Origin: Elioraea tepida
Lineage (GTDB): Bacteria; Pseudomonadota; Alphaproteobacteria; Acetobacterales; Acetobacteraceae
Direction: 5' to 3'
Assembly: GCF_019203965.1 (NCBI RefSeq)
Contig: NZ_CP076448.1
Location: 2,061,001 to 2,125,000, forward strand
Length of the DNA stretch: 64,000 bases
Below the pieces are notes generated by a model. The model saw only the letters and a list, made by a program, of their open reading frames with translations, was not told the origin of the DNA and did no database searches. Shown piece after piece: positions 1 to 64,000 of the stretch (the stretch's first letter is position 1; each line of letters begins with the position of its first letter). The position numbers and the translations under genes were made by a program.

Positions 1-301
1 GGACGAGATCGAGCTTCCCGCGATCGCCGACCCGCACGCCTATGCGCTCGAGATCTCGGGCGACTCGATGGAGCCGGTCTACCGTGATGGGGACATCGTC
101 ATCGTCTCGCCCGCGGCGCCGACCCGGCGGGGCGATCGCGTCTGCGTCCGCACGACCGACGGCGAGGTCATGGCCAAGGAACTCGTCCGTCGCTCCGCCC
201 GGCGGATCGAGCTCGCCTCGCTGAACCCGGCCTTCCCGGGCCGAAGCTTCGACATCGACGAGATCTCCTGGATCGCCCGGATCATCTGGGCGAGCCAGTA
301 G
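1..301 (+). CDS. S24 family peptidase / LexA-like repressor, C-terminal part (5' end outside window)
   Basis: The reading frame is open from the first base, so the gene begins before the window and only about 99 C-terminal residues are visible. They match the S24 (LexA/UmuD/CI repressor) self-cleavage domain. The serine motif SGDSMEP lies about 20 residues into the visible part, followed by YRDGDIV. The lysine of VMAKELV sits at the spacing expected for the second half of the Ser-Lys dyad. In this family an N-terminal HTH domain is usually fused to this fold and cleavage inactivates repression; the HTH is not visible here, so DNA binding is inferred. The ending (ISWIARIIW) is more like XRE-S24 phage-type regulators than canonical LexA. 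It converges with the mprF-like gene, leaving only 16 bp between stop codons. Confidence 0.85.
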   Translation, partial: DEIELPAIADPHAYALEISGDSMEPVYRDGDIVIVSPAAPTRRGDRVCVRTTDGEVMAKELVRRSARRIELASLNPAFPGRSFDIDEISWIARIIWASQ

Positions 302-317
302 ACCCGTCCGGACCGGC

Positions 318-2348
318 TCACCCGACCGGCGCAGGCTCCGCCCGCCCGCCGCGTGCCAGAGCCGGTACGAGCGGAAGGAGGCGGAGCAGGTCCCGCTCCG
401 CCTTGCACACCATGTAGTGCTCGGCCGGCGGCGTGTCCCCCTCCGTCTCCTCGGCGAGACGATCCGACTCCGTCAGCGGAAAGGCGGTGAGCCCGATGTC
501 ACCATAGACGTGGAGGAGGTCCGGCCCGACCCGCCAGAAGGCGGGGTCGACCCCCTCCTGGTCGCACAGATCGCGGAAGCGCCAGATCGCGGAGATCCGA
601 TCGTGCTCGTCGCCCGCCGGGTCGCCGAGGCCGAGCCAGATCCCGGGAAGCCTGCGGAAGGCGATCGCCGCCTTGCCGGCCTCGCCGAACACCACCCCGT
701 CCGCCTCGCGCGCCACAGGCGCGGCATGGCCGAGCGCGGCAAGCCGCGCCCGCGTGGCAGGATCAAGCGGGTGGACCTCGATTCGCGCCGGCCGCAACAG
801 ACGCCACAGGGCGAACACGAGCAGCGCCACGCCGAGCCCGATCGTGGCGCGCAGCGACCAGGGCGTGTCGGCGGCGAGCACCACCGACAACCAGGTCTCG
901 TCGCTCCGGTCGCGGCGGAGATGGGCGAACAGCGCGAGCGTGATCGCGCACGCCGCGAGCGAGGCCACGGCGGCGAGCCAGCTCGCCGTGAAGGGCTCGC
1001 GGACGAGACGTGTGTCGCGATAGAAGCTGCGCCGGAACGGCGCCACGGCTGCGGCGATGCCGACGAGCAGGAGCGGTGCGACAAGCCCGTGCCCCTTTGC
1101 CGCCGCCGTCGTCGCCCCGAGCAGAAGCAGCGCGAGCACCATCGCCCAGGCGATCGTGACGCGTCGCCACAGCCCCCAAGCGACCACGAGCAGCCCCGCA
1201 CCGATCACGCTCGCGGCGAAGTGCGACAGCTGCACGAGCGGCGCGGCCGGCTCGGCGAGCCCGCGCGCGGCGAGCGCCACCGTCGCCTCAACAGGTGGCA
1301 GCGAGCCGAGGAAGAGCATCATCAGCCCCGCAAGCGTCACGGCGGCCGCGAGCACGGGCACGACGAAGGGCTCGCCCCAGCGCGAGGCCTGCACAAGCGC
1401 CCGCGACACCGCAACGCGTCGGATCAGGACCTCGTTCGCCGCGAACAGCCCGCCCGCGAGGAACAGCGGCAGGATGTGGTAGAGCAGCCGGAAGACGAGC
1501 AGGGCGCCGACGATGGTCGCGGCATCGAGATGGGGCGCAAGCCCGACGAGCATCGTGCCGTCGAACACGCCGATCCCGCCCGGCACATGGCTCGCCATCG
1601 CCGCGGTGTAGGCGGTGACATAGACCGCGAGGAAGACGAGGAGGGTGAGGCCGGGCGCGTCCGGCAGGAGCACGTAGAAGATCCCCGCCGTCAGCGCGAC
1701 ATCGACGGTCGCGAGCAGAACCTGTGCGGCCGCCATGCGCGGCCCGGGCAGGGGAATGGCGGTTCGGAAGAGAACGATCGGCTCACGGCGGACGAGCCCC
1801 ACGAGCGCATAGCCGAGCACGAGGCCGAGCATGACGAGGCCGACCGCCGCCATCACCGGTGTCGGCACCCACCCTCCGAAGCCCGGGATGGCGTGCGGCA
1901 CGGCAAGCAGCACGAGTCCGCCCAAGGTGAGCCCGCCGAGCACGAAGGTGAGGCTCGTGAACGCGACCACACCCGCGATCTGCAACGGTGACATGCCCCA
2001 GAGCACATAGAGACGGTAGCGGATCGCTGCGCCCGAGAGCGTGGCGAAGCCGATGTTGTGCGCGAGCGCGTAGGCCGTGAACGAGGCGAAGGCGATCCGG
2101 CCATAGGGGAGCGGATGGCCGACGAAGCGCGTCCCCAGCGTGTCGTAGGCGGTCAGAACGAGATAGGCGACCACCGTGAGCGCGAAGGCGAGGAGGATCG
2201 ACGGCTCAGGTATCGCGTCCATCGCCGCGAGCACGTCGGCGAGCCTGAGCGCGGCGAGCTCGCGCTGCACCACCCAGAGCGCGCCGACGACGAGCGCGAC
2301 CCCGAGCGCCGCGGGAAGATGGCGCGCAAGCGACCGGACGCGGCTCAT
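318..2348 (-). CDS. MprF-type lysylphosphatidylglycerol flippase with a shortened synthase domain
   Basis: 676 residues, starting MSRVRSLARHLP. The first ~530 residues are a polytopic membrane domain with about a dozen hydrophobic segments, including the PGGIGVFDG stretch typical of the MprF flippase part (LPG_synthase_TM). A soluble part follows that resembles the start of the DUF2156 aminoacyl-PG synthase domain (GLGDPAGDEHDRI, IWRFRDLCDQ, DIGLTAFPLTE). Full-length MprF is about 850 residues and carries a second GNAT-like half that accepts Lys-tRNA; here that half is absent and replaced by a ~45-residue unrelated tail. The stop lies 16 bp from the convergent S24 gene, so the missing part is not hidden downstream. 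It is 34 bp downstream of the lysyl-tRNA synthetase gene, probably in one operon. The flippase role is inferred; synthase activity is doubtful. Confidence 0.8.
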   Translation of the reverse strand: MSRVRSLARHLPAALGVALVVGALWVVQRELAALRLADVLAAMDAIPEPSILLAFALTVVAYLVLTAYDTLGTRFVGHPLPYGRIAFASFTAYALAHNIGFATLSGAAIRYRLYVLWGMSPLQIAGVVAFTSLTFVLGGLTLGGLVLLAVPHAIPGFGGWVPTPVMAAVGLVMLGLVLGYALVGLVRREPIVLFRTAIPLPGPRMAAAQVLLATVDVALTAGIFYVLLPDAPGLTLLVFLAVYVTAYTAAMASHVPGGIGVFDGTMLVGLAPHLDAATIVGALLVFRLLYHILPLFLAGGLFAANEVLIRRVAVSRALVQASRWGEPFVVPVLAAAVTLAGLMMLFLGSLPPVEATVALAARGLAEPAAPLVQLSHFAASVIGAGLLVVAWGLWRRVTIAWAMVLALLLLGATTAAAKGHGLVAPLLLVGIAAAVAPFRRSFYRDTRLVREPFTASWLAAVASLAACAITLALFAHLRRDRSDETWLSVVLAADTPWSLRATIGLGVALLVFALWRLLRPARIEVHPLDPATRARLAALGHAAPVAREADGVVFGEAGKAAIAFRRLPGIWLGLGDPAGDEHDRISAIWRFRDLCDQEGVDPAFWRVGPDLLHVYGDIGLTAFPLTESDRLAEETEGDTPPAEHYMVCKAERDLLRLLPLVPALARGGRAEPAPVG

Positions 2349-2382
2349 CCTCCCTCCGCCACGCGCCGGGGAGCCGCGGCGC

Positions 2383-3981
2383 TTAGGCAGCGCCCGGGCG
2401 GGCGCGGGCCAGCGCGCCGCGGATCAGCGCCACCGTCTCGGCCACGCCGTAGAGCGCCACGAACCCGCCGAAGCGCGGCCCCTCCTCCTGGCCAAGAAGG
2501 ACCTGGTAGAGAGCGCCGAACCAGTCGCGCAGGCGTTCCTTGGGATAGTGGCGTTTGCCGGCCTCGAACACCGCGTCCTGAAGCGCCGACGCATCCGCGC
2601 CGGGCGGCATGGCCGCGAGCAGCTCGGCGAGATCGGCAAGCGCCGCCGCCTCCGTCGCGTCGGGGTCGCGAAACCGTTTCGCCGGCCGGACGAAATCGCG
2701 ATAGTAAGCGACCGCCCGCTCGACGAGCACGGCGAGCATCGGCATCGCCTCCGGAGAGGCGTCCGGGCGGTAGCGCCGGATGAAGCCCCACATGATCTCC
2801 GGCGTTTCGGCGTTCACCACCGAGGCGAGGTTGAGCAGCATCGTGTAGGAGAGCGGGCTTCCACCGTTGTCGGGGATGCGCCCGCCATGGATGTGCCAGG
2901 CGGGGTTCGCTGCCACCGCCGGCTCGGTCTCGGTGCGTGCGCGCTCGAGATTGGCGAGATACTCGTCCACCGAACGCGGGATCGCGTCGAAATAGAGGCG
3001 CTTCGCGGCGTGCGGCTTGTTGTACATGAACTGGGCGAGGCTCTCGGGCGGGGCATAGGCGAGCCACTCTTCGACCGACAGCCCATTGCCCTTCGATTTC
3101 GAGATCTTCTCCCCCTTCTCGTCGAGGAAGAGCTCGTAGGTGAAGCTCTCCGGCGGCTCGGCCCCGAGGATCCGGCAGATCCGCGAGGACAGACGCACGC
3201 TGTCGATCAGGTCCTTGCCCGACATCTCGTAGTCCACGCCGAGCGCGAACCAGCGCATCGCCCAGTCGCACTTCCATTGCAGCTTGCAGTGCCCGCCCGT
3301 CACCGGTGTCTCGACGAGCCGCCCCGTCTCCTCGTCGCGCCAGACGATCGTTGCGGCATCGAGCTTCCGCTCGAGCACCGGCACCTGCATCACCCGCCCG
3401 GTGCGCGGGCAGATCGGCAGAAACGGCGAATAGGTGGCGCGACGCTCTGGGCCGAGTGTGGGCAGGATCACCGCCATCACCTCGTCGTAGCGCTCGAGCA
3501 CGCGCTTGAGCGCCGCGTCGAACCGGCCGGATCGGTAGTAGGCGGTGGAGGAGGCGAACTCGTACTCGAAGCCGAACTGGTCGAGAAAGGCGCGCAGCCG
3601 GGCGTTGTTGTGCTCGCCGAAGCTCGGATGGGTGCCGAAGGGGTCGGGCACGGCGGTAAGCGGGCGGCCGAGATGCTGCGCGAGCATCTCGCGGTTCGGC
3701 ACGTTGTCGGGCACCTTCCGGAGCCCGTCCATGTCGTCGCTGAAAGCGAGCAGGCGTGTCGGAATGGAGGAGAGCCGGTGGAAGGCGTTGCGCACCATGG
3801 TGGTGCGGACAACCTCGCCAAAGGTGCCAATGTGCGGCAGGCCGGAGGGGCCGTAGCCGGTCTCGAACAGCGCCTCCGCCTTCGGGCGCGCGGCGAGACG
3901 GTCAGCCACGCGGGCGGCCTCCTCGAAGGGCCAGGCGCGGATGGCGCGCCAGTCATGGGCATGCGGGGCGAAGTGCGTCAT
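2383..3981 (-). CDS. lysS: Lysine--tRNA ligase, class I
   Basis: 532 residues, the normal size for a class I LysRS (archaeal type, also called LysK, used by many alphaproteobacteria instead of the class II enzyme). It charges tRNA-Lys with lysine using ATP in the cytoplasm. The Rossmann-fold HIGH motif appears as HIGT at residues 50-53 in [13 protein letters not shown]. The KMSKS loop appears as KISKSKG near residue 292. The conserved GKDLIDS stretch and the helical anticodon-binding C-terminal half are present. The start ATG ([11 protein letters not shown]) lies 71 bp from the divergent helicase start. The shortened mprF-like gene follows 34 bp downstream; this is suggestive because MprF enzymes use Lys-tRNA as lysine donor. 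Confidence 0.96.
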
Positions 3982-4052
3982 CGTCGCAACCTAGGAACGG
4001 CCCCGATGGGGGTCAACATGAGCGGTGCGGGCCGGGGCGCCCGGGACGCAGC

Positions 4053-6848
4053 GTGAGCGGCGCCGCGCCACGGATCGTGCTGCCCGAGGGGCCGGCCGTC
4101 GTGGCCTCGTTCGGCCGTGCCGCCGTGCTCTGGCCCGAGGGCGAGATCGAGACGCTGCCTCTCGAGGCGGCGCAGGCGCGGCTTCGGGCCTCCTCCCCGC
4201 CGCTTGTGTGCCACGCCCCGGCGACGGCGCGGCGCCTCGGCCTTGCCGCTCTCGCCGCCGCCGACGTGCTCGAGCTCTGGGCCTTTGTCCGCCCTGCCGA
4301 GCCAGTGGTGCCGACGCCGCGCGGGCTCGCGGAGACGCTCGGCCTCGCGCCGCCGCGCACGCTCGAGGACGCCGCCGCGTCTCTGCCCGCGATCGCAACC
4401 ATGCTTCTGCGCCTTGCGGCTGCCGCCCGCGCCGCGCCGGCGAACCGCGATGCACCCGCGCTCGCGGCGCTGATGGGGGCGGCGGGCTGGCCCTGGGCGG
4501 CGCCGCTGCTCGCCGCTCTCGGCGCGCCGGACGCGACGGGTGGGACCTCGGCGCTCAGGGTGTGGGAGGCGCTCCCGGAATGGGAGGAGACGGCACGCCC
4601 GCCACCGCCCTCGAGCTTTCCCGTCCTGCCGGCCGAGGCGCGGGCGCGCCTCGCCGCCCTGCTCGGCGAAGCGGCCGAGGACCGGCCCGGCCAGAGCGAC
4701 TTCGCCTCCGCCGCGACAGAGGCCTTCGCCCCACGCGACACCCCAGGCGTGCCGCGCGTCGTGCTGGCCGAAGCCGGAACGGGAACGGGCAAGACAGCTG
4801 CCTACATCGCGCCCGCGAGCCTCTGGGCCGAGCGCAACGGCGCCCCCGTGTGGCTCTCCACCTACACCCGAAACCTGCAGCGCCAGATCGACGCCGAATG
4901 CGCCCGCCTCTGGCCCGACGAGGCCGAGCGTCGACGCCATGTCGCGATCCGAAAGGGGCGGGAAAACTACCTCTGCCTGCTCAATTTCGAGGAGGCGGTG
5001 GCCTCTGCGGGTCGCGGCGCGGCGGCGATGATCGCGCTCGGGCTGATGGCGCGCTGGGTGCGCGCGACCCGGCACGGCGACCTGCAGGGGGGTGACCTGC
5101 CGGGCTGGATCCCTGAGCTTCTCGGTCCGAGCCAGACCCTCGCCCTTTCTGACCGGCGCGGCGAGTGCATCCACTCGGCCTGCGCGCACTGGCGCCGCTG
5201 TTTCATCGAGCGCGGCATCCGTGCCGCGCGGCACGCGACCCTCGTGGTCGCGAACCACGCGCTCGTGATGGTGCAGGCCGCCTGGGGCGCGCCCGACGCG
5301 GGCGGGCTGCCGCTACGCTACGTGTTCGACGAGGGCCATCACCTGTTCGACGCGGCCGACAGCGTGTTCGCCGCTGCTCTCTCCGGCTCCGAGACCGCGG
5401 AGCTGCGACGCTGGCTTCGCGGCAACGAGGGCGGGCGCGGGCGCGCCCGGGGCTTGCGCCGCCGCGCCGAAGACCTCGTCGCCGACCATCCCGAGCTTGC
5501 GCGCGCGCTCGAGGCCGCGCTCGAGGCCGCACGCGCCTTGCCCGCGCCCGGGTGGCTCGCGCGCCTTGCCGAGCCCCCGCGCCCGGAACTCGCCGGGCTT
5601 GCTCCGGGCGAGGACAACCCGGCGGAGGCCTTCCTGCGGCTCGTGCGTCGGCAGGTGCTCGCGCGCCGCACGCGCGACGATCAGGGCGGTGTGATCGAGG
5701 CCGAGGTCCTGCCGATGGTCGAGGGGCTCCCCGACGCCGCCCGACGGCTCGAGCGGGCTCTTGGGCGGATCGCGGCGCCGCTCGAGAGGTTGCGCGAAGG
5801 CCTCGCCGCACGGCTCGACGACGAGGCGGAGAGCCTTGACAGCGGCGAGCGTCAGAGGATCGAGAGCCTCTGCCGGTCGCTTGCCCGGCGCGCGCTCGAC
5901 CCGCTCGCCGCCTGGCGCGGCATGCTCAACGCCGTCTCTGCCGGCACCGCCGAGGCCGGCCGTCCCGGGGAACGCTTCGTCGACTGGTTCGAGATCGTCC
6001 AGCGCGGCGGGCACGAGGCCGATGTCGGGATGCGCCGGCACTGGGTCGACCCCACCGTTCCCTTCGTCCGCGTCGTCGCCGAACCGGCGCACGGGGTGCT
6101 CATCACCTCGGCCACGCTTCGGGACACGGGGGCGGAGACGGAGGAGGGGCGCTGGCAGGCGGCGGAGGAGGCGACGGGTGCGCTGCACCTGCTCGCGCCG
6201 CCGCTTCGCGTCGCGGTTCCCTCTCCCTTCGACTATGCCCGGGCGACGCGCGCCTTCGTCGTCACCGATGTGCGGCGCGACGACCCCGACCAGGTGGCCG
6301 CCGCCTACCGCTCCCTCTTCCTCGCCTCCGGTGGCGGCGCCCTGGGCCTCTTCACCGCCATCGCCCGGTTGCGCGAGGTGCATCGCCGGATCGCGCCGGC
6401 GCTCGAGGCGGCGGGGATCGATCTCCTCGCCCAGCACGTCGATGCCATGGACACGGCCACTCTCGTCGAGGTGTTCCGCGCCGAGGAGGATGCCTGCCTC
6501 TTGGGGACGGACGCGCTGCGCGACGGGGTTGATGTTCCGGGCCGGGCGCTGAGGCTGATCGTGTTCGACCGCCTGCCCTGGCCGCGCCCGACCATCCTGC
6601 ACCGCGCCCGACGCGCCCGGTTCGGCGGCGCGACCCCGTCGGCGATCGACGACAGGATCGCGCGCGCCCGGCTGCGCCAGGCCTTCGGCCGGCTGATCCG
6701 GTCGGAGACCGACCGCGGCTGTTTCGTGCTGCTCGACAGCCGCGCCCCGTCGCGGATCCTCTCCGTTCTTCCCGAGGGTGTGACGGTCCGCCGCGTCGGC
6801 CTTGCCGAGGCGGTGGCGGAGGTACGGGCCTTTCTCAGCGCGGGTTGA
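4053..6848 (+). CDS. ATP-dependent DNA helicase, DinG/XPD-like with Fe-S cysteines
   Basis: 931 residues from a GTG start at 4053. The frame stays open further upstream, but that part lies over the divergent lysS and is not family-like. Walker A is GTGTGKT near residue 243 and the DEAH box reads DEGHH near residue 426. Four cysteines at about residues 308, 372, 377 and 383 lie between motifs I and II, as in the 4Fe-4S domain of XPD/DinG helicases. The C-terminal RecA-like lobe has the GTDALRDGVDVPG and RQAFGRLIR motifs (V and VI). Such enzymes are 5'-3' helicases acting on R-loops, D-loops or damaged DNA; the exact substrate here is inferred. The long N-terminal segment of about 230 residues before Walker A is low in recognisable motifs. 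Confidence 0.88.
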   Translation: MSGAAPRIVLPEGPAVVASFGRAAVLWPEGEIETLPLEAAQARLRASSPPLVCHAPATARRLGLAALAAADVLELWAFVRPAEPVVPTPRGLAETLGLAPPRTLEDAAASLPAIATMLLRLAAAARAAPANRDAPALAALMGAAGWPWAAPLLAALGAPDATGGTSALRVWEALPEWEETARPPPPSSFPVLPAEARARLAALLGEAAEDRPGQSDFASAATEAFAPRDTPGVPRVVLAEAGTGTGKTAAYIAPASLWAERNGAPVWLSTYTRNLQRQIDAECARLWPDEAERRRHVAIRKGRENYLCLLNFEEAVASAGRGAAAMIALGLMARWVRATRHGDLQGGDLPGWIPELLGPSQTLALSDRRGECIHSACAHWRRCFIERGIRAARHATLVVANHALVMVQAAWGAPDAGGLPLRYVFDEGHHLFDAADSVFAAALSGSETAELRRWLRGNEGGRGRARGLRRRAEDLVADHPELARALEAALEAARALPAPGWLARLAEPPRPELAGLAPGEDNPAEAFLRLVRRQVLARRTRDDQGGVIEAEVLPMVEGLPDAARRLERALGRIAAPLERLREGLAARLDDEAESLDSGERQRIESLCRSLARRALDPLAAWRGMLNAVSAGTAEAGRPGERFVDWFEIVQRGGHEADVGMRRHWVDPTVPFVRVVAEPAHGVLITSATLRDTGAETEEGRWQAAEEATGALHLLAPPLRVAVPSPFDYARATRAFVVTDVRRDDPDQVAAAYRSLFLASGGGALGLFTAIARLREVHRRIAPALEAAGIDLLAQHVDAMDTATLVEVFRAEEDACLLGTDALRDGVDVPGRALRLIVFDRLPWPRPTILHRARRARFGGATPSAIDDRIARARLRQAFGRLIRSETDRGCFVLLDSRAPSRILSVLPEGVTVRRVGLAEAVAEVRAFLSAG

Positions 6849-6902
6849 CGGCGCCGTACGCCCGGCGCCATGTGCACGCGGCCAAGTGGAGGAGGATCGC
6901 CG

Positions 6903-7334
6903 ATGCCGGAGACGGAGACCCTGGAGCCGCTGACGCCGCACGAGGCGCTCGTCTTCGCCATGGTGCTCGTCTCCGCCGCCGACCGGACGATGACCGACCG
7001 CGAGCTCAAGACGATCGGCCGGATCGTCACCGCGATGCCGGCCTTCGTCGGCTTCGACCACGGCTCGCTCTCGCAGGTGGCGGAGCGCTGCGTGGCGGTT
7101 CTGCAGCGGGCGGACGGGCTCGAGCGTGCCTTCGCCCTGATCAGCGCCGCCCTGACACCGTCGCTGTGCGAAACCGCCTATGCCTTCGCCTGCGACGTCG
7201 TGGCGGCGGACGGGCGCGCCTCGCAGGAGGAGCTGCGGGTGCTCGAGCTGATGCGCCACCGGCTCGACATCGAGCGGCTCGTCGCCGCCGCGATCGAACG
7301 CGGCGCGCGCGCGCGGCACGCACGCCTCGGCTGA
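6903..7334 (+). CDS. TerB-like (tellurite resistance/DUF533-type) helical protein
   Basis: 143 residues. The ATG at 6903 has a good Shine-Dalgarno (GGAGGA about 8 bases upstream); an upstream in-frame start gives a non-conserved extension. The protein is all-helical and acidic, with the paired TerB pattern: ADRTMTDRELKTIGRIV in the first half and AADGRASQEELRVLELM in the second. Those two D/E-rich loops resemble the metal-binding sites of TerB-family proteins. No signal peptide or membrane segment is present. It lies between the helicase and the ftsH paralogue on the same strand. Although the family is named for tellurite resistance, stand-alone members like this have no proven role, and no other ter genes are nearby. 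Confidence 0.75.
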   Translation: MPETETLEPLTPHEALVFAMVLVSAADRTMTDRELKTIGRIVTAMPAFVGFDHGSLSQVAERCVAVLQRADGLERAFALISAALTPSLCETAYAFACDVVAADGRASQEELRVLELMRHRLDIERLVAAAIERGARARHARLG

Positions 7335-7400
7335 CGCGGGCGCTTGCGGCGAGCCCGGAAGCCGGGCGAAGCTCGCGGGCGGAGAGCGGAGGGGAGCGGC

Positions 7401-9209
7401 GTGGAGAAGAAGGCGCAGATCAACTTCTGGTACGTCCTCGCCGCCCTGATCGCCATGGTGGCGATCCAGGACCTCCTGGTCGCCGTGCGGCAGACCGAGA
7501 CGATCCCCTATTCTGAATTCAAGAAGCTGGTCGCCGAGGGCAAGGTCGCCGAGGCGACGGTCGGCCCAACCACCATTACCGGGCGATTCCGCGAGCCGGT
7601 GGACGGCAAGCCCTTCTTCGTGACGCAGCGCGTGGAGGAGAGCCTTGCGGAGGATCTCGCGCGCGGCAACGTGACCTTCACCGGAGCGATGCCGTCCACC
7701 TTCCTCACGACGGTGCTCTCCTGGGTCGTGCCTGCTCTCGTCTTCTTCGGCCTGTGGTGGTTCCTGATCCGGCGCGTCGCCGACCGCGCTGGCCTGGGCG
7801 GCATGATGTCGGTCGGCCGCTCGCGGGCGAAGGTCTATGTCGAGCGCAACACCGGCACCACCTTCGCCGACGTCGCCGGCGCCGACGAAGCCAAGACGGA
7901 GCTCGAGGAGATCGTCGCCTTCCTCAAGGACCCCGAGACCTACGGCCGGCTCGGGGCGCGCGCGCCCAAAGGCGTTCTGCTGGTCGGGCCGCCCGGCACG
8001 GGCAAGACCCTGCTCGCACGCGCCGTGGCCGGAGAGGCAGGGGTGCCCTTCTTCTCGATTTCGGGAAGCGAGTTCGTCGAGATGTTCGTGGGCGTGGGCG
8101 CGGCGCGCGTGCGCGATCTCTTCGAACAGGCGCGCAAGGCGGCGCCTTGCATCATCTTCATCGACGAGCTCGACGCCTTGGGCCGCGCCCGCACCGCGGG
8201 GATCGTCAGCGGCGGGCATGACGAGAAGGAGCAGACCCTGAACCAGCTCCTCGTCGAGCTCGACGGCTTCGACCCCTCCTCCGGAATCGTCCTCCTCGCC
8301 GCCACCAACCGCCCGGAGATCCTCGACCCGGCACTCACCCGCGCTGGCCGCTTCGACCGCCAGGTCACGCTCGACCGGCCCGACCGCAAGGGTCGCGCCG
8401 CGATTCTCGCCGTGCATGTGCGCAAGGTGAAGCTTGCGCCGGGGATAGACCTCGATCAGCTCGCAGGCCTCACGCCTGGCTTCACGGGGGCTGATCTCGC
8501 AAACCTCGTCAACGAGGCGGCGCTTGCCGCGACTCGCGCCAAGCGCGAGGCGGTGACGATGGAGGATTTCACCACGGCGATCGAGCGGATCGTCGCCGGC
8601 ATCGAGCGCCGGTCGCGCCTGCTCAACGCTGAGGAGCGCCGTCGCGTCGCCTATCACGAGCTCGGCCACGCTCTCGTTGCGCTCTCGATCCCCGGCGCGG
8701 ATCCGGTGCACAAGGTCAGCATCATCCCCCGCGGCGTCGGCGCGCTCGGCTACACGCTGCAGCGGCCGACGGAGGATCGCTTCCTGCTCACCGCCTCCGA
8801 GCTCAAGGGGCGGATGGCGGTGCTGCTCGGCGGCCGGGCGGCGGAGGAGCTCGTCTTCGGCGAGATCTCGACCGGCGCGCAGGATGATCTGATGCGCGCG
8901 ACCGAGATCGCCCGCGGCATGGTCACCCGCTACGGCATGGTGGAGGCCCTGGGCGAGGTCGCCTACGAGACCGAGACGAGCCGCTTCCTTGGGCTTCCGG
9001 TCGAGGGCGGGGGGCGTCGCTTCTCGGAGGAGACGGCGCGGGAGATCGACCTCGCGGTGAAGGGGCTTGTGGCCGAGGCGCATGCCCGCGCCCGGTCGAT
9101 CCTCGAGGCGCGGCGTGCGGAGCTTGATTCGCTTGCGGTGACGCTGCTCGAGCGCGAGACGCTCGGGCCGGAGGACCTCCCGAAGCCAGCGCTTGCGGCC
9201 GCGGCCTGA
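7401..9209 (+). CDS. ftsH: ATP-dependent zinc metalloprotease, FtsH family (paralogue)
   Basis: 602 residues from a GTG at 7401 preceded by GGAGGGGAG. Two N-terminal membrane segments (about residues 10-28 and 94-112) flank a small periplasmic domain. The AAA module follows with Walker A GPPGTGKT near residue 196, Walker [11 protein letters not shown] and the SRH segment ending in RAGRFDRQV. The M41 peptidase zinc site is HELGH near residue 420, where most FtsH proteins have HEAGH. FtsH is a hexameric inner-membrane protease that degrades unassembled membrane proteins and regulators. The short C-terminal tail and the A-to-L change in the zinc motif suggest a second, specialised FtsH rather than the essential housekeeping copy; no folK/tilS/hpt neighbourhood is seen. 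A GC-rich hairpin (7353-7367) lies between the terB-like gene and this gene. Confidence 0.93.
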
Positions 9210-9230
9210 CCGCTTCGCCGCCCGCTGCGT

Positions 9231-10688
9231 TCAGCCGCAGCCGAGACAGCCGGAGAAGTGTCGGGCCACCGCCTCCGACCATTCGGGCAGGGCGGCGGCG
9301 AAGGCGTCGTCATGCCGCAGTCCGGCGCGGAACCGTGCCAGAAGCTCCGCCTGGAGCGCCGCGTGGTCGATGCCCGTGAGCCTGCCGTCGCGCACCACCG
9401 TCCGGCCGGCGACGATGAGCTCGCGGATGTGCCGCGCCGAGGCGCGCGCGAGCACCGGGTCGAGCGGGTCAAGCGCCGGCCAGAGCGACTCCTCATCCAG
9501 TGCCGACCAGTCGAGCAGGAGGAGGTCAGCCGGCGCGCCTGCCGTGATCGTTCCGCCCTCGTCACTTCCGGTGACCGATCGACGCCCGTGGCGCAGCGCC
9601 GCCGCGAGCGCGGCGCGGCGATCGACCGCCTCGTCGAACCCCCAGCCGCGATGCAACGCCCAGAAGAGGCGAAGCTCCCTGAGCGCGTCATCGTCCTCGT
9701 CGAAGGCGAGGCCGTCGATCCCCATCGCCACCCGGCAGCCGCGGCGCAGCATCTCGGCAACCGGCGCGATGCCGGAACGGAGTCCGAGATTGGACGAGGT
9801 GTTGACGGCGATGGTCGCGCCCGACGCCGCGATCCGCTCGAGCTCGTCCGGCCGCGCCCAGGTGCAGTGCGCGAGCGTCAGCCGCGGCGAGAGCAGCCCG
9901 AGCCGGTCGAGATGCGCAACGATCCCTCCCTCGCCCGGATAGGCGTGGTCGGCCCAGGCGCGCTGGTAGCGCGTCTCGAGCAGATGCATGTGCACCCGGC
10001 GCCCGGTCCGCTCGGAGGCCTCGGCGACGGCGGCGAGCAGGGCGTCGGAGCACCATTGCGGGCCAGATGGGCCGTACTGCGGATCGACCAGCGGCCCGGC
10101 GATCCGGTCCGCGACCGCATCGGCAAGCGCCACCTGCTCGGCGGCAGGGAGCGGCGGTTTCGCAAGCCGCCGGGCGATCGCCTCTGCCGAGGCGGGAGAG
10201 AGAGAGGCGAGGAGCGGCGCATGGTCGCCATAGACGAGCGGGTTTCGGTCGCGCATCGCCACCGCAAAGCCGATCCGGATGCCGATGTCGCGCGCGGCGC
10301 TGGCGACCAACGCCGCTTCCTCGGGCAGGGGCATCGGCCCGTTCACCCGCGTGTAGTGCACCATCACCGCCCCCGCACCGCCGAGAGCGCTCCGGCCGAG
10401 CGAGGCGGCAGCGGCGAGATATGGGTCGACCGGGGGCAGAAGCGCGAGGTGGTGCAGCCACGTCTCGAGCGGGCGGAAGGCGGCGCCGAACGCGCTCGAC
10501 CGGATCGGGCGCGCATGGTCATGCGCGTTCACGAGAGCGGGCAGGACGAGGAGCGGCTCCGCGTCCTCGGCCGGCCCGACCTCTTTGATCCGCCCCTCCG
10601 CGAGCGTCAGCGCGACATCGCGGCGCGTCGTCCATGGATCGGCGACATGCGCCGCCGCGATCCGCCGCGGCGCGGCGGCGAGGCTCAC
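9231..10688 (-). CDS. Amidohydrolase family deaminase-like enzyme
   Basis: 485 residues of the metal-dependent amidohydrolase superfamily (cytosine/8-oxoguanine/formimidoylglutamate deaminase-like branch). The first metal ligands are in NAHDHARP (HxH). Further ligands are the histidines of HMHLLET and LAHCTW and the aspartate of [13 protein letters not shown] final [19 protein letters not shown] stretch is the usual C-terminal beta-domain return. The ATGA overlap (4 bp) with the upstream binding-protein gene makes it the last gene of the ureide/pyrimidine uptake operon, so it probably acts on the imported compound or its ring-opened product. The exact substrate cannot be read from sequence. 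The C-terminus is unusual in ending in GCLGCG, two nearby cysteines. Confidence 0.8.
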
Positions 10689-11728
10689 GCGCGCGGCGGC
10701 GTCAGCGTGCGCTCGGAGGCCGGCGGGAGGAAGGCGCGGCTGAACACCTCCGACGGTGCCGGCGTGCGCGAGAGACCGAACACCTCGACGGTCTGCGCGA
10801 TCGCGCGGCCAAGGCGGGCATCGTCGAGATCGCCCGCGCCGAGCCGCACCGCCTCTGGTGTCGCGATCACCGTCCGCCAGGCGTATTCGATCCGCTGCCG
10901 CTCGACCGCCTCGTTGATGGTGGGCTCGATCCGCGCCATGAGGCGAACACCCTCGGTTGGGTCGCGGCCGACCTCGAGCATCGCGCGGTTGATCGCGCGC
11001 ACAAGCCCGCGCACGGCCTCGGGGTTCTCGCGGGCGAGCTTCTGGCTCACCATCACGCCGTTCGAGTAGGCCTCGATGCCGTGGTCGGCGAACACGAACC
11101 AGCGGAAGTCGCGGTCGGGGTTCTGGCGCATCCCGACGAGGTTCATGTAGCTCGTCAGCGTGAACACGAGCGAGCCCTCGACCTGGCCCTGGATCAGCAT
11201 CTGCTCCTGCAGGTTCGGCGCCATGTTGAGGATCTCGTTCTTCGTCGGGTCGATGCCGTTGAGCCTCGCGAACAGCGGATAGGTGCGGGTGGCGGCCGAG
11301 CCCGCCGGCCCGCCGAGCTTGCGGCCCGCGAGGTCGGCGACGGTGCGGATCGGCCCGTCCGCCTTGACGACGATCGCGAACGGTGCGGTGTTGTAGATCT
11401 GGTAGACCATCAGCGGCTGCTCGCCCGGCCGCGCGGCCGCCTGCTGGATGATCGCGCCCATGTCGCCGAAGCTCGCGTCATAGGCGCCGCCCATGATGCG
11501 GGTGATGGTGTTGGCCGAGCCGTCGCCCTGGTCGATCGTCACGTTCAGCCCGGCCTCGCGGAACCAGCCCTTCTCGCGCGCGAGGAAGTACCACGCGTGG
11601 ACGCCCTGGAAGCGCCAGTCGAGCGTGAAGCGAATGTTGGTGAGCGTCTGGGCGATCGCGGGCGCCGCGAGCGGGGCGGAGGCGGCGGCGAGCGAGGCGC
11701 CGAGCAGGGCACGACGGGACAGCGTCAT
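10685..11728 (-). CDS. ABC transporter substrate-binding protein, NMT1/THI5-like (SBP 1)
   Basis: 347 residues with a Tat-like signal (SRRALLGAS followed by an Ala-rich stretch and AIAQ cleavage site). The mature part begins with a typical NMT1/THI5-like strand ([16 protein letters not shown]) and contains [13 protein letters not shown] and [13 protein letters not shown], as in SsuA/ThiY/RibY-type periplasmic binding proteins. It ends with the segment [19 protein letters not shown]. It is clearly paralogous to SBP 2 (15842-16879), sharing the same order of motifs. It overlaps the amidohydrolase by 4 bp and is 28 bp from the upstream mini-gene. The ligand is inferred to be a heterocycle such as a pyrimidine, hydantoin or ureide from the neighbouring ring-opening enzymes. 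Confidence 0.87.
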
Positions 11729-11756
11729 CCTGGTCTCCCTTCAATGGAGGTTCGTG

Positions 11757-11921
11757 TCAGCCGAGCGAGGCGGGAAGGCGCCTCGTCTCGAGGGGTGGAC
11801 GGAAGCGTCGGTCGAACACCTCGGCGATGGCGGGGCTTCGCGGCAGGCCGAAGCCCTCGCGCAGCGTCTCGATCGAGCGGGCGAGGCGGGCGAGCACGGC
11901 ACGGCGTGTGAGATGCGTCAT
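11757..11921 (-). CDS. 54-residue mini-protein matching only the C-terminus of the operon's binding proteins
   Basis: ATG at 11921, 17 bp after the permease stop, with a G-rich run (GGGGGG) about 7 bases upstream as a possible ribosome site. The protein is MTHLTRRAVLARLARSIETL followed by REGFGLPRSPAIAEVFDRRF and a short tail. Its second half aligns with the last ~35 residues of SBP 1 ([19 protein letters not shown]) and SBP 2 (GLPRKPGFAEVFRRDFLPP). The rest of the binding-protein fold is absent and there is no signal peptide. It is either the remnant of a third, internally deleted binding-protein gene or a functional cytoplasmic tail peptide. In-frame coding, spacing and conservation of the motif keep it from being obviously dead. 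Confidence 0.55.
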   Translation of the reverse strand: MTHLTRRAVLARLARSIETLREGFGLPRSPAIAEVFDRRFRPPLETRRLPASLG

Positions 11922-11938
11922 CGGTCGGCCCCCCGGCT

Positions 11939-12739
11939 TCAGGTCGTGACGGTAAGCTCGGCCTTGCGGTGCGCCCAGCCGGTCAGGCGCCGCTCGATCG
12001 CCGAGAAGATCAGGTAGAGTGACACCCCGAGCCCCGCGAGAATGAACAGCCCCGCGAAGACGAGCGGCACGTTGAAGCTCGAGGAGGCGATCATCATCAT
12101 GTTGCCGATGCCGCGGTTGGAGGCGACCGTCTCCGCGACCACCGAGCCGACGAAGGCGAGCGTGATCGCGACCTTGAGCGAGGCGAAGAAATAGGGGGCA
12201 GCCCGCGGCAGGCCGACGTTCCAGAGGATGTCCAGCTTCGAGGCCTTGAGCGTCCGCATCACGTCCTCGAGCTCGGGCTCGACGGTCGCAATCCCGGTCG
12301 CGACGTTCACCACGATCGGGAAGATGCAGATGATCATCGCCGTCAGCACGGCCGGAACCGTTCCGGCACCGAACCACAGCACGAAGATCGGCACCACCGC
12401 GACCTTGGGGATCGAGGAGATGCCGACGAGCAGCGGATAGGCCGTCTCGAAGGCAAGCCTCGAGGAGCCGATCAGCACGCCGAGCACGACGCCCACGAGG
12501 ACGCCCCAGCCGAAGCCGACGAGGGTGGTGTAGAGGGTCTGGTAGGTGTGCGGCCAGAGCGCGGGCCAGCGGTCGATCAGCGTGGCGAGGATTTGCGTCG
12601 GCCGCGGCAGGACGATGTCACTGACGCCAAAGCCGAGGCAGGCGACCTCCCAGGCGGCGAACACGCCGAGGATCAGCGCCGTCGAGGGCGCCCGGGCGCG
12701 CAGCGTGGCAAGGAAACGGCCCATCCCGCCCTCCCTCAC
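11939..12739 (-). CDS. ABC transporter permease, SsuC/ThiX-like
   Basis: 266 residues with about six hydrophobic membrane helices. The cytoplasmic EAA-type loop is seen at DVMRTLKASKLDILWNVGLP, the ATPase-docking site of binding-protein-dependent permeases. The start overlaps the ATPase stop by 4 bp (ATGA), which favours the ATG at 12739 over an internal ATG five codons later. It forms the membrane channel with the ATPase next door and is served by SBP 1 and/or SBP 2. Only one permease gene is present, so it presumably works as a homodimer, as in the taurine, sulfonate and nitrate group of transporters. Confidence 0.92.
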   Translation of the reverse strand: MREGGMGRFLATLRARAPSTALILGVFAAWEVACLGFGVSDIVLPRPTQILATLIDRWPALWPHTYQTLYTTLVGFGWGVLVGVVLGVLIGSSRLAFETAYPLLVGISSIPKVAVVPIFVLWFGAGTVPAVLTAMIICIFPIVVNVATGIATVEPELEDVMRTLKASKLDILWNVGLPRAAPYFFASLKVAITLAFVGSVVAETVASNRGIGNMMMIASSSFNVPLVFAGLFILAGLGVSLYLIFSAIERRLTGWAHRKAELTVTT

Positions 12740-13593
12740 AGCGTCGCCGCCGTGCGGAGGCCGATGATGAGTTCGCGCAGCCGTTGCGTCAGCGCCACGA
12801 ACTCCGGCTGATAGACGAGCTCCATCGTGCGCGGCCGGTCGAAGGTGACCGCGCAGTCCTCGAGGATCCGGCCGGGGCGGGCGCTCATGACGCAGATCCG
12901 GTTGGCGAGATAGCCCGCCTCGCGCAGGTCATGGGTGACGAGCAGGACGGTGGTGCGCTTCGTCATCCAGAGGTCCTGCATCGTCGCCCACAGCTCTTCG
13001 CGCTTGAACTGGTCGAGCGCGCCGAAGGGCTCGTCGAGCAGGAGAAGGTCGGGCTCGTGGATCAGGGCGCGGCAGAGATTGGTCCTCTGCATCATTCCGC
13101 CCGAGAGCTGCCAGGGATATTTGTCGCCGAAGCCGGCAAGCCCGACCTGGGCGAGCAGGGCCTCCGCCCGGTCGCGATACTCGCCGCGCTTCTTGCGGTG
13201 CCACGACGCCCGGAAGGGCTGCACGATCTTCAGCGGCAGCATCACGTTCTGCCGAACCGTGAGCCAGGGCAGAAGCGTGGGGTTCTGGTAGGCCATGCCG
13301 ATCCTGACCTCGTTCGCCCCGATCTCGCGCCCGGCGACGAGCACGTTTCCCGAGGAGGGCGAGAGGAGGCCCGAGACGAGGCGGAGGATCGTGCTCTTGC
13401 CGCAGCCCGAGGGGCCGACGAGGGCGAGGAAATCGCCCGGCATGATGCTGAGGCGGGTCTCGGCGAGGGCGGCGACCGCCGCCGCGCCGCGCCCGTAGGT
13501 GACGGAGACACGGTCGAGCGTGATAAGCGGCTCGCGGCGGGCCGTCGCCGAGGCGGGCGGCGGAGCGGCGAGCACGGGTGTCGCGGCCGTCAT
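12736..13593 (-). CDS. ABC transporter ATP-binding protein, nitrate/taurine/pyrimidine group
   Basis: 285 residues, a single nucleotide-binding domain. Walker A is GPSGCGKST at residues 60-68, the Q-loop is AYQNPTLLPW, the signature is LSGGMMQR, Walker B is LLLLDEPFGALD and the switch histidine is in LLVTHDLREA. The first ~25 residues are a low-complexity Ala/Pro extension. It overlaps both neighbours by 4 bp (dihydroorotase-like gene upstream, permease downstream), which shows tight translational coupling. It energises import of the compound bound by the NMT1/THI5-like proteins. Subfamily placement (SsuB/TauB/ThiZ-like) is from motif style and gene context, not from a search. Confidence 0.93.
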   Translation of the reverse strand: MTAATPVLAAPPPASATARREPLITLDRVSVTYGRGAAAVAALAETRLSIMPGDFLALVGPSGCGKSTILRLVSGLLSPSSGNVLVAGREIGANEVRIGMAYQNPTLLPWLTVRQNVMLPLKIVQPFRASWHRKKRGEYRDRAEALLAQVGLAGFGDKYPWQLSGGMMQRTNLCRALIHEPDLLLLDEPFGALDQFKREELWATMQDLWMTKRTTVLLVTHDLREAGYLANRICVMSARPGRILEDCAVTFDRPRTMELVYQPEFVALTQRLRELIIGLRTAATL

Positions 13594-15032
13594 GCGGCGC
13601 CGCGGAGAGAGGCGGTGAGGGCGCGGATCGCGAGCGCCTCGTTGCGCGGCGCCGGCGTCGGCATGCGCTGGATCTCGGTCACCTGGCGGCCCCAGCCGGC
13701 GGTCTCAGCGACGAGGCGCCGGTCACGCTGCACGAAACGGCCGCGCACCAGGGTGTGGATGGGAACGCCCGTCACCTCCCGCCCCTCGAACGGCGTGACC
13801 TTGCCGCGGCTGTGCAGGGAGGCGGCGCGGATCGTCTCCCGACGCCGCGGGTCGACGACGGCGATGTCGGCATGCGCGCCCGGGGCGATCCTCCCCTTCA
13901 CCGGCCACAGACCGAAGGCGCACGCCGGCGCCTCGGCCGAGAGCCGCACATAGTCCTCGATCGTGAGCCTCCCCTCGGCCACCGCCGTGAGCATCAGCGG
14001 CATCTGCGTCTCGAGGCCCGGGAAGCCGCAATCGGCACGCCAGATGACGGCCTGGGCCTTCTCCTCCGGGGTGTGCGGCGCATGGTCGGTCGCGATCATG
14101 TCGATCGCGCCGTTGCGAAGAGCGTGCCAGAGAGCGGCGCTGTCGGAGGCCTCCCGCACCGGCGGGTTCACCCGGATCACGCTGCCGAGCCGGGCGTAGT
14201 CGGTGCTGTTGAGGAACAGGTAGCAGGGGCAGGTCTCACCCGTGATGTCGACTCCGCGCGCCTTCGCCTCGGCGAGCGGTCGAAGCTCCGCTGCCGAGGA
14301 AATGTGCAGGATGTGGATCCGGGCGCCCGTCCATTCGGCAAGGGCGGCGGCGCGCCCGACCGCCTCGACCGCGACGATGGCAGGCCGCGACAACAGATGG
14401 TCGAGCGGGGCGTTTCGCCCGGCGGCGGCGAGACGCTCCTGCCGCCGCGCCATGATCGTCGCCTCCTCGGCGTGCAGGCTGATCCGGAGCCCGTGCCGGG
14501 AAATGATCTCGAAGCCCTCGAGCATCGCCCCGGTGGAGGGCGAGGGCAGGTTGCCGAAGGTGTTGCCCATGAAGCACTTGAAGGCGTTTGCCCCGGCGGC
14601 GATCAGCCCCTCGAGCTCGTCGAGATTGTCCTCGGCAAAGAGGCCGTAGAGGCCGAAATCGACATGGCTCTTGCGTGCCGCCTCCTGCTTGGCGCGCAGC
14701 TCCGCGGCGCTGCGCGTCGGCGGGTTGGTATTCGGCATCTCGAACACCGTCGTCGTGCCGCCCATCGCCGCCGCCGCCGAGCCGGTCTGCCAGTCCTCTT
14801 TGTGGGTGTAGCCGGGCTCGCGGAAATGCACGTGCACGTCGATCGCCCCCGGCAGGACGAGCTTGCCGCTGACGTCGAGCCGCTCCCGCGCGGGCGGCAT
14901 CGCCTGCGGGTGGCCGACCGCGACGATCACCCCGTCCTTGATCGCGACATCCGCTGACGTGCTCGCCGCGCCGGAGACGACCGTTCCGCCTGCGAGAACG
15001 AGATCGGCCGCGAACGCCTCCCCCATGGTCAT
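13590..15032 (-). CDS. Dihydroorotase-family cyclic amidohydrolase
   Basis: 480 residues. Metal ligands are visible as DVHVHFREPGYTHKEDW (HxH), the probable carboxylated lysine in NAFKCFMGNT, histidines in SLHAEE and ILHISS, and the aspartate in IATDHAPH. The family (dihydroorotase, allantoinase, hydantoinase) opens cyclic amides such as dihydroorotate, allantoin or hydantoins. The REPG motif is dihydroorotase-like. However, the location inside an uptake operon, away from other pyrimidine biosynthesis genes, argues for catabolism of an imported ring compound. It lies 9 bp after the SDR gene and overlaps the ATPase gene by 4 bp. The substrate is unresolved. Confidence 0.85.
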   Translation of the reverse strand: MTMGEAFAADLVLAGGTVVSGAASTSADVAIKDGVIVAVGHPQAMPPARERLDVSGKLVLPGAIDVHVHFREPGYTHKEDWQTGSAAAAMGGTTTVFEMPNTNPPTRSAAELRAKQEAARKSHVDFGLYGLFAEDNLDELEGLIAAGANAFKCFMGNTFGNLPSPSTGAMLEGFEIISRHGLRISLHAEEATIMARRQERLAAAGRNAPLDHLLSRPAIVAVEAVGRAAALAEWTGARIHILHISSAAELRPLAEAKARGVDITGETCPCYLFLNSTDYARLGSVIRVNPPVREASDSAALWHALRNGAIDMIATDHAPHTPEEKAQAVIWRADCGFPGLETQMPLMLTAVAEGRLTIEDYVRLSAEAPACAFGLWPVKGRIAPGAHADIAVVDPRRRETIRAASLHSRGKVTPFEGREVTGVPIHTLVRGRFVQRDRRLVAETAGWGRQVTEIQRMPTPAPRNEALAIRALTASLRGAA

Positions 15033-15041
15033 TCCTCCCCT

Positions 15042-15836
15042 TCAGAGCATCGCCCAGCCGCCATCGACCGGGAGGTCGACGCCGGTGATCTGCCGCGCCG
15101 CCTTCTCGGAGGCGAGGAATAGGCAGGCATGGGCGACATCGGTGTCGGTCGAGATACGCCTCAACGCATAGTCGGCGGCGTGGCGTTCCGCCGCCTCCGC
15201 CTCGGAGATGCCGAGGCGGGCGGCCATCTCGCGGCAGACCTTCTCGCGGAAGCGCGGCCCGTCCACCATCCCCGGAGCGACGGTGTTGACGGCGATGCCA
15301 TACTGGCCGACCTCGAGCGCGAAGCTCTTGGAGATCCCCCTGAGCCCCCACTTGCTCGCGGAATAGGCCATCCGCCCCGCCCGGCCGCGCATGCCGAACG
15401 TGCCGCCGACATTGACGATCCGCCCCGACCGGGCGGCGATCATCGCCGGAAGAACCGCGCGCATCGTGTTGAACACGCCGCGCATGTTGAGGTGGATGAT
15501 CTCGTCGAACTCGGCCTCGGTCGTCTCCACCCCGGTCTTGCCGATCGGCCCCGACCCGCCGGCGACGTTGACCAGGATGTCGATCGCCCCGTAAGCCGCG
15601 AGCGCTGCGCGCGCCGCCGCCTGAGCCGCTGCGCCGTCGGTGACGTCGCACGGTGTCACGATCGCCTCCCCGCCCGCCGACCGCACCTCCTCGGCGAGCG
15701 GCATGATCGCGGCCGTGTCGCGGCCCCAGAGAGCGAGGCGACAGCCTTCGGCGGCGAAGGCGCGGGTGATCGCGGCCCCCATCCCCTTCGCCGGGCCGGT
15801 GATGACGGCAACCTTGCCGGCGAGCCCGAGGTCCAT
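15042..15836 (-). CDS. Short-chain dehydrogenase/reductase (SDR)
   Basis: 264 residues, classical SDR. The cofactor motif is TGPAKGMG at residues 14-21, the NAG-type motif appears as NVAGG, and the catalytic Tyr-Lys pair is in YSASKWG near residue 158. The PG motif (APGMVDGP) and the C-terminal GVDLPVDGGW are present. It acts in the cytoplasm as an NAD(P)-dependent oxidoreductase. It sits 5 bp after SBP 2 and 9 bp before the dihydroorotase-like gene, so it probably oxidises or reduces an intermediate of the same pathway. Which coenzyme it uses and the direction cannot be settled from the sequence. Confidence 0.9.
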   Translation of the reverse strand: MDLGLAGKVAVITGPAKGMGAAITRAFAAEGCRLALWGRDTAAIMPLAEEVRSAGGEAIVTPCDVTDGAAAQAAARAALAAYGAIDILVNVAGGSGPIGKTGVETTEAEFDEIIHLNMRGVFNTMRAVLPAMIAARSGRIVNVGGTFGMRGRAGRMAYSASKWGLRGISKSFALEVGQYGIAVNTVAPGMVDGPRFREKVCREMAARLGISEAEAAERHAADYALRRISTDTDVAHACLFLASEKAARQITGVDLPVDGGWAML

Positions 15837-15841
15837 CGCCC

Positions 15842-16879
15842 TCAGCCCACGACGCGCGTGGGGCGCGCCGAGAGCGGCGGCAGGAAGTCACGCCGGAACA
15901 CCTCCGCGAAGCCGGGCTTGCGCGGCAGGCCCTGCGCCTCGGCGAGGATCTCGATGCCCCGAACGAACCGCTGCTCGACCACGTCGCCGAGCCCGATCGT
16001 GCCGATCTCGGGGTGGTTCATCTCGTCGCGCACGGTGGCGTCGAGCCGCGCCCGCTCTACCGCCACGTTCAGGAGCGGCTCGCGCCGGGCGACGGCGGCG
16101 ACGGCGGCGTCGGGCTCGCGCAGCATATCGGCAAGCCCGCGGGTGAGAGCGCCAAGGAAGCCGCGCACGGCCTCGGGCATGTCGCGGGCGAGCGCGCGCG
16201 AGACCACGATGCAGTTGGAGTAGAGGTCCATCCCGTAGTCGCCATAGGCGATGAAGCGATAGGCGGTGTCGGCGTCGGTGCCGATCAACCGCGCGCTGAA
16301 GCGGATCGTGTTGATGAAGCCGAACACGCCGTCCACCTGGCCGCGGTTGAGCATCTGCTCGCGAAGCTGCGGCTGCATGTTCACGACCGTCACCTTCGCG
16401 GCGTCGATCCCGGCGAGCCGGGCGAAGGCAGGGAAGAGGCGGAGCGCGCCGTCATTGGCGGGTCCGCCGAGCGTCCTGCCCTCGAGGTCCTTCGGCGTGC
16501 GGATCGGCCCATCCGCGCGCACGGCGATGCAGAAGGGCGGGCGGTTGTAGAGCATCATCACGCCGACCGGCGCCTCGGCCGGACGGGTGGCGGCGAGAGC
16601 GATCGCGGCGTTGATGTCGCCGAAGCCGATGTCGTAGGCGCCGGTTGCGACCTTCGTCACCGCCGCGGCCGAGCCCTCGCCCTGGTCGATCGCGACCTCG
16701 AGCCCCGCCTCGCGGAAATAGCCGCGATCCTCGGCGAGGAAGAACATGCCCTGCGGCCCCTGGTAGCGCCAGTTGAGGATGAGCTTGAGGCGGGTGCGCG
16801 CGCCCGCGCGCGACGGCGCGAAGATGGCCGGTGCTGCGAGCGTGGCGGCCGCTGCGGCAACGAGGTGGCGACGCTTCAT
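15842..16879 (-). CDS. ABC transporter substrate-binding protein, NMT1/THI5-like (SBP 2)
   Basis: 345 residues, first gene of the operon. The signal peptide is MKRRHLVAAAAATLAAPAIF followed by a Ser-Arg-Ala region. The mature chain contains NWRYQGPQGMFFLAEDRGYF, AGLEVAIDQGEGSA, DLEGRTLGGPAND and the C-terminal GLPRKPGFAEVFRRDFLPP. It is a paralogue of SBP 1 with the same motif order but clear divergence, so two related ligands or two affinities may be served by one permease/ATPase pair. The 193 bp upstream (to 17072) contains no gene and is the likely promoter region; I see no TPP riboswitch core there. Confidence 0.87.
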   Translation of the reverse strand: MKRRHLVAAAAATLAAPAIFAPSRAGARTRLKLILNWRYQGPQGMFFLAEDRGYFREAGLEVAIDQGEGSAAAVTKVATGAYDIGFGDINAAIALAATRPAEAPVGVMMLYNRPPFCIAVRADGPIRTPKDLEGRTLGGPANDGALRLFPAFARLAGIDAAKVTVVNMQPQLREQMLNRGQVDGVFGFINTIRFSARLIGTDADTAYRFIAYGDYGMDLYSNCIVVSRALARDMPEAVRGFLGALTRGLADMLREPDAAVAAVARREPLLNVAVERARLDATVRDEMNHPEIGTIGLGDVVEQRFVRGIEILAEAQGLPRKPGFAEVFRRDFLPPLSARPTRVVG

Positions 16880-17072
16880 CGGGCATCCCCTCCGGATCGG
16901 TGGACGATGCCGTGGCGTCTGGCGTTCTCTCCGCGGCGGGTTCTAGCCCCGAGCGGCGATGTCGAGAAGTGGCTTTCCGAGGCGCTCCGCCGGGGGCCAG
17001 CCGCACCCGTCGCCGAACGCCCGCGCTTTGGCGTTAAGGCGTGCGCCGCGCGGGAGAGCCGAGCGCACCGCC

Positions 17073-17663
17073 TCAGCGCTGCGGCCGGCGCTGGCCCTGG
17101 CCCTGGGGCATCTGCGTCACCTGCCAGCCCTCCGGCACTTGGAACAGCGAGGCGGGCTGGGAGTCGAGGGAGAGGGCGGTCGCCTGCATCGTGCCGCGGC
17201 GTTCTCCCTGCTGGAAATCGGCCCTGAGGAGAATGCCGTCATCGGTGACGCATACCGTGCCGCGCTCCACGCCGGCCTGCATGGCGCGATAGGTGGTGCA
17301 GCGGTGCCCCGCCACGGTCGCTGTGCCGGTCCGCGTCAGCGTCATGTCATCGGGGACGTTCAGCATGTTCTGCTGTCCGGGTCCGACGTTGCCAGGCAGT
17401 TCCATCGCCATCCGGTTCTGCGCGTTCAGCATCAGCATGCGGTTGCCCGGAATGTCATGGATCATCGCCATCCCGCCTTCGGCTGTCTCGACGCGCTGGC
17501 GCCGGCTCGCGGCCGAGTAGAACACCCGAATCTCGGCCGCCTTGCCCTCGCTCTCCATGCGATAGGTGGCGGCATAGTCGCGGCTCGGCTGCCGCGGCTG
17601 TGCCTCCGCCGCGGGCGGCAGAAGCACGGCGGCAAGGGCAACGCTGCGGATGAGGCGGCGCAT
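17073..17663 (-). CDS. DUF4412-like secreted protein
   Basis: 196 residues. An N-terminal signal peptide (MRRLIRSVALAAVLLPPAAE, then AQ) points to periplasmic export. The mature chain has a beta-rich pattern with YRMESEGKAAEIRVFYS, MAMIHDIPGNRMLMLNAQNR and a paired cysteine segment (GHRCTTYRA ... GTVCVTDDG). This resembles DUF4412/LolA-like folds that bind hydrophobic ligands. The C-terminus is rich in Gln, Arg and Pro. It is the last gene after aroQ-accB-accC-aat, 57 bp past aat, and may be co-transcribed. No enzymatic motif is seen and the function is unknown. Confidence 0.65.
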   Translation of the reverse strand: MRRLIRSVALAAVLLPPAAEAQPRQPSRDYAATYRMESEGKAAEIRVFYSAASRRQRVETAEGGMAMIHDIPGNRMLMLNAQNRMAMELPGNVGPGQQNMLNVPDDMTLTRTGTATVAGHRCTTYRAMQAGVERGTVCVTDDGILLRADFQQGERRGTMQATALSLDSQPASLFQVPEGWQVTQMPQGQGQRRPQR

Positions 17664-17720
17664 CGACAGGCTCCCTCGGCAGCTCCACGGCGCGAGCTTG
17701 GCGCCCGCGCCACAACCTCG

Positions 17721-18392
17721 TCAACGCGCCGCTTTCAGGCGCGCAATCTCTGCGCGAAGCTCCTCCGCGCTGATCTCGGCGCGGAACACGGCCGGCAGGT
17801 CGATCGCCTCGGCGAGCAGGCGGCGGTACTCGAGCCGCGACACCTCGATCGCGCCGAAGCGGGCGAGATGGTCGGTCACGAACTGCGTATCGAGCAGGGC
17901 GAAGCCGCCGAGGCGAAGCCGGACGACGAGATGGACGAGCGCCACCTTCGAGGCGTCGCGCACCCGGCTGAACATGCTTTCGCCGAAAAAGGCGCCGCCG
18001 AGCGCCACGCCGTAGAGACCCCCGACGAGCTTCCCCCCCTGCCAGCACTCGACCGAGTGCGCGTAGCCCATCGCGTGCAGCGCGCCGAACAGGCGCTCGA
18101 TGTCGGCGTTGATCCAGGTCTCCGGACGGTCTTCGGAGGGCTCGGCGCAGCCCTTCAGGACGGCGTCGAAGGCGGTGTCGCAGCGCACCTCAAAGGCGCC
18201 CGAGAGCACGGTTCGGGCGAGCCGCCGCGGCAGGTGGAAGGCGTCGAGCGGCTGGATGCCGCGCCGGTCGGGGTCGAGCCAGTAGAGCCTGTTGGCGTCG
18301 CGGCGCTCGGCCATCGGGAACAGCCCTGCGCGATAGGCGCGCAGAACGAGCTCGGGCGTGACGACGGTCTCGCCCGAGCCGCGCCGGACCAT
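17721..18392 (-). CDS. aat: Leucyl/phenylalanyl-tRNA--protein transferase
   Basis: 223 residues, the usual length for Aat. It transfers Leu or Phe from aminoacyl-tRNA to proteins with N-terminal Arg or Lys, feeding the ClpAP N-degron pathway. The motifs AYRAGLFPMA, YWLDPDRRGI, the central GYAHSVECWQ and the long GGLYGVALGGAFFGESMFS block are diagnostic. LLDTQFVTDHL is also typical. It follows accC by 36 bp in the aroQ-accB-accC-aat order commonly found in alphaproteobacteria. The start at 18392 gives MVRRGSGETVVTPEL, consistent with family N-termini. Confidence 0.96.
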   Translation of the reverse strand: MVRRGSGETVVTPELVLRAYRAGLFPMAERRDANRLYWLDPDRRGIQPLDAFHLPRRLARTVLSGAFEVRCDTAFDAVLKGCAEPSEDRPETWINADIERLFGALHAMGYAHSVECWQGGKLVGGLYGVALGGAFFGESMFSRVRDASKVALVHLVVRLRLGGFALLDTQFVTDHLARFGAIEVSRLEYRRLLAEAIDLPAVFRAEISAEELRAEIARLKAAR

Positions 18393-18428
18393 GTCAGCGC
18401 CCGCGCCGCAATCCGCCGCCCGACCGCG

Positions 18429-19775
18429 TCATGCTGCGGTGCGCGCGACGAAGCGCTCGAGCCAGTGGATCGTGTAGTCGCCGGCGATGAAGTCGGGGTC
18501 GTTCACGATCCGGCGGTGCAGAGGCAGCGTCGTGGAGATGCCGTCGATCACGAACTCGTCGAGGGCGCGGCGAAGACGCGCGAGCGCCTGGGCGCGCGTC
18601 GCGCCATGCACCACGAGTTTGGCGACCAGGCTGTCGTAGTAGGGCGGCACGGTGTAGCCGGAGTAGAGCGCCGAATCGACGCGCACGCCCAGGCCCCCCG
18701 GAGCGTGGTAGGTGACCACCCGCCCAGGCGTGGGCAGGAAGGTGTCGGGGTCCTCGGCGGTGATTCGGCACTCGATCGCGTGACCGTGGAAGCGCACCTC
18801 CTCCTGGGTGTAGCCGAGGCGCTGGCCGGCGGCGATCCGCACCTGCTCGCGCACGAGGTCGATGCCGCAGACCATCTCGGTGACGGGATGTTCCACCTGC
18901 AGCCGCGTGTTCATCTCGATGAAGGCGAATTGCCCATCCTGCCACAGGAACTCGAGCGTGCCGGCGTTGCGGTAGCCGATCTCCTTAAGCGCCCGCGTCA
19001 CCCGCTCGCCGAGCGCGTCGCGCGAGGCGGCATCGAGCACCGGGCTTCCCGCCTCCTCGACGAGCTTCTGGTGCCGGCGTTGCAGCGAGCAGTCGCGCTC
19101 GCCGAAATGCACCACGTTGCCGTGGTTGTCGGCGAGCACCTGGAGCTCGATGTGGCGCGGCCGGTCAAGATACTTCTCCATGTAGACCGCGTCGTTGCCG
19201 AAGGCGGCCTTCGCTTCCGCCCGCGCCACCCTGTAGGCCTCGGCGACCTCCTCCGGCCGGCGGGCGACCTTCATGCCGCGACCGCCGCCGCCGGCTGCGG
19301 CCTTGATCAGGACGGGGAAGCCGATCCGCCGCGCCACCGCTTCCGCCTCCTCGAGCGAAGCAAGCTCGCCCTCCGAGCCCGGCACGAGCGGCACGCCGAG
19401 CCGCGCCATCGTCCGCTTCGCCTCGATCTTGTCGCCCATCATGCGGATATGCGCCGGCGACGGCCCGATGAAGACGAAGCCGTGCGCCTCGACGATCTCG
19501 GCGAACTCGGCGTTCTCCGCGAGGAACCCGTAGCCCGGGTGGATCGCATCCGCGCCCGTGATGGCCGCGGCCGAGAGGATCGCCGGGATGTTGAGGTAGC
19601 TCTCGCTCGCCGGCGGCGGCCCGATGCAGACGCTTTCGTCGGCAAGCCGCACATGCATGGCGTTGGCATCGGCGGTGGAATGAACCGCGACCGTGCGCAC
19701 GCCCATCTCCTGGCAGGCGCGGTGGATCCTGAGCGCGATCTCGCCGCGGTTGGCGATCAGCACCTTCTCGAACAT
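18429..19775 (-). CDS. accC: Acetyl-CoA carboxylase biotin carboxylase subunit
   Basis: 448 residues, standard AccC length. It carboxylates the biotin of AccB with bicarbonate and ATP, the first step of malonyl-CoA formation. The N-terminal domain begins [20 protein letters not shown]. The ATP-grasp glycine loop is [12 protein letters not shown], and the metal and catalytic residues lie in [16 protein letters not shown]. The C-terminal part contains [13 protein letters not shown]. It is 19 bp downstream of accB and probably co-translated with it. Nothing is unusual. Confidence 0.98.
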
Positions 19776-19794
19776 CCGCGCCCCGCCGCCCGGC

Positions 19795-20250
19795 TCACTC
19801 GATCAGCATCAGAACCTCGCCGTACTCGACCGGCGCCCCCGACTCGACGAGGATCCGCGTCACGGTGCCCGACCGTGGCGATTTGATCTGGTTGAAGGTC
19901 TTCATCGCTTCGATCAGGAGCAGGGTCTGGCCGGCGGCGACACGGTCACCAGGTTTGACGAATGGGGGCGCGTTCGGTTCGGGCGAGAGATAGACCACGC
20001 CGACCATGGGCGAGGTGACGGCGCCGGGGTGGGAGGCGTCGATCTCCTGGGCGGGGGATGCCTGGGCGGGGGCGGCGGGCGGGGCCGCCTGGGGCTGCGG
20101 CGTCGGCGCGGCGATCACCGCCGCCGCAGCGGGGCGGCTCACGCGAATACGGCTCTCGGCTTCGGCGATCTCGATCTCGGCAAGCCCCGTCTCTTCGAGC
20201 AAGGCGGCGAGGCGCCGGATCGCCTCCTCATCGATGGTGAGTCGCGTCAT
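19795..20250 (-). CDS. accB: Acetyl-CoA carboxylase biotin carboxyl carrier protein
   Basis: 151 residues from the ATG at 20250; a GTG four codons upstream is possible, but AAGGGG sits well placed for the ATG. The N-terminal ~45 residues are a helical domain. A Pro/Ala/Gln linker follows, then the biotinyl domain of about 75 residues. The biotinylated lysine is in EAMKTF near residue 117. The thumb loop ([13 protein letters not shown]) is typical of bacterial BCCP. The protein carries carboxybiotin from AccC to the carboxyltransferase. The gene lies between aroQ and accC with only short gaps. Confidence 0.97.
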
Positions 20251-20266
20251 CGTCTCGTCCACCCCT

Positions 20267-20722
20267 TCAGGCGCCGCCGCGGATCAGCTGAGCCATCGCC
20301 TCGAGCGCGAGGAGATAGCCAGCGGGCCCGAGCCCGGCGATGATCCCCGTCGCCGCCTTGCCCGTGATCGAGGTCTGACGGAACGGCTCGCGGCGGTGGA
20401 TGTTGGTCAGGTGCACCTCGATCACTGGCAGCTCGGCGGCGAGCAGGGCATCGAGCAGGGCAACCGAGGTATGGGTGTAGCCGGCCGGGTTGATCACGAT
20501 CCCCCGGGCGCGGCCGCGGCAGGCCTGCACCCAGCCGATCAGCTCGCCCTCGTGGTTCGATTGCCGAAACTCGACCGCAAGCCCGAGCGCCGACGCCTTC
20601 GCCCCGACCATCGCCTCGAGCTCGGCGAGCGTGGTGCGGCCGTAGAGCTCCGGCTGCCGCTGGCCGAGTAGGTTCAGGTTGGGGCCGTTCAGCACGGCGA
20701 CGATGGGGTGGGGGCTGGTCAC
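20267..20722 (-). CDS. aroQ: 3-dehydroquinate dehydratase, type II
   Basis: 151 residues from a GTG at 20722; another GTG at 20755 would add 11 basic residues not typical of the family, so the shorter start is preferred. AroQ dehydrates 3-dehydroquinate in the shikimate pathway and forms dodecamers. Motifs: [18 protein letters not shown] with the catalytic Tyr in the flexible lid, [24 protein letters not shown], and [14 protein letters not shown] with the active-site histidine. It is the first gene of the aroQ-accB-accC-aat group and is divergent from thiS-thiG, whose start is about 100 bp away. Confidence 0.96.
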
Positions 20723-20820
20723 CGCGGGTCCCGTGGCGCGTCGTCGGGCGGGCACCTAGCACGCGCCCGGCGCGACCCGCAATGCGCGCCGGCTTGCCGA
20801 GAGGGCGTGGGCGATCCCAC

Positions 20821-21837
20821 ATGAAGCGCATGGACGCCCCCGCCACGCCTTCGCTCTCGATCACCGTCAACGGCGAGGCGCGACGCTTCCCCGCTCCGCT
20901 CACGGTCGCGGGGCTGATCGACGCGCTCGGCCTGCCCGCCGGCAAGGTGGCGGTCGAGCGCAACCTCGAGATCGTGCCGCGCTCGGCGCACGCCTCCACC
21001 GCGCTCGCGGACGGAGACCGGGTCGAGATCGTCCACTTCATCGGCGGCGGCGAGGCATCGCCTGCCGAGGAGGACGCTTGGGAGGTCGCCGGCCGGCGCT
21101 TCCGCTCGCGCCTGCTCGTCGGCACGGGGCGCTACCGGAGCCTCGAGGAGACGGCCGCTGCGATCGCCGCCTCTGGGGCGGAGATCGTGACTGTCGCGGT
21201 ACGGCGGGTGAACCTTTCCGATCCCTCGGCGCCGATGCTGCAGGACTACGTCCCGCCCGACCGCTACACCTATCTTCCCAACACGGCCGGCTGCCACACC
21301 GCCGAGGAGGCGGTGCGCACGCTTCGGCTCGCCCGCGAGGCCGGCGGGTGGGACCTTGTGAAGCTCGAGGTGCTCGGCCCGCCGCCGCACCTTTACCCCG
21401 ACATGGCGGAGACCCTGCGCGCGGCCGAGGTGCTGATCCGCGACGGGTTCAAGGTGATGGTCTACTGCGCCGATGATCCGGTCGCGGCCAAGCGTCTCGA
21501 GGAGATGGGGTGTGTCGCGATCATGCCGCTCGGCGCGCCGATCGGCTCTGGCCTCGGGATCCAGAACCGGGTGACCATCCGCCTGATCGTCGAGCAGGCG
21601 AAGGTGCCGGTGCTGGTCGATGCCGGGGTGGGCACCGCCTCGGACGCGGCGATCGCGATGGAGCTCGGCTGTGATGCGGTTCTGCTCAACAGCGCGATCG
21701 CGCATGCGAAGGACCCGATTCGCATGGCGCGGGCGATGAAGGCCGCGGTCGAGGCCGGGCGTCTCGCCTATCTCGCCGGGCGGATGCCGCGCAAACTCTA
21801 CGCCGACCCCTCGAGCCCGCTCTCCGGACTGATCTGA
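20821..21837 (+). CDS. thiG: ThiS-ThiG fusion: sulfur carrier plus thiazole synthase
   Basis: 338 residues from the ATG at 20821 (GAGAGGG upstream). Residues ~11-77 are a ThiS ubiquitin-like fold ([32 protein letters not shown]) ending in IGGG at 74-77. A ~12-residue acidic linker follows. The rest is ThiG (thiazole synthase), with the Schiff-base lysine in [17 protein letters not shown] and phosphate-site glycines in PLGAPIGSG and [11 protein letters not shown]. ThiG makes the thiazole phosphate of thiamine from DXP, dehydroglycine and ThiS thiocarboxylate. In the usual two-protein system the ThiS GG is a free C-terminus; here it is internal. No thiF, thiO, thiE or thiC is seen nearby, though tenA occurs at 57 kb. 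Confidence 0.92.
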
Positions 21838-21944
21838 GCCGGCCTCGCCCCGTTCAGGCGGAGCCTTCGCCGCCTCCGTCAACCCCCTGGCAGGCCGGAG
21901 AAATTCGCGCATCCGGCATGCATCTCCGGCGGAGCATTTTTCAC

Positions 21945-21973
21945 TTGGTCCAGGGGGGGCGTGGGTATATATC
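21945..21973 (+). promoter_or_regulatory. Candidate sigma-70 promoter for the ornithine decarboxylase leader
   Basis: TTGGTC at 21945-21950 and TATATC at 21968-21973 are separated by 17 bp, with a G-run in the spacer. The TATATATC stretch is a conspicuous AT-rich patch in very GC-rich surroundings, about 185 bp before the decarboxylase start. This is a sequence match only; no transcript start is known. Confidence 0.5.
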
Positions 21974-21974
21974 G

Positions 21975-22150
21975 CGCCTCAGACGCAGCAACGCACGTGC
22001 CTCTGGCCCCTCGGGGTTTACGCAACGACGTCAAGCGTTCTGGCAGCCGACCGGGGTTCGTCCTCGGGGACGCTGGTTCGTTCGACCGTTCGTCAACCTG
22101 GAGGCGTCGCTTCTCGCAGGCGCCTCCGCTGGAGTGGAAGGGGAGGGCCC
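21975..22150 (+). ncRNA. Candidate speF-type leader RNA upstream of the ornithine decarboxylase
   Basis: This non-coding stretch lies between the candidate promoter and the decarboxylase start, in the 318-bp gap 21838-22155. It contains a hairpin CCGGGG/CCTCGG (22051-22067) and a stronger one GGAGGCG/CGCCTCC (22100-22106 with 22121-22127). The latter is followed by CTGGAGTGGAAGGGGAGGG, which holds the ribosome-binding purines. Alphaproteobacterial orthologues of this decarboxylase are known to carry a conserved leader (Rfam speF motif), and the GTCAACCTGGAGGCG block fits my memory of it. No covariance search could be run. The same bases are open in two frames, so a leader peptide is also possible. 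Confidence 0.5.
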
Positions 22151-22155
22151 GTGCG

Positions 22156-23286
22156 ATGACCCCCAAGATCGCGCGCTTTCTCGAGGACGTTCGTCCCGCC
22201 ACGCCGTGCCTCGTGCTCGACGTTGACCGGGTGGAGGAGAACTACCGCGCTCTCGCCGCGGCGCTTCCGCTCGCGCGGATCTACTACGCGGTGAAGGCCA
22301 ATCCGGCTGCGCCGATCCTCACCCGCCTGGTCGGCCTCGGCTCCGCCTTCGATGCCGCCTCGTGGGAGGAGATCGCGATGTGCCTCGAGGCCGGCGCAGA
22401 CCCGGCCGACATCTCCTTCGGCAACACCGTCAAGAAGGAGAGCGCGATCGTCCGCGCCTATGACGCCGGCGTGCGCCTGTTCGCCTTCGACTCCGAGGGC
22501 GAGCTTGAGAAGCTCGCTCGCTCGGCGCCCGGGGCGAAGGTCTATTGCCGCCTGCTCGTCGAGAACGCAGGCGCGGACTGGCCGCTGTCGCGAAAGTTCG
22601 GCTGCTCCGTCGAGACGGCGCGCGAGCTGATGCTGCGCGCGAAGGAGGTCGGGCTCGACCCCTACGGTCTCTCCTTCCATGTCGGCTCGCAGCAGCGCGA
22701 CTCGGTCGCCTACGAGGCGGCGATCGCCAAGGTCGGCATGCTGTTCACCGACCTCTCCGAGCGCGGCGTGACCCTGCGCATGGTCAATCTCGGCGGCGGC
22801 TTCCCGGTTCGCTACACCTCGGAGGTTCCGGGGATCGACCATTTCGCCCAGGCGATCATGGGCGCGATGACGAAGGCCTTCGGCAACGCCATCCCCGAGA
22901 TGATCGTCGAGCCGGGGCGGTTCATCGTTGGCGATGCGGGTGTGGTGTCGTCCGAAGTGGTGCTCGTCTCGCGCAAGGCGAAGGACGATCCGGTGCGCTG
23001 GGTCTATCTCGACATCGGCCGGTTCGGCGGCCTTGCCGAGACCGAGGGCGAGAGCATCAAGTATCGGCTCCGCACCCCGCATGATGGCGGCCGTACGGGA
23101 CCGGTGGCGATCGCTGGGCCGACCTGCGACGGCGCCGACATCCTCTACGAGCGGGCCAACTATCGCCTGCCGCTTGCGCTGAAGTCGGGTGACCGGGTCG
23201 ATCTGCTTTCAGCCGGGGCCTATGTGACGACATACGCCGCGCAGGGCTTCAACGGCTTCCAGCCGCTCGCCGAGCACTATATTTAA
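22156..23286 (+). CDS. speF: Ornithine/lysine decarboxylase, type III PLP enzyme (alanine racemase fold)
   Basis: 376 residues from the ATG at 22156, preceded by GGAAGGGGAGGG; the frame is open further upstream but that part overlaps the leader. It is the eukaryotic-like fold III decarboxylase used by alphaproteobacteria to make putrescine from ornithine (some also take lysine). The PLP lysine is K47 in YYAVKANP. SFHVGSQQ, the glycine loop NLGGGFPV, EPGRFIVGDAG and the catalytic cysteine in GPTCDGADILYE are all present. It begins polyamine synthesis in the cytoplasm. The gene stands alone, with its own promoter and structured leader. The symbol follows alphaproteobacterial usage and does not imply homology to E. 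coli SpeF. Confidence 0.93.
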   Translation: MTPKIARFLEDVRPATPCLVLDVDRVEENYRALAAALPLARIYYAVKANPAAPILTRLVGLGSAFDAASWEEIAMCLEAGADPADISFGNTVKKESAIVRAYDAGVRLFAFDSEGELEKLARSAPGAKVYCRLLVENAGADWPLSRKFGCSVETARELMLRAKEVGLDPYGLSFHVGSQQRDSVAYEAAIAKVGMLFTDLSERGVTLRMVNLGGGFPVRYTSEVPGIDHFAQAIMGAMTKAFGNAIPEMIVEPGRFIVGDAGVVSSEVVLVSRKAKDDPVRWVYLDIGRFGGLAETEGESIKYRLRTPHDGGRTGPVAIAGPTCDGADILYERANYRLPLALKSGDRVDLLSAGAYVTTYAAQGFNGFQPLAEHYI

Positions 23287-23404
23287 CCATCGGCGCGGCC
23301 GCGCCGCTCCGCCCGACCAACGAGCGGCACCGGCCGACGTTTTCTTGCCGTTTCCGCTGAGGCTGCGCGCTCTGAGCTCGTGCAGGCCGGCTCAGGATAA
23401 AGAA

Positions 23405-23427
23405 AGGGGGGCGTAGGCCCCCCTCTC
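23405..23427 (-). terminator. Rho-independent terminator of the alkaline phosphatase gene
   Basis: GGGGGGC (23408-23414) pairs with GCCCCCC (23419-23425) around a GTAG loop. Read on the minus strand, the hairpin is followed by TTTCTTTAT, a good U-tract, 40 bp beyond the phosphatase stop. On the plus strand the tail is only CTCTCC, so it would end speF transcription less efficiently. Confidence 0.8.
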
Positions 23428-23453
23428 CGTTCGGCGCGCGTCGGCGCCTCAGC

Positions 23454-24779
23454 TCAGTTGATCACCTGGCCGAAGAGCTGGCGATACATCAGGCGGTAGA
23501 TGTCGGTATTGTCCATCGTTCCGGTGATGTGCTCGGCGTTGGCGCCGATGCCGCGCACGAGGATGCCGCCCGCGACATCGTCCCAGGACGCCCAGGAGAT
23601 GGCGAAGGGGTGGCGCACGCCGTTTCGGTCCGGCGCGGACAGGAACGGCACGCCGCCGGTGCCGGTCTGGCCGTCGATGGGGGCGCCGTTGCGGTCACGC
23701 TCCGGCAGGGGCCTGCCCTCGACCACCACGTTGTTGCCGCGGCGCGGGCCGATCACCTGAAGCCCGCCCGCGTCGCTGTCGGCGGTCGTCAGCAGCAGCG
23801 TGTTCGGGTTGCGCGCGACGAAGTTCATGAACACGCCGATCGCGTCATCGGCGCGCGCGCCGGCCTCGAGAGAGCCGCGGGCGTTGTTGCGGTTGCCGAA
23901 ATTGTCCGTCCCCTCCTCCTCGGCGATCAGCAGGAACCCGTTCGGGTTGCGCGAGAGGATCCGCAGCGCCGCCTCGCCCATCTCGGCGATGGTCGGCGCC
24001 GTCTCGACATAGAGCGGCAGGTTGCGCTGCGCGAGCGTCTCCTTCGTCTCGTCATTGAAGGTGTGGTCGTGGGCGAAGATGCCCCAGAGTTTCGTCGTCG
24101 TCTCCGGAACCGCCTTGAGCTCCTCGCGCGTGAAGACGACCGTATAGCCCTTGCGGCGCAGTTCCTCGATCAGGTTACGCCCGTCCTTGCGCGCGCCCGG
24201 GCCGAAGCGGCCCTGCGTGCCCTCGGGCAGATACCAGCGCTCGCCGCCCGCCATGTGAACGTCGACACCGCTCTCGACCACGAGGCGGGTGATCTCCTCG
24301 AGGCTGTTGCGGCGCTCGGTGGAGGCGACGAAGGCCGCCGTTCCCGGCTCGTAGGCAGCGCCCGACTGGACGAGGCCGACCGCCTTGCCGCGCCGCATCG
24401 CCTCATGCGCGATCGAGCCCTCGAAGCCGGATGCCGAGCGGATACGCTGCGCCCCGTCCTGCCCGAAGCTGTCAGCCTGTACCTTCACGCCATAGGCGTG
24501 CACTGTCGCCCCGCCGTGGCTCGTGCCGGTGAGCCCGTCCTTCATGTGGCCGAGATAGACGGCGATGTGGGGCAGGCGGTCCCAGTTGAGCCGCCCATCA
24601 GGCCCGACCTTGTGGAACCGCACCGCGCCCCAGTGGTTCACGCCGAACCCGTCCGGATGGAAGAAGATGACGCTGCCACCCTGGCCAGCGGCCGGCGCTG
24701 TCTGGGCCCCGGCGACGCCTGGCGCGGCGAGCGCGAGCGAGCCGGCAATGCCGGCGAGCAATAGGGCACGTCGGATCAT
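23454..24779 (-). CDS. Alkaline phosphatase (PhoA superfamily), secreted
   Basis: 441 residues from the ATG at 24779, preceded by GGAGAGGAGAGG. The signal peptide is MIRRALLLAGIAGSLALAAP, cleaved near AGAQ. D43 (HPDGFG) is the first metal ligand. S87 in TGTSHGGAT aligns with the nucleophile Ser102 of E. coli PhoA by its distance to GVK. The second metal block reads EEEGTDNFGNRNN where PhoA has E....D...H, and TADSDAGG replaces TADHxH, so two histidine ligands appear as Asn and Ser. A histidine remains in AEHITGTMDN. It hydrolyses phosphomonoesters in the periplasm if these substitutions are tolerated. It is monocistronic, with the terminator at 23405-23427. Confidence 0.85.
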   Translation of the reverse strand: MIRRALLLAGIAGSLALAAPGVAGAQTAPAAGQGGSVIFFHPDGFGVNHWGAVRFHKVGPDGRLNWDRLPHIAVYLGHMKDGLTGTSHGGATVHAYGVKVQADSFGQDGAQRIRSASGFEGSIAHEAMRRGKAVGLVQSGAAYEPGTAAFVASTERRNSLEEITRLVVESGVDVHMAGGERWYLPEGTQGRFGPGARKDGRNLIEELRRKGYTVVFTREELKAVPETTTKLWGIFAHDHTFNDETKETLAQRNLPLYVETAPTIAEMGEAALRILSRNPNGFLLIAEEEGTDNFGNRNNARGSLEAGARADDAIGVFMNFVARNPNTLLLTTADSDAGGLQVIGPRRGNNVVVEGRPLPERDRNGAPIDGQTGTGGVPFLSAPDRNGVRHPFAISWASWDDVAGGILVRGIGANAEHITGTMDNTDIYRLMYRQLFGQVIN

Positions 24780-24899
24780 GAGGTCCTCTCCTCTCCGTGT
24801 CTCGGCGGTGGGGAGGCGCCTCCACCCCTCCCGAAATGATCTGGGAGGGTTTCGGTTGCGGCGCAATGAAGTTGCGAAACCGATACGTGAGTGGACGCC

Positions 24900-25655
24900 T
24901 CAGCGTTCCGCGCGTGCGCGCGCGATCGCGGCCCGCAGAGCCTCGGCGCTGACCGCTCCGGGGATGATCTCCTCCCCCACCACATAGGCAGGTGTGCCCT
25001 GTACGCCGAGCGCCTGGGCAAGGCGCAGATTGGCCTCGATCCGGCGGGCCACGCCCGGGTCGGCCATGTCGCGGCGCAGCCGCTCGGCATCGAGCCTAAG
25101 CTCGGCGGCAATGCGCAGGATTTCCGCCTCGGTCGGCTCGCCGCGAAACCGCATCAGCGCATCATGCATCTCGGCGTAGCGTCCCTGCCGCTGGGCCGCG
25201 AGCGCGGCGCGCGCGGCGGTGACCGAGGCCGGGCCGAGGATCGGGATGTCGACGAAAACCACCCGAAGCTCCCGATCGGCGCGCAGGAGCTCGGTGATCA
25301 CGGGGTGCATGCGCTTGCAGTGGGGGCAGCGATAGTCGAGGAACTCGACCACCGTTGCGGTCGGCCGTGTCGCGCCTTTGGCCGGAAGGCTCGGGTCATT
25401 GACGAGAGCGTCTCGGTTGGCGGCGATCCTCGCCTCGAGGGCCTCGCGCTCTCGGGCGGCATCCCGTGCCTGCAGCGCCGCGATCGCGTCCTCGAGGATC
25501 GAAGGGTCGGAGCGCAGCGCCTCGCGCAGGATCTCGACGATCGCAGCACGCTGTTCGGGGGTGAAGCCCTCGGCGGCGGCCATCCCGGGAACGAGGCAAC
25601 CCGCGATCAGCGCAGCGAGCACACGCAGTCTCAGCCGTCTCAGCCTCTTCGTCAT
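24900..25655 (-). CDS. DsbA-family thiol:disulfide protein (thioredoxin fold)
   Basis: 251 residues. A signal peptide (to about MAAAEG) leads to the periplasm. Residues ~31-90 are a helical, charged dimerisation-like region. The thioredoxin fold follows with the active site CPHC at residues 110-113 and the cis-proline in VQGTPAYVVG. This arrangement (N-terminal helical arm plus DsbA/Com1-like domain) is common in alphaproteobacteria and serves to oxidise or isomerise disulfides. It overlaps the upstream M48 gene by 4 bp, so periplasmic folding and proteolysis genes are coupled. The oxidase versus isomerase role cannot be decided. Confidence 0.9.
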   Translation of the reverse strand: MTKRLRRLRLRVLAALIAGCLVPGMAAAEGFTPEQRAAIVEILREALRSDPSILEDAIAALQARDAAREREALEARIAANRDALVNDPSLPAKGATRPTATVVEFLDYRCPHCKRMHPVITELLRADRELRVVFVDIPILGPASVTAARAALAAQRQGRYAEMHDALMRFRGEPTEAEILRIAAELRLDAERLRRDMADPGVARRIEANLRLAQALGVQGTPAYVVGEEIIPGAVSAEALRAAIARARAER

Positions 25656-27040
25656 CGCCTCTCCTGCCGTCGCCTCTCTTCGCGTTCGATCTGCGCGGCG
25701 TTGGCGAGGTCCTGCGCGCGGAGCTTCGCCGGCCCCGGGGGAAGCAGGCGCTCGGCCCGCGCCGCCATCTGCCGCTGTGTCAGAAGGTCACCCGAAAGTG
25801 CCGCTTCTTCGGCGAGCGCGAGCGCCGCAAGCCCCTCCTCGCCGAGGCGCCCGCGCGCCATGCCGAGCGTGTTCCACGCCATCCCCAGCGAGCGGTCAAG
25901 CCGAAGCGCGGCCTCGGCCTCGGCGGCCGCGGCGCGCAGGCTGCCCGGATCGTCGACGGCGAGCAGAGCGCGTGCGAGGCCCGCCCGCACCAGCGCCTCA
26001 GAGGGGGCGAGCCGCACTGCCTCGCGATAGGCGACAGTCGCCTCGCGCGCCCGCCCCGCTCCCTCGAGCAGGAATTGCCCCTTGAGCTCGTGCAGCCAGG
26101 GCGAAGAGGGGGTGGCGGCGATCAGCCGGTCGAGCTCGGCCACCGCCTCGTCGATCCGGCCGGAGCGGAAGGTCTGGATTGCCCGGGCGTAGCGCGCCGA
26201 GGGGGAGGTGTCGGTCTGCGGATAGACGCGCTGGATCGCCACCCCGCCCTCGAGGAAGCCGAAGAGCTTGGCGCGCACCATCGCGAAACGCTCCTCGATC
26301 TCGCGTGGCAGCGCCCCGTCACCGCCGCGTCGCTCGATCTGGCCGCGCAGGAACTCGATCCTGTCGCGCGTCAGAGGGTGGGTGCGCAGATAGGGGTCCT
26401 GCCGGTCGGAGAGCATCAGCTCCTGGCCCTGCAGCCGCTCCATCAGCTGCAACAGGCCCTCGACCGGCCAGTTGAGCCGGTTCAGCAGGGTCACCGCCGT
26501 GAGGTCGGCGGCATTCTCCTGGGTGCGCGTGAAACTGAAGAGCTCCCGCAGCGCCATCGACTGGCCGGCGATCGCCCCGCCCGCCACCGCCTCGCCCTGG
26601 CGTGTGGCGACCCCTGCGGCGGCGCCGATCAGGGCCGCCACCAGGGCGCGGATCTGGGCGTTGCGGATCTCCTCCGGCAGGCGCGCGATGTGCCCGCCCA
26701 CGACATGCCCGGTCTCGTGCGCGAGCACGCCCGCGATCTCGGCGGCCGAGGTCGCCTGCATGATCAAGCCGGTGTTGATGAACATCCGGTTGCCGGTGGT
26801 GACGAAGGCGTTTATCGAGCGGTCCCTGATGATGGTGACCTGCACGAAGCCGCGGCTCAGCCCTGCCGCGCCGAACAGGGGGCCGTAGATGGAACGCAGC
26901 AGGTTCTCCGTCTCGGCGTCCCGGATCAGGATAACGCTGCCGCGCTGCGCCCAGGCGCCGGCGGGGAGCAGGGCGGCAAGAAGGACGGCTGCGGCGGCCG
27001 CCCGCGTCACGGCGCGCCCGATCCCGGCGAGGCATCTCAT
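25652..27040 (-). CDS. M48 metallopeptidase with TPR region (BepA/YfgC-like)
   Basis: 462 residues. The N-terminal signal (RAAAAAVLLAALLPAGAWAQ) is followed by an M48 domain with zinc motif HETGH at 108-112 and the downstream glutamate in ENAADLTAV. The C-terminal half has about four TPR-like helical pairs (AIQTFRSGRIDEAVAELDRL, AYREAVRLAPSEALVRAGLA and others). BepA-type proteases survey outer-membrane protein and LPS assembly in the periplasm. The chosen start is only 12 bp from the divergent gamma-glutamyltransferase start and has no clear ribosome site; a GTG at 27010 is an alternative that keeps the signal peptide. Confidence 0.9.
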   Translation of the reverse strand: MRCLAGIGRAVTRAAAAAVLLAALLPAGAWAQRGSVILIRDAETENLLRSIYGPLFGAAGLSRGFVQVTIIRDRSINAFVTTGNRMFINTGLIMQATSAAEIAGVLAHETGHVVGGHIARLPEEIRNAQIRALVAALIGAAAGVATRQGEAVAGGAIAGQSMALRELFSFTRTQENAADLTAVTLLNRLNWPVEGLLQLMERLQGQELMLSDRQDPYLRTHPLTRDRIEFLRGQIERRGGDGALPREIEERFAMVRAKLFGFLEGGVAIQRVYPQTDTSPSARYARAIQTFRSGRIDEAVAELDRLIAATPSSPWLHELKGQFLLEGAGRAREATVAYREAVRLAPSEALVRAGLARALLAVDDPGSLRAAAAEAEAALRLDRSLGMAWNTLGMARGRLGEEGLAALALAEEAALSGDLLTQRQMAARAERLLPPGPAKLRAQDLANAAQIEREERRRQERR

Positions 27041-27052
27041 GAGGCCAGTATA

Positions 27053-28495
27053 GTGCGGGTGCGGCGCAACGCCCTCATCGCGGTCCTGTGTGCTCTCGCC
27101 GCCTCAGGCTGCGGCGGCTCGGTCGAGCAGGCGCTGTTCGGCACCGGGCGGCCGGCCGAGGGCCAAGTGGGGTTCGTGCGGGGCTTCCTCGGCGGTGTCG
27201 CGGCGGACGAACCCCGGGCCGTGCTCGCCGGCCGCGACATCCTCTCCGCCGGCGGCAATGCGGTCGATGCCGCCGTCGCCGTGGGCTTCATGCTCGGGGT
27301 GACGCTCCCCTCGCGCGCCTCGCTCGCGGGCGGCGGGGTGTGCCTTGCCTTCGACCCGCGGCGGAACGAGACCCTGAGCATCGAGTTCCTGCCCGGTGCC
27401 CCTGGCACCATCCTGCCCGGAACCGACCGCCCCGCCGCCCTGCCCGGAACGCCGCGCGGCCTGTTCGCCCTGCATGCGCGTCTCGGCCGCCTTCCCTTCG
27501 AGCGCGTGGTCGCGCCGGCCGAGCAGGCGGCGCGGTTCGGCACGCCCGCCTCGCGCGCGCTCGCCTCCGACCTCGCCGCCGTGTGGGCCCCGCTTTCGGC
27601 CGACCCGCAGCTCCGCTCGGTCTTCGGCGGCCCGGGCGGGGCGGCACCCCTGCGCGAGGGAGAAGAGATCGTGCAGCCGGAGCTCGCCAACCTGATCGGC
27701 GTGATCCGGCGTCAGGGGATCGGCGAGTTCTACCAGGGGGCGCTCGCCCGGCGCTTCGTGGAGGCGACCGCGGCGGCAGGCGGCGCCGTCACGCTCGAGG
27801 CGCTGCGCGGCACGCTGCCGCGCGCCGGCCGTGCGGCGTCCGTCCCGCTCGGGTCCGACCGGGTCGAGGTCGCGGCGGTGGGCGGTTCGGCCGGCGCGGC
27901 GGTGATGCTGCGCGAGCTTCGCGCGCGTAAGTCCCCGGCGGAGGCGGAGCAGGCGGCGCTCGACGCCGCCGCCGCCGTTCGGGCTGGCACCCCCCCCGAG
28001 GTTCTGCTCGCGGGGGCGGCCCCGGCGGGCGGCGCGCTTCCCGCCGTGCTCGGCGCGACCACCGGCTTCGCCGTGCTCGATCGCGACGGTCAGGCCGTCG
28101 TCTGTGCCATGACGATGAACAACCTCTTCGGCACCGGGCGGATGGCGCCGACCTTCGGCCTGATCCTCGCTGCCGCTCCGGGCGTCGGGGCGGTGCCCCC
28201 GGCCCTGCCCTCGCTCCTGATGGTGACGAACGAGAATCTCCGCGCCTTCCGGCTCGCCGCCGTGGCCTCGGGCGGGGCGTCGGCTCCGGTCGCGCTTGGC
28301 GCTGTCGCCGCCCGCGCTCTGGCGGGGGAGGCGGCGCCCGCAGCCCTCGCCGCGCGACGGAGCTTCCGCGGTGCGGAGGACAGGACGAGCCGGGTGAACC
28401 TGATCCACTGCACGCGCTATCTGCCGGGCAGCAACGCCTCCTGCTCCTGGGCGGCCGACCCGCGTGGCCACGGCCTCGCCCTCGGGGCGGACTGA
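27053..28495 (+). CDS. Gamma-glutamyltransferase family lipoprotein
   Basis: 480 residues from GTG 27053 (another GTG at 27059). The N-terminus is a lipoprotein signal with lipobox AASGC, so the protein is probably anchored in the membrane facing the periplasm. The large-subunit signature is AGRDILSAGGNAVDAAVAVG, followed by SRASLAGGGVC. The expected autocleavage threonine is T336 in GATTGFAVLD, which starts the small subunit. The chain is shorter than typical GGT (~570), mainly in the small subunit, and the usual substrate-binding motifs there are hard to find, so transferase activity is uncertain. It is divergent from the M48 gene and 10 bp before the aminotransferase. Confidence 0.8.
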   Translation: MRVRRNALIAVLCALAASGCGGSVEQALFGTGRPAEGQVGFVRGFLGGVAADEPRAVLAGRDILSAGGNAVDAAVAVGFMLGVTLPSRASLAGGGVCLAFDPRRNETLSIEFLPGAPGTILPGTDRPAALPGTPRGLFALHARLGRLPFERVVAPAEQAARFGTPASRALASDLAAVWAPLSADPQLRSVFGGPGGAAPLREGEEIVQPELANLIGVIRRQGIGEFYQGALARRFVEATAAAGGAVTLEALRGTLPRAGRAASVPLGSDRVEVAAVGGSAGAAVMLRELRARKSPAEAEQAALDAAAAVRAGTPPEVLLAGAAPAGGALPAVLGATTGFAVLDRDGQAVVCAMTMNNLFGTGRMAPTFGLILAAAPGVGAVPPALPSLLMVTNENLRAFRLAAVASGGASAPVALGAVAARALAGEAAPAALAARRSFRGAEDRTSRVNLIHCTRYLPGSNASCSWAADPRGHGLALGAD

Positions 28496-28505
28496 GCGCG
28501 TCGCG

Positions 28506-29672
28506 ATGCCGCTCAAGGTCGGGCGCGCGGCGGAGACGCCGCCCTTCCTCGTGATGGACGTGATCGCCGCGGCCAATGCACGGGCAGCGGCGCTCGCTCC
28601 GGGCGACCCGCGGGTGATCCGCATGGAGGTGGGGCAGCCCTCCACCGGCGCGCCAAAGGGCGCGGTCGAGGCGGCGATCGCGGCGATGCGGGAGGGAGGA
28701 ACGCTCGGCTACACCGAGGCCTTCGGCCTCTCCCCGTTGCGCGAGCGGATCGCCCGTCTGTATACCGAGCGCTACGGTGTGACGGTCGAGCCGCGTCGGA
28801 TCGCCGTCACGGTCGGCGCCTCCGGAGCCTTCCCGCTCGCCTTCCTCGCCGCCTTCGACCGGGGCGACCGGGTGGCGCTCGCAAGCCCCTTCTACCCCCC
28901 GTATGTGAACATCCTCACCGCTCTCGGCCTCGAGCCGGTGATCCTCGAGGCGGGCCCCGAGAGCCGGTTCCAGCCGACGGTTGCGATGCTCGAGCGTCTC
29001 GACCCACCACCCGAGGGTCTGATCGTCGCAAGCCCCTGCAACCCGGCAGGGACGATGCTGCATCACGACGAGCTCGCCGCTCTTGCCGCCTGGTGCGAGG
29101 CCGCGGGCGTGCGGCTTATTTCGGACGAGATCTACCACGGCCTCACCTATGGGGTGGCGGCGACCACGGCGGCCGGGCTCTCCAGCTCGGCCATCGTCAT
29201 CAACAGCTTCTCGAAATACTGGTCGATGACCGGCTGGCGCGTCGGCTGGATGGTTCTGCCCGAGGACCTGATCCGCCCCGTCGAGCGGCTCGCGCAGAAC
29301 CTGTTCATCTCGCCTCCCGGGATTGGCCAGGTCGCAGCCCTCGCGGCGATGGACTGCACGGAGGAGCTCGAGGCCCATGTCGCGCGCTATGCGGCGAACC
29401 GCGCGCTCCTGCTTGAGGCGCTGCCGAAGGCGGGGCTCGACCGGCTCGCCCCGGCCGAGGGCGCGTTCTACCTCTATGCCGAGATCGGCCACCTCGCGAA
29501 CGACAGCGCGGCCTTCTGCGCGCGCATGCTCGACGAGATCGGGGTGGCCGCAACACCTGGGCTGGATTTCGACCGCGCCCGCGGCGCGCGCACCGTGCGC
29601 TTCAGCTTCTGCGGTGCGACCGAGGACATGGCAAAGGCAGCGGAGCGTCTTGGGCGCTGGCTCACGCCGTAG
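28506..29672 (+). CDS. Class I/II pyridoxal-phosphate aminotransferase
   Basis: 388 residues from the ATG at 28506. Fold-type I aminotransferase: N-terminal substrate strand in RMEVGQPSTGAPKGA, cofactor-stacking region TEAFGLSPLRERIARLY, NPAG in SPCNPAGTML, Asp/Tyr in ISDEIYHGLTYG, PLP lysine in NSFSKYWSMTGWRVGW and the carboxylate arginine in VRFSFCG. It most resembles the AspC/broad-specificity aromatic-aspartate group; the substrate is unknown. It follows the GGT gene by 10 bp, so the pair may handle glutathione- or glutamate-derived amino acids (inference). It converges with the methyltransferase gene. Confidence 0.9.
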   Translation: MPLKVGRAAETPPFLVMDVIAAANARAAALAPGDPRVIRMEVGQPSTGAPKGAVEAAIAAMREGGTLGYTEAFGLSPLRERIARLYTERYGVTVEPRRIAVTVGASGAFPLAFLAAFDRGDRVALASPFYPPYVNILTALGLEPVILEAGPESRFQPTVAMLERLDPPPEGLIVASPCNPAGTMLHHDELAALAAWCEAAGVRLISDEIYHGLTYGVAATTAAGLSSSAIVINSFSKYWSMTGWRVGWMVLPEDLIRPVERLAQNLFISPPGIGQVAALAAMDCTEELEAHVARYAANRALLLEALPKAGLDRLAPAEGAFYLYAEIGHLANDSAAFCARMLDEIGVAATPGLDFDRARGARTVRFSFCGATEDMAKAAERLGRWLTP

Positions 29673-29693
29673 CGCCGCGCGGTTGCCGACGCG

Positions 29694-30875
29694 TCAGGCG
29701 AGCGCGAACAGAAGCGCCTTCAGGTAGGCGCTCTCCGGCAGCATCGGGTGCACCGGGTGGTCGGGTCCCGCCCCGCCGCTCCAGAGAAGCCGCGCCTCGC
29801 GACGCGCGCGCCACAGCCCCTGGGCGACTGCCTCGGCGAAGGCCCCCGGCTCGATGTGGTGCGAGCACGAGGCGAGGAAGAGGATCCCCCCGCGCGAGAC
29901 GAGCGAGGCGGCGAGTCGGGCGAGCTTCTGGTAGGCGCGCAAGGCGGCGGGGACGTCCTTGCGCGCCTTGGCGAAGGCGGGGGGGTCGGCCACCACGATG
30001 TCGAACCGACGTCCCTCGGCGGCGCGCCGGGCCATACCCTCCATCGCGTCCTCGCGGACGCAGCTGACCCGGTCGGCGAGGCCGTGCGCGCGCGCCGTCG
30101 CGGCCGCAAGCGCGAGCGCAGGCTCGGAGCGGTCGAGCAGTGTCACCGCGCTCGCGCCGGCGCGCGCGGCGGCAAGCCCGAAGCCGCCCGTGTGGCAGAA
30201 GGCATCGAGCACGGTCGCGCCGGGGGCGAGGGCGGCGACCCGGGCGCGATTCTCCCTCTGGTCGTGGAACCAGCCGGTCTTCTGCCCGGCGAGCAGATCG
30301 ACCGCAAAGGCGAGCCCTCCCTCCTCAACCCGGGCCGTCGCGTCCGTCCCGTGCAACAGCCGCGTGTGCTGGTCGAGTCCCTCGAGGGCGCGGACGGGGG
30401 AGTCGTTGCGCGCCACGATTACCCGAGGAGCGAATAGGTCGGCGAGGGCGGAGACGATCATCGGCGTCGCGCTCTCCATGCCGGCGGTGTTGGCCTGCAG
30501 AGCGAAGGCATCGCCATAGCGGTCGATGACGAGGCCGGGAAGCCCGTCGGCTTCGGCATGCACGAGCCGGTGGTGCAGCCCAAGGCCGAGGCGCGCGCGC
30601 AAGGCCGCGGCGTCCTCGAGCCGGCGTCGGATCAGGGCCTCGTCGAAGCGCGCGCCCGGGTCGCGGTCGAGCAGCCGTGCCGCGATCAGGCTGCGGGGAT
30701 TGAAATGCCACACGCCATGCTTGACGCCGTCATCGCCCTCGAGCCGCACCACCGACCCCGCCGGCAGCGCTTTCGCCGCCGGGGTCATGGCGATCTCGTT
30801 CGAGAAGGCCCACGGGTGGCCGGCCTTCACCCGCCTGTCCCGGCCAGGCAGGAGACGGATCAGCGGCAGGGTCAT
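29694..30875 (-). CDS. Class I SAM-dependent rRNA methyltransferase, RlmI-like
   Basis: 393 residues. An N-terminal PUA domain (RVKAGHPWAFSNEI) is followed by an intermediate domain and a Rossmann methyltransferase: motif I VLDAFCHTGGFGLAAA, the KTGWFHDQRENR stretch typical of RlmI, and motif IV VVADPPAFAKARKD. A cysteine is placed in FLASCSHHI. RlmI methylates C5 of C1962 in 23S rRNA in E. coli; the same or a related rRNA cytosine is the likely target. No operon partners are obvious. Confidence 0.92.
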   Translation of the reverse strand: MTLPLIRLLPGRDRRVKAGHPWAFSNEIAMTPAAKALPAGSVVRLEGDDGVKHGVWHFNPRSLIAARLLDRDPGARFDEALIRRRLEDAAALRARLGLGLHHRLVHAEADGLPGLVIDRYGDAFALQANTAGMESATPMIVSALADLFAPRVIVARNDSPVRALEGLDQHTRLLHGTDATARVEEGGLAFAVDLLAGQKTGWFHDQRENRARVAALAPGATVLDAFCHTGGFGLAAARAGASAVTLLDRSEPALALAAATARAHGLADRVSCVREDAMEGMARRAAEGRRFDIVVADPPAFAKARKDVPAALRAYQKLARLAASLVSRGGILFLASCSHHIEPGAFAEAVAQGLWRARREARLLWSGGAGPDHPVHPMLPESAYLKALLFALA

Positions 30876-30971
30876 GGGGCGCTCCGGACACGTGACGGCG
30901 GGGCGGCACCGACTCGCTGGTGCGGCCGCCGCCCGCGAGCCTGCCCCGAGGCCAGCCCTCGCGGAAGGGGC

Positions 30972-31646
30972 TCAGCGCGCTTGGCGGAGCAGCCCCACGA
31001 GCCGCTCGGCTTCGGCCAGCACGGGCCCGATCGGCAGGATGAGCACGACCGGGGTCTCGCGCGGCGGCGCAGCGGTCGCGCCCGCGCGAAGCGAGAGGAG
31101 TTCGCTCGCCGAGGGGTTCACCGCCGCCGTCACCAGCCCGACGAGAGCGCCGGAGGCGTCGGTTACCGGGCCACCCGAGAAGCCGAACGCCACCGGCAGG
31201 CGCGCGAATAGGGCGGGCCCCCAGGCCTCGTTCCAGGGCCGGGAGACGATGCTGCCATGCACCCGGTCGCCCGAGGGCCCGCGTGCCGAGACGGCCGCGC
31301 CGGCGCCCGGCGTGGCCGCGATCGCAGGGTTGGGGCCAAGCGGCTCCGCGGCCACGAGGACGGCGATGTCGAGCCGGCCGCTCACGCCGGCGATCGTTGC
31401 CGGCATGATCCGCCCGCCGAGCGAGAGCGCCACCTCTGCTCCACGACGCTCAGCGAGGTCGATCACATGCCGGTTGGTCAGGACGTAGCGGCCGCCGATC
31501 GGCGTCGCCGAGCCGAGAAGCCGCGCCGTTGCCGCCTCGACGACCGCGAGAGGGTCGGGAGAGGTTGCCCGTGCCGGGGCCCCGGGCAGGCATGCAATGG
31601 CGAGCCATGTCAAGAGAGCAAGCGAGCGGCATGCGACGTGTGTCAT
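30972..31646 (-). CDS. Secreted trypsin-like serine protease
   Basis: 224 residues with a signal peptide ending near PARA. It is a compact chymotrypsin-fold (S1C-like) protease without PDZ domain. The triad is H60 in LTNRHVID, D93 in GRLDIAVL and S157 in GFSGGPVTD, where most relatives have GNSGGP. It is expected to act in the periplasm or outside the cell. It is on the same strand and 103 bp downstream of the giant-protein export operon, so it could be its last gene or an independent one. A role in processing the giant protein is only a hypothesis. Confidence 0.82.
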   Translation of the reverse strand: MTHVACRSLALLTWLAIACLPGAPARATSPDPLAVVEAATARLLGSATPIGGRYVLTNRHVIDLAERRGAEVALSLGGRIMPATIAGVSGRLDIAVLVAAEPLGPNPAIAATPGAGAAVSARGPSGDRVHGSIVSRPWNEAWGPALFARLPVAFGFSGGPVTDASGALVGLVTAAVNPSASELLSLRAGATAAPPRETPVVLILPIGPVLAEAERLVGLLRQAR

Positions 31647-31749
31647 GCCGCGATACTGATCGTGGACGATTAACTACCGGTGTCGTGCGTCACCGCCATG
31701 GCGTGCAAAATCTGCCCGAGCCGCATTCTGCCGACCCGGCGGTTTCTGC

Positions 31750-33477
31750 CTACATCCAAAGCAGGCGTCGCAGGCTCATCCCGGCGTCGCCGACCGCCCA
31801 GGCGAGCCACGTCGTCTCGCCGACCTCGACCCGCGCCACCCCCTCGGCGCCCGGCCGGAGCGGGGTGTCGCCGTGGCCTTCGGGAAGCAGCGCGATGGCG
31901 CGGAACACGTTCCGCCCCTGCACGACCTCGGCCATCGGGCGGACACGCTCGATGGTGATGGGGACGCGCGCTGCCGGATCGGCGGCCGGGGAGAGCCAGC
32001 CTCTCTGCCCCGGCCGGACGAGATGCGCCCGCGCCTCGGGCAGCAGGAGCTCGGCCCTGAGATCGTCCGGGGCGGCGATCTCGAACAGGGTCTGGCCCCG
32101 TGCGAGCGCTTGGCCGAGGCTGCGGCGCAGGTCGCCCGCGAGCACGGCCCCCGAGGCCGGGGCGCGGATCTGGGCGAGAGCGAGGCGATGCTCGAGGAGC
32201 GCGCGCTGCGCCTCGCTCCGGCGTGCCGAGAGCTCGGCGATCATCTCCTGTGCCGGCTGCCCGGCCGCGCGCGCGATCGCCGCCTCGCGCCGGTCGTTCG
32301 CCGCCCGCGCCCGCACCGCGGCGAGCTCGAGCTCGAGCTCCCGGGTCGAGAGCCGCGCCAGCACCTCTCCTTCGGAGACGAGGTCTCCCGGCCGGACCGA
32401 GGAGGCCTCGAGCACGCCGTCGAACGGCGCCGTCACCACGTGCACGACCGAGGGCTGGGCGACGAAGCTCGCGACCACCTCGTCGGGGCGCGGCGTGACG
32501 GCGGCAAGCCCGACCAGAAGCGTGAGCGCGGCCACCGGCCAAAGTCTCGCCAGATGCCGCGCGCGGCGCCGTCGCGCCGCTGAGTTGCGTGTGCCGTCGC
32601 CGAGCAGCGCGAGCGCGGGCCGCAACAGCGCCGCCGTTGCTTCGGCCGATGCCGTAGGAGAGTCGCGCCAAAGCACGAGAGCGCAGGCACCAGCGGCACG
32701 GTCTGGCACGACGAGGCAGCCGGGTGAGGCAAGGACCTTGGGGAAGGCGCGGGCGGCGGCGGAGGTTCCTGACGCGTCGGGCAGGGCGAGCGTCTCGCCC
32801 CGGTCGAGCGCCTCCTCCATCGCGAGAGCGAGCGCCCGGACAAGCTCGGTGCGCGGGTTGACGGCGGGCTGGTCGGAGAGGGCGAGGGCGGCGACGCGAC
32901 CGCCGCGCACCAGCCCGAGCGCGAGCCGCGTGCCGGAGGGAAGGAGCGCGGCGAGACGCGCCGCCGCGGCGGCGAGGCCAGCCTCCTCGTCCCCCGCCGA
33001 GCGCTTGGCGCGCGCGGCTTCGGCTGCCGCCGCTGCCGGCACGAGAGCCGACGAGGCAGCGGCCAATCCCGAAGCTTCGGCGAAGGCGGAGAGCAGCGCG
33101 AGACGCTCGCGCGTGAGCGCGCGATCGACCGGCGAGGCGCAGGGGGCGAGAACCACGAGCGCGCTCGCCCCGTCGAGCGGCGCCGCCATCAGCCACGCCC
33201 TCGCTCCTGCCTCGCGCGCGACCACGGCACGTGTTTCCAACGCCGCGCGCGCTGCCTGCGCCCAGCCCTCGGGCAACGTCCCTGCCTCGGCCGGGGCGAG
33301 CACGGAGAGGCCGGAAGCGGTTGCGCCGATCACCGCTCCCGCCTCCGCCAGGGTAAGGTCGCGCGCGAAGGCGAGCACGAGGCCCGGCCAGTCCGGAGCG
33401 AGGCGACGGTCGCGCAGCTCGGCGAGGCGTCGCGCGAGCGCGTCCCCCCCTGGTGTCGCAGTGCCCGGCGCGTTCAT
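31750..33477 (-). CDS. HlyD-like membrane-fusion protein with cytoplasmic GAF-like half
   Basis: 575 residues in two halves. Residues 1-300 are soluble, Ala-rich and carry one or two GAF-like regions, for example LPSGTRLALGLVRGGRVAAL and ELVRALALAMEEALDRGE. One membrane helix follows near 308-325. The periplasmic half is a membrane-fusion adaptor: half lipoyl motif (VTAPFDGVLEASSVRPGDLV), a coiled-coil hairpin, second half motif (IRAPASGAVL) and a beta-barrel part. The start overlaps the preceding HlyD gene by 4 bp. A cytoplasmic sensory half on an adaptor is unusual for type I secretion and may couple export to a small ligand or to a partner protein. Confidence 0.82.
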   Translation of the reverse strand: MNAPGTATPGGDALARRLAELRDRRLAPDWPGLVLAFARDLTLAEAGAVIGATASGLSVLAPAEAGTLPEGWAQAARAALETRAVVAREAGARAWLMAAPLDGASALVVLAPCASPVDRALTRERLALLSAFAEASGLAAASSALVPAAAAAEAARAKRSAGDEEAGLAAAAARLAALLPSGTRLALGLVRGGRVAALALSDQPAVNPRTELVRALALAMEEALDRGETLALPDASGTSAAARAFPKVLASPGCLVVPDRAAGACALVLWRDSPTASAEATAALLRPALALLGDGTRNSAARRRRARHLARLWPVAALTLLVGLAAVTPRPDEVVASFVAQPSVVHVVTAPFDGVLEASSVRPGDLVSEGEVLARLSTRELELELAAVRARAANDRREAAIARAAGQPAQEMIAELSARRSEAQRALLEHRLALAQIRAPASGAVLAGDLRRSLGQALARGQTLFEIAAPDDLRAELLLPEARAHLVRPGQRGWLSPAADPAARVPITIERVRPMAEVVQGRNVFRAIALLPEGHGDTPLRPGAEGVARVEVGETTWLAWAVGDAGMSLRRLLWM

Positions 33478-34274
33478 CGGCCGAGCGCTCCGAGATCGAG
33501 CGCCGCCTCCATCCCGGCGGGCAGGGCGAGATCGGGGTTCGCGATCGTGAACACCGCCCGGAACCGGCCCGAGGCGGCATCCAGAACAGGGTCGACCGAG
33601 CGGAGCACCGCCTCGACCGGGCGGTCGACCGGAGCGGCGAGGTCGAGCGTGTAGGTGCCCCCCAACCTGAGCCTCGGCCAGACGCTGGCGGGAAGGAACA
33701 GGACCGCCTCGAGCACGGAGAGGTCTGCCACTGTCACCAGCCGGTCGGCGCGGCTGACCGTCGCGCCGGCGACCACGTCAAGGCGCGTGACGATGCCGTC
33801 GAAAGGTGCGCGAACGAGGAGCTGTTCCGCGGCGGCGCGCTCGACATCGAGGCGCCGCGCCTCAAGCCTGCGCTTCTCCTCCGCACTCTCCACACCGGCG
33901 CGGGCAAGCTCGACGCGCGCGCGCGCCTGGCGCACCTCCCATTCGCCGGCGGCACCCCGTCCGGCTGCCGCGGCGGTGCGCTCGAGCACGGCAGAGGCCT
34001 CCGCGAGCGTCACCCGCGCCTGGCGGAGCTCCGCCTCGTTCGCTGCAGCCGCTTCGGCGAGCGCGATCCGCGCCTGCTGGAGCGCGTCGTCGAGGGCGAG
34101 CAGGAGATCGCCCTTCCTGACCCTCTCGCCTTCCGCGACGGCGACGTGACGGACCACGCCGTCTACCTGCGGGGCGAGGGCGGCGAGTGCCTGCGGCCGC
34201 GTCGGCCCGCGGACGATCTCCTGCGCCTGGGCGGGCAGGGAGAGCAGAACGAGGAGGAGAGCAAGCGCCCTCAT
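33474..34274 (-). CDS. Periplasmic adaptor (HlyD/RND membrane-fusion family)
   Basis: 266 residues from the ATG at 34274, which overlaps the M50-protein stop as ATGA. The signal peptide is MRALALLLVLLSLPAQAQ. Half lipoyl motif LAPQVDGVVRHVAVAEGERV, a coiled-coil hairpin of ~90 residues rich in Ala/Glu/Arg, the second half motif VRAPFDGIVTRLDVVAGATV and a beta-barrel domain follow. No transmembrane anchor other than the signal is seen, so it is soluble in the periplasm or processed. It would bridge the inner-membrane M50 protein or GAF-HlyD to the TolC-like channel. Confidence 0.85.
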   Translation of the reverse strand: MRALALLLVLLSLPAQAQEIVRGPTRPQALAALAPQVDGVVRHVAVAEGERVRKGDLLLALDDALQQARIALAEAAAANEAELRQARVTLAEASAVLERTAAAAGRGAAGEWEVRQARARVELARAGVESAEEKRRLEARRLDVERAAAEQLLVRAPFDGIVTRLDVVAGATVSRADRLVTVADLSVLEAVLFLPASVWPRLRLGGTYTLDLAAPVDRPVEAVLRSVDPVLDAASGRFRAVFTIANPDLALPAGMEAALDLGALGR

Positions 34275-36388
34275 GCGCCAAGACGCTGCTGGAACAGGCG
34301 CCGCGCCGCGTGCCACGCCTGCTGCGCAAGCGGGGAGGGAGGCAGCGGGATGCGCGCCTCGACGCGCACGCCATGCATCAGGGCGAGGGACGCCTCGGGC
34401 GGGTCGGGGCGTAGGCGCAGCTCGAACACCCGCTCGGCCGTGCGCAGCCCCTCCTCCCCCGGCCGGAGAGCGAAGGGACCGCCATTCGGCGCCGCAAGGG
34501 CCGGGGAGGGAAGCTCGTCGCGCGCGGCAGGACGCGCGCTCTCGGCCCGGGCGGTGAAGAGCGGCCGGGCCTCGCCCCGGCGCCGCACCGGGATCGCGCG
34601 ATCGGGCGCCTGCGCGAGCGAGTCGAACACCTCCGGTCCCTGCGCCTGGTCGAGAACGAGGCGGATCACCATCGGCCCCTCACCGACGAGGGCGCCGAGC
34701 GGCCGCTGCTCGTCGCGCCTGACCCAGGCTCCACGGAGGCGTTCCGCCCGAAGCGGCTGCCACGCAGCACCCGGCGGTGCCGCGACGATCCACGACGCCA
34801 TCTCGGCCGCGAGCGTCGCGTCCTGCACCGCGACCGAGGCCAAGCGTTCCTCGGCCGCATCGATCCGCTCAGGGGTCGCGGCACGGGCGCGCCGCGCCTC
34901 GATCGCGAGCGCCTCCGCCTCGAGCGCGAGCTGCTCGCGAAGCCTGCGCGTCTCGGCATTGTCGAGCGCAAGCACGATGCCCCCGCCCGCCCCGGCCGGG
35001 GCGACGAAGACGAGCTGGCCATCGGCGCGGGGAAAGACGAGCGAGACGGACTCGTTCCAGGCGATGCCGTGGGCGACCGTCCAGTTCGGGACGGGAACGA
35101 GCGCGGCGGCCGCGGCGGTCGCGGCGAGGGAGGCGGCGGCGAGGGTGGCGCGCACCGGCCGCTGCGGACCGATTCGGAGCAAGGCGCGCGCACCTGCGAC
35201 CATCGGCAGCACGAGATAGAGGATCGCGACAACCGCCGCCACCAGGGCGGCGAGCGTCCAGTGCACCCGCGCCGCAAGCCAGAACACGCCCGCGAAGATC
35301 ACGAAGCGCCAGGCGAGCGAGGCGAGACCGTAGGCCGCAAGCGGCCAATCCCTGGGCTGCGGCCGTGCCGCACCCGTCACGAGCCCGAGGAAGCGGAGCT
35401 GCGCCGCCACCGCCCGCGCCTGGAGGTTCGGGATGCCCGCGAGATCGGCGAGCACGTAGTAGCCGTCGAGCCGCACGAGCGGGTTGGCATTGAAGAGCAG
35501 GGAGGAGACGGAGGCGATCACCACGAGCTCGGCAAGCCGGTCGCGCAGCGCGCCTTCGGCAAGGAAGGCGGCGAGGCTCGCGGCCGCGGCGGCGACGGTC
35601 AGGTCCATCCAGATTCCGGCGAGCCCGACGGCGGCGCGGCGCCAGCGGTCGGCCACGAACCAGATGCCGCTGACATCCACGTAAGGGGCGGGCAGAAGGA
35701 ACATGAAGGCGAGGCCGAAGGGGAAGCTCTCGATCCCGTGCCCCTCGGCCGCGGCCATCCGCCGTGCGGCGGCGGCATGACCGCACTCGTGCAAAAGCTT
35801 GCTGCCGACGAACAGGAGGTACCAGGTGGTGAGGTCGCCGAGCGAGGGGTCGGCCATGCGAGCGATCTGGGAGGCGACCACCTCGCCGCGCCCTGCCCAG
35901 AGCAGCGCCGCAACAAGCATCAGGGCCGACGCGGCGATTGCCCCGGCGCGCGTGTAGGGCCAAGCGAGAAGCCCGCCCGCGCGGACGATCACTGGGCCGA
36001 GATCGCCCAGCTGCACGCGCGTGATCAGGGCGCTTCGCAGCATCGCAAGGCCCGCGGGGGCTTCAGGCGGCGGTGGCAGCCGAGCGCCCGGGACCACAAT
36101 CACTCCGGCGGCGGCAAGCCCCGTAAGCCCTTCGCGAAGCGCGGCGTCGTCAGGCTCTCCCGGCCCGGGCGGCGGCAGGGACGCGATCGCCTCCGCGACA
36201 GTGGTCCGCCCGTCGAGACGGCACAGCAACGCCCAGCCGCGCGGCGTGGTCCGCAGGTAGCGCCCGGTGGCCGGGTTGAACAGCACCCAAGACGGCGCGC
36301 CGCCGAGCACGACCCGTCGCGCGACGATGCCGGGCGACAGCACCGGCCGCGCCGCCTCGATCGGCGTCCTGCCGGGCCTTCCCCTCAC
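34271..36388 (-). CDS. PqqD-like / M50 site-2 protease-like / HlyD fusion membrane protein
   Basis: 705 residues. Residues ~20-100 resemble a PqqD-type peptide-binding fold (WVLFNPATGRYLRTTPRGWA). Several membrane helices follow, with the M50 zinc motif HECGH at 200-204 and the second motif NPLVRLDG at 302-309, so both metal-binding parts of a site-2 protease are intact. After further helices (to ~455), a periplasmic C-terminal part shows HlyD features: half lipoyl strand, a short coiled coil (REQLALEAEALAIEARRARA) and a barrel. No ABC or Walker motif is present. It lies in the middle of the giant-protein operon, 18 bp after the lipoprotein gene and overlapping the HlyD gene. Probable inner-membrane component; whether it cuts or merely binds the substrate is unknown. 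Confidence 0.8.
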   Translation of the reverse strand: MRGRPGRTPIEAARPVLSPGIVARRVVLGGAPSWVLFNPATGRYLRTTPRGWALLCRLDGRTTVAEAIASLPPPGPGEPDDAALREGLTGLAAAGVIVVPGARLPPPPEAPAGLAMLRSALITRVQLGDLGPVIVRAGGLLAWPYTRAGAIAASALMLVAALLWAGRGEVVASQIARMADPSLGDLTTWYLLFVGSKLLHECGHAAAARRMAAAEGHGIESFPFGLAFMFLLPAPYVDVSGIWFVADRWRRAAVGLAGIWMDLTVAAAAASLAAFLAEGALRDRLAELVVIASVSSLLFNANPLVRLDGYYVLADLAGIPNLQARAVAAQLRFLGLVTGAARPQPRDWPLAAYGLASLAWRFVIFAGVFWLAARVHWTLAALVAAVVAILYLVLPMVAGARALLRIGPQRPVRATLAAASLAATAAAAALVPVPNWTVAHGIAWNESVSLVFPRADGQLVFVAPAGAGGGIVLALDNAETRRLREQLALEAEALAIEARRARAATPERIDAAEERLASVAVQDATLAAEMASWIVAAPPGAAWQPLRAERLRGAWVRRDEQRPLGALVGEGPMVIRLVLDQAQGPEVFDSLAQAPDRAIPVRRRGEARPLFTARAESARPAARDELPSPALAAPNGGPFALRPGEEGLRTAERVFELRLRPDPPEASLALMHGVRVEARIPLPPSPLAQQAWHAARRLFQQRLGA

Positions 36389-36406
36389 GCTGTCCGGTTC
36401 CCCCGG

Positions 36407-36829
36407 CTAGAAGCGGAAATCCACCGTCCGTCCGTCCTGGCCCGTGCACCGGCCCGAGCCGCCGCCGTCGAAGCCGCGTGCCGGGTTCAAGAGGCGAAAG
36501 GCGCAGGCGAGGGTGGTCGTGCCGTCGGTGATCTCGCCTGCGAGCTCGGTGTCGGTCACGAACGGCGTCGGCGCGGTGCCGCCGGCGGCGAGCGGCACGA
36601 GCACCGGACGCTCGGCGCGCGCGAGGCGACCGGTGAGAAGCTGCCCGTCGGCGCCGACGAGCTCCATCCGGTGGCCGGCGCCATCGGCTGTCATGCGGGC
36701 GGTGGCCACACGGGGGGCCTGGCCGGCGCGCAGACTGTCGGCTCCGTCGAGAAGCACTGGCCGGTTCGCCGGGCCGGCGCAGGCGGCAAGCAGGGCGAGG
36801 GTGAGGGCTGCAAGGATCGGTCGTGTCAT
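36407..36829 (-). CDS. Small lipoprotein of the giant-protein operon
   Basis: 140 residues. The N-terminal signal MTRPILAALTLALLAACAGP contains a lipobox (LAAC), so the mature protein is lipid-anchored at about Cys17. The mature part has alternating hydrophobic strands (RMELVGADGQLLTGRLARA, ELAGEITDGTTTLACAFRL) and ends in GRTVDFRF, a C-terminal Phe as in many periplasmic or outer-membrane proteins. It overlaps the TolC-like gene by 4 bp. No family is recognised; the context suggests an accessory factor for export or anchoring. Confidence 0.75.
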   Translation of the reverse strand: MTRPILAALTLALLAACAGPANRPVLLDGADSLRAGQAPRVATARMTADGAGHRMELVGADGQLLTGRLARAERPVLVPLAAGGTAPTPFVTDTELAGEITDGTTTLACAFRLLNPARGFDGGGSGRCTGQDGRTVDFRF

Positions 36830-38643
36830 GGTGTCCGTCCGTTCCGTGGAGCAGGTTGCGGCGAGCGGCCTTCTGCCGCGGAGCTGCGCTGCAGGACGTA
36901 GCTCGGCCCGCGGGCAGCGTCGTCGATCTTGCGCACGTCGAGGTTCTCGAGGCTCGTGAAGGTGCCCTGGACGCGGGCGAGCACGAGGAAGGCGAGGGTG
37001 AACCCGACCTGGGCGGCGGCCACGCGCTCCTCGGCTTCGGCGAGCCGCTCCTGCGCCTGCAAGAGAAGGTCGAGCGCGGTCGCGCCGGCAAGTCCGCTGC
37101 CGACCCCCTGTCGGAAGCGCTCGGTCTGGATGTTCACCTCCGTCTGTGCCGCGCGCATCGCGAGGGCCCGCGCCGCCACCTCCCGGAAGGCGACATTGTA
37201 CTCGTTCAGCGTCACCTCGCTTTCGGCGACGATGGTGGCGAGCGTCGCCCGGCCCTGGCTCTCCACCTGCCGCGTCTCGAGCCGGCGCCGTTCGAGCCGC
37301 GCGGCGAGGTCGTCAGACTGAAGCGGCACCTCAAGGCGCAGTCCGATGGTGCCGCCCGGACGCTGGAGATTGTTGTAGCGGTCGAACGCCTCGCCGAACT
37401 GGTAGCGGCCGAGCCCGCGGCCGCCCTGCGTTCCCTCGAGCACTATATCAAGCCGCGGCAGCGCCTCCACCTGCGCCTGGCCCTCGCGCAGCACAGCGGC
37501 GCGATGCTGCAGGTAGAGCTGGTGAACCTCAGGGCGGAGCGCGATCGCCCGCTCGAGCACGGTGGCAAGCCCGATCGGCTCGTAGCGGTCGAGCGGCGTA
37601 TCGGAGGGCATGAGTTCGGTGATGCCCTGCTGACCGAAGCGCGGATCGTTGACGAGGCCGCGTAGCCTCACCTCGGCGTTACGCACGCCCGCGCGTGCCC
37701 GTAGCACCTCCGCCTCCCGCGTGGCCAGCGCGGTACGGGCGCGGTTGAGCAGCAGCCCATCGGCATCGATCCCCCGACGTGCCTCAAGCTGGGCGACAAT
37801 CGGACGTACCTGCGCGACCAGGCGCTCCTTCACGAGCAGGGTCACGCGCGCGAGATGGAGCGTCCAGTAGGCGCGGGCGACCTCGAGCAGGTGGTTCTCC
37901 GCCTGGCGGCGGAACTCGCTCTGCGCCACCCGCGCATCGACCCGCGCCACCTCGTGGATCGAGCGCACATAAGCTGTGCCTGAGTCGCGCAACAGCGGCT
38001 GGACGATGGTGATGAAGCTTTGCGCGACCGTCTGCCGCTGCGGGACGAAGTCGACCGAGTTCGTCGAGAAGTTCAGGAAGCGCTGGCCCATCGTGACTTC
38101 GCCGCCGGTGATCAGGCGCTGGCGCAGGCCGAACTCGGTCGCCACTTCGTTGCGCAGAAGGCGCTCGGAGCCGAGCGTGTTGGCGAGGCTCCGGGTCGGG
38201 TCGTTCACCTGGCCGATGCGGCCTTCTGCGAAGCCGCGCGGCACGTAGCGGCCGGCCACCTCCGCCTCCTGCAGATCGCGGATGGCGGGGAGGTCGCCGA
38301 ACACGCGCAGCTGCGCCGAATAGAGGATGGCGCTGTCGTACATATAGGCGAGGCTGACCGGGATCGCCCGCCCGCCCGGCTCGATCGGGCGCACAACCGC
38401 CTGCTGCCACCAGGGGCGGAGGCTTCGCACCGCAGCCTGCTCGGCCGCGGTCGGCGTCGGAAGCGGCGGCGGGCGCACCCCGGCACGCTCGAGCTCCTCC
38501 CTGAGATCGTTTCGATATCGAGCGGTGATCTGGTCGACATTGGCGATCGCGTTGTCGAACCGGTCCGAGAACCAGCCCTGGGCGTGGGCCTGTGCGGGCA
38601 ACGCGGCGGCGAGCAGGATCGGCAACAGGCGAAGCATGGTCAT
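36826..38643 (-). CDS. TolC-family outer-membrane channel
   Basis: 605 residues from the ATG at 38643 (an ATG at 38637 and one at 38673 are alternatives). The signal peptide is TMLRLLPILLAAALPAQAHA. The chain has the long coiled-coil pattern of TolC proteins in two repeats, with RQAENHLLEVARAYWTLHLA in the first, EVHQLYLQHRAAVLREGQAQ and QERLAEAEERVAAAQVGFTL in the second. It is longer than E. coli TolC, mainly at the N-terminal periplasmic part. It begins 43 bp after the giant-protein gene and overlaps the lipoprotein gene. It should provide the outer-membrane exit of the export apparatus. Confidence 0.88.
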   Translation of the reverse strand: MTMLRLLPILLAAALPAQAHAQGWFSDRFDNAIANVDQITARYRNDLREELERAGVRPPPLPTPTAAEQAAVRSLRPWWQQAVVRPIEPGGRAIPVSLAYMYDSAILYSAQLRVFGDLPAIRDLQEAEVAGRYVPRGFAEGRIGQVNDPTRSLANTLGSERLLRNEVATEFGLRQRLITGGEVTMGQRFLNFSTNSVDFVPQRQTVAQSFITIVQPLLRDSGTAYVRSIHEVARVDARVAQSEFRRQAENHLLEVARAYWTLHLARVTLLVKERLVAQVRPIVAQLEARRGIDADGLLLNRARTALATREAEVLRARAGVRNAEVRLRGLVNDPRFGQQGITELMPSDTPLDRYEPIGLATVLERAIALRPEVHQLYLQHRAAVLREGQAQVEALPRLDIVLEGTQGGRGLGRYQFGEAFDRYNNLQRPGGTIGLRLEVPLQSDDLAARLERRRLETRQVESQGRATLATIVAESEVTLNEYNVAFREVAARALAMRAAQTEVNIQTERFRQGVGSGLAGATALDLLLQAQERLAEAEERVAAAQVGFTLAFLVLARVQGTFTSLENLDVRKIDDAARGPSYVLQRSSAAEGRSPQPAPRNGRTP

Positions 38644-38686
38644 TGTGCGCGCGGGGCTCCGACTCAAGTGCATGCGCGAGTATGCA

Positions 38687-41600
38687 TCAGTTGAGGCGGC
38701 CGCTGGGCACCGTGGAGTTGGCGAGGAACTCCATCGCGAACTTGTTCAGAGCGAGGCCGAAGGGGCGGCTCACGCCCGGCATCGCGGTCGCAAGCGCCGC
38801 GATGCCACCCGGGCTCGCCTCGCCGAGCGCATCGACTGGGCCGGTCGCGAATGTGGAGGAGCCGCCGGTGCCCGCGAAGTAGAGGCGGGTGTTGTCGGCC
38901 CCGTCTGCTTCGGCGTCGAGCCGGGTCGCAAGCCCCTGCTGGGGGGTGAGCGACAGGGCGGCGGCGGCGGCGGTGGTGGACGGGGGCGGCGGCTCCCGCG
39001 TAACCGAGGGCAGATCGGCATTGACGTTCCGGATCGGCCCGCCCGCCACCGGCATCGAGGCGCGCAGCGTCTCAGTGTTCTCCTTCGGCGCCGGTGCGGT
39101 CTCGAGGCCCGGCATCGCGACGAGCCAGTTGCCGCCGAGATCGGCATGACGCGTCTCCTGCGCGACGATCGCTCCGGTGGCGTCACGCACCACGAAGCTG
39201 ATCGCCGCTCCAGGCGTTGCCGTTCCGGAATAGACAGGCGGCGGAGCGGAGCGGGGAGGCGGCGTCGCCTCCGACAGGAACCGCTCAAGCGCATCGAGCC
39301 CGCCGAACAGGGGACCGCCGAGAAAAAAGCTGTTGAGGACCACCGCGGCCGTGTCGCTGCCGGCGAAGGGGCGGACGAAACCTGCCGGGCCGCCCGGAGC
39401 CGAGGCGGCGTCGAACCCGCCCGTGTTCTGCACCACGCCTTGCGGCGGTGACGCCACCGGGATCGCCTGGAACGTCACGACCATGCTCTGGCCGAGCGGC
39501 AGAACGGGCGCGGTGACGCGCACCGCCGTGTCGCCCGCTCCGTTGCCGCTCTCGATCGTGCCGAAGCTCGTCGTGACGCTGCCCGAAACCAGCGCGAGGG
39601 AGGTGCCGGCGAGCGTGTCGCCGAGCGCAACACCGTAAGCCGGCGCTGTCGAGCCGGGGCCATGCGCAAGCACGAGCGTGTAGGTGACCGGCTCGCCGAG
39701 GAGAGCGAAGGGGCGGTCGGCCGACTTTTCGATCGTGAGCAGGGGGGCGACCACCTCAGCACCGGCAGAGGCGCCCGCGACAAGGGTCCCGCCGGGGTTG
39801 CCCGGGGCGGTCGGCGCCGTCACGGTCAGCGCGGCGTCGTTCGCAAGCAGCGTGCCTGACTGGTTCGATGGCACATCCGCCACCCGCGCCGTGATCTCGA
39901 TCGTGATCGTGTCGTCGCTCGGATCGTTGTTGCCGGCAGCGACGATCGTGCCGAGATCGAAACTCACGCTCTGGCCCGCGATCACCCCAGGTGTTCCGAC
40001 GAGCCCCGGTGGCAGCCCGGCGCCGACGGCGGTGATCACGGCCGTCTCGGGAACGAGGCCGAGGGGAAGCGTATCCGTGATGACGACGCGCTGCGTTCCC
40101 TCGCCGAGGGTCGCGACGATCCGATAGGTCGCGACCTCGCCGATCGCGAGGTCGGGCCGGTCCGGGTCGAAGAGATCGGAGCCCGTCTCGGGAAGCGAGG
40201 TGGCGACGATCGTCTTCTCGAGCGCGATCGGGAAGGCGCCGACCAAGGTCGCGCTCGCACTGTCGCCGCCGGGGCGGCCGATCGGCCCGGGAGACGATGC
40301 GTAGCTGACGGTCGCGTTGTTGGTGACGATCTGTCCGGGCTCGATCGACTCGCCGAACCGCGCCTGGAATGTCACGATCACGGCAGGATCGGTCGGCAGG
40401 AGCACGGGGATGTCGATTCGGATCGTGTCGCCGATCACCGTCGCCGTGCCGAGGGTGGTCGCGAGGCTTCCGGGCTCGACCACGAGCGGGAAGGGGAGCG
40501 TGTCGGTCACGACGATGTCGAAGGCAGGGCCACTTCCCGAAGGCGTGATCGTGACCGTGAAGGTGAAGAGATCGCCCGCATCGCCCGCAGGCCGGTCGAC
40601 CGTCTTGCCGATCGCGAGCGCGGGCTCGACGACCAGCACGGCGACGCGATCCTCCTCCCGCCCCGTCTCGCCGCGGATCGCGTAATCGAGGCGCGCGTCG
40701 TTGGCGAGGATCGCGCCATCCCTCACCGCGGGGATGTCCGCCACCTCGGCGACGATCCGCACCGTCACCTGGTCCTCGGCGCCGATGGCGGGGCCGGAGG
40801 CGTTCACCACGGTGCCGAACTCGAAGCGCACCGCCTGACCGGCGATCGTGCCCGAGTCGCCCGGCGCGAGCGCACCCCCCGTGATCCCGGAGCCGACCGA
40901 GACGACCGTCGCCGCGAGCGGCACGAGCCCGGGCGGAAGGAGATCGGAGATCACGAGATCGCCGACCGTCCCCTGCGGCAAGGTGGCGACGAGCTCGTAG
41001 GTGATCCGTTCCCCGACCGTGACGGAATCAGCTGCCGTCTCGGCGATCGAGGTCGAGACGATCGTCTTGGCGAAGCCGGGCGCGAGCGGCACGGCGGCGG
41101 TGTCGGTGACCGACCCCGGCTGGCCGCCGGGCCCTGGGCTCGTGTCGAACGCGGCCGTCGCGGTGTTCAGCACGGTGGCGCCCGTGGGCGCTGTGGCCGC
41201 CACCCGGGCCGCGAAGGTGACCGTCACGACCTCCCCGACCGCGAGCTCATCGACCGAGACCGCGACGCTTGTGTCACCCGGATCATTTCCCGTAACCACC
41301 GTTCCGGCCGATGTGGTGACCGTCCCGGGCACGAGCGAGAGCGCCTCATCCGCAAGCGTGTCGGCGATCACGAGGTCGTAGGCCGGAGCGGTCGAGCCGG
41401 GGGCGTGCCGAAGCGTCAGCGTGTAGGTGATCGTCTCGCCGGGCCGCGCAAAGCCGCCCGGATCGCTCTTCTCGAGCACGAGCGCGGGCGCGACCACATC
41501 GGCCACGACCCGCGCGGTGTCGATCTCCGTTCCGCCAGGGCGGCCGGGATCGGTCGGCGAGGAAACGGTCGCCGTGCCCGCATTGGCGAGCACGGTTCCC

Positions 41601-44600
41601 GGCAGGGTCGAGGGGGTGTCGGCGACGCGCGCGACGATCTCAACCGCCACCGTTCCGTCGCCCGGGTCGTTGTTGCCGCTGTTGACCACAACGCCGAAAT
41701 CGAAGCGCACCTCCTGGCCAGAGACCGTCGGCACGACGCCCGCAAGAGCGGGCGGCAGGCCGGAGCCGACCGAGACAACGCGCCCCTCCTCGAACACGAG
41801 GCCCTCGGGGAGCGTGTCGGTGATCACGAGGCGCTGCGTGCCTTCCGAAAGGGTCGCGGTCAGACGGTAGGTCACCGTGCCGCCGATCGCGAGGTCAGGA
41901 TTTTCGGGGTCGAACGCGCCGCTGCCGAGCTCGGGGCTCGTCGCAACGATCGCCTTCGTCAGCGTCACCGGCATCAGCACCGTGACGGTCGCGGTCGTTG
42001 CGCCCGCGACGCTGCGAACGTCCTCGCCCGCGAGCGCCGGCGGCGCGCTAAGCGCAGCGAATCGCGCATCGTTGACGAGCGCCTCACCCGGCTCGACCGT
42101 GTCGTCGAGCCGCGCGCGATAGGTGACGACGACCCGGGTGTCGTCGGTGGGCGTCAGCGACGTGTCGGTGGGAAGCAACGGGTCGTCGCCGAGCGCGATC
42201 CGGATCGTCGTGTCGCCAGGTGTGTTGCCGGTCATGACCGTGCCGCGATCGGCCGTCACGCTTCCGGCAGCGAGCGTCATCCCGGCCGGCAGAAGGTCTG
42301 AGAGCACGAGGTCGTAGGCCGGGGCCGTCGATCCCAAAACGTTCACCACCGTGAGCCGGTACTCGATCTCGTCCCCGGCATCGCCCGTCGGCACCGAGGG
42401 CTCCTTGAAAATCCGGAGGGTCGGCTCGACCACGTCGACGACGGCCCGGTCGGTCCGCACGATCCGAACCGACGGATCGGATGGCGCGCCGACCTGCACC
42501 TCGCCGTCGTTGCGCAGCGCGCGCCCGGCGACATTGTCGGGGATGTCGGTGACGCGCGCGCGGATGACCACCGCCACCTGGTCACGCGAATCGGTGACGT
42601 TGTCGCCCGGGTTCACCACGGTGCCGAAGTCGAAGGTGACGGTGTTGTCAGCGACCGTGCCGGCATCGCCGACCGAGAGAGCGCTTCCCGAGATGTTGGC
42701 CCCGATCGCGTCGACTCGCGCCTCGAGCACGCGGAGATTGGCAAGCGCGGGCGAGCCTGCGCCGGGGAGAAGGTCGCGCAGGACGAGCGTCTGCGTGCCT
42801 TCGGCGAGGGTGGCGACGATCCGGTAGGTGATGGTCTCACCGATCGCGACATCCGGCGCGAGCGGATCGAAGAACGCGAAGCCCGTCTCGGCGAGGGAGG
42901 TAACGACGACCGCCTTCGAAATCGAGGGCTCCATCGCCACGACGATCCGCGCCGTGTCGGAGGCGGCGTAGTCGCGCTGGAATGAGGGGGCGGACCGGTA
43001 GGCGACGTCGACTCGGTTGTCGATCGCCTGCTGCGGCGCGACACTGTCGCGCAGAACGGCATCGAAGCGTATGGTGACGGGGCTCGCGCCGGGCAGAAGC
43101 GTCGGCAGGTCGACCACGACGGTCGCGTCGCCGGCTCCATTGCCGGTCACAATCGTTCCGGCCGTGGTCGTCACCGTGCCCGGCACGAGCGCCATGTCGG
43201 GCGGAAGGAGATCGGTCAGTCGCACGCCGTAGGCCGGGCCGGTCATCCCCGGCGCTGGCGCGACGACGACGGTGTAGGTGGTGCGGTCGCCCGCATCGCC
43301 GCTCGTTCGGCTCGAGGACTTGTCGATCACGAGCTCAGGCTCGACCACGTCGAGCGCAGCCGTAGCCGGTGCCTGCGGCACCATGTCAAGGAAGCTCTGC
43401 GCGGTGTTGACGAGCACGCGGCCCGAGACGTTGGCGGGGTCGTTCACCACGCGCCCCGTGACGAGCACGACGATCTGGTCGTTCTCGTCGACCACGTTGT
43501 CGGACGCGTTGGTCACCGTTCCGAAGGCGATCGAAAGCCGGTCCGGCCTGCCGTCCCCGTTGCTGTCGACCACCGTCGCGGTCTCGGTGCCAGGGACGAA
43601 GCTGAGATTGGTCGTCGCCCGCAGCGGCAGGATCTCGTAGCTTAGATACTCCATCACGCCGGGGCCGGCGGGCATCTGGTCGACGAGGCTAAGCAGGATG
43701 TTGGTCGCCTCCGGCAGGGTGAGGACGAGCCGGAACACCACCGTCTCGCCGATCGCGACGTCCGGCCTGCCCGGCGCGAACTGGCTCGTTCCCGTCTCGG
43801 GAAGCGAGGTCGCGAACACCTCCTTCTCAAGCGCGGGCACGCCGATTCGCACCCTCTCGGCATCCGCCCCTCTGACCACCACCTCGCCTGCGCGGAGGCC
43901 GGGATACGTGTCGCCCTGGAAACTTGCGACGTTGTCCACTCGCGACCCGGCGATGACCGACTCGTCGATCCGCGCCTGGTAGGTCACGGTCAGCGTCTCG
44001 CCAGCGACCAGCCGATCGATGCCAATCCGGATCGTCGCGTCACCCGAGCCATTGCCCTCAAGAATCGTCGCCGGCACGCCTGAGACCGCCACCGTTCCCG
44101 GCACAAGGATCAGATCCGGGTCCTCTAACAGGTCGGACAGGACGAGGTCATAGGCCGGACCGGCGAAGGCGACGTTCAGGTTCCGCAAGCGAACCGTGTA
44201 GGTGACGATGTCGCCACCGTCTGCCTCGAGACGGTCCGCCACCTTCTCGATCGAAAGACGCGGAACCACCGTCTCGACCCTCGCCTGCGCGCTGATGGTC
44301 CGATCGGTGCCCTCGGAGCGATAGACGAGCTCGCCGCGATTGGTCAGCACCGCACCCGCCGGCGCGCCAAGGTCGCCGCGAAGCCGCGCCGTGACCTCAA
44401 ACACGATCGTGTCGTTTGCGTTCGACACGCCGTCGGGGCGGTTGAACACGTCCCCGAGCGTGAAGGTGACGGTGTCGTTGAACGGATCGGCGTTTCGGTT
44501 GCTCAACGCACCGGCGGCTCCAACCACCGCCCCGGGAGCGGTGAGGTTGGCGCCGACCGAGACGATCGAGGCCGAGCGCACCTCGAGGGGGGGGAGCGTA

Positions 44601-47600
44601 TTCGGCAGAAGGTCAACCAGCCGCGCGTTCAGGGTCGTGCCCTCTGCGAACCGAGCGGTGAGCCGGAAGGTCACCTCCTCGCCATAGGCGAGATCCTGAA
44701 GCGACGGGTTGCCCTGGCTCGTTCCGGTGTCGGCGAGGCTCGTGGAGAACACGGTCTTGGAGAGCGTCGGTCCCGCGATCCGAACAGTCGCGGTGCTCTG
44801 GTCCTCGTGGACGCGCTGGCCCGGAACGTTCCCCGGGGCGCTGTCACCTTGCGCGATCGCGGTGTTGAGCACCGTGCTGCCGCTTTCGACCGTGTCGCTG
44901 ATCCTTCCCCGGTAGGTCACGGAGAGCGTCTCGCCCGGCTTCAGGTCGGGGAGGAAGACGCGAATGCTCTGATCGGTCTGGCCGTTGCCGAGCAGGATCG
45001 AGGCGCGCGCGGCAGCCGTGCCGCCGAGCGTGACCGAGCCTCCGACGAGGCTGAGATCGGGGTCGTCGAAGAGGTCGCGGATGGTGAGGTCGAACACCGG
45101 CGCCGCTGCGGGACCGACCGGATTGGTGACGAGGAGCGTGTAGGTGATGAGGTCGCCGCCGTCGGCAGTGGTCCGGTTCGCCGTCTTGGTGAGCTCGAGG
45201 CTTGGCTCGGCGATCGTCACGCTCTCCGTGTCGGCGATGCTGCGCGTCACCCCTGCCGCGTCAGTGAAGGTGGCTGAGGCGGTGTTGACCAGAACGTCAC
45301 CGCGGCTGTTCTGCGGCACATCAAGCACGGCGGCGCGCACCTCGAACACGATCCGGTCGCGCGCATCGACCACGTTGTCGGCGAGGTTGATCGTATCGCC
45401 GAGCGGGAGGGTGATCGGCCCGGTCTGCGGCACGCCGACCGGCGGGGCGGAGCCGGTGAAGGAGATGGTCGAGCCGAGGGAGACCAGCGTCCAGTCGCGC
45501 AAGGTGAGCACGCCGGGTGTGGTCGGCAGGATGTCGGCGAGCACGAGGTCGCGGGTGAGCCCCTCGCGCAGCGACAGCGTGACGCGGAAGAGAGCCTCCT
45601 CGCCGATCAGAACGAAGGGGTCGGCGCTTTCGGGAAGCGAGGTCGAGACCAGAACCTTCTCGATGATCGGGTCGCCGGTGACAACAGTCGCGTGGTCGAA
45701 ACGGTCAGCAGGCAACAGGTTCACCGCGAAGTCATCGCCGCCTTCGACAGCGGCGTAGCGTGCGATCTCGGCGGTGTTGGTGAGCACGAGCCCGGTCGCC
45801 TGAGCGGCATCGGCCACGCGCAGGTCGTAGGTGATGAGCGCGAGGTTGCGGCCGGTCGGTGCCGTCGGCGGGGAACCGGGTTCGCCCTCGGTAGTGAAGC
45901 GTGCGAGTGCGCCGCCCGGGTCGGTCGGGTCGAGATCGGTGGGGTCGAGGAGTTCGATGCCGCCACCCGGATCGAACAGCCCGCCGCCGCGCAGAACGAA
46001 CGGGATCGCGACACCGTCGCCGCGCGTGACGGTGAGGTTCAGCCCGCCCGGAGGGATCTCGAAGCCCGCAGACAGCGTGTCGCGGATCAGGATGTCGTGC
46101 GCGCCGCGGATGCCGCGGCCGGTGTTCTCGACCACAATCGCGAAGCGCACGAGATCGCCCGCATCGACACCTGCGAGGTCGCTGTCGATCGGGACCTCCG
46201 CGAGCATCGCCGAGGTGATCGTTCCGGAGAAGGGTGCACCCGCGCTGCCCGGCGGGGCGAAGGGCACGGGACCTGTGGCCGCCGGGTCGAAGGAGAGAGG
46301 GAAGACGCTCTGCCCCGTCGCGACGCCGATCACCCCCTTTGTGACGTTCAGCGCCGGCTGCGTGAGCACGAGCTGGGCGATGGCGTTGCCCGTCGCCACT
46401 GCACCGGCCGTGTTGGCCTCGCGCGAGGTGACGAGATTGGTCAGGAACAAGTTGTCACCGAAGGGGCGGCCCTCGACCGGCAGGCGGAACAGGATGTCGA
46501 CCTTCAGCGTCTGCGGCACCTCCATGTGGAAACTGCCGAAGTCGAAGGTGACGCTGTTCGACGCGGGATCGAGCACGAGCGTCGGCGCGCCGGCGTAGCC
46601 GACGGGGTTTGCGAGGTCGAAGGTCTCATCCGGGTGCCACCAGGCGGTTCCCGGGGGCGGCAGGGTGGCGGGATTGGTTCCGTCGTCGCGGAGGTCGAGG
46701 AAGGTGAGGGGGCCGAAATCGCCCACGACGCGAAAGATCGGCAGCGGCAGGAAGTCGGTGAGGGTGAAGTCGTTCGCCGAGCCGGTCGGCAGGGTGTATT
46801 GGAGCCGGAACGTGATCGTGTCGGTGTTCGTGACAGGTGGGGTGGGTGATGCCGGGCGCTCGCCGTTGACGAGGTAGATGCTCTTCGCAAGGCCGAAGCC
46901 GCGCGCAAGCGCGGTCCCGGCTGCGCCGGCGTCGGTCACCGTGCCGCCGCTTCCCGGGATCGTCCCGGCGATCTCGGCGGTGTTGCCGAGCCTGTCTCCC
47001 TGGAGCAGCGGGCGGCCATCGGCGTAGTAGCGCGCGACCGTGCTGTCGAAGGTCACCGCAAGCGTGGTCGGCCCTGCGGGCGCGCCGACGCGGCCGCCCG
47101 AGAGCTCGGGGTCGAGGCCGCGGAAAGCGAGCTCGTCTGCGATTCGAAACGACACCGAGGTCGTTCCATCCGCATTCCCGATGATCGTGACGTTCGAGGG
47201 GTCGAAGGCGCCGGAATGGATCACCACGCCGCCTTCGCGCACGACCAGCGACGGGCTTGTCGGGTCGACGCTCTGGCCGTCCGACAGCGTGTCGGAGAGC
47301 ACGAGGTCGGCGAAGGAGAAGTAGTCGCTGACCTGGGCCGAAAGCGTCCAGCGCAGCGTGTCGAACGGCTCGGGCGCCCCGCCGCCCACCACCGACACGC
47401 TTTTCTGCACCGCAAGCGCGCGGGCGATGAACACGTTTTCCGGGCCGGGCGGATCGACCGTGACGGTGGCGATGGGGTCGCGCGGATCGAGCGGCGTCCA
47501 GGTCGCGGTTGCGGAAAGCTCGTTCGCGAGCGGCCGCGGCGCGCCTGTGGCCGGGTCGAGCACGGGTGTGCCCGGAGCGCCTGGTTCGAGGAACTCGCCG

Positions 47601-48547
47601 ACATGGAACGTGACGCGGACCGTCACGTCCGGCCCGGGCGCGCCGAGCACAGGGTCAGCGAAGCGAACGATCAGGTCGTTCGTATCCGGATCGAAATCGA
47701 TGCTTCCCGCCGGGCCGGAGGTGATGGTCGCACCCGTGACGACGATGCCGTCCGGGAGCCGGTCGGTCAGCACGAGATCGGTGAGCGTCTGGCCGGCGGC
47801 GATGTCGAGTGAGAGCGTGTAGGCGCGCGGGAAGTTCGGGCCGGTGGCCGTCTCCCCGTCCGGTCCATCAAAGGACTTCGAGAGGCTGAGCAGGGTCGGG
47901 GTAAGTGTTGTGCTTGCCACAGGACCGAGCAGAGGCGGGTCGGCGGCCGGGTTGTTCAGCGCATCGCGCCCCAAAGCGAACCCGGCAACGGCGGTGATCG
48001 GCAGGGCGACGCCCGCATCCGCCAAGCTCGACACCTCGAGCCGAACGCTGATCTGCTGCGCCGTCTGGTCGGGCGTGAAGGAACCGAAGGGAAGCTGGAG
48101 CACGACGAGCTCGTCGCCCGGGCCGAGCCCGTAATCGGCCGCGCGCACGACGCGGAGCTCTCCGGTCGCGTCACGCGCGAAGGGGTGCACCGCCTCGCCA
48201 TTGACGTCGAACTCGAGAACGGTCGCGGCAACCGGGCTGCCGAGATAGGTCGCGGAGAGGAAACGGATCCCGTCGTTCTCGAACGGCGCGTCGCTTCCCG
48301 GGCCCGCGCCGTCGGCGCCGTTCTTCGGCAGAACGAGGTCGATATAGGGCGCGTAGCCGACGTCGCTTCCGGGCGAGGCATCGGGCTGGTTGTCGAAGGT
48401 CAACGTGAGCGTGGCGGTGCCGCCGAGCGTCACCTCCGCCGGGCCGCTGATCGCGACCACCGGCTGGGCGGCGAGCATGATGCGCTCCTCAAGCACCTCG
48501 AAGGCCGGAACGGTGCAGGGAGGTCTGCTGAACGGCCACCAGCGCAT
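38687..48547 (-). CDS. Giant tandem-repeat surface protein with LEPR-XLL-like N-terminus
   Basis: 3,286 residues from the ATG at 48547 (a TTG four codons earlier is possible). The N-terminus, MRWWPFSRPPCTVPAFEV then LEERIMLAA, resembles the LEPR-XLL motif found at the start of very large exported repeat proteins. There is no Sec signal peptide. About 970 residues of irregular DUF11/isopeptide-type beta domains follow, then seven ~300-residue units. Each unit is an A half (consensus STSLPETG ... DVAIGETVTYR ... LPxGL) and a B half (PxLxIEKSADR ... GDxVTYTL ... STAPAYDLVLSDLL). The C-terminal ~215 residues hold an Ig-like module and a unique tail. I see only one cysteine, near the N-terminus, few lysines, one calcium-loop-like DSNGDGRPD and no RTX nonapeptides. 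First gene of the six-gene operon; presumably a secreted adhesin or matrix protein. Confidence 0.85.
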   Translation of the reverse strand: MRWWPFSRPPCTVPAFEVLEERIMLAAQPVVAISGPAEVTLGGTATLTLTFDNQPDASPGSDVGYAPYIDLVLPKNGADGAGPGSDAPFENDGIRFLSATYLGSPVAATVLEFDVNGEAVHPFARDATGELRVVRAADYGLGPGDELVVLQLPFGSFTPDQTAQQISVRLEVSSLADAGVALPITAVAGFALGRDALNNPAADPPLLGPVASTTLTPTLLSLSKSFDGPDGETATGPNFPRAYTLSLDIAAGQTLTDLVLTDRLPDGIVVTGATITSGPAGSIDFDPDTNDLIVRFADPVLGAPGPDVTVRVTFHVGEFLEPGAPGTPVLDPATGAPRPLANELSATATWTPLDPRDPIATVTVDPPGPENVFIARALAVQKSVSVVGGGAPEPFDTLRWTLSAQVSDYFSFADLVLSDTLSDGQSVDPTSPSLVVREGGVVIHSGAFDPSNVTIIGNADGTTSVSFRIADELAFRGLDPELSGGRVGAPAGPTTLAVTFDSTVARYYADGRPLLQGDRLGNTAEIAGTIPGSGGTVTDAGAAGTALARGFGLAKSIYLVNGERPASPTPPVTNTDTITFRLQYTLPTGSANDFTLTDFLPLPIFRVVGDFGPLTFLDLRDDGTNPATLPPPGTAWWHPDETFDLANPVGYAGAPTLVLDPASNSVTFDFGSFHMEVPQTLKVDILFRLPVEGRPFGDNLFLTNLVTSREANTAGAVATGNAIAQLVLTQPALNVTKGVIGVATGQSVFPLSFDPAATGPVPFAPPGSAGAPFSGTITSAMLAEVPIDSDLAGVDAGDLVRFAIVVENTGRGIRGAHDILIRDTLSAGFEIPPGGLNLTVTRGDGVAIPFVLRGGGLFDPGGGIELLDPTDLDPTDPGGALARFTTEGEPGSPPTAPTGRNLALITYDLRVADAAQATGLVLTNTAEIARYAAVEGGDDFAVNLLPADRFDHATVVTGDPIIEKVLVSTSLPESADPFVLIGEEALFRVTLSLREGLTRDLVLADILPTTPGVLTLRDWTLVSLGSTISFTGSAPPVGVPQTGPITLPLGDTINLADNVVDARDRIVFEVRAAVLDVPQNSRGDVLVNTASATFTDAAGVTRSIADTESVTIAEPSLELTKTANRTTADGGDLITYTLLVTNPVGPAAAPVFDLTIRDLFDDPDLSLVGGSVTLGGTAAARASILLGNGQTDQSIRVFLPDLKPGETLSVTYRGRISDTVESGSTVLNTAIAQGDSAPGNVPGQRVHEDQSTATVRIAGPTLSKTVFSTSLADTGTSQGNPSLQDLAYGEEVTFRLTARFAEGTTLNARLVDLLPNTLPPLEVRSASIVSVGANLTAPGAVVGAAGALSNRNADPFNDTVTFTLGDVFNRPDGVSNANDTIVFEVTARLRGDLGAPAGAVLTNRGELVYRSEGTDRTISAQARVETVVPRLSIEKVADRLEADGGDIVTYTVRLRNLNVAFAGPAYDLVLSDLLEDPDLILVPGTVAVSGVPATILEGNGSGDATIRIGIDRLVAGETLTVTYQARIDESVIAGSRVDNVASFQGDTYPGLRAGEVVVRGADAERVRIGVPALEKEVFATSLPETGTSQFAPGRPDVAIGETVVFRLVLTLPEATNILLSLVDQMPAGPGVMEYLSYEILPLRATTNLSFVPGTETATVVDSNGDGRPDRLSIAFGTVTNASDNVVDENDQIVVLVTGRVVNDPANVSGRVLVNTAQSFLDMVPQAPATAALDVVEPELVIDKSSSRTSGDAGDRTTYTVVVAPAPGMTGPAYGVRLTDLLPPDMALVPGTVTTTAGTIVTGNGAGDATVVVDLPTLLPGASPVTIRFDAVLRDSVAPQQAIDNRVDVAYRSAPSFQRDYAASDTARIVVAMEPSISKAVVVTSLAETGFAFFDPLAPDVAIGETITYRIVATLAEGTQTLVLRDLLPGAGSPALANLRVLEARVDAIGANISGSALSVGDAGTVADNTVTFDFGTVVNPGDNVTDSRDQVAVVIRARVTDIPDNVAGRALRNDGEVQVGAPSDPSVRIVRTDRAVVDVVEPTLRIFKEPSVPTGDAGDEIEYRLTVVNVLGSTAPAYDLVLSDLLPAGMTLAAGSVTADRGTVMTGNTPGDTTIRIALGDDPLLPTDTSLTPTDDTRVVVTYRARLDDTVEPGEALVNDARFAALSAPPALAGEDVRSVAGATTATVTVLMPVTLTKAIVATSPELGSGAFDPENPDLAIGGTVTYRLTATLSEGTQRLVITDTLPEGLVFEEGRVVSVGSGLPPALAGVVPTVSGQEVRFDFGVVVNSGNNDPGDGTVAVEIVARVADTPSTLPGTVLANAGTATVSSPTDPGRPGGTEIDTARVVADVVAPALVLEKSDPGGFARPGETITYTLTLRHAPGSTAPAYDLVIADTLADEALSLVPGTVTTSAGTVVTGNDPGDTSVAVSVDELAVGEVVTVTFAARVAATAPTGATVLNTATAAFDTSPGPGGQPGSVTDTAAVPLAPGFAKTIVSTSIAETAADSVTVGERITYELVATLPQGTVGDLVISDLLPPGLVPLAATVVSVGSGITGGALAPGDSGTIAGQAVRFEFGTVVNASGPAIGAEDQVTVRIVAEVADIPAVRDGAILANDARLDYAIRGETGREEDRVAVLVVEPALAIGKTVDRPAGDAGDLFTFTVTITPSGSGPAFDIVVTDTLPFPLVVEPGSLATTLGTATVIGDTIRIDIPVLLPTDPAVIVTFQARFGESIEPGQIVTNNATVSYASSPGPIGRPGGDSASATLVGAFPIALEKTIVATSLPETGSDLFDPDRPDLAIGEVATYRIVATLGEGTQRVVITDTLPLGLVPETAVITAVGAGLPPGLVGTPGVIAGQSVSFDLGTIVAAGNNDPSDDTITIEITARVADVPSNQSGTLLANDAALTVTAPTAPGNPGGTLVAGASAGAEVVAPLLTIEKSADRPFALLGEPVTYTLVLAHGPGSTAPAYGVALGDTLAGTSLALVSGSVTTSFGTIESGNGAGDTAVRVTAPVLPLGQSMVVTFQAIPVASPPQGVVQNTGGFDAASAPGGPAGFVRPFAGSDTAAVVLNSFFLGGPLFGGLDALERFLSEATPPPRSAPPPVYSGTATPGAAISFVVRDATGAIVAQETRHADLGGNWLVAMPGLETAPAPKENTETLRASMPVAGGPIRNVNADLPSVTREPPPPSTTAAAAALSLTPQQGLATRLDAEADGADNTRLYFAGTGGSSTFATGPVDALGEASPGGIAALATAMPGVSRPFGLALNKFAMEFLANSTVPSGRLN
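39335..45665 (-). repeat. Seven tandem ~300-codon repeat units within the giant protein
   Basis: On the minus strand the units begin near 45665, 44779, 43849, 42939, 41979, 41091 and 40235, and the last ends near 39335, giving a period of 856-960 bp. Each begins with an EK..xSTSL-type strand (variants: STSLPES, STSLADTG, ATSLPETG, VTSLAETG, ATSPELG, STSIAETA, ATSLPETG). The repeats are divergent at DNA and protein level, so they are old duplications or kept apart by selection, not recent expansions. Boundaries are estimated by eye to about 20 bp. Confidence 0.8.
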
Positions 48548-48878
48548 GCCGAGAAACAAGCCGCGGGCCCTGCGTGACGCAACAGATTTTTTTACGACTT
48601 CTTAAGGATTGCGTGAGGTCGCGACCGGGGAAGCAGGCGGAGACCCGTGCGGGCGGCGCGCGTCACCTCCCTCGACGTTTCGGCTGCCGCGGAGGCGCTT
48701 TTCCCGGCGCATGCCATCGGCGTCATCGCCCGAGGCACCGCGATGGGGAGTGCAGGGGACGCGCCCCGGTGGCGTGCGGCACGCCGGCTCGGCCAGGCTG
48801 GCACTGCGCGGCGGGAGGAAGGAAGCGGGGGCCAAGACAGGCTCACCGCGAGCATCCCCACGCGAGGCCGATCGGCTC
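48548..48878. other. Gene-free region upstream of the giant-protein operon
   Basis: No convincing coding sequence is seen in these 331 bp; short frames here lack family features. The only notable element is an AT-rich island at about 48586-48610 (an A/T run plus CTTAAG) in otherwise very GC-rich DNA, about 45 bp before the giant-protein start. It is a plausible promoter or regulator site for the operon, but no clear -35/-10 pair can be assigned. Confidence 0.4.
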
Positions 48879-48953
48879 TGGTAGCGGCGGACGGATTTGA
48901 ACCGCCGACCAAGGGATTATGATTCCCCTGCTCTACCGCTGAGCTACGCCGCC
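48879..48953 (-). tRNA. tRNA-Met (anticodon CAT), elongator type
   Basis: 75 nt with CCA encoded. Read on the minus strand, the acceptor begins GGCGGCG and pairs with CGCCGCT before ACCA (first pair G-U). The D arm is TAGCTCAGCGGTAGAGCA, the anticodon loop is ATCATAA with CAT at 48919-48921, and the T arm includes GGTTCAAATCC. The anticodon stem lacks the three consecutive G-C pairs of initiator tRNA, and G1-U72 matches alphaproteobacterial elongator tRNA-Met, so it is assigned as elongator rather than fMet or Ile2. Confidence 0.92.
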
Positions 48954-49174
48954 ACCAGGGCGCGGGGGATAGACCCGAGGCCGCTTCGGTGTCAATCGGA
49001 AGCGGCGGCTTGGCTCCTCGATGGCGGCCCTGCCGCGCTCGGGGGTGTCGTTCCGCCATCCAGGCCGGCCGGGCGTCCGTTCGCGAACGCGGCCGCGCCC
49101 GCCCCCCGTCGGCGGTTGCCCATCGCCCGCGACTGCGTCGCGCGCCGGCGCCCGCGGTCCGCACACGCTCAGCT

Positions 49175-49561
49175 TCAGCCTGCCCGGCTCTTGAGGAAGG
49201 CGATCACGTCCTCCACCTGCGCCGGGTTCCGCAGGCCCGGGAAGGCCATGCTTCCGCGCGGCACCACCGCCTTCGGATTGGCGAGATAGGCGCGGAGGTT
49301 GTCCTCGGTCCAGACCAAGCCCTGCTCGCCGAGCTCCCGCATGTTGGCAGAATAGCGGAAGGTCCCGATCGAGGCGGCGCGCCGCCCGACCACACCGTGC
49401 AGATTGGGGCCGACGCCGTTTCGGCCGTCGTTCTCGATCACGTGGCAGGCGCGGCACTGGTTGAACACGCGCTGGCCGGACTCCGGGTCTCCTTCGGCGT
49501 GCAGCGGCGTGGTTGCGACGAGGGCGAGCAGGGCCGCAAGCAGGGGCAAGGAGCGCGTCAT
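49175..49561 (-). CDS. Class I c-type cytochrome (cytochrome c2-like)
   Basis: 128 residues from the ATG at 49561 (GGAG upstream). The signal peptide is MTRSLPLLAALLALVATTPL, cleaved near HAEG. Heme attachment is CRACH at residues 36-40 and the axial methionine is in GSMAFPGL. The rest has the mitochondrial-like cytochrome c pattern (GVGPNLHGVVGRRA, NLRAYLANPKAVVP). It is a periplasmic soluble electron carrier, typically between bc1 complex and oxidase. It lies between the tRNA and tyrS, not in an obvious respiratory operon. Confidence 0.93.
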   Translation of the reverse strand: MTRSLPLLAALLALVATTPLHAEGDPESGQRVFNQCRACHVIENDGRNGVGPNLHGVVGRRAASIGTFRYSANMRELGEQGLVWTEDNLRAYLANPKAVVPRGSMAFPGLRNPAQVEDVIAFLKSRAG

Positions 49562-49681
49562 CCTGGCTTCTCCGGACGTGGACGGAAGCGCGATTCTGCT
49601 CCCGTCCACCTCTCCGCGAGCAGGCCGGCGCGTGACGTCTCCGCCACGCTCCTCGCGCCGTCGCGATCAGCGCCTTGCCGC

Positions 49682-50920
49682 TCAGGCGGCGCGCACCAGC
49701 ACCTGGCGCTTGCGGCCGAGCGAGAGCCGCGCCGCTCCGTCCTCGGTCAGTGCGGCCGGGCCGATCACCGCCGCCTCGTCCGTCACCGGCGCGTCGTTGA
49801 GCCGCACGCCGCCGCCGCGGATCTGACGCCGCGCCTCGGCGTTGGAGGCGAGGCCGAAGGCGCGCGCGACCAGGGCGAAGGCTGCGATTCCGTCGGCGAG
49901 CTCGGGCACCACGACCACGGGAAGGCCTGCGGTGCTCTCGCCCGCGGCTGCCTTCGCCGCTGCCTCGGCCGCCGCGCGGCCGTGCAGGAGCGCGGTCGCC
50001 TCCGTCGCGAGCGTGATCTTCGCCGCGTTCAGCTCCGCTCCCTCGAGACGCTCGAGCCGGGCGATCTCCGCGATCGGCACCTCGGTGAACAGGCGGAGGA
50101 AGCGGCCCACGTCGGGGTCCTCGGTGTTACGCCAGAACTGCCAGTAGCCGAACGGGGAGAGGCGGTCGGCGTTCAGCCACACCGCGCCTTGGGCGGTCTT
50201 TCCCATCTTCTGCCCCGAGGCGGTGGTCAGAAGCGGCACGGTCAACCCGAACGCTTCGGCGCCGTCGGTGCGGCGAATCAGGTCCGCCCCCATGACGATG
50301 TTGCCCCACTGGTCCGACCCGCCCATCTGAACGACAACACCGTGCCGCCGGAAAAGCTCGCGGAAATCGTAGGCCTGAAGGATCATGTAGTTGAACTCGA
50401 GGAACGTCAGCGAGTGCTCGCGCTCGAGACGCTGCCGCACGCTGTCGAGCGTCAGCATGCGGTTGACCGAGACATGCACGCCGACGTCGCGCAGGAGCGG
50501 GATGTAGCGGAGCTCGTCGAGCCAGGTGGCGTTGTCGACCTCGATCGCCCCGGCAGGGCCGCCGCCGAAGTCAAGGAACTTCTCGAACGCGCCGCGTATG
50601 CCGCGCTTGTTCGCCTCGATCTGCTCATCCGTCAGAAGCGGGCGGCTCTCGTCGCGGAAGGACGGGTCGCCGATCCGGGTGGTGCCGCCGCCGATCAGAA
50701 CCACCGGGCGGTTGCCGGTCTTCTGCCAGAGCCTGAGCAGCATGATCGAGATCAGGTGCCCGACATGCAGGCTGTCGGCGGTGCAGTCATAGCCGACATA
50801 GGCCGCGAGCGGGCCGGCGGCGAGGCGCGCGTCGAGCCCGGCAAGGTCGGTGCACTGGTGCACGTAGCCGCGCTCCGAGGCGATGCGCAGGAAGTCCGAT
50901 CGCAGCGCGTCTGTGCTCAT
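49682..50920 (-). CDS. tyrS: Tyrosine--tRNA ligase
   Basis: 412 residues from the ATG at 50920 ([18 protein letters not shown]); the longer open frame upstream would run into the divergent anmK. Class I synthetase: the HIGH motif is HVGH at 52-55, the tyrosine-binding [10 protein letters not shown] is present and the KMSKS loop reads KMGKT, as in many bacterial TyrRS. The C-terminal S4 RNA-binding domain is visible ([20 protein letters not shown]). It attaches tyrosine to tRNA-Tyr. tyrS and anmK are divergent with 54 bp between starts, a common arrangement in alphaproteobacteria. Confidence 0.97.
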
Positions 50921-50974
50921 GGCGTGTCGGGGCGTGTCTTGCGGAACGGGGCGATCGCCTAGCACAGTCCCGCC

Positions 50975-52114
50975 ATGGCGGCAAAACCGCATGCGGCCGG
51001 ACGCGACCCATTCGGCTGGCATCTCGGCATGATGAGCGGCACCTCGCTCGACGGGGTGGATGCCGCCTTGGTCGAGACGGACGGGGAGCGCCTCGGCCGG
51101 CTCGGCGCCTCTCTCACTGTTCCGCTTCCGTCAGGCCTGCGGCGGCGCTTGCGCGCCTTGATGGAGAGGGCCGAGACGCTCGCGGCCGACGCCCCCGAGC
51201 TCGTTTCGGCGGAAGCCGAGCTCACCGTGCTTCATGCCGAGGCGGCGAAGGCGGTGATCGCGCGTGCGGGGGTCGCGGCCGGAGAGGTGCGCGCCATCGG
51301 CTTCCACGGCCAGACGCTGCTGCACCGGCCGAAGGCGCGGCGAACCTGGCAGATCGGCGATGCGCGGGCGCTCGCCGCCGCGACCGGCCTCCCGGTGGTG
51401 CACGACTTCCGCTCTGCCGATGTCGCGGCGGGAGGGGAGGGCGCGCCGCTCGTGCCGCTGTTCCACGCCGCTCTCCTCTGCCAAGCGGAGCGGCCGATCG
51501 CCGTTCTCAACCTCGGCGGGGTTGGGAACGTCACCTTCCTCGGCCTGGGCGGCGAGCTCCTCGCTTTCGACACCGGCCCAGGGAATGCCCTGCTCGATGA
51601 CTGGACGCTCCGGCACACGGGCCACGCCTATGATTCGGGCGGACGTCTTGCCGCCTCCGGCCGCGCCGACGAGGCCGTGCTCGAACGCCTTCTCGCCCAC
51701 CCGTATTTCGCCCGGACGCCGCCGAAGTCGCTTGACCGGCTCGATTTCCGCGAGGCCGCCGGGCAGGCGGGGCTCGATCGCCTCGCGCCAGCCGATGGTG
51801 CGGCGACGCTCGCCGCCTTCACCGCGCGCGCCGTGGCGGCCGCCCTGCCGCACCTGCCTTCTCCGCCGCGGCGCTGGGTCGTCTGCGGTGGCGGGCGCCA
51901 CAACCGGGCGATCCTGCGCTGCCTCGTCGAGGCCCTCGGGGCGCCAGTCAGCACCGCCGAGGACGAGGGCTGGGACGGGGATGCGATCGAGGCGCAGGCC
52001 TTCGCCTTCCTCGCTGCGCGAAGCCTGCGCGGCCTGCCGCTCAGCCTGCCCGGGACGACGGGCGTGCCGCGGCCAATGCCTGGGGGGCGGGTCGTCCTGC
52101 CCCACACCGCCTGA
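50975..52114 (+). CDS. anmK: Anhydro-N-acetylmuramic acid kinase
   Basis: 379 residues. AnmK hydrolyses and phosphorylates 1,6-anhydro-MurNAc to MurNAc-6-P in cell-wall recycling. The N-terminal phosphate motif is [37 protein letters not shown] and [13 protein letters not shown] are family signatures, and the C-terminal CGGGRHN closes the ATP site. The aspartate in SLDGVD is the expected catalytic base. The start at 50975 ([18 protein letters not shown]) is 54 bp from tyrS. A GC-rich hairpin just after the stop (52113-52145) may terminate it. Confidence 0.96.
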
Positions 52115-52145
52115 CGCCTCCGCGCCGGTTCGCGGCGGGGGCGTC
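52113..52145 (+). terminator. GC-rich hairpin after anmK, possible terminator
   Basis: GACGCC at the stop codon pairs with GGCGTC at 52140-52145, with an inner CCGCG/CGCGG stem. No U-tract follows, so intrinsic termination is doubtful; it sits between two convergent genes. Confidence 0.35.
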
Positions 52146-52222
52146 CCTCGCGAGGCCTGCCGGCGCCCCATCGAGCGCGCGAAGGAGGCCGACGCCCCGC
52201 GCTGCCGCCGCCGCGTGCCGGC

Positions 52223-52891
52223 TCAGTCCGCGGCGAGCTTGAGACGCTCGTCGCGGCCGAGAGCGAGGGTCAAGTGCTCCTCCGCCGCCTCCGCGAGACG
52301 GTCACAGTGGTCGACGAAGAAATGGTCGCAGTCCTCGAAGACCCGGTAGTCGATCCGGATCCCCTTCTGCGAGTTCAGCTTCGCCACGAGCTTGGCGACC
52401 GCGGGCTCGGGCACGATCTCGTCGCGCCCGCCCTGCACGATCAGGCCCGACTGCGGGCAGGGGGCGAGGAAGCCGAAGTCGAGGTGGTTCGCCGGCGGCG
52501 TGACCGAGATGAAGCCGCGCACCTCGGGCCGGCGCATCAGGAGCTGCATGCCGAGCCAGGCGCCCCACTGGTAGCCCGCCACCCAGACCGGACCGGAGTT
52601 CGGGTTGATCGCCTGCATCCAGTCGAGCGCGCCCGCGGCATCGGCAAGCTCCCCCACGCCGCCGTCATACCGCCCCTGGCTCTTGCCCACGCCACGCAGG
52701 TTCACGCGCATGACGGAGAAGCCAAGGCGCTGGAACACACCGTAGAGCGTGTAGACGACGCGGTTGTTCATCGTGCCGCCATGCAGCGGATGCGGATGCA
52801 GGACGAGCGCGATCGGCGCCCCGGGCTGCTTGGCATGATGATACCGCGCCTCCAGCCGGCCATCCGGCCCCTGGAACATTACCTCAGGCAT
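52223..52891 (-). CDS. Alpha/beta-hydrolase fold protein with Gln in place of the nucleophile Ser
   Basis: 222 residues of the COG2945-like alpha/beta superfamily. The oxyanion region is HPHPLHGGTMNN. The nucleophile elbow reads AGYQWGAWLGMQLL, where relatives have GxSxG; the codon for residue 108 is clearly CAG (Gln). The acid (GGRDEIVPE) and the histidine (DCDHFF) of the triad are retained. A cytoplasmic location is expected. Either catalysis has changed or the protein is a binding or pseudoenzyme form. It converges with anmK; the 251-bp region on its 5' side carries the IscR-like operator for the opposite strand. Confidence 0.85.
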   Translation of the reverse strand: MPEVMFQGPDGRLEARYHHAKQPGAPIALVLHPHPLHGGTMNNRVVYTLYGVFQRLGFSVMRVNLRGVGKSQGRYDGGVGELADAAGALDWMQAINPNSGPVWVAGYQWGAWLGMQLLMRRPEVRGFISVTPPANHLDFGFLAPCPQSGLIVQGGRDEIVPEPAVAKLVAKLNSQKGIRIDYRVFEDCDHFFVDHCDRLAEAAEEHLTLALGRDERLKLAAD

Positions 52892-52989
52892 GCTTCTCTT
52901 CGGCCCCCTATCCAGTGCGGCGCCCAGGCGGGCGCCGGGTGCGGCCCAGCGCGCTCCGCACGCTCGGGGAGGGACGGTGCCGGGCAGCC

Positions 52990-53014
52990 ATGGTTGACTG
53001 CCCCAGTCGGACTC
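52990..53014 (+). promoter_or_regulatory. IscR type-1-like operator upstream of cysE-iscR
   Basis: TTGACTG-CCC-CAGTCGG (52994-53010) fits the core YYGACTR-nnn-YAGTCRR of IscR type-1 sites, a perfect dyad; the central three bases are C instead of A/T. Holo-IscR with a 2Fe-2S cluster binds such sites to repress Fe-S genes, and iscR is the second gene downstream. The left half doubles as a -35 box (TTGACT). Confidence 0.65.
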
Positions 53015-53022
53015 CCTAGCCT
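52994..53022 (+). promoter_or_regulatory. Candidate sigma-70 promoter of the cysE-iscR operon
   Basis: TTGACT at 52994-52999 and TAGCCT at 53017-53022 are 17 bp apart. The -35 lies inside the IscR-like dyad, the geometry expected for direct repression. The leader to cysE would be about 115 nt. Confidence 0.5.
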
Positions 53023-53142
53023 CCCCCTCGCATGCGGGGCGCGCACCTCCGCAAGATAAGATATGGATCCCCCCGCGACGGCTGACGGCTCGCGAGGAAG
53101 CCGGGACTATAGTGAGCGACGCGCGCGAATGACACAGAAAAC

Positions 53143-53841
53143 GTGACGACGATGTTGCGGACCTGGGTTGAGGGAATCGATGCGATCATGGCCCGCGACC
53201 CGGCGGCCAGGTCCCGGCTCGAGGTCCTGCTCTGCTACCCCGGTCTGCACGCGGTGGCGATGCACCGTCTCGCGCACCGGTTGTGGAGGTGGCGGCTCCG
53301 CCTTCCTGCCCGGTTGCTCTCCCACATCGCGCGGATGCTTACGGGGATCGAGATCCACCCTGGCGCGCGGATCGGTCGGCGGCTCGTGATCGACCATGGC
53401 GACGGTGTGGTGATCGGCGAGACAGCGGAGCTCGGCGATGACATCCTGATCTACCACCAGGTCACCCTCGGCGGCACCTCGCTCGTTGCCGGCAAGCGCC
53501 ACCCCACCATCGGCAACGGGGTCATCCTCGGCGCCGGAGCGAAAGTGCTCGGGCCGATCCTGGTCGGCGATGGCGCGCGCGTCGGCGCCAATGCGGTGGT
53601 GGTGTCCGACGTCCCTGCCGGGGCGACCGTCGTCGGCATCCCTGCCCGTCCGGTCGAGCGGCGGCCCGCCGGGGCTGACCTTTTGCCCTACGGCACGCCC
53701 TGCGACGAGACGCTCGACCCTGCCCTGCGCAGCATTGAGCAGCTGCGGGCCGAGATCGCCGGCCTTTCGGCGAGGCTCGCCGCCCTCGAGGCCGGGCAGC
53801 GCGGGGCGCGCGCGCCCGCTCCGTCTGGCGAGAGCGGTTAG
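53143..53841 (+). CDS. cysE: Serine O-acetyltransferase
   Basis: 232 residues from GTG 53143; the ATG three codons later (53152) is equally possible since neither has a clear ribosome site. It acetylates serine for cysteine synthesis. A short helical N-terminal part precedes the left-handed beta-helix of hexapeptide repeats, with [30 protein letters not shown] and [19 protein letters not shown]. The active-site His and the coenzyme A loop are in these motifs. The C-terminal 50 residues form a coiled-coil-like extension unusual for the short (EpsC-like) form. First gene of the Fe-S/sulfur operon, feeding cysteine to the desulfurases. Confidence 0.94.
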
Positions 53842-53855
53842 CGGGCGAGGGCGGC

Positions 53856-54383
53856 ATGCGGCTTTCGACTCGCGGTCGCTATGCCGTGATGGCGATGGTC
53901 GATCTCGCGGCGCAGACGGCGGCGCATGGCACGGCGAAGCCCGTGGCGCTCTCCGAGATCGCTGAACGCCAGGGCATCTCGCTTTCCTATCTCGAACAGC
54001 TGTTCGGCAAGCTCCGGCGCGCCGGTCTCGTTCTCTCCGCTCGCGGCCCGGGCGGGGGCTATCGTCTCGCCTTCCCCGCCACGGAGACGCGGATCGCCGA
54101 TGTCATCCTCGCCGTCGACGAGCCGATCAAGGCCACACGCTGCGAGATGGGCAGCCCCAAGGGCTGCCTCGGTGACCGCTCGCGCTGCCTCACCCACGAC
54201 TTGTGGGAGGAGCTCGGCAACCAGATCCACATGTTCCTCGCCTCCGTGACGCTCGACGACGTGGTGCGCCGCCGCGTGCTCGGCCGCGCCGGAGCGCTGC
54301 ACGCGCGCCTCAACGGCGTGATCGACGTCCCAATCGCCGAGCTCGAGCCGACGGCGCCACAGCCGCGCCGACCCGCCCGCTGA
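53856..54383 (+). CDS. iscR: Fe-S cluster-sensing regulator IscR (Rrf2 family)
   Basis: 175 residues. The winged HTH is RLSTRGRYAVMAMVDLA, with recognition helix SLSYLEQLFGKLRRAGL and wing SARGPGGGYRLA. Cluster ligands C96, C104 and C111 plus H114 (CLTHDLW) match the E. coli IscR Cys3-His1 set. The gene follows cysE by 14 bp and precedes two cysteine desulfurase genes. It probably senses Fe-S supply and represses its own operon through the site at 52990-53014. RirA is an alternative name in alphaproteobacteria, but the CLTH motif and the adjacent desulfurases favour IscR. Confidence 0.93.
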   Translation: MRLSTRGRYAVMAMVDLAAQTAAHGTAKPVALSEIAERQGISLSYLEQLFGKLRRAGLVLSARGPGGGYRLAFPATETRIADVILAVDEPIKATRCEMGSPKGCLGDRSRCLTHDLWEELGNQIHMFLASVTLDDVVRRRVLGRAGALHARLNGVIDVPIAELEPTAPQPRRPAR

Positions 54384-54391
54384 GCCGCAGC

Positions 54392-55510
54392 ATGCGCCGC
54401 GTCTATCTCGACGCCAATGCCACCGAGCCGCTCCGCCCCGAGGCGCGGGCGGCCGTGCTTGCCGCCCTCGAACTCTCCGGCAACCCCTCCTCGGTGCACG
54501 CGGAAGGGCGCGCCGCGCGACGCTGCCTCGAGGAGTCGCGCGAGCGGCTCGCCGCGACGCTCGGCGTTCGGCCCGAGGCGATCGTCTTCACCTCGGGCGG
54601 AACGGAGGCGAATGCGCTCGCCGTCGCCGGGCTCGCCGCGTCGGGCCGGCGCGTTCTCGTCTCGGCCACGGAGCATGACTGCGTCCGCCGCGCCGTCGCC
54701 GGAGCCGAGACGGTGCCGGTTGACGGCAACGGAGTGGTGAGCCTCGAGGCGCTCGGGGAACGCCTTGCCGACGATCCGCGCCCGGCTCTCGTCTGCCTGA
54801 TGCTCGCCAACAACGAGACCGGGACCGTGCAGCCGATAACGGAGGTGGCGGCCCTGTGCCGGCGTTTCGGCGCTCTCCTGCACATCGATGCCGTGCAGGC
54901 GCCCGGGCGTCTGCCGCTCGCCGAGGCGGTGGCCGCTGCCGACACGCTCGCTCTGTCCGGCCACAAGGCGGGCGGGCCGAAGGGGGCGGGGGCTCTCGTG
55001 GTGCAGAGAACGGCAACGCCCGCGGCTCTTCTCCGAGGCGGCGGGCAGGAGCGCGGGCTTCGCGCCGGGACCGAGCCGCTGCCGGCGATCGCGGGCCTCG
55101 CCGCAGCGGTCGAGGCGGCGGAGGCTTGGTGCCGCGCGGGTGGCGCGGAGCGTCTTGCCGCGCTCAAGGCGCGACTTGCCGATGGGCTTGCGGCCAGGGT
55201 TCCGGCGGCGCGCCTCCTCTGCGCCACTGTTCCCACCCTGCCCAACACGCTCGCCCTCGCCCTGCCCGGTGTCGCCGCAACGACCCAGGTGATGGCGCTT
55301 GATCTCGCCGGGGTGGCGGTCTCCGCTGGTGCCGCCTGCTCCTCCGGCAAGGTCGCGGAAAGCCACGTTCTCGCCGCGATGGGGCTCGGGCCGCTCGCCG
55401 GCCAGACGATTCGCGTCTCGCTTCCCTGGACCGCGACCGAGGCGGATGTCGACGCCTTCCTCGACGCCTATGCCGCGATGGCGGGGCGGCTTGCGCGGCA
55501 TGCCGCCTGA
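54392..55510 (+). CDS. Cysteine desulfurase, NifS/IscS family (copy 1)
   Basis: 372 residues from the ATG at 54392, 8 bp after iscR. Fold-type I PLP enzyme: YLDANATEPL, SGGTEANALAVAG, PLP lysine in LSGHKAGGPKGAG and catalytic cysteine in AGAACSSGKV. It takes sulfur from cysteine to form a persulfide. The second desulfurase follows 15 bp later, with the same motifs but clearly diverged. The tandem pair suggests one dedicated to Fe-S assembly and another to thiolation or thiazole sulfur transfer. No IscU scaffold lies in the window. Confidence 0.93.
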   Translation: MRRVYLDANATEPLRPEARAAVLAALELSGNPSSVHAEGRAARRCLEESRERLAATLGVRPEAIVFTSGGTEANALAVAGLAASGRRVLVSATEHDCVRRAVAGAETVPVDGNGVVSLEALGERLADDPRPALVCLMLANNETGTVQPITEVAALCRRFGALLHIDAVQAPGRLPLAEAVAAADTLALSGHKAGGPKGAGALVVQRTATPAALLRGGGQERGLRAGTEPLPAIAGLAAAVEAAEAWCRAGGAERLAALKARLADGLAARVPAARLLCATVPTLPNTLALALPGVAATTQVMALDLAGVAVSAGAACSSGKVAESHVLAAMGLGPLAGQTIRVSLPWTATEADVDAFLDAYAAMAGRLARHAA

Positions 55511-55525
55511 CCCGATCTCACCGCC

Positions 55526-56707
55526 ATGAACGCTCTGCCGCCGCGAAACCGGCCGGTCTATCTCGACAACCAGGCGACCACGCCGTGCGACCCGCGCGTG
55601 CTCGAGGCGATGCTGCCGTGGTTCACCGAGCGCTTCGGCAACCCGCACAGCGCTGAGCACCTCATGGGCCGGGAGGCGGAGGAGGCGGTGGAGGCGGCCC
55701 GCGCCCACGTCGCGGCGCTGATCGGCGCCGAGCCGCGCGAGATCATCCTCACCTCCGGGGCGACCGAGAGCAACAACCTCGCGATCAAGGGCGCGGCCCG
55801 GTTCGCGGCGTCGCAGGGCAGCCCACGCCGGCGGATCGTGACGGTGGCGACCGAGCACAAATGCGTGCTCGCGACGGTGGCCGACCTCGCGTCGGAAGGG
55901 TTCGAGCCGGTGGTGCTGCCGGTCGGGCCTGATGGGCTTCTCGACCCCGACATGCTTGCCGAGGCCGTCGACGAGAGCACCCTGCTTGTTTCGGTGATGG
56001 CGGTGAACAACGAGATCGGCGTGATCCAGGACCTCGCCGCTCTCGCGAAGATGGCCAAGGCTCGCGGCGCTCTCTTCCACACCGATGCCGCGCAAGGGGC
56101 GGGCAAGATCCCGCTCGATGTCGGCGCTCTGGGGGTCGACCTTCTCTCGATCAGCGGCCACAAGCTCTACGGGCCGAAAGGGGTTGGCGCGCTCTATGTG
56201 CGGCGACGCCCGCGTGTCCGGCTCGCCCCGCTCTTTTCGGGCGGCGGGCAGGAGAGAGGCTTGCGCTCGGGCACCCTGCCTGCCCCGCTCGTCATCGGCC
56301 TCGGCGAGGCCTGCCGGATCGCCGCCGCCGAGATGGCAGAGGAGTCGCTCCGCCTCGCCCGGCTCAGGGACAGGCTGTGGGATGGCCTCGCCCGCGCGAT
56401 CCCGGGAATCGCGCTCAACGGCAGCGCCGCGGCGCGTATCCCAGGCAACCTGAACCTCACCTTCCCGGCCGCCTCCGCCGCCGCTCTGATAGAGGCTTGC
56501 CCCGAGCTCTGCGTCTCCACAGGCTCCGCCTGCTCTTCCGCCGAGGTCGAGCCCTCCTATGTTCTCACCGCGCTCGGGCTCTCGGCTGAGGCCGCCTCCC
56601 GCACGCTTCGGATCGGGCTCGGGCGCTTTACCTCCGAGGCGGAAGTGGACTATGCGGTTGCCGCGCTCGCCGCCGCGCACCGGAGCGCCGCTGCCGCGGC
56701 CGGGTGA
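55526..56707 (+). CDS. iscS: Cysteine desulfurase IscS-like (copy 2)
   Basis: 393 residues, closest in style to housekeeping IscS. N-terminal [34 protein letters not shown] with the substrate-binding His, the PLP lysine in [16 protein letters not shown] and the catalytic Cys in [17 protein letters not shown]. It delivers persulfide sulfur to Fe-S scaffolds, MnmA and thiamine synthesis. mnmA is 1.3 kb downstream on the same strand, a natural acceptor. The start is ATG 55526; the ferredoxin gene begins 19 bp after the stop. Confidence 0.94.
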
Positions 56708-56726
56708 ACTCGAGGGTTTCCTGACC

Positions 56727-57059
56727 ATGCCGAAGATGACGTTCATCGAGCGCGACGGGACGCGCCGCGAGGTCGATGCCCCGCTCGGGCTCTCGGTTCT
56801 CGAGATCGCCCATCGCCACGGGGTGGACATCGAGGGCGCCTGCGAGGGCTCGCTCGCCTGCTCGACCTGCCACGTGATCGTCGATCCGAAGTGGTATGAC
56901 CTGTTGCAGCCGCCGACGGAGGACGAGGAGGACATGCTCGACCTCGCCTTCGGCCTCGAGGAGACCTCGCGCCTCGGCTGCCAGATCGTGATGACCGAGG
57001 AGCTCGACGGCCTCGTCGTCAGGCTGCCGAAGGCAACGCGCAACGCCCAGAAGGGCTGA
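56727..57059 (+). CDS. fdx: 2Fe-2S ferredoxin of the Isc type
   Basis: 110 residues from the ATG at 56727. The cluster ligands are C39, C45 and C48 ([13 protein letters not shown]) and C85 (LGCQIVMT), the adrenodoxin/Isc-ferredoxin pattern. The helix [15 protein letters not shown] is the acidic redox-partner surface. It donates electrons for Fe-S cluster assembly, usually to IscS/IscU. It sits right after the desulfurases, in keeping with that role. tenA follows after 4 bp. Confidence 0.95.
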
Positions 57060-57063
57060 GGCG

Positions 57064-57756
57064 GTGGCTGCGGACGCGATCGCGGCGCCGGGAACGCTGT
57101 TCGCGCGGCTTCGCGACGCGGCGCGCCCCTCCTGGGAAGCGTATGTCTCCCACCCCTTCGTCCGCGGGCTGACCGATGGCTCGCTGCCCGAAGCTGCGTT
57201 CCGGCGGTATCTGACGCAGGACTATCTGTTCTTGATCCATTTCGCGCGCGCCTATGCGCTCGCGGTGGTCAAGCACGCCAAGCTCGACGACATGCGCAGC
57301 GCCGCCGCCACGCTTGATGCGCTGCTCAACCACGAGATGCGCCTGCACGTGGAGTTCTGCGCCGCCTGGGGCCTCACGGAGGCGGAGATGGAGCGCGAGC
57401 CCGAGGCCGAGGAGACGATGGCCTACACGCGCTACGTCCTCGAGCGCGGGCTTGCCGGCGATGTGCTTGACCTCGAGGTGGCGCTCGCGCCGTGCGTGAT
57501 CGGCTATGCCGAGATCGGGGCGCGGATGACGGCCGACCCGGCGCTTAAGCGCGAGGGCAACCGCTACGACGCCTGGCGGGCGATGTACGCGGGCGAGGAG
57601 TTCCAGGCGGTGGCCGCGGAGGCCATCGCGCGTCTTGACCGGCTCGGTGCGGCGCGCGGGGCGGAGGCGCGGTTTGCGGGGCTTGCGCGCACCTTCGAGG
57701 AGGCCTGCCGCCTCGAGGCGCGGTTCTGGCAGATGGGTCTCGACGCGGCGAGGTAG
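57064..57756 (+). CDS. tenA: TenA family thiaminase II / pyrimidine salvage
   Basis: 230 residues from GTG 57064. All-helical TenA fold with the catalytic cysteine C144 in VALAPCVIGYAEIG, the acidic residue in NHEMRLHVEF and the tyrosines of RYLTQDYLFLIHFARAYA. TenA hydrolyses aminopyrimidine degradation products of thiamine to HMP for reuse. It is 4 bp after fdx, so co-transcribed with Fe-S genes, an odd placement. The thiS-thiG fusion lies 35 kb away and no other thiamine gene is adjacent. Confidence 0.92.
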   Translation: MAADAIAAPGTLFARLRDAARPSWEAYVSHPFVRGLTDGSLPEAAFRRYLTQDYLFLIHFARAYALAVVKHAKLDDMRSAAATLDALLNHEMRLHVEFCAAWGLTEAEMEREPEAEETMAYTRYVLERGLAGDVLDLEVALAPCVIGYAEIGARMTADPALKREGNRYDAWRAMYAGEEFQAVAAEAIARLDRLGAARGAEARFAGLARTFEEACRLEARFWQMGLDAAR

Positions 57757-57776
57757 GTCAGGGCTCGCCGCTCGGG

Positions 57777-57989
57777 TCACTGGCGGGCGTCGAGCAGGTT
57801 GCGGGCGCGGGCGAGAGTGCGCTCGGCGATCGCCAGGTCGGCGGGCGCGTCGAGGCTTCGGAACACCGCGAGCGCGCCCTCGTGGGCGCTGACGGCGTCG
57901 CGCAGGGCAGCGTCAGCCTGCCGACACCACTGATCCGGGCGTGAGCGAGCGCCCCCATCGCCTTGACGCCGCCCGACCGACGCGTCACC
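57777..57989 (-). pseudogene. Remnant of a TPR-like protein C-terminus
   Basis: A 70-codon open stretch on the minus strand between tenA and mnmA ends with a proper stop at 57777 but has no ATG, GTG or TTG near its beginning. The translation contains HEGALAVFRSLDAPADLAIA followed by ERTLARARNLLDARQ, which reads like the last TPR helix pair of a larger protein. The in-frame stop at 57990 separates it from any N-terminal part, and opposite-strand mnmA leaves no room. Most likely decayed, but a chance open frame in GC-rich DNA is possible. Confidence 0.3.
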
Positions 57990-57997
57990 TCACCGCC

Positions 57998-59062
57998 ATG
58001 CGTGTCGTCGTCGCCATGTCGGGCGGGGTCGACTCCTCTGTGGTCGCGGCGCTGATGGCCGAGGCCGGGCACGAGGTGATCGGCATCACGCTCCAGCTCT
58101 ACGACCACGGCGCCGCCGTGGGGCGGAGGGGAGCCTGCTGCGCCGGGCAGGACATCCATGACGCCCGCCGCGTGGCCGACCGGCTCGGCATCCCGCACTA
58201 CGTTCTCGACCGGGAGGCCCTGTTCCGCGCGGCGGTGATCGAGGATTTCGCCGACAGCTACGCCCGCGGCGAGACGCCGATCCCCTGCGTGCGCTGCAAC
58301 CAGCGCCTCAAGTTCGACGACCTTCTCGGGGTTGCGCGCGATCTCGGGGCGGAGGCCCTCGCGACCGGACACTACGCCCGCATCGTCGCGTCGGCGGACG
58401 GGCCTGCGCTCGCGGTCGCGTCCGACGCCGCGCGTGACCAGTCCTACTTCCTCTTCGCCACGCGTCGCGAGGACCTCCCCTTCCTCCGCTTCCCGCTCGG
58501 GGAGATGACGAAGGCCGAGGTTCGCGCCCACGCCGCGCGGCTCTCCCTTCCGGTGGCCGAGAAGCCGGACAGCCAGGACATCTGCTTTGTCCCGTCCGGC
58601 TCCTACGCCGATCTCGTCGCGCGGCTTCGCCCCGAGGCCGCCGCGCCGGGGGAGATCGTGACCGAGGACGGGCGCGTGCTCGGCACCCATCGCGGCATCG
58701 CGCGCTACACGGTCGGCCAAGCGAAGGGGCTCGGCCAGGCGAGCCGTGACGGGGGCGAGCGCATGCATGTGCTGAGGGTCGAGGCCGGCACGCGCCGCGT
58801 CGTCGTCGGGCCGCGCGCGTCGCTCGGGCGGCGCACCCTCAGCGCTGGGGAGGTGAACTGGCTGATCCCGCCGCCCGCGGCGCCGATACGCTGCCTTGCC
58901 AAGCTGCGCGGCCGCGAGGCGCCGTCGCCGGCGACCGTGGCGTGGGACGGCACGGTCGCCGAGGTGACGATGGACGCCCCGGCGACCGTCGCCCCAGGCC
59001 AGGCGGCCGTGTTCTACGCCGGCGGGCGGGTGCTCGGCGGCGGCTTCATTCGCGCCGCCTGA
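57998..59062 (+). CDS. mnmA: tRNA-specific 2-thiouridylase
   Basis: 354 residues from the ATG at 57998; a longer open frame adds 19 non-conserved residues. MnmA thiolates U34 of tRNA-Lys, -Glu and -Gln. PP-loop SGGVDSS at 8-14, the tRNA-binding ATGHYAR, the catalytic Cys100 in [11 protein letters not shown] and the second cysteine in SQDICFVP that relays sulfur. The C-terminal beta-barrel domains are present. It accepts sulfur from IscS (directly or via carriers), whose gene lies just upstream. It converges with the chemotaxis receptor gene with 6 bp between stops. Confidence 0.96.
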
Positions 59063-59068
59063 ACCGCC

Positions 59069-60781
59069 TCACGCCGCACGGACTTCCCGCAGGAACCCGT
59101 CCACCGCTTGGCTGAGCGCGCGGGTCTGGGCATTCAGGCCCTCGGCGGCCTCGCGCACCGTTGCGCTGCCTTCGGCGGCGGCGGCGGCGTTGCCGTTCAC
59201 CTCGGCGATCTGCGCCGAAACCCGGCCCGTGCCGTTCGCCGCCTGCTGCACCGAGCGGGCGATCTCCGCCGTCGCCGCGCCCTGCGCCTCCACCGCAGCG
59301 GCGATCGAGGAGGCGAGCGAGGAGATCTCGTCGATCCTCCCGGCGATGCCGCGGATCGCCTCGACCGCGCCGGTCGTCGCCGCCTGCATCGCGGTGATCT
59401 GCGCGGCGATCTCCTCGGTCGCCTTCGCCGTCTGGCCGGCGAGGTTCTTCACCTCCGAGGCGACCACGGCGAAGCCCTTGCCTGCCTCGCCCGCGCGCGC
59501 CGCCTCGATGGTGGCGTTGAGAGCGAGCAGGTTGGTCTGCCCGGCGATGTCGCCGATCAGCCGCACCACATCGCCGATCCGCGCGGCCGCGGCCGAGAGC
59601 TCGTCGACCGAGGCATTGGTGCGCTCCGCCTCGCGCACGGCGGCGGCGGCGACCGAGGCGGCTTGCGCAACCTGGCGCGAGATCTCGCCGATCGAGGCGG
59701 AGAGCTCCTCCGCTGCCGCAGCGGCGCCATTGACGCTGCCTGCCGCGTCGCCTGCCGCCGCGGCGACCTCGCTCGAGAGCGCGACGTTCTGCCGCGCCTT
59801 TTCGGCGATGGCGGTTGCCGTCCGCTCGAGCGTGGCGACCGCCTCCGCCATCTGCCGCGCCATTGCGAGCACCTGCGTCTCGAACGTCTCGGCAAGGCGT
59901 AGCCGTGCCTCGCGGCGCTCGGCGGCGGCGCGGGCGCGCTCGGCCTCGGCTTCGGCGCGCGCCGCTGCGGCGGAGGCCGCCTCGGCCTGGAGCGTGGCGA
60001 CGGCGCGGGCGAGCTCGCCCACCTGGTCGCGCCGCGCCTGCCCCGGCACGGCGGCGCCGAAATCGCCCTCCGCCACCTTGCGTGTGGCGACCGCAAGGTG
60101 GCGCACCGGCCCGAGCGATCCGCGCACCGCGGCAGCGACGAGCAGTCCAGAGACCAGGAGAGCGATGGCGGCGACGAGGAGCCCCTCCTTGATCTTCGCT
60201 TCGACCGCGCGGGCGATCTGGTCCACCGGCACGCCGACGAACCAGAGGCCGATCTGCCGGCCGGAGGCGTCGCGGATCGGCTCGTAGATTGTCAGATGGT
60301 CGCGCCCGAGGATCTCGTTCCGGCCGTGATAGGTTTCGCCGCGCCTGATCGAGGCGTCATAGGCCGGCCCAGGCGCGAGCCGCGTGCCCGTGCCCCGCGA
60401 CCCGTCAGGTCGGGTGACGTTGGTGGCGATCCCAAGATCGCCGAGGAAGAGGGTTGCGACCCCGCCGGTGACCTCTTTCACGGCATCGACGATGTCGTTG
60501 CGGCCATTGAGCGGCTGGCCGCCGACGAGCAGACGATCCCCCTCCACCGTGAAGCCCTCGCCCAGGCGGCTGACCTCGCGCTTCAGCGCGCGCAGGTTCG
60601 CCTGTAGGCTTGCCTGGGCCTGCTCGAAGGCCCAGGTCTCGAAGCTGCGCACCGACCACGTCGTGATCGCCGCGGCCATGAGCGCCGTCGCGATGAGGCC
60701 GGTTGTGACGACGCGTGCCGTGAGCCCGAACCGGGACCCACAGGCGGCGAGAGTGGACCGTATGGTCTCGAGAATTGCCAT
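59069..60781 (-). CDS. Methyl-accepting chemotaxis protein with Cache sensor
   Basis: 570 residues. TM1 near residues 22-42, a periplasmic sensor of ~150 residues of the Cache_3-Cache_2 type ([40 protein letters not shown]), TM2 near 200-215, then HAMP ([19 protein letters not shown]). The cytoplasmic part is a long coiled coil with the conserved hairpin tip around [20 protein letters not shown]. It binds a small ligand outside and signals through CheA/CheW. No che genes are adjacent. The gene is short for an MCP and lacks an obvious C-terminal CheR pentapeptide. Confidence 0.94.
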
Positions 60782-60858
60782 GGGCGAGAGGCCCTGCTGG
60801 TGGGACGCGTTTTCGCCCGAGCATGCTCCTGACCGGCTAATCGCCGGTTAAGCGCCGA

Positions 60859-63800
60859 TCACCCTCCGCCTTGCCTGCTGTCGTTTGTCCCGGGGGGTGA
60901 CTGCGGGGGACCCTGCTGCCCGCCTTCGAAGATGCCGAACAGGCCGCGCAGGAAGCCCGGCGTGAGCGCCGCGAGCGGGTTGACCGTCGCCTCCGGGTCA
61001 TCGAGCGGCCCGCGCACCCGGTAGCTCGCGGCGAACACGCCCCCGCCCTGTTCCGGCGAGAACAACCGGCCGATCACCGGGATCCGGCCGAGCAGCGAAT
61101 TGAACACATAGGCCGGAACGATCGTTCCCTCGAGGTCGATCCGCCCATTCGCGCGGTCGATCGTCCCCTGCGCGGTGACGCCGAGCGAGGCGCTGATCGC
61201 GCGCGCATCGCGGAGTTCCAGGCGACGATCGTCCCAGGTGAAGGAGGCGACGGCTCGGGTGAACGACACGCCGGGGCCGCGGGCGAGATCGAGAACGCCG
61301 TAGAGCGTCATCGCCTGCAGAACGCGCGCCGCGGCCGGCGCCTCGCGCAAGCGGAAGTCCAAAAGCTCCGCCTCGCCGGTCAGCGGATGTCCGGGCTGCG
61401 TGTCGTCGAATATGCCGCGGATCGTGAGCGTCCCGCCCGCCATTGTGGTGAGCACGTCGAGCGCGTTGAGAACGGCCCCGGCATCGTCTGCCGTGAGGGT
61501 GAACGATCGTCTGCCCGGGCCTTCGGGAGCGATCGCAAGCCGCATCGTGCCGCGTTGCCCGGCGAGAGCCGAGGCCTCGGCGCGCGCGATCACGCCGCGG
61601 GCCAGAGCGCCCCTGCCGCGCACCTCGCGCAGCTCATGGCCTGGGCGGAAGACGAGGCGATCGATCGCGGCATCGACCACGAGGGTCGGCTGCGCCCGTC
61701 CCGGATCGCGCGTCTGGTCCGCCTCCCGGCTGCGGCGGGAGAGGTCGATCACGGGGGCACGCAGCGTCACCGCATAGTCGCCCCCCGGGCGCTCCGGCAG
61801 CAGCACGCTGCCCGAGAGGCGGGACTCGCTGAGCCTTGCCTCCGTGACCTCGATCCGTTCGAGCCGACCGTCACGGCCGAGACGGAAACGAGCCCGGCCG
61901 AAGATGTCGCCCGCCTCGAGGCGCACGAGGTCGGCGCCTGTCAGCCTGCCACCCGGCCCCAGCGCAAGACGCGCCTCCGCCGTGCCGGGATGACCGGGCG
62001 GCTTCTCGACTCCAAGCTCCGGAACGGCGAGGCGCGCGCGCGCAAGGTCGGCCCTCACCGTCGCCGCGCCCTGCCCGTTCCGTCTGAGCTCGAGCGTCGC
62101 CTCGGCGCCGATGGGGCCGGTGAGATAGGGCGCGAGGTCGAGATCGAACAGGGCGGCAAGCCCCTCCTGCGGCGACGCCTTGGCGGTGTAACGCTCGACC
62201 ACCTGGGTGGGCGGGCCAGAGCGGAAATCCATCTCCCCCGTCACCTCGGCCTGGATCGGGCCGAAGACCCCCGTTCCCGCAAGCCGCAACCCGGTGCGGC
62301 TCGCGGTGAGCTCGGCGCGCCCCCGCTCGAGATCCCGCCCCGCGAGCAAGGCGGGAACGCGGAGGTCGCGCGCCCGGGCGCTGACGGCGACGTCGATCTC
62401 GTCGAGCGTGAGCGCATCGAGCAGCGGGAAGGCGAGAGAGAGAGAGAGCTCGCCCCGGCCCGTGATGCCTGGCGGCGGCGCGCCGCGGCGGCTGAACAGG
62501 TCGAGCTTCGGATGCGCGATCAGAGCGAGCGCCTCCTCGACGGCGCTCTCGATCCGAAGCGTCACCTCCGCCCGGTTCGGCCTCCGGTCGAGGTCGAACA
62601 GCCGCACGCGCCCCTCCGGCACGGTGATGCCGCCGAGCCTGCCCCCTTTCGTCGCGATGTCGATCTCGGCGAGGCTTGCGAAGGTCACCACCGCCGCCAC
62701 GCCCTCGACGGGCGGCATCGGCCGGAGATAGTGCACCGTGAGGTTCTCGCCCCGAACCGTTCCGGAGATACGCTCCGGAATCAACTCGTCGCGGGATGGT
62801 GGGATGATCGCCCGCAGCCTGATGTCGAGCTCTCTCGCAAGCCCGGTGGTGATGTTCGCGGCGATCCAGCGCCGCTCGTTCATCGCCACCCCTTCCGGCC
62901 AGAGCTTCGGCAGGTCGGCGAAGGACAGGGCGTCGAGGCGGATGCGCGCCTCGGCGATCCAGTCTCCGTCCGCGTCGGGAATGGCGGCACCCGAGAGGGT
63001 GAGAGTCGGCGAGGGGCCAGCCGTTCCGGGCAGGACGAGGGTGAAGGAATCGAGCGTGATTCCAGAAGGGTCGTAGCGGGCGCTCAGGCGCGCCGAGGTG
63101 AGGGGAAGCGGCGAGCCGCCGGGCAGAACCACGCCCCCCGCCCCGAGCTCGGCGCGGAGCTCGGCAGAGGCGAGCGTGCCGTCCGAAGCGCGGCGCGCCC
63201 GTAGGGTCGCAACCGCCGGCGCCTCGACCGCGGCGAGAGCGGAAAGAGCCGGCAGGGCGGCGGCGAGCTCGGCCGGCCGGGCCGCCTCGAGGGCAATCTC
63301 GCCCTCGATCGCCCCATCCGGCCCGATCTCCGCCGCGAGGCGCACGGGCAGGCGCGCCGCGTCTGCCGAGGCGACACCGCTCGCCTCGAGGACGATCGCC
63401 GTGCCGCGGGCGACCGGGCGCCTCTGCAGCGACAGGGTCGCGTCCGGAATGGTCCAGCGCGCTCCGAGCTGGCGGTCATCGACCGTCACCTCTGCCGCTG
63501 TCACGACGAGGCGACGCAGTTCGGCGAAGCGTGGCGTGGTTCCGGCAGGGGCGGGAGCCAGCCCGAACTCGGCGAGCAGGCGGTGATCGTTCGCTGCCCC
63601 CGGCCCGCGTTCCGGCGCGGGCGCCTCGCCACCGCCGAGGTCGAGGGACAGCGCGCCGTCCTCGCCGCGCAGTACCGCGATCCTGAGCCCGCGCAGCCGG
63701 ACGGCGCGCGGCTCGAACCGGCCGAGCAGAAGCGAGCGCAGGCCGAGCGACACCTCGCCCTCGGGTAGCACCACCGCCTCGGCCCCGGCCGAATCGAGCA

Positions 63801-64000
63801 CGCGGACGTCGGCGAGCCGGATGTCGAGCGGGCGATCGATTCCTCCGCCGAACCCCTCCCAGGCGAGCGCCGCGCTGCCGATCGAGACGCGCACACCGCC
63901 GTCGCCGCGATTGACGTAGTCCTCCATCGCGCGCGCGAGCTGGTCGAGCGGCAACGGCCCCTGGGCGAGCCGCCAGGCGAGCGCGCCGATCCCGGCTGCC
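60859..64000 (-). CDS. AsmA-like / YhdP family (DUF3971) protein, C-terminal part (5' end outside window)
   Basis: The frame is open to the right edge, so the N-terminus is missing; about 1,047 residues are seen. The visible start reads IGALAWRLAQGPLPLDQLAR then YVNRGDGGVRVSIGSAALAW, close to the membrane-proximal part of YhdP/AsmA-like proteins. Long beta-rich stretches follow, with the C-terminal AsmA-type block (LDLARGPGVSFTRAVASFTW, RIDLEGTIVPAYVFNSLLGR, RIPVIGRLF). Such proteins span the periplasm and move phospholipids to the outer membrane. The tail is Gln/Pro/Gly-rich. It lies 77 bp upstream of the chemotaxis receptor on the same strand. Confidence 0.87.
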   Translation of the reverse strand, partial: AAGIGALAWRLAQGPLPLDQLARAMEDYVNRGDGGVRVSIGSAALAWEGFGGGIDRPLDIRLADVRVLDSAGAEAVVLPEGEVSLGLRSLLLGRFEPRAVRLRGLRIAVLRGEDGALSLDLGGGEAPAPERGPGAANDHRLLAEFGLAPAPAGTTPRFAELRRLVVTAAEVTVDDRQLGARWTIPDATLSLQRRPVARGTAIVLEASGVASADAARLPVRLAAEIGPDGAIEGEIALEAARPAELAAALPALSALAAVEAPAVATLRARRASDGTLASAELRAELGAGGVVLPGGSPLPLTSARLSARYDPSGITLDSFTLVLPGTAGPSPTLTLSGAAIPDADGDWIAEARIRLDALSFADLPKLWPEGVAMNERRWIAANITTGLARELDIRLRAIIPPSRDELIPERISGTVRGENLTVHYLRPMPPVEGVAAVVTFASLAEIDIATKGGRLGGITVPEGRVRLFDLDRRPNRAEVTLRIESAVEEALALIAHPKLDLFSRRGAPPPGITGRGELSLSLAFPLLDALTLDEIDVAVSARARDLRVPALLAGRDLERGRAELTASRTGLRLAGTGVFGPIQAEVTGEMDFRSGPPTQVVERYTAKASPQEGLAALFDLDLAPYLTGPIGAEATLELRRNGQGAATVRADLARARLAVPELGVEKPPGHPGTAEARLALGPGGRLTGADLVRLEAGDIFGRARFRLGRDGRLERIEVTEARLSESRLSGSVLLPERPGGDYAVTLRAPVIDLSRRSREADQTRDPGRAQPTLVVDAAIDRLVFRPGHELREVRGRGALARGVIARAEASALAGQRGTMRLAIAPEGPGRRSFTLTADDAGAVLNALDVLTTMAGGTLTIRGIFDDTQPGHPLTGEAELLDFRLREAPAAARVLQAMTLYGVLDLARGPGVSFTRAVASFTWDDRRLELRDARAISASLGVTAQGTIDRANGRIDLEGTIVPAYVFNSLLGRIPVIGRLFSPEQGGGVFAASYRVRGPLDDPEATVNPLAALTPGFLRGLFGIFEGGQQGPPQSPPGTNDSRQGGG

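Follow-up and report, generated by a model that had tools for sequence, protein, structure and literature searches.

A fused RRE, site-2 protease and HlyD-type protein as the probable core of an export machine for giant repeat proteins

How a protein of several thousand residues leaves the cell is the question raised by a gene cluster in the window, by which we mean the whole 64,000-nucleotide stretch of the Elioraea tepida genome analysed here; all features located below lie on its minus strand. The presumed substrate is a giant protein of 3290 aa (38687..48559) with DUF11 and isopeptide-forming fimbrial-type repeats. Its residues 23–31 carry an LExR-type leader motif, LEERIMLAA (48467..48493), which the LEPR-XLL model scored at 19.3 bits in a genome scan (cut-off 17) and at 13.9 bits, below the cut-off, when the whole protein was scanned. 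Next to the giant are a TolC-like outer membrane factor of 615 aa (36826..38673; Pfam OEP, E 9.8e-16) and a small lipoprotein-like protein of 140 aa (36407..36829), which is shared with the nearest relative locus, L028, and for which a lipobox model gave only E 0.28, below its cut-off. Further along are a second HlyD-type adaptor of 280 aa (33474..34316) and a 575-aa protein (31750..33477) that combines a GAF-like N-terminal part, a hydrophobic helix and an HlyD-type adaptor (Pfam HlyD_3, E 2.5e-17). Pfam returned no GAF family for the latter at E 0.01, and the GAF-like label comes from its predicted structure (pLDDT 86.9, pTM 0.51), which matches both the GAF structure 5hl6 (Z 12.5, 148 aligned, 3.4 Å) and MacA (Z 17.4, 247 aligned, 4.4 Å). 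A trypsin-like protease (30972..31646; Pfam Trypsin_2, E 1.9e-12), present at the equivalent position in L028, is a possible accessory. Between the small lipoprotein-like protein and the second adaptor lies the gene that concerns us most (34271..36388; GTG start at 36388, 705 aa). We propose, with a probability of roughly 0.6, that its product forms, in the inner membrane, the core of a machine that exports giant repeat proteins under the guidance of their leaders.

The AlphaFold model of this protein (mean pLDDT 90.8, pTM 0.82) has three domains. When matched to PDB chains, it contains each part that the sequence-only reading had proposed, a PqqD-type fold, an M50 core and an HlyD-like adaptor. 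The N-terminal domain (about residues 13–105; 36074..36352) is predicted to adopt the winged-helix fold of a RRE, with residues 15–105 aligning to the leader-bound lasso-peptide RRE TbiB1 (5v1u; Z 8.8, 83 aligned, 3.3 Å); the Pfam PqqD model scored 16.3 bits over residues 34–71, below its gathering cut-off of 23.4. The membrane core (about residues 123–405; 35174..36022), delimited by structure matches, helices and hydropathy, has a modelled site-2 protease fold: residues 123–391 match the M. jannaschii enzyme (3b4r; Z 9.2, 166 aligned, 4.7 Å) and residues 130–321 match SpoIVFB (8vjl; Z 8.9, 134 aligned, 4.2 Å), Z scores that are middling and are backed by the positions of the zinc motifs. Pfam M50 gave 17.1 bits over residues 191–277, below the gathering cut-off of 27.2, and relatives on plasmids of E. 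coli (34.7) and Kosakonia (27.9) pass that curated cut-off. The C-terminal domain (about residues 411–696; 34301..35158) resembles periplasmic adaptors of the HlyD/MacA type, namely ZneB over residues 432–683 (3lnn; Z 13.1, 214 aligned, 3.7 Å) and MacA over residues 411–696 (9qgy; Z 13.9, 239 aligned, 7.5 Å). Pfam found no HlyD family in the single sequence at E 0.1, and the tail was detected with a 77-row profile (EmrA, 4tko; E 1.1e-10, profile positions 485–636). Plus-strand ORFs of 588 and 610 aa that run across the gene were taken as antisense frames; the GC content of the window is 71.7%.

The zinc motifs were found exactly where they had been placed from the sequence, with HECGH at residues 200–204 (35777..35791) and NPLVRLDG, which includes the presumed third ligand Asp308, at residues 302–309 (35462..35485). 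Together they form the pairing of HExxH and NPxxxxDG within a membrane core by which M50 site-2 proteases are recognised. HExxH followed by a downstream D motif occurs in 104 of 105 relatives and is thus not a chance feature; the pattern used to retrieve the relatives did not include HExxH, although it did include the D motif for loci L053–L132. P303 and D308 are invariant across the A1 and A2 relatives, with the caveat that A2 retrieval itself used an NPLVRLDG-type motif. Conservation of this kind bears on whether the core cuts anything. The usual substrates of site-2 proteases are transmembrane segments, and the leaders do not look like such segments, since the best 12-residue mean hydropathy was below 2 in 26 of 26 leaders examined (maximum 1.99, from a hydropathy scan alone). 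Moreover, the fusion protein of locus L083 has HELGL in place of HExxH and so lacks the second histidine, while adaptors and a LEPR giant are still present there. These observations would fit a core that serves as a non-proteolytic gate or anchor and keeps its zinc site for structure. We consider this somewhat unlikely, given the presence of HExxH at 104 of 105 loci and the description of a daptide relative as a leader peptidase in passages of the daptide report (PMC10036551).

Relatives of the fusion protein occur in many phyla. Giant proteins and HlyD-type adaptors are encoded beside them, in many cases with TolC as well. We surveyed 105 loci, 25 of them near (Acetobacterales) and 80 distant, the latter mostly from metagenome-assembled genomes. 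HlyD-type ORFs are present at all 25 near loci and at 72 of the 80 distant ones; a TolC profile derived from the window matched at 20/25 and 26/80, respectively, counts to be read with the fact that many loci stop at contig edges. In titles, abstracts and passages of the open-access PMC literature, preprints excluded, no description of this gene set was found; passages from a Francisella paper and from a review of tripartite systems proved to have no bearing on it. Signalling by intramembrane proteolysis was also considered, and no sigma or anti-sigma genes are among the annotated neighbours.

HlyD-type adaptors, a TolC-type factor and a giant, repeat-rich neighbour recall type I and other tripartite export systems, whose inner-membrane parts are given in the abstract of one review as ABC, RND and MFS proteins (PMC8277102). 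The difference is that the loci described here have no conserved ABC exporter: the adaptor and outer membrane components of type I secretion are present, but the dedicated ABC exporter is not. No ORF among those selected from the 25 near loci combines a Walker A motif with LSGG. A looser Walker A plus SGG pattern picked out six ORFs in 5 of the 105 loci, none of them conserved beside the fusion gene, and one of the six (L118:12006-13976) is the SecA-like ORF itself. With no conserved ABC ORF beside the fusion gene, a type I system whose exporter is encoded at the locus was rejected. Two plasmid records show ABC importer genes some 10 kb downstream. The exporter could instead be encoded elsewhere in the genome, with the M50 part acting as an accessory leader peptidase, and the HlyD and TolC components would suit such an arrangement. 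However, none of the three ABC_membrane exporters in the window's genome (98% complete) reaches a type I secretion cut-off; one passes the cut-offs for a glucan exporter (ChvA-type), and the remaining two have MsbA as their best match, at scores below its cut-off. Most distant loci have a dedicated SecA instead, and we regard a type I system as very unlikely.

A SecA-like ORF of this kind, typically the gene next to the fusion gene, is found at 64 of the 80 distant loci and at 4 of the 25 near ones. The sequence-only reading had proposed export without naming a motor; export remains the favoured function, and a dedicated SecA beside most distant relatives alters the rest of that picture. SecA_DEAD, P-loop_SecA and SecA_PP_bind domains were present in all 40 paralogs scanned (of 63), and the one paralog scanned against the SecA and SecA2 models reached none of their cut-offs. 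Of the genomes tested, 4 of the 22 carriers had extra SecA genes, as against none of the 10 non-carriers. Distances between SecA proteins were correlated with those between fusion proteins (r 0.88, 62 pairs; a value that none of 2000 permutations reached), a mirror-tree result that shows co-inheritance only. The ORF is absent from 26 loci (17 near, 9 distant) whose downstream sequence extends for 2.2 kb or more, and the window's genome has no SecA paralog, only a housekeeping SecA and one sub-cut-off match of 19.4 bits. Among culturable, non-pathogenic carriers, Azospirillum brasilense Sp7 belongs to the SecA-less type and has a giant neighbour, and Thioclava pacifica DSM 10166 encodes both the fusion protein and the SecA paralog. 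In a hand tally, all 13 leaders ending in [FY]D[GA] came from loci without SecA, whereas other leaders were split between 7 without and 14 with SecA (p 0.00016); because the rows are kin, we merely note this pattern.

An extra SecA is also found in accessory Sec systems, in which SecA2 is dedicated to particular surface proteins and SecA2-type proteins work with SecYEG. The giant might likewise cross the inner membrane through SecYEG, driven by a housekeeping or paralogous SecA, with the fusion protein only trimming the leader and coupling exit to HlyD and TolC. The domain content of the paralogs, which is that of SecA, and the presence of only the housekeeping SecA in the window's genome are consistent with such a route. 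Nevertheless, we judge it unlikely: the 26 leaders contain no long hydrophobic segment by the hydropathy scan alone, and the wing and scaffold domain SecA_SW was found in only 1 of 40 paralogs at E 0.001, unlike the housekeeping SecA of the window's genome. The systems also differ from accessory Sec in that SecA here adjoins an RRE–protease–HlyD protein and TolC.

Many of the giants at the relatives' loci carry a short leader of the LExR type at their start. The motif matched 25 times within the first 90 residues of ORFs and 3 times elsewhere (148 vs 4 per million residues), an excess that is partly built in because the pattern came from leaders at these same loci. A search of 200 Acetobacterales genomes gave 18 LEPR matches, of which 11 were in ORFs of at least 3304 aa; all 11 were in genomes with the fusion protein and 9 shared a contig with its gene. 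The other seven, in ORFs of 117–706 aa, came from genomes that lack the fusion protein and were set aside as chance matches. In a comparison of 299 Pseudomonadota genomes, in which no match was discarded, the pairing of the fusion protein with LEPR-type leaders proposed from the window held up: 45 of 47 LEPR genomes carry the protein, compared with 85 of 299 overall (Fisher p 3e-27, kinship ignored). The two exceptions are a genome that is 86% complete (G410) and one whose match lies in a 64-aa ORF (G477). Conversely, 40 of the 85 carriers, including the window's genome, had no LEPR match at the threshold applied, and many substrates therefore have another leader or none. Open frames holding LEPR matches reach 19,427 aa. 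Among named plasmid or megaplasmid records, the adjoining giant ORF has a leader near its start in 8 of 9 examined; in the Alisedimentitalea giant, the leader is missing at the annotated start. The N-terminal motif of these substrates is the LEPR-XLL domain (NCBIfam NF012209) or a close variant of it, with the difference that this domain is a label in the literature passages found, and the present analysis links it to a particular set of genes.

A precedent for leader removal by such a fusion comes from daptides. According to the authors, in passages of their report, the short leader at the N terminus, with the motif ELExMEAP, is taken off by an RRE-dependent intramembrane peptidase in which an RRE and a site-2 protease are fused (PMC10036551). 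That protein, MpaP (NCBIfam NF041824), shares with ours the N-terminal RRE joined to a site-2 protease, and a by-eye comparison of ELExMEAP with the PhiExLExR motif found here shows two hydrophobic residues three apart beside glutamates in both. The window protein (E 7e-33) and all seven of the relatives scanned are hit by the NCBIfam model daptide_HExxH, and the name given in public records, "PqqD family peptide modification chaperone", also suggests a maturation protein for modified peptides (RiPPs). However, all eight matches are well short of the 300-bit equivalog cut-off (114.2 bits for the window protein, 117.9–172.6 for the relatives), and the 379-position model stops before the adaptor part. 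The daptide substrate is a peptide rather than a giant protein, and daptide loci have modification enzymes where these have HlyD, TolC and SecA. Because the annotated neighbours (giants, adaptors, TolC and SecA) include no modification enzymes, we judge a RiPP pathway extremely unlikely.

Taken together with the conserved gene set, the fusion protein is probably the core of a secretion machine previously unrecognised as such. The cytosolic RRE would bind the LExR-type leader at the N terminus of the giant. The site-2 protease core would then hold the leader at the membrane, open for it and probably cut it, in line with the trimming or gating role suggested from the sequence. The conduit through the periplasm and the outer membrane could consist of its HlyD-type tail, TolC and the other two HlyD-type adaptors, of which one is GAF-like. 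For most distant relatives the motor would be the dedicated SecA paralog; the window's subtype has no motor gene at its locus, and the housekeeping SecA may serve instead. Stated in full, this amounts to an unrecognised one-step secretion route in Gram-negative bacteria, to which we give slightly less than an even chance: a dedicated or housekeeping SecA would push giants through the RRE–site-2 protease–HlyD core into HlyD and TolC, with the LExR leader as an address tag that is read by the RRE and removed by the protease.

If correct, this model would explain how LEPR-XLL and related giants exit the cell and would give their short N-terminal motif a reader. A SecA-plus-adaptor route would join ABC, RND and MFS proteins as an inner-membrane part of tripartite systems. 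Annotators could also rename a gene set now scattered across unrelated labels, which include PqqD chaperone, M50 peptidase and biotin/lipoyl-binding protein, with the SecA paralog appearing as prepilin peptidase or DEAD/DEAH helicase.

Our analysis places the fusion gene (34271-36388, 705 residues) in an array of minus-strand genes that encode, in order, the giant protein (38687-48559; 3290 aa, with DUF11 and isopeptide-type repeats), a TolC-like protein (36826-38673), a small lipoprotein-like protein (36407-36829), the fusion protein, an HlyD adaptor (33474-34316), a GAF-HlyD protein (31750-33477) and a trypsin-like protease (30972-31646). The same seven genes, identically ordered, are present in the nearest relative (G066, 51% identity). 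The model of the GAF-HlyD protein (pLDDT 86.9, pTM 0.51) resembles MacA over residues 304-566 (Z 17.4, 4.4 Å) and single GAF domains over residues ~135-304 (Z 12.5, 3.3-3.4 Å), while tandem-GAF chains align with residues 1-324 (Z 12-13, rmsd 5.5-7.2). Pfam gives no GAF match in the window protein and names GAF in its relative at locus L136. By iterated profile in 105 fusion-gene loci, the trypsin-like protease has two relatives, including the copy at locus L028, and the lipoprotein-like protein has one, the L028 copy. A tRNA-Met gene (48879-48953) precedes the giant gene by ~320 bases and has the same orientation.

The sequence-only reading had seen a PqqD-like region, an M50 zinc site and an HlyD-like tail in the fusion protein, and the positions it gave for HECGH (200-204) and NPLVRLDG (302-309) are exact. 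Pfam scores for M50 and PqqD both fall beneath their cut-offs, and therefore the homology evidence from the single sequence is weak. A model built from 77 sequences (mean pLDDT 90.8, pTM 0.82, below 50 at residues 1-5 only) was compared with solved structures, matching residues 15-105 to the RRE domain of leader-bound TbiB1 (Z 8.8, 83 aligned, 3.3 Å), residues 123-391 to the site-2 protease 3b4r (Z 9.2, 166 aligned, 4.7 Å), residues 130-321 to SpoIVFB (Z 8.9, 134 aligned) and residues 411-696 to the periplasmic adaptors MacA, AcrA, MexA and ZneB (Z 13-14). Values of Z below 8, or below ~13 for helical bundles, may reflect a common arrangement, so the protease match would by itself be modest. 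At the sequence level, the domain assignments are independently supported by the motif positions, by the daptide protease profile, which all eight fusion proteins scanned match under its cut-off over the RRE and protease parts, and by the match of the fusion-protein profile to EmrA (E 1e-10). Seven membrane-length helices were counted from the model and hydropathy across residues 147-430; the zinc-bearing helix has a hydropathy of only 1.0. With an odd number of helices, the RRE would lie on one side of the membrane and the adaptor on the other.

Homologs occur in 23 of 200 genomes of the order (the window's included), at 26 places, and a species-level genome collection yielded at least 591 confirmed relatives. 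The best 80 of these, mainly from metagenome-assembled genomes, form our distant loci and span Planctomycetota, Verrucomicrobiota, Kiritimatiellota, Fibrobacterota, Thermodesulfobacteriota, Nitrospirota, Myxococcota, Chlorobiota, Elusimicrobiota, Omnitrophota, Spirochaetota and Pseudomonadota. Together with 25 near loci they carry one fusion gene per locus in all 105 cases, four being truncated by contig ends (537-620 aa). HExxH and the downstream D motif are present at 104 of the 105, although the distant loci were retrieved via the D motif and only HExxH conservation is unbiased there. The sole exception (L083:4062-6230) has HELGL in place of HExxH and retains adaptors and a LEPR giant; the change could stem from an error in the metagenome-assembled sequence. 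Plasmid-borne cassettes with a giant Ig-like or DUF4347 protein, TolC, two HlyD proteins and the fusion protein, and with no SecA gene within the stretch, were found in NZ_CP060066.1 (L146), Kosakonia (L141) and Azospirillum (L142). Relatives of the Kosakonia fusion protein are in 52 plasmid records, including 8 Citrobacter and 18 Escherichia, the Escherichia cassette being known from one of those 18. Three loci also encode a DUF3467 protein (93-106 aa), placed after the giant gene and before the adaptor gene that precedes the fusion gene (L138:17744-18064, by Pfam; L143:12720-13016 and L145:12863-13144, by label).

The fusion protein is also associated with a leader on giant proteins. Among the 200 Acetobacterales genomes, LEPR-XLL gave 18 matches in 17 genomes; all 11 in ORFs of at least 3304 aa lie in the 23 fusion-carrying genomes, nine on the same contig as the fusion gene, and the other seven are short ORFs in genomes without the fusion protein. 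In a set of 299 Pseudomonadota genomes, a LEPR match occurs in 47, the fusion protein in 85 and the two together in 45 (odds ratio 119, Fisher p 3e-27, kinship ignored). The window giant scored 19.3 bits in the genome scan and 13.9 bits as a whole protein, the latter below the 17-bit cut-off, and the E-value limit of the Pseudomonadota scan left the window's genome out of the LEPR count. Forty carriers in that set lack a LEPR match; therefore, other leaders exist, for example LEQRYLFDGS. In ORFs of at least 200 aa at the 105 loci, the pattern LE.R.[LMFIV][LFMYI][SDNAE][AGVT], composed after leaders at the same loci had been viewed, has 25 hits within the first 90 residues and 3 beyond them (148 versus 4 per million residues). 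Leaders begin 4-57 residues after the mechanical ORF start, and by hydropathy alone those examined have no Sec-signal-like hydrophobic run. In eight of nine named records, the giant ORF adjoining the fusion gene starts with a leader-type motif (E. coli, Kosakonia, Azospirillum, Pontibrevibacter [MEPR], Pseudosulfitobacter, Methylosinus, Thalassospira [IEPR] and Cupriavidus CH34, whose start is not fixed, as the record lacks gene annotation and the frame exceeds the stretch examined); the start of the Alisedimentitalea giant ORF has none.

In some of the plasmid records inspected, the gene immediately after the fusion gene is labelled preprotein translocase subunit SecA. By profile, 64 of the 80 distant loci have a SecA-like ORF (56 of the 65 whose downstream sequence reaches at least 2.2 kb), as do 4 of the 25 near loci (3 of the 20 with that much sequence); these counts take in several ORFs that are partial or weak (L055, L099, L102 and L107). 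The 63 long, strong ORFs have a median of 669 aa. All 40 paralogs scanned have SecA_DEAD, SecA_PP_bind and P-loop_SecA, whereas SecA_SW, present in the window genome's housekeeping SecA, was found in one. Of 32 Acetobacterales genomes compared, 4 of the 22 carriers have additional SecA genes (five in total) and none of the 10 non-carriers does. Four of the five belong to the fusion locus; the fifth (G178) is on a different contig in a genome whose fusion gene sits at a contig end. On a quick fusion-protein tree, with warnings for the long row L119 and for letter make-up (including the window's row), the SecA label requires 8 changes, of which starred branches force at least 6; the figure for shuffled labels is 23.7. 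SecA and fusion-protein distances correlate at 0.88 (62 pairs), which shows joint inheritance and not contact.

The paralog is absent from locus and genome in the window's organism and its nearest relative, and TGEGKT was not found in the record stretches examined for E. coli, Kosakonia, Azospirillum, Thalassospira and Cupriavidus; thus, the SecA-less form is common. Low-scoring SecA-like ORFs without TGxGKT adjoin the fusion gene at L099 (from ~12106, 136 bits) and L107 (from ~11802, 176 bits) and are possibly decayed or diverged; those at L094, L104 and L110 (820-940 bits) likewise lack TGxGKT. The SecA-type ATPases at L137:23074-25098 and L138:22222-24138 are publicly labelled prepilin peptidase. 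Leaders ending [FY]D[GA] are at SecA-less loci in 13 of 13 cases (L039-L046, L052 and L147-L150), and other leaders divide into 14 with SecA and 7 without, the rows being kin. The loci share no conserved ABC exporter. Of three ABC_membrane exporters in the window's genome, one clears glucan-exporter cut-offs and two score best as MsbA yet under its cut-off; none reaches a type I secretion cut-off.

Daptides offer a precedent for leader recognition. Passages of the daptide study (PMC10036551) describe a fusion of RRE and site-2 protease that accompanies the leader motif ELExMEAP. Processing by MpaB and MpaC was lost when either Leu(-7) or Met(-4) was changed; these residues are three apart, and each is predicted to occupy a pocket in the RRE of MpaB. 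MpaP, an RRE-dependent intramembrane peptidase, removes the leader according to the authors. By eye, the giant-protein leaders have the same spacing, as Phi-E-x-L-E. We infer every step from leader recognition onward: judging by fold, linkage and this precedent, the RRE would capture the LExR leader in the cytosol; the protease core would then cut or gate, SecA or another motor may push the chain, and the HlyD parts with TolC would take it outward. The inner-membrane components of tripartite systems named in the abstract of a review (PMC8277102) are ABC, RND and MFS. The individual parts belong to known families, and we found no paper joining them in the open-access texts searched. The fusion protein itself is a joining of three known folds; if it works as proposed, the system would be new in kind.
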